Below, in pieces: positions 1 to 22,110 of a DNA stretch of 22,110 nt. Below the pieces are notes generated by a model. That model was not told the DNA's origin. It did no database searches and saw only the letters and a program-made list of their open reading frames with translations. Each line of letters begins with the position of its first letter. Position 1 is the first letter of the stretch. A program made the position numbers and the translations under genes. The stretch comes from Paramacrobiotus metropolitanus (Eukaryota > Tardigrada > Eutardigrada > Parachela > Macrobiotidae). The stretch is taken from positions 1 to 22,110 of the forward strand of contig NW_026570661.1 of NCBI RefSeq assembly GCF_019649055.1, written 5' to 3'.

Positions 1-220
1 GTAGAATACACAGACATCCACTGCCAGGAACACCCCAGGGGTCCGTACAGTACCACCTGCCTGTATATACAGTACCACCTGCCTATAATTAACTTTTTAA
101 TTACTTTTAATTAAATTAAACAATAGAGTACAGTAATTTACATTAATTTCATTAAGTTACGTAATTCATTAGTGGAAACAATGGTTAATTTTCATTTTTT
201 CTAATTAACGAGTTAAAAAA
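1..220. repeat. Left terminal inverted repeat
   Basis: The first 220 bases are the exact reverse complement of 21885..22104 by eye. The arm contains two direct copies of an ACAGTACCACCTGCCT-type unit at about 48-63 and 70-85, then an AT-rich stretch. Polinton termini usually read 5'-AGT. Here the first base is G and the right end reads CTACT, so the true terminus may lie one base outside the window. Confidence 0.97.
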
Positions 221-628
221 TACGAGTATAAATGAAAAAATGCGGCGAGTACAGTAATTTTAATGAAAAATTTGCACTCTTTTATCCTTGTCACCAAAAA
301 CATGAAAGATGAACCCCGTACCACTTCCGCAATGGATCATATGCAATAACAATGTTCGCTACATGCAACAATTTTATCCCAGAGTAACATCCCCGTGCCA
401 CGCATACAACATTTAACCCCGGTACCGCTCGCATAACTAAAACAACAAATCATCCCTGTCACCACGCGCACAACAAAACACATGACATGACCACAACCGA
501 TGCATTAACAAATAGCAATGATGAATCCGCATATCCACGCTCCGACCCACGTATGTACCTGCAAATATACGAGTATTATGTACACATAATAAATACAAGT
601 GTGAACAATATTTCTTTAAAGCATTGCA
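221..628. repeat. Left subterminal non-coding region with degenerate short repeats
   Basis: No credible gene is visible. Between about 310 and 480 there are four loosely similar blocks of roughly 40 bp, each starting with a CCCCGTACCAC / CCCCGTGCCACG / CCCCGGTACCGC / CCCTGTCACCACG variant followed by A-rich sequence with CAACAA or CATACAAC. These may be decayed tandem repeats or binding sites. A GTACAGTA octamer occurs at about 247. Confidence 0.4.
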
Positions 629-2854
629 CTACAGCTTGCGTCTGCCACCACGGTTCTTGTTCGGGTGCATATCCACAATCGGACGCTGCACAACGCATCC
701 ATTCGGTGCGACAAAGCCACCCAACAGTTGAGGCGCTGGCTGCTGAACAGGACCGACAGCGACATCACGTCCACGCTCCCGCATAAATGCCATATCAGAA
801 CTGTGTCCTCCCAGCGCATCCAGCCATGGGGTTGCACTTCGTGGCGCTAAAATACATAAAATCACAGTTATACAGATAAATGTTTGCTAAGTACTGTAGT
901 TGTGTAGTATGTACCAGGAGCTGTTTGGGCAAGTGCGGAAGCCGGCAGGCTCGGATTCACTCCATTAGGACGTCCCAAGCAAATGCGCTTGGCGCCACCC
1001 GTGCCACGACGACGAACTAAACAAAGTCCAAAATTTAACGTTATGTACGAGCACACACCATTACAAGAATTGAAAATACAGTACCTGGTTGAACAGAGCG
1101 TGCTGGGGATGGACTCGGTGACTGCGCACAGGCTGGTGAAGCTGGTCGTGTACTGTGGGATCCACGCATTCCACGTGGTGCTCGACCACGCCGTCCTCCA
1201 CGTGAGCATACAGCAGTATCTGGTTGAACAGAGCGTGCTGGGGGTGGACTCGGTGACTGCGCACGGGCTGGTGGAGCTGGTCGTGTATCCTGTGATCCAC
1301 GCATTCCACGAGGTGCACGTCCGCGTCGTGCTCCACGTGAACATGCGGCAGTTCCCTTGTTCGTAAGGGAGATCGAGTGCTCTGCACTTTCATGCCCGCC
1401 AATTCACGCGCGCTTAACCAGTTGCTTTTTGCAGCAACAGAGCCGCGAGCAGGTTCCGCTAAACATACAGATATGTAGAAATGCACATAATTATTGTGAA
1501 ATTTGCATCTTACCGGTTGGTTCTGATGATTGTTCAGGCTCAGCAGTCGCTGGTGTCGGTGCAAGCACTCGGACAGGTACGGCAACACGCTTGCCAAGAA
1601 TAGCGGTCCCGCGGATGGAGCCGGCGCCACGTTTATCTATAACAGTAACTTCAAAAATAACATTAGTACTTAATACAAAACAGTACTTACGTTGAGTCGG
1701 GGCCGGTGGTGCCTGCACGTGGGTGTCACTCTCATCGTCCGAAGACGATTCCATCACCATGGGACGCTTTCCTGCACGTTGAACCACTACGGGCAGTGCA
1801 GCCGACAACGCAGAACGCTCGGGACTGGGACCTGACACGGGAATACGTCCCAACCGTAGTTCCTCCAGGTACTCTAGGAACTGGTCCAACGTGCCATGGG
1901 GTTAAATTCCTTAATATTCAGCCAGTTTTCACCCCGCGCATACTGTGCCAGAGCCGTGTCTTCACGCCGCAAAGTTTTCCGCTTGGCATGTGCGGCACAC
2001 GCTGCTCCTTTCGTCAAGCACTCGATTACGAAGCGCTCGGCCACTTCCTGTAGTAGACCAAGTGCTCCAACTTGCATGCGCATTTCTGGATTCCTCGTCC
2101 AGGTGAGCACACGCACAACGCGTTGGAATGCTAGCCGCGGCAGAAAAACTTCTACAGGGTTCATTTGGCGATACTTGTCACGTAATGCAGCACGACCGAG
2201 CCGTTTCGTCACAATGCGCGATGGATCCGGGCGGCGAGTGGAGCGGTCGCGTGGGTCGGCACTAGCACCGATCTGCGGAACACGGTCCGGGTCTGCGCTT
2301 GGTTCAACTGGATGATCCGTGAAGGCGTCCAACTCGTACTCATCATCGTGCGCCTCCGCTCGGCGCGGCTATCTGCCACGTCTGACTGGTGATCAAGGTG
2401 CAGTTCTTCTGCCTCTGGCCCAACGTAAATGCACGCACCCATCAGTCTGATTGCAGCCATCTGGGTACTAAAAGATAAAAATTAAGGTAGTTATCAATAT
2501 TTGCACCAGATACTGTTAACTTTATAGCACATACTCGTGTGAAAATTCAGCAGCATTAAAACCAATTTTAGGAACACCATCACCCGCTGAAAACTCAACG
2601 CGATGCACTGGATCAAACGGCAGCGGAGGTGAAGGCGTGCGCACATGCTGCTCGGGAGGCAGCTGTCGGACTGGGGTCGGTGGTCGAATGCTTACGCTCT
2701 CTTCATCGGAAGACGAGTCACTCTCTCCGATATCAGACGTCAACGGTTTACCACTCTTACGATAACGCACACGTTCCGGAGACGATGGGGGTGTGGTACG
2801 AGGCAGCCCGGTTGAGACGGGAAGCTGCTCCGGGGTCTCCATGGAATCATCCAT
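629..2854 (-). CDS. Histone H3-like, multi-exon basic chromatin-type protein
   Basis: Proposed exons: 2535..2854, 1691..2467, 1514..1648, 1085..1458, 915..1016, 629..846, joined by GT-AG introns of 42-68 bp. Splice phases agree throughout if three one-base offsets are accepted, near 2351-2368, 1898-1901 and 1354-1356; the product would be about 640 residues. The second exon holds a histone fold at about 1930..2203 that aligns to eukaryotic H3 without gaps from the FQR motif to the final RGE; by eye about 25 of 67 positions are identical, including LQE and CAAHAKR. Around it are Ser/Asp/Glu stretches (DSSSDEES, SSSDDESD), Pro-rich basic repeats (RRGRAPRGMRG, SPSPPPARS) and a basic end (NKNRGGRRKL). 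The H3 lysine-4/lysine-9 tail signature is absent. Inferred role: packaging of element DNA or interference with host chromatin. The exon chain outside the fold is less certain than the fold. Confidence 0.75.
847..914 (-). other. Intron 5 of the histone-like gene
   Basis: Donor GTACAT and acceptor TTATGTATTTTAG; 68 bp. It joins two phase-1 exons and leads to an exon ending in a basic tail and TAG. Confidence 0.5.
1017..1084 (-). other. Intron 4 of the histone-like gene
   Basis: Donor CAG|GTACTG at the end of the second 135-bp repeat copy and acceptor ACTTTGTTTAG; 68 bp. The matching position in the other repeat copy reads ATACTG, so only one copy has a donor. Confidence 0.55.
1081..1337 (-). 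repeat. 135-bp tandem repeat inside the histone-like gene
   Basis: Two copies with a 135-bp period (45 codons). The landmark CTCCACG occurs on the plus strand at 1196 and 1331. All three minus-strand frames and one plus frame stay open across it. The frame that fits the splice phases encodes an Arg/Gly/Pro/Ser-rich unit with RRGRAPRGMRG and SPSP motifs. Confidence 0.8.
1459..1513 (-). other. Intron 3 of the histone-like gene
   Basis: Donor GTAAGA and acceptor TGTATGTTTAG; 55 bp. Phase 1 on both sides. Confidence 0.65.
1649..1690 (-). other. Intron 2 of the histone-like gene
   Basis: Donor GTAAGT and acceptor TTATTTTTGAAG; only 42 bp. It is a multiple of three without a stop, so retention would still be readable. 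Confidence 0.7.
2468..2534 (-). other. Intron 1 of the histone-like gene
   Basis: Donor GTATGT and acceptor TTTTATCTTTTAG; 67 bp. It interrupts a codon after its second base, and the open frame continues into the next exon. Confidence 0.6.
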
Positions 2855-2967
2855 CTTCAACAAAACAGAGATTAATGCGTCAATAACAAAGAAAATGCGT
2901 CGAATACTGCTCTGAAGTATCCTAGATTATAATTTCTATGTATAAATACAGTACATATGAATAACGT

Positions 2968-3043
2968 AAAATTTCGATTTTAGTATGCAACTTGAGCTAC
3001 GAGCAGAAGACCAGAACGTGATGCCAACCAAAATCGAATTTTT
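2968..3043. repeat. Inverted-repeat element, copy A
   Basis: Arms AAATTTCGATTTTAGTATGCA and TGCCAACCAAAATCGAATTT flank about 35 bp of loop. It belongs to a seven-copy family in this element. Confidence 0.85.
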
Positions 3044-3174
3044 ATTATTTCGTAAAAATCCGTACAGTAACAATGTCTTTACACCTCAGAATACGTCGCT
3101 ATCGCAGTAAAATGCACCGAATACTGCATCCTACATTACAACCTATGTATAAGTACAGTACATATGAATAATGT

Positions 3175-3250
3175 AAAATTTCGATTTTAGTATGCAACTT
3201 GATCTACGAACACAATACCAGAACGTGATGCCAACCAAAATCGAATTTTT
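3175..3250. repeat. Inverted-repeat element, copy B
   Basis: Nearly identical to copy A, including most of the loop, because it was carried along in the 207-bp duplication. Confidence 0.85.
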
Positions 3251-3438
3251 ATTATTTCGTAAAAATCTGTACAGTAATTAGTTTTTTTACACCGCAGAAC
3301 GTAACATATCACAAAAACAGAAGATCACAGTATCAAAAATGGAAGAGCAGACATCAAAGATTCAAACTACAGAATCTGTACAGAAACAAGTATGTACAAA
3401 ATCAGAATTAATTTGTACAAAAAGCATATGTACAGTAA

Positions 3439-4085
3439 TTACAGGTCGGTATGCTCATTAACCACCGACATTTCGGTACTCTCGGTACTGATAGCGTGGG
3501 CTACAGGAGCCACGGCGCACCGGCGTCGAAAGAACATTACGGCACTTGAAATTGCCGCCGCTGCAACGATTACACCGATAATGGCGTAGACCACGTTGGG
3601 GGCGTTGACTGCGGAGTCATGATCCTCGGGTGCTGGCGTTGTCAGTAGCATTGGAGGCTTATCCGCTGGGCTCGACGCTGTCCCGGTGGGCGATAAACCC
3701 GTGCCCATGTCCGTGGTGTTCAGCGGAACCTTTGGCGTGGCTGTGAAGGGAACACGGCCGCAGTCTGACAAGACCGTAAAGTTAACGGTCGACGGTTCCG
3801 TACACTCTAGAACCGGATTGCCACGTGCGTCGAAAAGGCGGAGTCGCGGAAAATACCGGCTGAGTGCAGCATACGGAACACCGTACAGACGGTTGCTCTG
3901 AAACAGGATAACCTGCACCCACTGTTCCGGGCTGCGCGGGGTAGGCACTGTAGTCAAATCCCGCCCCCACAGTTCATCACGCCTTCGATGCGCTCGCACT
4001 GACAGTGATTCAGACAGCGCGACCATACACCGTGCGCGCTACTGACCACTGACAGCAAGAGCAATACTTGCAGTAGGCGTTCCAT
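3439..4085 (-). CDS. Leucine-rich-repeat type I membrane protein (interrupted)
   Basis: The ATG at 4085 opens a clear signal peptide (MERLLQVLLLLSVVSSAHG) followed by a C-x3-C-x-C cluster typical of an LRR N-terminal cap. The frame then changes by one base at a G5 run (plus strand C5 at 3964..3968). The second frame continues with an LRR-like LTTVP, an N-x-L repeat position and GNPVLEC, then a Ser/Thr/Pro-rich stalk with NFT and NTT glycosylation sites, a transmembrane helix (VVYAIIGVIVAAAAISSAVM), an FFRRRC stop-transfer and a short tail. Total about 215 residues. Inferred: a virion or infected-cell surface protein, perhaps acquired from a host receptor. It is not a recognisable fusogen. The break may be an assembly error or a real lesion. 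Confidence 0.7.
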
Positions 4086-4184
4086 CTGCAACAAAACATT
4101 CAGTCAGCAGTAAAGTAACTTTGAATGCACATTCAGACAAAACACACGCACACACACATTGGACTCGGACACACGTTCACTTAC
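4086..4184 (-). other. Probable 5' UTR intron of the LRR membrane-protein gene
   Basis: Minus strand: a strong donor GAG|GTAAGTG at 4184 and an acceptor TTTTGTTGCAG ending immediately before the ATG at 4085. The intron would be 99 bp and place the start codon at the first base of the next exon. This part of the divergent region also holds a CA-rich stretch. Confidence 0.55.
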
Positions 4185-4274
4185 CTCCTCACATATACGT
4201 ACACATACAGTACTTTTGCCGATTTACCGTGCCACTGCGGACACTTTTGCCGTTATTTTCACGCGAGTTTAAAA

Positions 4275-5026
4275 ATGTCTTTAGAAAACGCCGCTAACGC
4301 TCTGTTTCCCGTCGGAACTGGGGAACGCATGATGAAGAACGGAGTCGTATACTACAGTACTGTTCAACAGGACGACGTTCTTATGCTACAGGGTGTCTAT
4401 CGTGATTTGGTGGCACGTTTCGAAGACGCCCAGAAGTACTATCCCGATCTCACAATCGGTGTTAGAGTGCAGTTTGTGAAGGAAACCTGGTTCCATCAAC
4501 AACCGCTTGGAGAAGTAGCATTTGCACTATATCCAAAAGAGGAAAAAGGCACTAATATCGCCTTCCGAGAGAATCCAACAAAATGTACCGAAGAAAATTG
4601 GAAAGAATGGCGCCCTATTGTTCGCGATTTGGCACACGGTCGTATGCGTAATTATCTAAAGTACCAAGTGAAAAATGGCGCAAAGACTGCCCGAGTGCCG
4701 GCTACCGCATCCAACAGGTTATTACTTTTGAATGTCCCGACGGGAGCGGTGTTAAAGCTTGGAATGAAACATGCACTGGTGTATGTGACGCCGATGATGA
4801 CATCGGACCTCCCGCACCAAAATTTGATTATTTCTACCAACGCGTGGACAAGTTCGAAAAGCTGAAGAAACTGGAACAGGGACGTGTTCCGTTCACTCAA
4901 CCAGCCGACCTGGGGGAAGAAAAACGGGACACTATTGCAGGGTTTACACCACCGGTATATCCGTCTTGGGGCGACGAGTTTGACGGAAAGCCAGCTGACT
5001 TACTCATTTTTGACGATGCCAACTGA
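4275..5026 (+). CDS. Conserved-type protein of unknown function, first gene of the plus block (interrupted)
   Basis: The ATG at 4275 follows AAAA and opens a frame running to about 4670. It changes by one base at the A5 run 4671..4675, and the new frame runs to TGA at 5026; total about 250 residues. The second part is Cys-containing (TFECPDGSG, CTGVCDADDD) and ends acidic (LLIFDDAN). No signal peptide or membrane segment. I do not recognise the family. Position at the head of the block that holds the packaging ATPase suggests a virion or assembly role, but that is inference only. The 5' part of this open frame upstream of 4275 is low-complexity and unlikely to be translated. Confidence 0.75.
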
Positions 5027-5125
5027 TCCACCACGAGTGGCAAGTTTTTGTTGTGTAAATTCAGTTTGAAATTTCCGGTTTGAAATCAAATTTTTAATTT
5101 TGAAATTTTTTGATCCATAGAAACC

Positions 5126-5371
5126 ATGGACCCTGAAACGCCACCACCGATTCCCGTAGAGGAAAAGAACTCGCGGGGAATACTCATTTGGGCTCTATTT
5201 TACGCCATACCGTTTGTGTTTTCTCAACTTTTCCGCTTAGGTGCTGTCATTGTATTAAGAGTTACTGATCGATTTCCTATCCACAACATCATTATGCCTC
5301 TGATTTCGTTTGTTTTAAATGAATCACGTCGTTTGCTACTCGGACGTAATAATGGAAGTGCAGTTGAATGA
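5126..5371 (+). CDS. Small membrane protein
   Basis: 81 residues from an ATG in good context (accATGG). The N-terminus is Pro-rich (PETPPPIPVEE), followed by a hydrophobic stretch from about residue 18 (ILIWALFYAIPFVFSQLF) into RLGAVIVL, and a second weaker hydrophobic region near residue 55. Its last 20 bases overlap the start of the ATPase gene. Small membrane proteins are common beside the ATPase in capsid-forming elements, but I cannot assign a family. Confidence 0.7.
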   Translation: MDPETPPPIPVEEKNSRGILIWALFYAIPFVFSQLFRLGAVIVLRVTDRFPIHNIIMPLISFVLNESRRLLLGRNNGSAVE

Positions 5372-6009
5372 TGTGTTTTATCACCCAACTTCTATGTTAA
5401 TCAGTGGGAATTCTGGTTCTGGTAAAACCACGTTTGTGGCAAATATTCTCCGATTTAATAAACTCTCGCAAGTTCCGGAACGGGTTTATTGGTTTTATAA
5501 GCAGTATCAGTCCTTATACGATCAACTTGTAAAGGAAGGATTTCCAATTACTTTTATCGAAGGTTTGCCAGAAGAAATTTCAAAGCCGAATTTTTTTGAT
5601 AAAAACAAGTTAATGTTTGTGTGATTGACGACTTACACCTAGAAGAAAAAACGAGCAAACACGTTGCCCAACTATTTTGCAACGGTGGACGCCATTCCAA
5701 TACAACGGTCATCTATCTGACACAAAATCTGTTTTTTAAGCAGAGTTTTGGTCGAGATATACGGCTAAACGCTAAAGTCATTGTTTGTTTTAAAAATCCT
5801 CAGGACCGACAGCAACTACAAATCTTAGGACGCCAACTTTTCCTAATAAACTTAATTATTTCATGGAAGCCGTCACGGCCGCTTTTGAGAAGCCTTTTGG
5901 TTATATTGTAATTGATTTGCAACACAATATAAGCGATCGATATCGGCTGAAATCGTCGATCTTCGGAGAGAACTTTCCTGGCTATACCGAAGTTTATCTA
6001 CCGGCATAA
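5352..6009 (+). CDS. A32/FtsK-HerA-type genome packaging ATPase (interrupted)
   Basis: Pumps element DNA into the capsid using ATP. The ATG at 5352 lies within the end of the preceding gene. Walker A GNSGSGKTT is at about 5406..5432. The Walker B region is seen as LMFV followed, in another frame, by IDDL at about 5611..5635. A sensor-type TVIYLTQN segment lies at about 5706..5729. The frame changes twice, at 5619..5624 inside Walker B and at about 5838..5844; the last frame ends with TAA at 6007..6009, which overlaps the next ATG (TAATG). Total about 218 residues, normal for Polinton ATPases. Confidence 0.92.
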
Positions 6010-6338
6010 TGGAGCGAAGTAAAACCGTTTCCAATATTGATTTATTGTCATCAATAGCTAAGAGCAAGCCGAAACTTGCGAAAGCGATTATTAAAAATTC
6101 GGAAGACACTTTGATTGATGCCATTTCTGAATGTGCTCTCCAGATTGTTGAAGGCACGGTTCCCGTTTCTGAATCATCGAAAGCTCAACGAGTTCGACGT
6201 TTATTGCCCTATTTAAAGTTATTGTCTAAAAAGTCTGTGTCCAGAAAAACTAAACGAAGTTTTCTGTTAGCAAAAGGCTTTGCTTTATTGTCTTTAATCC
6301 TGCCTCCTGTGCTTAATTTTGTTTTGGGAAACGCTTGA
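6009..6338 (+). CDS. Small basic conserved Polinton-type protein
   Basis: 109 residues, intact. The start overlaps the stop of the ATPase gene. It has a helical N-terminal part (LLSSIAKSKPKLAKAIIKN), an ECALQIVEGTVPVS segment, a basic middle (RVRRLLPYLKLLSKKS, RKTKRS) and a hydrophobic C-terminus (FALLSLILPPVLNFVLG). This pattern of a helical basic protein with a hydrophobic end resembles a small protein often found near capsid genes in Polintons and other animal elements. Function unknown; a membrane- or DNA-associated virion component is plausible. Confidence 0.8.
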   Translation: MERSKTVSNIDLLSSIAKSKPKLAKAIIKNSEDTLIDAISECALQIVEGTVPVSESSKAQRVRRLLPYLKLLSKKSVSRKTKRSFLLAKGFALLSLILPPVLNFVLGNA

Positions 6339-6340
6339 AA

Positions 6341-7069
6341 ATGGCACGACGAATGTTTTTGTTAAATGAAGAACAGCTACGTGCTGTCAGGAAATCCCGA
6401 AGCCTGTCTCCCGTGCCTGTACAGCCTACACATGCTCATCTGGACTATTATGCGAGTCCATTGACCAAGTCATACCGAGATATGACAAACTCACTGCAGA
6501 ATCCGACAATGACTAGCAGACAGCGTTTAAATGCCCATAGCGACGCTATGGAACGGTACAACAATTATATAGGACAGGCTACACTGCCTATGCAGCAGCA
6601 TCCAGCGCAGCATCCTTTCGACGAAACTGATGCTGCAACGCATGGTAGCGATAAGTCCACAGATAGAGTGGTTTTTCTACTACCAGAGAAGCAACAGAAC
6701 AACGCACGCCATTTGCTAACGCACTTACAAGAGTACGGTCATTTTTCAATTGGGAAAAACCTGGAACTTGCAGTAAACGGGATTTTGAAAAACGGTACGA
6801 ACGTTGTGGATTTAATCCGTTGGCTAACTACACCTACAAATCCAGGACCTTCACAAACTCCTCCAAATGGAATAGAAGAAGTATTCGAGGCAATGAAAAG
6901 TTGCAATGCGCCGGCTACGTTATTGCCGAATATGCAGCGTCGTAGAGCATATTTAGATTTTGAACCTTCCGATTTTTCTTTTAATACGCCAGAACGAAAC
7001 AGCAGTGGCAAACGAAGAAGCAAAGCCACCCCAGTTACGGTTCGAAAAAACTGGAAACATTTTGGCTAA
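6341..7069 (+). CDS. Conserved Polinton-type protein of unknown function (PX/PY class)
   Basis: 242 residues from the ATG at 6341, two bases after the preceding stop. The N-terminus is basic (MARRMFLLNEEQLRAVRKSR) and followed by a long polar, Pro/Gln-rich linker. From about residue 105 there is a compact domain (VFLLPEKQQNNARHLLTHLQ, FSIGKNLELAVNGILKNGTN, VVDLIRWL), which matches the general pattern of an uncharacterised protein conserved in Polintons. The C-terminus is basic (SGKRRSKATP). Intact. A polyadenylation signal follows at 7198. Confidence 0.75.
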   Translation: MARRMFLLNEEQLRAVRKSRSLSPVPVQPTHAHLDYYASPLTKSYRDMTNSLQNPTMTSRQRLNAHSDAMERYNNYIGQATLPMQQHPAQHPFDETDAATHGSDKSTDRVVFLLPEKQQNNARHLLTHLQEYGHFSIGKNLELAVNGILKNGTNVVDLIRWLTTPTNPGPSQTPPNGIEEVFEAMKSCNAPATLLPNMQRRRAYLDFEPSDFSFNTPERNSSGKRRSKATPVTVRKNWKHFG

Positions 7070-7075
7070 ATCATC

Positions 7076-7152
7076 AAAATTTCGATTTTGGTGTGCATCT
7101 ATGTTAACAAAGCAACTCTGTTGATTGTATTGCCTACCAAAATCGAATTTTT
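7076..7152. repeat. Inverted-repeat element, copy C
   Basis: Arms AAAATTTCGATTTTGGTGTG and GCCTACCAAAATCGAATTTT with a loop of about 35 bp. It lies between the convergent ends of the plus block and the protease gene. Confidence 0.85.
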
Positions 7153-7197
7153 CCGAGATATGCAAACTGTCGTGTGTGTTCAAGTGTTTAAGAGTCA

Positions 7198-7203
7198 AAT
7201 AAA
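7198..7203 (+). terminator. Polyadenylation signal for the plus-strand block
   Basis: AATAAA about 130 bases after the last plus-strand stop and before the convergent protease gene, the expected place for the 3' end of the block's transcripts. Confidence 0.55.
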
Positions 7204-7236
7204 TTCCGGAACCAAACGACGTTCTTTTTCCGCATT

Positions 7237-7797
7237 TTAATAGATAACCTTATACATAGGCAGAGAATATTGCTGCTTTTTCGGCATATGCTTCAAACAT
7301 TTTCGAGGGTTTTTACACACATGCAATTTCCTCTTAGCAAAAGCATACAGCATTTTATCATTGAATTGCAGTCTTTTGGGGTATTCAAACTTATTTACAA
7401 TTTCACGTAACGTAAGACCGCGACAAGAGTAATAAAGAAAAAATACAGAGAAGAGACCACAAAGTTTAGACTGAGGATGTTGGAGTTGGATCCGATTCTC
7501 CTGATAATGTCCATTGGTAGCCGGAAAATTTTCCGAGATAAATTTGTCAAACTCCATGCCGTAAAATAAAGAAGACTTACCAAAAGAATCAAAGAAAACG
7601 ACATTTTTACTGTTCTTAGCAAATATAGCTAGCCAGTGCTGTCCGGGTTCCGCGTGCTTGTCCGAGTTCACAATCAGTGCGAGCGGAAATTTTGGACTGG
7701 ACACGGTTGGTAGCGTGTCTCGTGAGAACACTCCGAGGAATATTCTCTGAAGACAGCTATCGTGCTGCACGATATCTAGAAGCTTGATATTATTCAT
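7237..7797 (-). CDS. Adenain-like cysteine protease (capsid maturation)
   Basis: 186 residues from ATG at 7797; the frame extends upstream only through a TTG. It matures capsid proteins. The catalytic order His-Asp-Cys of adenovirus-type (C5) proteases is visible: GQHWLAIF (His), FFDSFG (Asp) and SKLCGLFSVFFL (Cys), with Gln residues before the Cys (IQLQHPQSK). The C-terminus is basic with Cys. Intact, normal length, and placed directly after the major capsid gene as in many Polintons. Confidence 0.93.
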   Translation of the reverse strand: MNNIKLLDIVQHDSCLQRIFLGVFSRDTLPTVSSPKFPLALIVNSDKHAEPGQHWLAIFAKNSKNVVFFDSFGKSSLFYGMEFDKFISENFPATNGHYQENRIQLQHPQSKLCGLFSVFFLYYSCRGLTLREIVNKFEYPKRLQFNDKMLYAFAKRKLHVCKNPRKCLKHMPKKQQYSLPMYKVIY

Positions 7798-7860
7798 GTT
7801 TAAGCACGTTTGTATGGGCAATAAACGTTCCGTCGTGCGTCAATTTCTACGAGGGCGTTC

Positions 7861-9127
7861 TTATTGAAATAGACCAATACGGAAAGAGTGGCAGTCGTTT
7901 GAGCCGAAAAAAGATAAGGACAATCCTAGAACTCCTTTTTTCGTAGGATTTATGCACGTGTGGTCTCCAATATCAGGTTCAAGGTTAAAACCGAAAATTG
8001 CATAACCTTTGGCCCAATCTTTTTTGATCAAACGCCAGTGTTGAGTTCTTGTAAATCATACCAGTTGTTTCCAAGAGACTCAGGTACCCGTCGCGTGTGT
8101 TTGTAGCTGAAACCTCTAAGGCTTTCCCAGGAAACGGTTCGGAATTGACATAAGTGATAATCTGGCTCAGTTCATAGGGCTGAAAATTATACGGGTTGCG
8201 AGTTAAGTTTCCTCCAACGGCCTCCGACAAAACTAGAGCAACGAAAAGTTGCTTAGGGATGACTCCCCGAAATAAGTCGTCGCGAGACCAATGACTGCTT
8301 CCAGATGGGATGGTCATCTCGAGAACATGTGATTCCACGTAAGGAATCATTACATTTCGTTTTTGAAGCATAATCTCATGAGCCAACAAAAACTCAGGGT
8401 CCAGCTTGACTTTGCGCAGTTTAAGCGTTGCCCGTTTTATGACAATTTTCAAATCAAGTGGCGCTTGAGGACAAAGCAACGCAAACTTGTCTTTCGATCG
8501 TGCCAATACTAATTTCAAGTCCACTTTAGGTGGAATAAGACGTGATTGGTTCGCTAAGTCACTAGGAAATTTCATAAATAAATGCCATGAATTTCCGCCC
8601 TCGATCATGCCACGGCGCGTAAGGAACCCATCATTCAAAACTAGATTGTTTGGATTAGCTGCAGGCAGTGTAATATAATTCACGTCAAAGCTTCCGGCAG
8701 TGTCCAAAACAAAACCAGAGCTTAACAGCTGTGTTCGACCTTCAGAGCCAAAATTCAATAGGTTTTCGAAGTAGGATGAGTAATGTGATAAGGAAGGAAC
8801 AGATGAAACAGTCTCACTGTTTAATAAAAGTTCATGTCCGCTAAATAGGCTACGTGTAAAGTTGTTAACGACGCCCCAGTTCAAATCAGCGGCAGGAGCG
8901 GCTCCTGCAGTTGTTAAAACAGTTACATCCAGTAAAATAGTGCTGTTTGCTAGATCTATCATTTCCTCTGGGGTTCCCGGAACCTCCCAAGCAATCGTAT
9001 CCACGTTCAAAGTATTTCCTATTGGATTATAGGAAACATACTTCGCGGATTCGATTGCCGTTTGAGTAGGCGGCAAAGAAAAATGGTCCAATTCCGATTT
9101 TAAACACAAAGGTGTATTAGCATCCAT
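7861..9127 (-). CDS. Double-jelly-roll major capsid protein (interrupted near the C-terminus)
   Basis: Forms the hexon-like capsomers. The ATG at 9127 starts a frame of 380 residues ending at 7985. The reading then appears to continue from about 8015..8021 in another frame to TAA at 7861, adding about 40 residues including GLSLSFFG and a CHSFRIGLFQ end. Features typical of Polinton capsid proteins include the N-terminal IESAKYVSYNPIG strand, NNFTRSLFSGHELLLNSE and many beta-strand-like segments. The start lies 11 bases after the stop of the preceding gene. Identification rests on overall pattern and on its place between protease and penton-like genes. Confidence 0.87.
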
Positions 9128-9138
9128 TCTCGTGAGAG

Positions 9139-9654
9139 TTAGCGTAATAATCCCGAAAGCGGAACGCGCATACGCTTCTTCTTGCGCAAACGTTTATGAA
9201 CTCTTCGTTTTCGGCTACGTCTTTTATGAGAATGCTTCTTCGGTTTGGTAAAGGGAGCTGGCTTGGACTTGCGCGAGCGTCGTCTGCGCTTCTTTTTTAC
9301 GATTCCGTGTAGCTGTCCTTTGAGCTTTGATTTTGTGGTCCGGCGTTTCCGGCGCTTTTTGCCCCCCCCCCTTTTTTTGAATATCAGACATCATGTTACC
9401 GACAGCTTCTCTCGTTCGATTTTGAGCTGAATCTAATAACGTTGTCTTGTTCTGTAGAACATCAGAAACAACGTTTCTACCCAGACGAACCAGATTAGGA
9501 TAAATAATATTTTTTGCTGTCCTAGCAAGGCTGCCAAAAAATTTCCAAGCGAACCGTATCCGTGCTGCACATGTCCAACCGCGCTGCCATGTTGCGGTGA
9601 AAGAAGGTGCACGTAAACTTGCGCAGGAATCGCAAAACTTGAAATCTCATCCAT
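9139..9654 (-). CDS. Basic minor virion protein, adenovirus pVI/core-like (interrupted)
   Basis: The ATG at 9654 overlaps the stop of the penton-like gene (TAATG). The N-terminal part is small and glycine-containing (AVGHVQHGYGSLG). After a one-base frame change at the T6 run (plus A6 at 9536..9541), an amphipathic/coiled segment follows (LLDSAQNRTREAVGNMMSDI). A second change at a G10 run (plus C10 at 9362..9371) leads into a very basic tail (KKRRKRRTTKSK, HSHKRRSRKRRVHKRLRKKK) ending at TAA 9139. About 170 residues. The combination of a membrane-active-looking N-terminus and an Arg/Lys-rich tail resembles adenovirus minor/core proteins; a role in DNA binding inside the capsid is inferred. 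Confidence 0.75.
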
Positions 9655-10061
9655 TATTTACGGCGAAAATGTAATTGCAAAACTGAAACACCTTTCTCAA
9701 ATTCAACAGACTCTCCATCTAAACTGGTGATCGAGACTGAAATGCGATCAAACTGAGTGTTCTCAACGCTGATATATTTCAAAGATGAAGGAACGAATGC
9801 GCTTCCGTCTGCAACACTTTTTCGAGATAAAACAGCCAATAGAGAAACGCGTGTTCTGTTAAACACTTGGCTGCGAACCAAGTCGCTAAACACGCACAAG
9901 GTGTCACGAGTTATCGATCGGGGTTTTGGACACTGTAAGTAGCACAGTGCTACTTCAAATTCTCGCAGTAGCTGAACATAACTCGGTAAAAGCACAACGA
10001 ATTCCGACGCCGTGTTTCCAATGCCACTATCAGATGTCAAGGTGATATAGAAATCATCCAT
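9654..10061 (-). CDS. Penton-like minor capsid protein
   Basis: 135 residues from the ATG at 10061 (DDFYITLTSDSGIGNTAS), the N-terminal pattern of Polinton minor capsid (penton) proteins: a short FYITL strand, then a polar NTAS-type loop, then FVVLLP and a hydrophobic EVALCYL strand. It would be the single-jelly-roll vertex protein. It is on the short side for the family but intact. An in-frame upstream ATG lies inside an inverted-repeat arm; I prefer the inner ATG because an AG acceptor-like site sits one base before it. Confidence 0.78.
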   Translation of the reverse strand: MDDFYITLTSDSGIGNTASEFVVLLPSYVQLLREFEVALCYLQCPKPRSITRDTLCVFSDLVRSQVFNRTRVSLLAVLSRKSVADGSAFVPSSLKYISVENTQFDRISVSITSLDGESVEFEKGVSVLQLHFRRK

Positions 10062-10065
10062 TCTT

Positions 10066-10144
10066 AAATATTCGAAATTGGTATGCAATATGATGCGCTA
10101 TAGTCGTGTGAGTTTAGCACTGCACACCAAAATCGAATTTTTCA
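10066..10144. repeat. Inverted-repeat element, copy D
   Basis: Minus-strand arms AAAAATTCGATTTTGGTGTG and GCATACCAATTTCGAATATT. It occupies the whole junction between the integrase stop and the penton-like start. Its right end reads TATTTAAG directly before the ATG, a possible splice acceptor. Confidence 0.85.
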
Positions 10145-11716
10145 AATTAACTGAAGTCCATACCGCTTAAGTTGACTTAAAGTGATCCATTTGTCGAACT
10201 TTTTATTCCAGCCAACAAAACGTATCAAAACTTTGTTGCCTTTCTTAGATAAAACAGCAATTTCAGCAGTCTCTGGTGTATTTTTTGGGACTTTCTGCAG
10301 TTCCCAAACGTAAAATCGTCCTTCTAACATTTCACGTTTCAAATCTTCCACTCGGAACATGGTTATGCCATCATGGGCTTCAACAGCTTTAACTTTGTAA
10401 ATTTCTATTGACCACCCTGGAGTATATCCTTTTTCCATTGCCGTCTTCTTCAAAGACAGACGCACAAAATCTCCTAATTTTGGAATTTCCGTGCTTAGTT
10501 TCTTGTGTGCATATTTGATTTTGTCCTTGTAAATGATCTTGTGAAATTCTTCTGCATTTTCAGCCGTTATTTCTGATGGCTTATGGTATCCTAAACTTCT
10601 ATGTGGGCTGTTGTTGTATGCGTCCACGAGTTTCTGAATTACATCAATCCATCTTTTCGTTCGATTATGCGTAAAATAACGGAACAATCTAGTCGATAAG
10701 GTGCGATTCAGACGTTCAACTTGGCCAGCTTTAATTTCTGCATTATTAGTAGAGAAATGAAGAATTTGATGCTGATTTAACAAAGACTTGACATCAGTAT
10801 TATAAAATTCGGTTCCCAGATCGGTTTGGAATTTTTTGGAAACGGTCCACAACGATTAAATATTACTTGTAAAGCATCACGTACTTCAGAGGCAGTCTTC
10901 CGCTTAATCGGTTCCACCCATGCATACCGAGTAAAACAATCTTCCACGACTAACAAAAAATTATACCCATCATTAACAGATACATACGCACTGTAGTCTA
11001 TTAAGTCCGCTTGGAACTGTTCGTTAGGACCGGAAACAACAAAATTGAGACGAGGAAAGTGTTTGCGAACTGGTTTATGTAGCGTGTAGGCCGGCTGTTT
11101 GCGCAGGAACTCTTTCACGGTGTCCGTCGACAATTTTATATTGCTCTGCTTGCTGGCCTCTCGGTGCAATGCTTGTATTCCACCGTAACCACCCGGCGAC
11201 GCCACGTCAAAATAAATTCTTCTCAGCAAGTTTTCCATGAATAATCTTTAGCAGACGCTTATCAACCCCCTTGGGAATAGTGCCATCTAGAAACTGCTTT
11301 CGAATTTGGGATCTCCACACAGTTAATGACTTATAGAACATTATGCAGTCGCAGACTTGAACAGATTTCCCGGTATACTGTTCCACAACAAGAATAAACA
11401 ACTCACGCAGTAATCGCTTGTCAACGGAGTTTGCAATTTCATAGAAGTGAGCAGACTTATAGCAATGATCGTCGACACGATTGCCACAAGTATGCTGATC
11501 GTCGATACGATAACATCCGCGGCAACACATACGTTCGCTTTTCAAAAACTGACAATTGATGAGAAAGCTGAACAGATATTTAAACGCAGCAGTGCATCTC
11601 TTAAAAATGATTTGTTTATCGCAACAGACATCCAGACGCTGATCGCAAGCGACACACAACCCCGTAATCAACTCGTATTTTAATTTCCCATAATTGTTCG
11701 ATTTCAGAGACGACAT
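10142..11716 (-). CDS. Retrovirus-like DDE integrase with chromodomain (interrupted)
   Basis: Inserts element DNA into the host genome. The catalytic core is seen as D in QADLIDYS (about 11020), D in QTDLGTEF (about 10820) and E in QVERLNRT (about 10715). A chromodomain-like C-terminus (VLIRFVGWNKKFDKWI) precedes the TGA at 10142. A one-base frame change lies at the plus T6 run 10832..10837. Another frame change near 11211..11222 separates the core from an N-terminal part starting at ATG 11716, rich in Cys/His pairs (CVACDQRLDVCC, CCRGC), which may be a zinc-binding extension or a separate overlapping gene. The start is 50 bases after the polymerase stop. Confidence 0.92.
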
Positions 11717-11761
11717 GATTACAAGCGTACAGTGTTAGACAAGAACAATGAAATTTAGCAG

Positions 11762-14700
11762 CTATTCATGCACAAAATATTCTTCCCCATCAACGTCCTC
11801 AGTCAGCATTGCAGGATTGAAACGTTCAAGCAACTGATTTACAACTTCAAATTCAAGTGAGCCGATACTAGGAAAAGGGATACCATGATAACCAAGCGGA
11901 TACGTCACAAAATCACGACCAATAGCACGACTGGTAAACGTACAGCCTATACGGCGAACAAGAGGCACTGTCTGTATTGTCAAGTTATCTGTATTCTTTT
12001 TGAATGTTATACTTTCGCATGCAGTAACTTGGGACGGCCCTGTCCCGAACATCATAGACTTCAGAACACCAATGTTGACCCGTTCCTTCAACCCGTCAGA
12101 CTTAGGAATCCCTTTACACTTTATACGCTGTTCTCCACTGCTGAGGAGCTGACAGTAGGTTTTCTTTGCCAGTGCAGCCCACTCCACGAAATGCTCACCG
12201 CCGAGGTCATCGGACAAATCGCCTAGTAGATCGCCTGTAGGAGGATCTGGCTCGCCCGGGGTGCTCACGAACATCACGGAATCCGTGTCACAGTAGAGCA
12301 AACGATCACCAACAAGCCGTAAAGCTTTAAGGAGTTTGAGTTGGCCGTACTCGGTGGTAAATTTACCAATGTACGGATTTGTTCGCTTGTTAGGCGCAAC
12401 CTGTGCACAAATTTGAAATGATAACTCAATCGGGAATGCTAATAAAAACCCTTTGCACATTTCATACCCATGCGGCTTTCTCTTCGTACGTCACATCGAT
12501 ACACTTTCCATCGTTGACCATACGAATGTCGTTGGTAATATAACGACTGTTGAAAACGATGTCCTTCATTTCCTTGTACGTTCGGCAGTACGTATTTTGG
12601 CGGTACACGGCTTTCATAACAAATCTATTAAGAAATATGAATTAAGAAATGTTTAACATTCTTAATTCACATTTCTTACCTTCCCCAGACTTGGTTGACA
12701 AACGTTTTAGCTGCCGCGCGCATCCCCGGATTGTTGGTAACTTCGTCGGGGGTGAAAATAATTCCCAAAACTTCTTCATATTTCCTGCAGAACTCTTGCT
12801 TCTGTTCATCAGTGATAACATGTGCGGGAAAGTCACTTGTAACTATTTTCGTACGAATGAGATCCAAAATAAATTTGGCAAATACGCCGCCGGTTTTGCT
12901 TTCCGGGTTATATTTACTGCTGTTAGGAAAATGGTGAATCTCAAAAACGCGACGAATGATGTAGCCGTCTTCAACTGCCTGCTCCAGAAGCGGTGTAGTC
13001 CAAGCCCCTTCGAATGCCCGTTGTCGATAATCATGGGTGCACGGCTTTGCGATGTTCAATTCTTCAGAACACGTACGACATAATGTGTACACCGTACGAC
13101 CATCAGCCAATCGGAGCGGGAGAGTAGGTATGAATAAATCATACGGTGGCCATACTTCGCAATACACAACTCCAAACCAATCTTTAATGTTAAAAGGCTC
13201 GCCCGGTTTGTGGAAGTTAGTGAATCGGATCTCAGGATGGCCAACAGGATACTGGTCGAAGACCATAATGGACGGATACAGTGAAATAAAATCCAAGACT
13301 TTTCCTTTGGATCCTTCAGGGATTTCTTTGTACATGCAAAAATGTCTGTCCGACCTCCAAACAAGTAGTCACGCACATTTAAACGCGGTCGGAAATTCGG
13401 CTCTGCTACGATCTCGCCAGCTTTCAGCTTTTCATCGTACTCGCACTCCCAAATTGTTGTCAATATTACAGGAACGTCCGCGTATGGATCCGTAACAGTG
13501 CGAGCAAAGTTATTAAGGTATGCTTCGCTTTGCGCGACTTCTTCACGAAGTGTGCCAAAGGTCTTCATTCTCACCGTGTTAACTTTCTTCGGGTTTGGAA
13601 AGCATTTGGGGCATCCATGCCAGAAACAACCGTAGAACTGGTAGGCTGTTCTTGTTGCAGCGCACCACCCGTCGACAGGTATCCTTCCGAAATACTTCTC
13701 ACCTTCCGCAGACCTAACTGTTTGGATCGGCTCGTCGAGCCGACGAGCACGGTCGGAAATCCAAAGTAGCGCTTTCGTGCTTTGATTCTGGGTACTTCCG
13801 TATCCGCCTGGTGGTGGTATACCAATGGTATCAGCCTGAAGGTAGTGCACTTGAAACGCTTTGATCACAGCAGACGGACTTGTAGGTTCATCAAATGGAT
13901 CCAGACCCGGAAACTGCTTCTCGAATGAAGCTCGCGTAATTTTGCAGCACTCGCGGAGAACCAGAACATCATTGACGCAATACTTCTCACATTCATCCAT
14001 CAGGTTGTAGGTGTCACCATGAATTTCTTTGGCTTCATTGTACCAGGCCTCGAACTCTTGTTTCTTCTTGGCAGACATACGCTCCATGTCGAAATACTGC
14101 TTATCTGCAAAAATTCGATTTTGGTAGGCAGTACTGTATTGGATACCTACGAAAAACTCTGATGCAGACCAAATTCGAATTTTTTGTACCTGGTATCCAG
14201 CCAACATAATTTTCGTTTTCAGGAATGTTGAAGGTGTACGGAAAAAACCCTTTTAGCACTAGATGACTTATTCCCAGGTCTTTTGGGAGCTCGGCTAAGG
14301 ACCGCGGCATGAATGATAACGTATCCACAAACCGTGCGTTGATTCCTGGAATTTTGACGAGTGTTAAACTAGCACCATCTTGAATCTTTGTAACATAATG
14401 TCCTTGACTTTCGAGGGATTTCAGTATAAAGTAGTTGTCGTATTTCCGCCCGTTGTGCGATAGGAATGTACACTGACGTGTGTTTTTGAAAATCCAACTT
14501 AACATATCATCCGCACAGGCACGGCCACGGAAACGCATAACAAACGAATCGTCGTCAAGGCACATCAAGGCCGCCATGTTCGGATAGTGGTAACGACTGC
14601 TATCCAATCCGGCCTCAAAATCAAAAACAAATTTCTTGCTTGTAAATTTCGATGGCTTTCTTGCCATGGCAGTTTCATCAATTGAAGCACTTGATCCACT

Positions 14701-16105
14701 TTCACTTGCACTTTCACTCAGGCGCTGTTCTTCAATGGACGATGTCGTTGAACTGGATCCTTCGAGTGTGCTATCGGTCTCCGATGATTCTTGTTCCTCG
14801 TCGGTGTCATCGTCGGAACCATCGTCAGAATCCAAAATGATTGCTTTGGCAACTTTTTTCTTTGGCTTTACCTTCTTGGCCTTTTCCCCAGAAAGAATGT
14901 AACAGAGGTGCCCAGTTGGTACAAATTCTTTGCAGTTCGTACACAGGTGGGTGTAACATTGATGTGGATCAGAACACAGGTTGCTGTTTGGATTGCTGAC
15001 GTAACCCTTACAATCTTTACAACGGCGCCAGACTTCACATACCGTCCGTGTACCAGTTCTGTAACCATTCTTCGTCTTGTGATTCTCGAAGCATCGAATG
15101 GATCGAAACGATCGACAGCAGTCACCACAAAAGCGTCCATCCGGTTCCAAAGGACTATATTTACTGACACATCCAATCTGAGTGCACATATGACAGACGC
15201 CAAAGCATCGATGCCTGCGCTTATCACTGTAAAGCTACCGCAGATATCGCAACGGCCAGTAAATCCCAGTAGCGTATGTGGTTTAACGACGGCATCAAAA
15301 TGATTGTTATGAAAGATCAACATGACGAGATTCTTGCAATAAGGGGAGTCGTAAGACTCGGCAAACTGGAGATCAGCATCAATGACACGAAGTTGGCAGT
15401 CGTACTTTTCCCGCAGTACGCGAGCAAATTTGTCGAGCTCATCGAAACCACAAGGGCCAAGCGGAACTCTTGCTTCCCAACGCAGCTTCTGAGCCAATGT
15501 ATGCTGAGCTTTTCGGTCAGATCTGCATATGTTCTGATAGGTTCTGTACTTCAAGGCGTGCGCTAGGCAAACAGCGATTGCACGTGAGCAACACAATTCG
15601 TTGTTTGGATCATGGAGAACCGACGGTCGAATAACAACAACACACTGTCGCTGTTCGAGGTACTCAGTTATTTTGAAAGATATTCTGTTCTTTTTAATCG
15701 AGCGCGTACCATATCCGACTGTGTCTCGACAGTGAACAAACGTACAGCGAAGCGCTTGATCAAACAGGAAATAAGCGTTTCCGCTTCGCATAACTCTTTC
15801 AATCGTGTGCACGAGGTAATCTGGAGTTAATTCTCGTGCTGGTAATACCTTACTGGATATGGCGCGATCCGGAAAACTGTGATGCTCGAAAATCAGCCGT
15901 ACTCTATCGGACGGATACACGTTGTGGCGCTTGTACAGGTAGTCGAGAAGAAAACCGAAAAAATCTTGAGCTGATACAATGCATGAAGCAGGTCATTTGG
16001 ATCGAGCGGATCGTGGTTGTAGATAGTAAAGGAATCTTCAACCGTATGAAATTGTGGTGCATGGGTGATGTGATGACTTGCAGGGTTAATTTTGAATGGA
16101 TAACT
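11762..16105 (-). CDS. Protein-primed family B DNA polymerase (two introns; interrupted)
   Basis: Replicates the element from protein-primed ends. Order: N-terminal region with CCSRAIAVCLAH and HFDAVVK; Cys-rich zinc-finger part (CDICG, CGDCC, CTNCKEF); an acidic Ser/Asp/Glu stretch at about 14680..14850; exonuclease motifs I (FDFEAG), II (SHNGRKYDN) and III (YCVNDVLVL); polymerase motif A (DFISLYPSI), motif B (KTFVNQVWGRF, split by intron 12625..12679) and motif C (YCDTDS, about 12285). Intron 14105..14189 is an inverted-repeat element. One-base frame changes lie at about 15958..15963, 15221..15228, 13338..13342 and 12474..12479. The N-terminus is unresolved: coding-like sequence begins after an acceptor-like TATTGTAG at about 16105 with no in-frame ATG, so a further exon may exist. 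Stop TAG at 11762. Confidence 0.95.
12625..12679 (-). other. Polymerase intron 2, a near-perfect hairpin
   Basis: 55 bp with donor GTAAGA and acceptor TTTCTTAATAG, inside motif B of the polymerase. The two halves are reverse complements: on the plus strand AAGAAATATGAATTAAGAAA against TTCTTAATTCACATTTCTT with a small loop. Splicing keeps the WGRF motif in frame. Confidence 0.85.
14105..14189 (-). repeat. Inverted-repeat element copy E, acting as polymerase intron 1
   Basis: 85 bp. Donor GTACAAAAAATTCG and acceptor ATCGAATTTTTGCAG lie at the outer ends of the two arms, so the repeat is the intron. Removing it joins GWIP to KQYFDMERM in one frame (phase 1). Other copies of the same element lie at gene junctions. 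Confidence 0.88.
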
Positions 16106-16372
16106 ACAATAATAATTATTTCTTTGTTAAATTTGATGAAATGAATTTATTGATAATCGATGAGCGAACAGCCTTGTGAAATTTTTTGACAACAATTTCG
16201 AGATAACATGCAGCAAACTGGAGAATAATTGATTGTTAAATGATATAAGAACTAACAGGAATGGAAAATCGCATGCAATAACAATGTTTCTCTGGAAGAG
16301 CGATAATTATGACTGAAAAAATTCATGCAATGATTACTGAAAAATGAGCTTTCAGACCAGTGATCCAACTTA
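16106..16372. other. Intergenic region between polymerase and the 464-residue gene
   Basis: AT-rich, no credible gene. The missing 5' exon of the polymerase may lie here or further upstream. AG sites after pyrimidine tracts occur (for example TTATTGTAG near 16105). No promoter is recognised. Confidence 0.4.
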
Positions 16373-17950
16373 CTAAGGATATCGAAATGCATTTTGACGA
16401 ACAATCGGCGCTGGACCGTCGTAGTACCGAGTACCGTACTGCGTCTGCGGACGGAAACTGACAGGCGTCGGTGGTGCCATATTCAGCTGATCATAGTGCG
16501 TTGAAGGAACGTTGTTGACGAAATCTTGCATAAACCGATGCTCCATTTGCTGACGCTGCTGTTGCAGATGATCTACACGTGATGGCTGATTCTGGTACAT
16601 CGGCGGTTGCTGGTATTCCACAAGGACTGGAGAACCAGTATAACGGTTCCCATCTACCAATGCAGCCACGACTGTACGACTTTAACAGTAAGATTCTACA
16701 GTACCGCATCTTACCGTATACATCAGATGCCGATCGGAAGCCACCACCACTTGGTTCTATAGCGTACTGCGGAACTTGCTGCGCGGGAAGGTAGGTGCCG
16801 TTCCGATTAACGTATCCCGAACCTGATGCGGCACAATCGCTGCGCGGCTGCCCAAAAAACCCGCCGGCAGCAGACGAAGAGTCGTATGCACTGCACTGAG
16901 TAGCCGGATAGGTGTTAGACGCATGCAGCTGATGGTGCACTAAAAAATCGATTTTGGTTAGCACCGGCGCCGCACAGTGCGTGTTAAAATCAAGTTGAGT
17001 ACCAAAATCGAATTTTTTATTTTCATGAATGTAAGCTAATGATTTTATCCTGTGCGACTGAATTAATAAATTAACTCACCCAAGTTTGGATATTTGGCAT
17101 TCGGATGAGGGATGAATGGCTGAGTAAGCTTTGACTGCACAAACCGACGACGTTTGGACTTCTCGGGCGCATTCGGTGCCTGCCGTCGTTTGGGAGAAGT
17201 AGGCGGCGTGTCCAAAACTTGTCCACATCCGGTCTGCACGTATACATCGAGCTGGTTTTCTTTATTTTCACCGTCGCTGGCCAGGTCTTTTAAGATGACA
17301 TCCATTTCTTTGTCGTCTAGGAAATTCAGGGTCGGTTCTAGGGCGTGAATGGGATCGTACATGTCAGCGTTGCTGTTGACGGTCGGGACTTGATTATCCA
17401 CAGTCCACACGTCACATCCGAACATGCCATACGGCGGATACTCCTGCTTCTTTGGTGCCGGTCCGAGAATCGCGGTGATACGTTGATAGTTCAATGGATC
17501 GAGCACAATCCGGTTGAATTCTGTGTAGTACTTTAACAGATAGCCGAACTGCTGCGCCGTAACAACTTCAGCATAGACAGGGCTGTCGTCAGGACGGATG
17601 GGTACAAGATGGACAAAACAATCGTTAATGGAATGAGTAAGACGATCGAAGCCGGTCTGGAACACAGTCTCCTCGAATTCCTGGTAGAAACTCAGCGAGA
17701 AGCAGAGCGGTGACTTAGGACTACCGAACAACATAAGGACTGAGCGCTCTTTGGAGAAAGCGCCGTGCAGCTGTTCCTCTTGTGGATAAAACAGCTTGTA
17801 GTATAACCCGCAGCAGCTCGACATCTCTTCCGGTGTGGGAAGTAGATAGTCGTGCAGCGTAGGAGTTAACCAACGCCCGGAAGTGCAAAGTGTCCTTTGC
17901 AGTTCGAGGGCGGGATTGCTTCGGCCGGGCCATAGCTTAAAACTTGACAT
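16373..17950 (-). CDS. Three-exon gene of unknown function, probable nuclear protein
   Basis: Exons 17080..17950, 16715..16939 and 16373..16671 join in consistent phase 1 and give 464 residues without any frame break. The N-terminal about 200 residues look globular (PTPEEMSSCCGLYYKLF, DRLTHSINDCFVHLVPIRPD). Next comes an acidic part (FLDDKEMDVILKDL), then DTPPTSPKRR and SKRRRF, a bipartite-like nuclear localisation signal with proline-directed Ser/Thr sites, then QSKLTQPF, close to a PCNA-binding box but with Pro at the first aromatic position. The last two exons are Gly/Ser/Tyr/Gln/Pro-rich and probably disordered. I do not recognise the family. Its place next to the polymerase and its motifs suggest a regulator or replication partner, which is inference. 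An acceptor-like CTTTCTTGAG lies 2 bases before the ATG. Confidence 0.75.
16672..16714 (-). other. Intron 2 of the 464-residue gene
   Basis: 43 bp, donor GTAAGATG, acceptor AGTCGTACAG. Near its 5' side GTAAGAT pairs with ATCTTAC 13 bases later, so this intron can also fold into a short hairpin. Confidence 0.7.
16940..17079 (-). other. Intron 1 of the 464-residue gene, containing inverted-repeat copy F
   Basis: 140 bp with donor GTGAGT and acceptor ATCGATTTTTTAG. The 3' part (16941..17020) is an inverted-repeat element whose outer arm end supplies the acceptor. The upstream part is unrelated AT-rich sequence. Confidence 0.82.
16941..17020. repeat. Inverted-repeat element, copy F
   Basis: Arms TAAAAAATCGATTTTGGTTA and GTACCAAAATCGAATTTTTT on the plus strand, with a GC-rich loop. 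It lies inside an intron and ends at the splice acceptor. Confidence 0.85.
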
Positions 17951-18288
17951 ATCTCAAGAAAGCAAATAGAACAACATGCGAGTATAACACTTTAAAGCTA
18001 AACACGGTTGGAACCGACGAAATAAAAGTTTAGATCCTTGTTGAACGTTAAATGAATTTTGACAATTTATGCGTGGACATTGTCCACATGTTCCGTGCTT
18101 GACTGTATTTGTTACTGTGTGTATGTGCCACTAGGTTACTGATGCATTCATGAGATTGGTCGCTTTCAAATCTGAGTCACCACCGAGTACGCCTAAAAAT
18201 GGCAAGCGCATAAATGCAGCTGCCCTTGAAATTGATATATTGTATTACTTTGTGGATAAGCGCAACGTTCACAGCGGGACATTGCACA
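17951..18288. other. Intergenic region
   Basis: No credible gene. It separates the 184-residue gene from the 464-residue gene on the same strand. It holds the acceptor-like site just before 17950, and no clear promoter or polyadenylation signal is recognised. Confidence 0.4.
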
Positions 18289-18843
18289 TCAACCTTTAAT
18301 ATTTTTCAACAGCATTTCCTTTTTCATACCACCCAGTTCGGCTACGTACTTAACAACAGCAGACGCCTTATGGGCGTTAATTTTCCCGTATTCAGATATC
18401 AGACATTCAACAATTTTCTTGGCAATGCGCATATTGGATTTGTGTTTGTAGAAATCTTTTGCATTCGATGCGCAGAAATACTTGGACTTCTTAATTAGCT
18501 TAATTAACAGCGCCCGTACTGCATCGCTCACTACCAAATCAGACGGGATATCTCTCCCGTAATCAACTGGAACTGCCAGATCTGGTAACAACGCGTTACC
18601 ATATTCGTCAAAATCGGCTTCATGGGAAAGGCGAAATCCTTGCTCAATAAACTCCTGATCGAAGTCGTACTCTTCCAGAACGTCTGAAGATGCACTATCG
18701 CGTGCATCCGGTGGTAGGCTGCGGGATCGCATATATGCACGTCGATTCCCACCATAAAACGTCTCCATACGATCAACTAGTTCACGATCGGTCTCGTTAA
18801 GATACTCTGAATGACGCTTCTGATACTCTTCAAACACATTCAT
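18289..18843 (-). CDS. Unknown helical protein, 184 residues
   Basis: Intact, with an ATG directly after an acceptor-like TTTTTTTTAG. The N-terminal half is acidic and charged (MNVFEEYQKRHSEYLNETDR, EEYDFDQEFIEQGF) with a Ser/Arg/Pro patch (RSRSLPPDARD). The C-terminal half is basic and helical (AVRALLIKLIKKSKYF, RIAKKIVECLISEYGKI, KYVAELGGMKKEML). No signal peptide or membrane helix. I do not recognise a family. As the minus-strand gene nearest the putative right-end leader exons, it may be expressed early; this is inference. Confidence 0.65.
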   Translation of the reverse strand: MNVFEEYQKRHSEYLNETDRELVDRMETFYGGNRRAYMRSRSLPPDARDSASSDVLEEYDFDQEFIEQGFRLSHEADFDEYGNALLPDLAVPVDYGRDIPSDLVVSDAVRALLIKLIKKSKYFCASNAKDFYKHKSNMRIAKKIVECLISEYGKINAHKASAVVKYVAELGGMKKEMLLKNIKG

Positions 18844-18845
18844 CT

Positions 18846-18940
18846 AAAAAAAATTTTGAAAAATTTCGAATTTGGTATGCATTTATGATGCAACACATCA
18901 CGTAAAATCGAAGTTGCTTACCAAAATCGAAGTTTTAATT
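18846..18940. repeat. Inverted-repeat element, copy G
   Basis: Minus-strand arms ACTTCGATTTTGGTAAGCAA and GCATACCAAATTCGAAATTT. The right end runs into the AG just before the ATG of the 184-residue gene. The left arm contains GGTAAGC, itself donor-like. Confidence 0.85.
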
Positions 18941-19085
18941 TTATGAATTTTTTCAGTTTTTTCAAGTACACTGTATATGCAACAAAGGAAAACAGTTATT
19001 CAAATTATCAAAGCGATAAACGAGATGAAAAAGCGCAGCTGACAATAAATAAAAGCTATGCTGCCATCGTAGCACTTAATCTTAC

Positions 19086-19166
19086 TTATCTCTGCGGGAT
19101 ACCGGCAGATCAACGCACAAAAGAAAACCGTTAAAAACTTTACACTCGAGTTACTCAGCTAATTCG
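19086..19166 (-). other. Candidate untranslated leader exon f
   Basis: Acceptor ACTGTCGCAG and donor GTAAGATT bound 81 bases with no ATG on the minus strand. Splicing from here to the AG at 18844 would remove inverted-repeat copy G and place exon f next to the ATG at 18843. Confidence 0.4.
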
Positions 19167-19967
19167 CTGCGACAGTATTTGTACTAATCTGTTTGAAGAA
19201 ATGATATTAAATTTGACTGTAAACTGATCAACGCTCTTGTGCTGAAGGTGAAAATAATTACTGTAGATGCGCGAACAATGCTTATATTAATGTGCTTAAA
19301 TACTCGTATGATTATCACCGTACTTATGCGCGCTGTGTACTGTACATATTCTACTATTCTGATGTGCTGTTATGAATAAATACACCACAGTGCGCAATCA
19401 AGAGGTATACATAAAGCTTTCACAATCAAGAGATGTACATACACACAGATAAAGCATTCACAAGCAACACGCACATAATTAGTTGCACTTTCATGTACGC
19501 ATAAATAATGACGGTTCGATAAAGTTAAAAAAGATGGGAATAATATTACGAATGTTGAAACGATGTAATAAAAATAAAATGAAAAATTAGAAAAATTCGG
19601 TTATTATTGCAGCATTTTTGTTAAAACACTCGATATTATAAACGTATAAGCGTACATACAATACTGAATAATTGTATCTGTAACACCGGTATGCAGTATT
19701 GAATAGCATGTATTAATAGCGCACGTCAGCTTTGCCATTGAAATTCAGTTGGCATTAAATGATTTTGTGAACGGGTAAATGTATCGCACTTATTTGGGAA
19801 TTACTTTAATATTTTACCCTTAACATTAGTATTTTGCTATATTGTTATAATAATTTATTGAAATTATTCAGCGCAATTATTGCGCGCAAAACACACAGGC
19901 ACGTACACCACACGCACACGATAGCGCATAACACAATTCCTAGATTTTTTTATTTATTTAAACTTAC
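19167..19967. other. Non-coding AT-rich stretch
   Basis: No credible gene on either strand. Long AT-rich runs, a CACACGCACACG patch near 19910 and a TACTGTAC octamer near 19341. Under the leader hypothesis this is an intron. Confidence 0.45.
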
Positions 19968-20038
19968 TTCTGTCGGTATGGGCAGTTCGCGACGTCCAAA
20001 TGGTAAGGAAATAAAACCGCACGTTATAATGGGCAAAT
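19968..20038 (-). other. Candidate untranslated leader exon a
   Basis: 71 bases between acceptor CTTATATCACAG and donor GTAAGTTT on the minus strand. Contains no ATG. More GC-rich than its flanks. Confidence 0.5.
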
Positions 20039-20396
20039 CTGTGATATAAGAGCGCTTATTAATTTAGTACATCTTATTGGCAATAAAAAGTGTGCATATA
20101 TACGAGTACAAAAGACCGCACAACAACAGTGAATTAATATTATATAAAATATATTTAATAAAAGATTAGTCTACTACAGCAACACGGTGTTGGTACAGCG
20201 CGAAAACCAGATAATTTATACGTACTAACACAAAAATATACATAATGTCATAACGTAAAAGACGTACAGTAAGTAGCGAGTATGGCATGCCGCATACGAA
20301 TTTTTTATAGATATGATAAAGAAATTACGGGAACACGGTGTTGGTGCAGCAATTTATTGTTATTTTATTATGATACTTTATTTTTTAATGGCTTAC

Positions 20397-20511
20397 GGTG
20401 AGCGCGTCGCAAAGTTGCTGTCGAGTGCCGGGAAAATAGGTGCGGCACGTTAGCTAGGCGTGGGAAACGTCGCTAGCACAGCAGGGAATCAATCGCCGGT
20501 CGTAGAAAAGC
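20397..20511 (-). other. Candidate untranslated leader exon e
   Basis: 115 bases between acceptor TTTCTCTGCAG and donor GTAAGCC on the minus strand, with no ATG. Clearly GC-richer than the surrounding sequence and ending in CGCTCACC before the donor, like exon c. Confidence 0.45.
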
Positions 20512-20990
20512 CTGCAGAGAAATTTCTAATAAATACATTTAAAAGCAGCAAAATGAACTACGGTAACACGGTGCTGGTACACTGCCAGAAATGCACAAAA
20601 TTAATATTTATTTTGTTTTAATATTTTAAGTTGTATGCAGAAAGCGATAAACATTGCCCATCAGATACACCACCAGCACACATACGCCAGTGCCAATGCG
20701 TTTAAACAGAAAAGCGCTTGGTTGCGAAAATTATTTTATTTTCATTTTATTTTATTTTCATATTTATTTTCGTGATTTTACAGGTGGAAATCAAACCTGC
20801 GCGGTAGATACACTTTCTGTGCAGTTTAGGGTGTCAGAAGTGGGATCGAACAGAGAAGCGCTTGTTTGCGTAGTATGTTTTGTAAAAATAAGCTTCTGTG
20901 GATGTGCCCCACACTGTACGTACAAAACTGTACGAAGTATACCGTAGCCTCGGTAGTTTTATTTGTTAATTTAAAATTATCTACACTTAC

Positions 20991-21058
20991 AATGTGTAGA
21001 TATCGTGGAAATGTCCGCGAGGATGCTGCGCTGACGATGGGGAATGCTGGCGCGATAC
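20991..21058 (-). other. Candidate untranslated leader exon b
   Basis: 68 bases between the strong acceptor GACTTTTTTACAG and donor GTAAGTGT on the minus strand, with no ATG, whereas the adjacent intronic sequence contains several. Confidence 0.5.
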
Positions 21059-21179
21059 CTGTAAAAAAGTCGCAGATATCAGCACCATTGCCTCTGTGCA
21101 TTCCCACATCAGGCGCAAAAAACCGTCGGGCAGCGTGCTTTTACATTTTATTAATATTTTAATAAAAGTCCGCACTTAC

Positions 21180-21250
21180 GGTGAGCTGAACTACGGCAAC
21201 ACGGTGCAGATGGATGGAGCGCACACTGTCAGATGACAGTGAAACGGTAT
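21180..21250 (-). other. Candidate untranslated leader exon c
   Basis: 71 bases between acceptor GGTATTTTGCAG and donor GTAAGTGC on the minus strand, with no ATG. It contains one copy of the CACCGTGTT repeat. Confidence 0.5.
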
Positions 21251-21372
21251 CTGCAAAATACCAGTAGATTACAGCACCACAAACACAGTACTGCCGTACA
21301 ATTGTTCGAAAAAAACCTACCACACGTACATTCATTTATATTTTAATATTAAAAAGTACGTGCAGTACTTAC

Positions 21373-21458
21373 TTGAACGAGAAATCGCGCGGAGAGACGA
21401 TACGGGAACACAGTGCTGACGCAGCGAGATCCCCAAACAAACTGGCACGTGTGAGTGC
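21373..21458 (-). other. Candidate untranslated leader exon d
   Basis: 86 bases between acceptor GTGTGTTTGTTTAG and the consensus donor GTAAGTACT on the minus strand, with no ATG. It contains one copy of the CACTGTGTT repeat variant. It is the exon-like segment nearest the right TIR that has both splice sites. Confidence 0.5.
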
Positions 21459-21884
21459 CTAAACAAACACACTCCGCGAAAAAACCAACCAAGGCGCACA
21501 CAAACACAACCCGCACACTGTCCTTCGAAGAAGGATAAAAATCCAAGGAGTAGTACGGCTGGATGAGGGGAAAACGATGGGGTTTTCGTTCACGTAAATT
21601 CTAATTAATTTAGAATTTTTAAGATGCCAATTTGTGGCGTTGGCCAAGCCACGCCGTGTGCACGGAGTCTTCAAGACGCTAGCCAAGACAGGAGTCTTTG
21701 TGCGCGCAGTGCCCATACTCCGTCCACACATATAGATGTGTATGGTGGCGCTGCTAACAGCGCGCGCGCTTTTTTTTAACTTGTACATATGTGTACATAT
21801 ATGTAATTAGTTAGGTAATTAAGTTTTTTAATTGTACAGTGTGTTTTTTGTTTGTACAGTATGTTTTTTAATTTATTTTAGTAT
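21459..21884. other. Right subterminal region, possible promoter and first leader exon
   Basis: No credible protein. A GCGCGCGC stretch with an A/T run lies near 21760-21780, TACATATATGTA-type palindromes near 21785-21805 and a GTACAGTA octamer near 21855. If the minus-strand leader is real, its promoter and cap site should lie here; no definite TATA box or donor of a first exon is assigned. Confidence 0.35.
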
Positions 21885-22104
21885 TTTTTTAACTCGTTAA
21901 TTAGAAAAAATGAAAATTAACCATTGTTTCCACTAATGAATTACGTAACTTAATGAAATTAATGTAAATTACTGTACTCTATTGTTTAATTTAATTAAAA
22001 GTAATTAAAAAGTTAATTATAGGCAGGTGGTACTGTATATACAGGCAGGTGGTACTGTACGGACCCCTGGGGTGTTCCTGGCAGTGGATGTCTGTGTATT
22101 CTAC
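21885..22104. repeat. Right terminal inverted repeat
   Basis: Exact reverse complement of bases 1..220. The match breaks at about 21884, where the T run is one base longer than the corresponding A run on the left and the sequences then diverge. The six bases after it (22105..22110, taacgc) are candidate target-site duplication or flank. Confidence 0.97.
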
Positions 22105-22110
22105 TAACGC
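22105..22110. other. Probable target-site duplication or host flank
   Basis: Six bases (taacgc) remain after the right TIR, matching the 6-bp target duplication typical of this family. The left-hand copy is not in the window. If the element ends in ACT, as is common, the first of these six bases belongs to the TIR. Confidence 0.5.

Follow-up and report, generated by a model that had tools for sequence, protein, structure and literature searches.

Virus-encoded histones and Polintons

The closest described counterparts of the gene considered here are the single H3 histones of viruses, six of which are named in the available portion of a 2022 review, namely those of the Manila clam xenomavirus, the Dishui Lake phycodnavirus, Sylvanvirus and three MAGs (PMC9145170). 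These proteins are 73-87% identical to the H3 of a possible host, and the same portion of the review leaves it undecided whether their action extends to the viral genome or is confined to host chromatin. Related cases, each as given in the available part of its source, include the virus-encoded core histones of the Nucleocytoviricota, some of which are singlets (PMC11222145), and the bracovirus H4, a single core histone of a virus-derived animal entity with a functional tail (PMC5423620). A 2024 preprint further reports, in the part available, Histoid genes with remote histone similarity in adomaviruses, one of them joined to adintovirus-like virion genes (PMC11071296). Polinton/Maverick elements, for their part, are described by their inverted ends and by genes for PolB, an integrase, a protease and an ATPase (PMC4028283, available part).

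Here we analyze a window of 22,110 bases, the whole of contig C441 of the tardigrade Paramacrobiotus metropolitanus, which holds a Polinton with such inverted ends, a PolB and a protease, a putative integrase and ATPase, and a gene for an H3-type histone. As in the case of the single virus H3s, some of which have an extended or divergent N-terminal tail, it is one H3-type histone without partners; but whereas those are sporadic and close to the host's protein (PMC9145170, available portion), the element-borne H3s share only 26-41 of 75 core positions with host H3, form four subfamilies, occur in many elements, bear acidic tails with few lysines and reside in Polintons. They resemble the Histoid genes of adomaviruses and tailtomaviruses in being histone-like genes of small animal dsDNA entities, in one case with adintovirus-like virion genes, but for Histoid only remote HHpred or fold similarity is given in the available text (PMC11071296), whereas a plain sequence search suffices for the element H3. 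In the sources as available, the bracovirus protein is an H4 found in wasp-borne particles (PMC5423620), unlike the H3 studied here, and many of the Nucleocytoviricota histones are fused repeats that branch outside the eukaryotic clades (PMC11222145). The one IMG/VR contig that we found, L062, carries such a fusion and is distant from the element H3.

The preliminary description of this locus held that an H3 in such an element was undescribed. Within the open-licence literature this stands, since no histone in a Polinton is reported in the titles or abstract beginnings among the literature matches listed; it has to be tempered in that single H3s are known elsewhere, including from a small animal virus. 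As for the texts in the portions available, the words Polinton, Maverick and adinto are absent from the review of virus histones (PMC9145170), the giant-virus histone survey makes no mention of Polintons (PMC11222145), the word histone is absent from the Polinton paper (PMC4028283), and the Amoebidium study, which concerns giant viruses, finds no histones in its viral insertions (PMC11244446). Similarly, the histone passages available from five further papers contain no Polinton histone gene and deal with dinoflagellate proteins, an RNA stem-loop (6 in a PLV/virophage genome collection), modifying enzymes and a reference title (PMC12721341, PMC12220804, PMC6459981, PMC13037468, PMC8363768).

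In contrast to the known single virus H3s, which going by the available portion of the review are scattered near-host copies of unknown use (PMC9145170), the tardigrade set places in one host genome many diverged and selected element-borne H3s, together with an H2A in another lineage. These proteins are natural H3 variants without the canonical tail, and as many versions occur in a single genome, tail loss, change of a chaperone site and exchange of gene cassettes can be compared side by side. They thereby open to experiment the question of whether a selfish element can maintain chromatin of its own within the nucleus of an animal.

The carrier element and its histone gene

The contig begins exactly at the left terminal inverted repeat (1..220, forward strand), which is 220 nucleotides long and 100% complementary to the right repeat (21885..22104, reverse strand), after which six nucleotides, TAACGC, lead to the contig end. 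Six bases is the length of a Polinton target duplication, and on the left the contig has no flank with which to compare them. Besides the inverted ends, its description as a Maverick/Polinton is borne out by a type-B DNA polymerase of the protein-primed type with three matching frames (12679..15234, reverse; DNA_pol_B_2, E = 3.6e-9, 3.1e-5 and 9.8e-7, two of them over the cut-off) and an adenovirus-type protease (7240..7839, reverse; Peptidase_C5, 3.9e-8, over the cut-off). The matches of the integrase, in two frames (10145..11247, reverse; rve 5.8e-5 and rve_3 0.0085), and of the packaging-type (A32-type) ATPase, in two overlapping frames (5319..5908, forward; Pox_A32 4.3e-4 and 0.022), all lie under Pfam's cut-offs. 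The reverse-strand frame at 7988..9193 codes for an F54H12.2-like protein, a candidate for the double jelly-roll capsid protein; it has 174 relatives, in many animal genomes, and among the best 120 of these 174 several from insects and a crinoid bear the F54H12.2-like name, while its alignment recovered a single PDB match (E = 0.49). Two left-end genes without a Pfam match (3442..4038, reverse; 4125..4862, forward) are each present in 15 of the 18 genomic pieces described below.

The histone fold is encoded by the open frame P0001 (164 residues; 1877..2368, reverse), whose residues 51-143 match PF00125 (Pfam Histone) with an E-value of 4.1e-14 and 53.3 bits against a cut-off of 26.4. Among all PDB chains, 180 sequences match it at E <=1, the best 60 of the 180 are all H3, and the best solved chain is H3.3C (E = 5.3e-14, residues 55-148). 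The match is thus far above chance, and with the strong Pfam and PDB results the assignment of an H3-type fold made in the preliminary description is confirmed. Its exon at 1691..2467 (reverse) fared less evenly: the predicted ends fit splice signals, with an acceptor ..TTTTAG ending at 2468 and a donor GTAAGT from 1690, but in the window's copy, whose frame is broken twice, the exon is not one open frame and requires three (2481-2212, 2368-1877 and 1901-1494). The last of these (1494..1901, reverse) has no Pfam match and corresponds to the C-terminal tail of the open copies. In the copies at C393 (99% identical) and C250 (97% identical) the exon is open over 330 codons, while that at C115 is broken and has the downstream, second break in common with the window.

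A Ser-rich, acidic and Pro-rich frame upstream (2525..2842, reverse) is likely to be the first exon of the gene, as a predicted GTATGT donor and TTTTAG acceptor would join it in frame to the histone exon; the signals suggest that the gene is spliced. Four subfamily B copies share this frame at 63.8-72.3% amino acid identity over 47-54 residues, and C442 and C9:239k at 45-46%; it was not found in the subfamily C and D pieces among the 18 fetched.

A family of element-borne H3 genes

A protein search of the assembly (169.8 Mb, 533 contigs) with the histone gave 24 matches, some of which are host H3 or variant genes. We compared eighteen 9.9-kb pieces, taken inward of H3-like matches, with 23 frames of the window. 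In 12 of them (C393, C250, C115, C43, C266, C18, C84, C95, C19, C16, C9:116k and C22) the left-end genes at 3442 and 4125 and the ATPase adjoin the histone; the protease follows in 10 of the 12, with nothing matching beyond frame 6317 in C43 and a rearrangement there in C266. In C36 the ATPase is retained in part beside the left-end genes; C442 and C9:239k retain left-end genes (C442 also with a weak match to frame 17066), and C90 only pieces of the histone, while in C3 and C251 the comparison with the 23 frames found no element gene.

Approached from the ATPase, 37 places in the genome code for one at least 74% identical to the window's, and in 13 of these, the window included, an H3-like frame lies 3.4-4.0 kb away, with the same neighbors beside the histone in all 12 of the 13 that were fetched. 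In related elements the gene has a fixed place close to one inverted repeat. A search with the window's repeat located element ends on both sides of the histone in C441, C250, C393, C18 and C84, and a single end beside it in C115, C43, C95 and C266. That a host gene was misassembled into the element is very unlikely given the recurrence of the same gene at 3.4-4.0 kb in 13 of the 37 places, and is also countered by the four copies besides the window's that lie between two inverted repeats (C250, C393, C18, C84). In the other 24 places no H3 was found within 12 kb, so the gene is not needed by every relative.

The copies fall into subfamilies A (the window, C393, C250, C115 and the C90 pieces), B (C43, C18, C84, C266 and C95, plus the truncated C442 and C9:239k), C (C16, C36 and C9:116k) and D (C19 and C22). 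LOC129585178 of P. metropolitanus contains the C16 frame, and the assembly includes Wnt genes (34 matches), which mark the host as an animal.

Selection on core and tails

We estimated dN/dS for the histone core (1919..2221, reverse, about 100 codons; the segment also used for the alignment, the trees and the second structure model) from 10 element rows and host H3, and for the full frame from 8 rows, leaving out the broken or truncated C115, C266, C95, C90, C442 and C9:239k as well as C22. Of the six informative pairs, five show purifying selection on the core (0.15, 0.16 and 0.16 for the three of subfamily B, 0.06 and 0.07 for two of subfamily C), and the remaining C pair, with 5 changes, has 0.42; the subfamily A copies are too alike for a core estimate, with no synonymous change, and synonymous sites are saturated or nearly so between subfamilies. 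With the tails included, the full-frame value is 0.90 for the pair C16-C9, 0.25-0.56 for the other five B and C pairs and 0.55 for the single A pair, values which indicate that the tails change faster than the core.

These values bear on the idea that the gene is a captured host H3 pseudogene or an assembly artefact without function. The doubly broken frame of the window and the broken copies in C115, C266, C95 and C90 speak for such an idea, but long open frames persist in C393, C250, C43, C18, C84, C19, C16, C36 and C9:116k, the core dN/dS is well under 1 in five of the six informative pairs, and the position of the gene is fixed, all of which render it highly improbable.

Conserved and altered features of the protein

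From FQR to RGE the core aligns without a gap with the host's own H3. The preliminary description had noted an ungapped alignment of this stretch with eukaryotic H3, with about 25 of 67 identical positions by eye; over H3 positions 57-131 we count a similar 26 of 75 for subfamily A, 32 for B, 37 for C and 41 for D (one row each), the host CENP-A-like protein having 46. F67, R69, A88, Q93, E97, A111, H113, R116, T118 and L126 (H3 numbers) are invariant in all 13 element and host rows. H113 and R116, kept in 13 of 13 rows, and D123, kept in 12 of 13 (N in C84), correspond to contacts between H3 and H3'; R83 is absent from all three subfamily B rows. In the alpha-N region that precedes helix 1 (about residues 44-57) the window's protein keeps R42, G44, A47, L48 and R49, and at the alpha-2 site the AAIG of host H3 is replaced by GALG (A), AALF (B), AAIY (C) and PALM (D; one row each).

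Of 17 positions taken as DNA contacts of H3, one row each of A, B, C and D keeps 10, 9, 10 and 11, respectively, the window's protein differing at seven, including R63 to P and P66 to A. This partial loss, along with the long non-histone tails, might be taken to indicate a protein that forms no nucleosomes and instead acts as a decoy or regulator by binding H4, histone chaperones or silencing enzymes. Yet the host CENP-A-like protein also keeps 10 of the 17, although CENP-A is a nucleosome histone, and R116 and T118 are invariant in the 13 rows; we accordingly regard a decoy role as improbable.

Outside the core the proteins share little with canonical H3. A motif ARTK, ARKS or TKQTAR, present in the host H3 row, is absent from all 10 element rows, and the N-terminal regions are acidic, with D/E to K/R ratios of 20:11 in 88 residues (A), 23:7 in 98 (B) and 20:13 in 85 (C) and with only 1, 0 and 6 lysines, respectively; the canonical modifiable tail is indeed missing, as had been described. 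The C-terminal regions are slightly to clearly basic (K/R to D/E of 18:16 in A, 11:8 in B, 15:10 in C and 13:3 in D). Because the tail motifs are absent, we consider the element H3 a diverged H3-derived variant, as CENP-A is, and not a canonical H3.

Structure prediction gave no support for the fold: the AlphaFold models are poor (mean pLDDT 52.4, and 66.4 for the second, which covers the core), a helix at residues 8-20 of the modeled core, consistent with the alpha-N region, is of low confidence, and a Foldseek search with a low-pLDDT model yielded 15 matches, every one at E > 3 and none a histone. In our opinion shallow alignments account for the failed models.

Origin and exchange of the histone end

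In a first phylogenetic tree the window's protein groups with H3 and away from H4, subfamily A joins B with support of 96/93, and C and D join at 82/93 together with pieces from C251 and C103. This tree was flagged for long branches meeting, one outside protein falling with A and B; a second tree left out that protein, P0003, P0006, L062, human H4 and the C251 and C103 pieces. There the union of C and D is unresolved, and the ten element H3s share one side of a branch whose support, 83/85, is not decisive. The trees are compatible both with one early capture of H3 and with two. Capture of a CENP-A was set aside, since the host CENP-A-like protein groups with human CENP-A (85/80) and outside the element rows. 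An origin from giant viruses is unsupported, the sole H3 relative found in IMG/VR, L062, being a distant histone fusion; IMG/VR scans with the histone, the histone alignment, the protease and the F54H12.2-like alignment yielded none, and a protein search with the window's histone frame alone gave no match at E <=0.001.

Identity to the window, computed in 300-base tiles from 2301 to 12300, suggests that the histone end has a history distinct from that of the remaining element. Beyond 5.0 kb, C18 and C84 are 94-100% identical to the window (apart from two tiles of C18, 86.0 at 10101 and 90.5 at 11301), whereas from 2.6 to 5.0 kb the values are 70-96%; for tile 2301-2600, where the N-terminal part of the exon lies, neither gave a nucleotide match. 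At the protein level the protease of C18 is 100% identical to that of the window and its integrase pieces longer than 50 residues 97-100%, against 45% for the histone. C250 displays the opposite pattern, with 98-99% as far as 5.0 kb and, past that point, mostly 87-97% (79.4 at 7101, and one 60-base match at 98.3), for which reason we reject fast divergence alone as the cause of the differing histone ends. The inverted repeats follow the left end, with 98% identity in C250 and, over a stretch of about 150 bases, 80-82% in C18 and C84. From this pattern along the elements we infer that recombination probably exchanged a left-end cassette of histone and inverted repeats, the breakpoint lying near 5.0 kb.

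A proposed function and a second histone-bearing lineage

A search of the genome with the CENP-T_C profile, which we expect to catch H4, returned eight places, host H4 being by our assumption among them, and none of the eight is close to element places among the matches listed. The type of the histone, this missing partner, the conserved pairing residues, the changed tails and the selection on the gene together make pairing with host H4 on element DNA the most likely role, and we propose, as our leading though still tentative explanation from sequence comparison, that the gene is an H3 variant of a tardigrade Polinton lineage that would pair with host H4 and be laid down on the element's own DNA. 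The protein would need host H4 because no H4-type match lies beside the listed elements. Nucleosomes containing it would lack lysines 4, 9, 27 and 36 of the N-terminus, the targets of host methylation; in the nucleus, element DNA could then escape ordinary marking and might stay transcribable and replicable. An H3 of its own would in this manner likely let the element dress its DNA in a chromatin out of reach of the host's usual silencing marks, and the tails and the alpha-2 chaperone site may vary because it is there that host chromatin defence and element meet. Counting against this explanation are the poor structure models, the many relatives without the gene, the lost DNA contacts and the broken copy in the window.

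The same altered tails and alpha-2 site would also suit a chromatin effector that enters host nucleosomes and changes host expression or chromatin defence, much as the bracovirus H4, by the available part of its source, is incorporated into host nucleosomes with effects on expression (PMC5423620). Single virus histones are likewise proposed, in the available portion of the review, to act in host nucleosomes, but its single virus H3s are 73-87% identical to the H3 of a possible host (PMC9145170), against 26-41 of 75 core positions here. As the element H3 is more diverged than those proteins, its bulk entry into host nucleosomes is less likely, and an effector role seems rather unlikely.

A different alternative is a packing role, in which the H3 variant would condense the element's DNA in a capsid, either by itself or together with host H4. 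Virus-encoded histones are held to condense DNA in Marseilleviridae, as are host histones in polyoma- and papillomaviruses, and such a virion core protein would accord with the packaging-type ATPase, the adenovirus-type protease and the F54H12.2-like protein, presumably of capsid type, as well as with the basic C-terminal regions of A-D. The acidic N-terminal regions of A, B and C are nevertheless unlike condensing proteins, a lone H3 type needs a partner, none of which was found beside the listed elements, and 24 of the 37 ATPase places are without an H3; we deem this unlikely.

The preferred reading, an H3 variant paired with host H4 on element DNA, can be set beside a second case in the same genome. 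H2A-like frames are found in C31, C90, C158, C50, C41, C10 and C21 (best PDB H2A, E = 5.8e-18). Their protein has 51-52% identity with four host genes, and with two further ones 49% and 39%. Among the matches listed, a distant Polinton protease (at 3.6-3.8 kb) or ATPase (at 9.2-10.5 kb) lies near five of the seven, and neither was found near those in C50 and C21; a PolB profile search of the genome, in which 79 of 507 candidates were scored, has no H2A elements among its listed matches. The neighborhoods point to a second, distant Polinton lineage that carries an H2A-like frame, from which we conclude that histones were taken up more than once. On a broader view, which we hold more loosely and consider possible, Polintons in this genome took core histones from animal chromatin at least twice (H3 in one lineage, H2A in another) and would assemble on their DNA, together with host partners, hybrid nucleosomes free of host silencing marks. 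The elements would trade the histone end, inverted repeats included, as an interchangeable cassette amid an arms race with the host's chromatin. In the five copies read, the H2A-like gene lies within a stretch of about 1 kb that is 98-100% identical among them.

Histone-like genes and Polintons elsewhere in the genome

An H2A-like frame was recovered at seven places in the same assembly (contig:position C31:159033, C90:103361, C158:28888, C50:90332, C41:261484, C10:708427 and C21:1451071). Near it, in at least five of the seven copies, lies a protease or an ATPase that belongs to a second Polinton lineage, distant from the window's. Sequence was read for five pieces (L051-L055). The H2A-like gene apparently represents a core-histone capture independent of that of H3. 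The P. metropolitanus genome is rich in Polintons by the measure of its many protease matches: a search of the whole assembly, in which 150 of the 297 candidates were scored, gave at least 151. This figure counts matches rather than copies, as one copy may yield several. A further H3-like protein, with a long tail beginning MARTK, is encoded at C3:1715899-1716231; it clusters with CENP-A proteins in the tree (support 87/93), and the single 9.9-kb piece adjoining its gene contained no matches to the window genes.

Organization of the histone-bearing end

H3 was not detected in the two related elements sampled at C23:651500-654500 and C38:153900-156900. Near the histone position both share a frame resembling, by eye, a leucine-rich-repeat transmembrane protein, as if the left end of these elements were a cargo slot. 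Another element, C57:654682-670867, carries a protease together with a pair of inverted repeats of the window's type (98-99%), and only about 1.1 kb lies between the protease and the right repeat; a protein search of the genome gave no H3-like match within this element.

Near the histone end of the window are two 135-base direct repeats, one tandem (1079-1348, 87% alike) and one with copies spaced 207 bases apart (2936-3277, 95% alike). The window also contains 13 copies, at up to two mismatches, of the 17-base motif ACCAAAATCGAATTTTT, against 0.02 expected (2968-3250, 7076-7152, 10126-10142, 14109-14184, 16942-17017 and 18860-18936). The motif is perhaps a common transcription signal; 12 of the 13 occurrences form inverted pairs spaced 59-60 bases apart.
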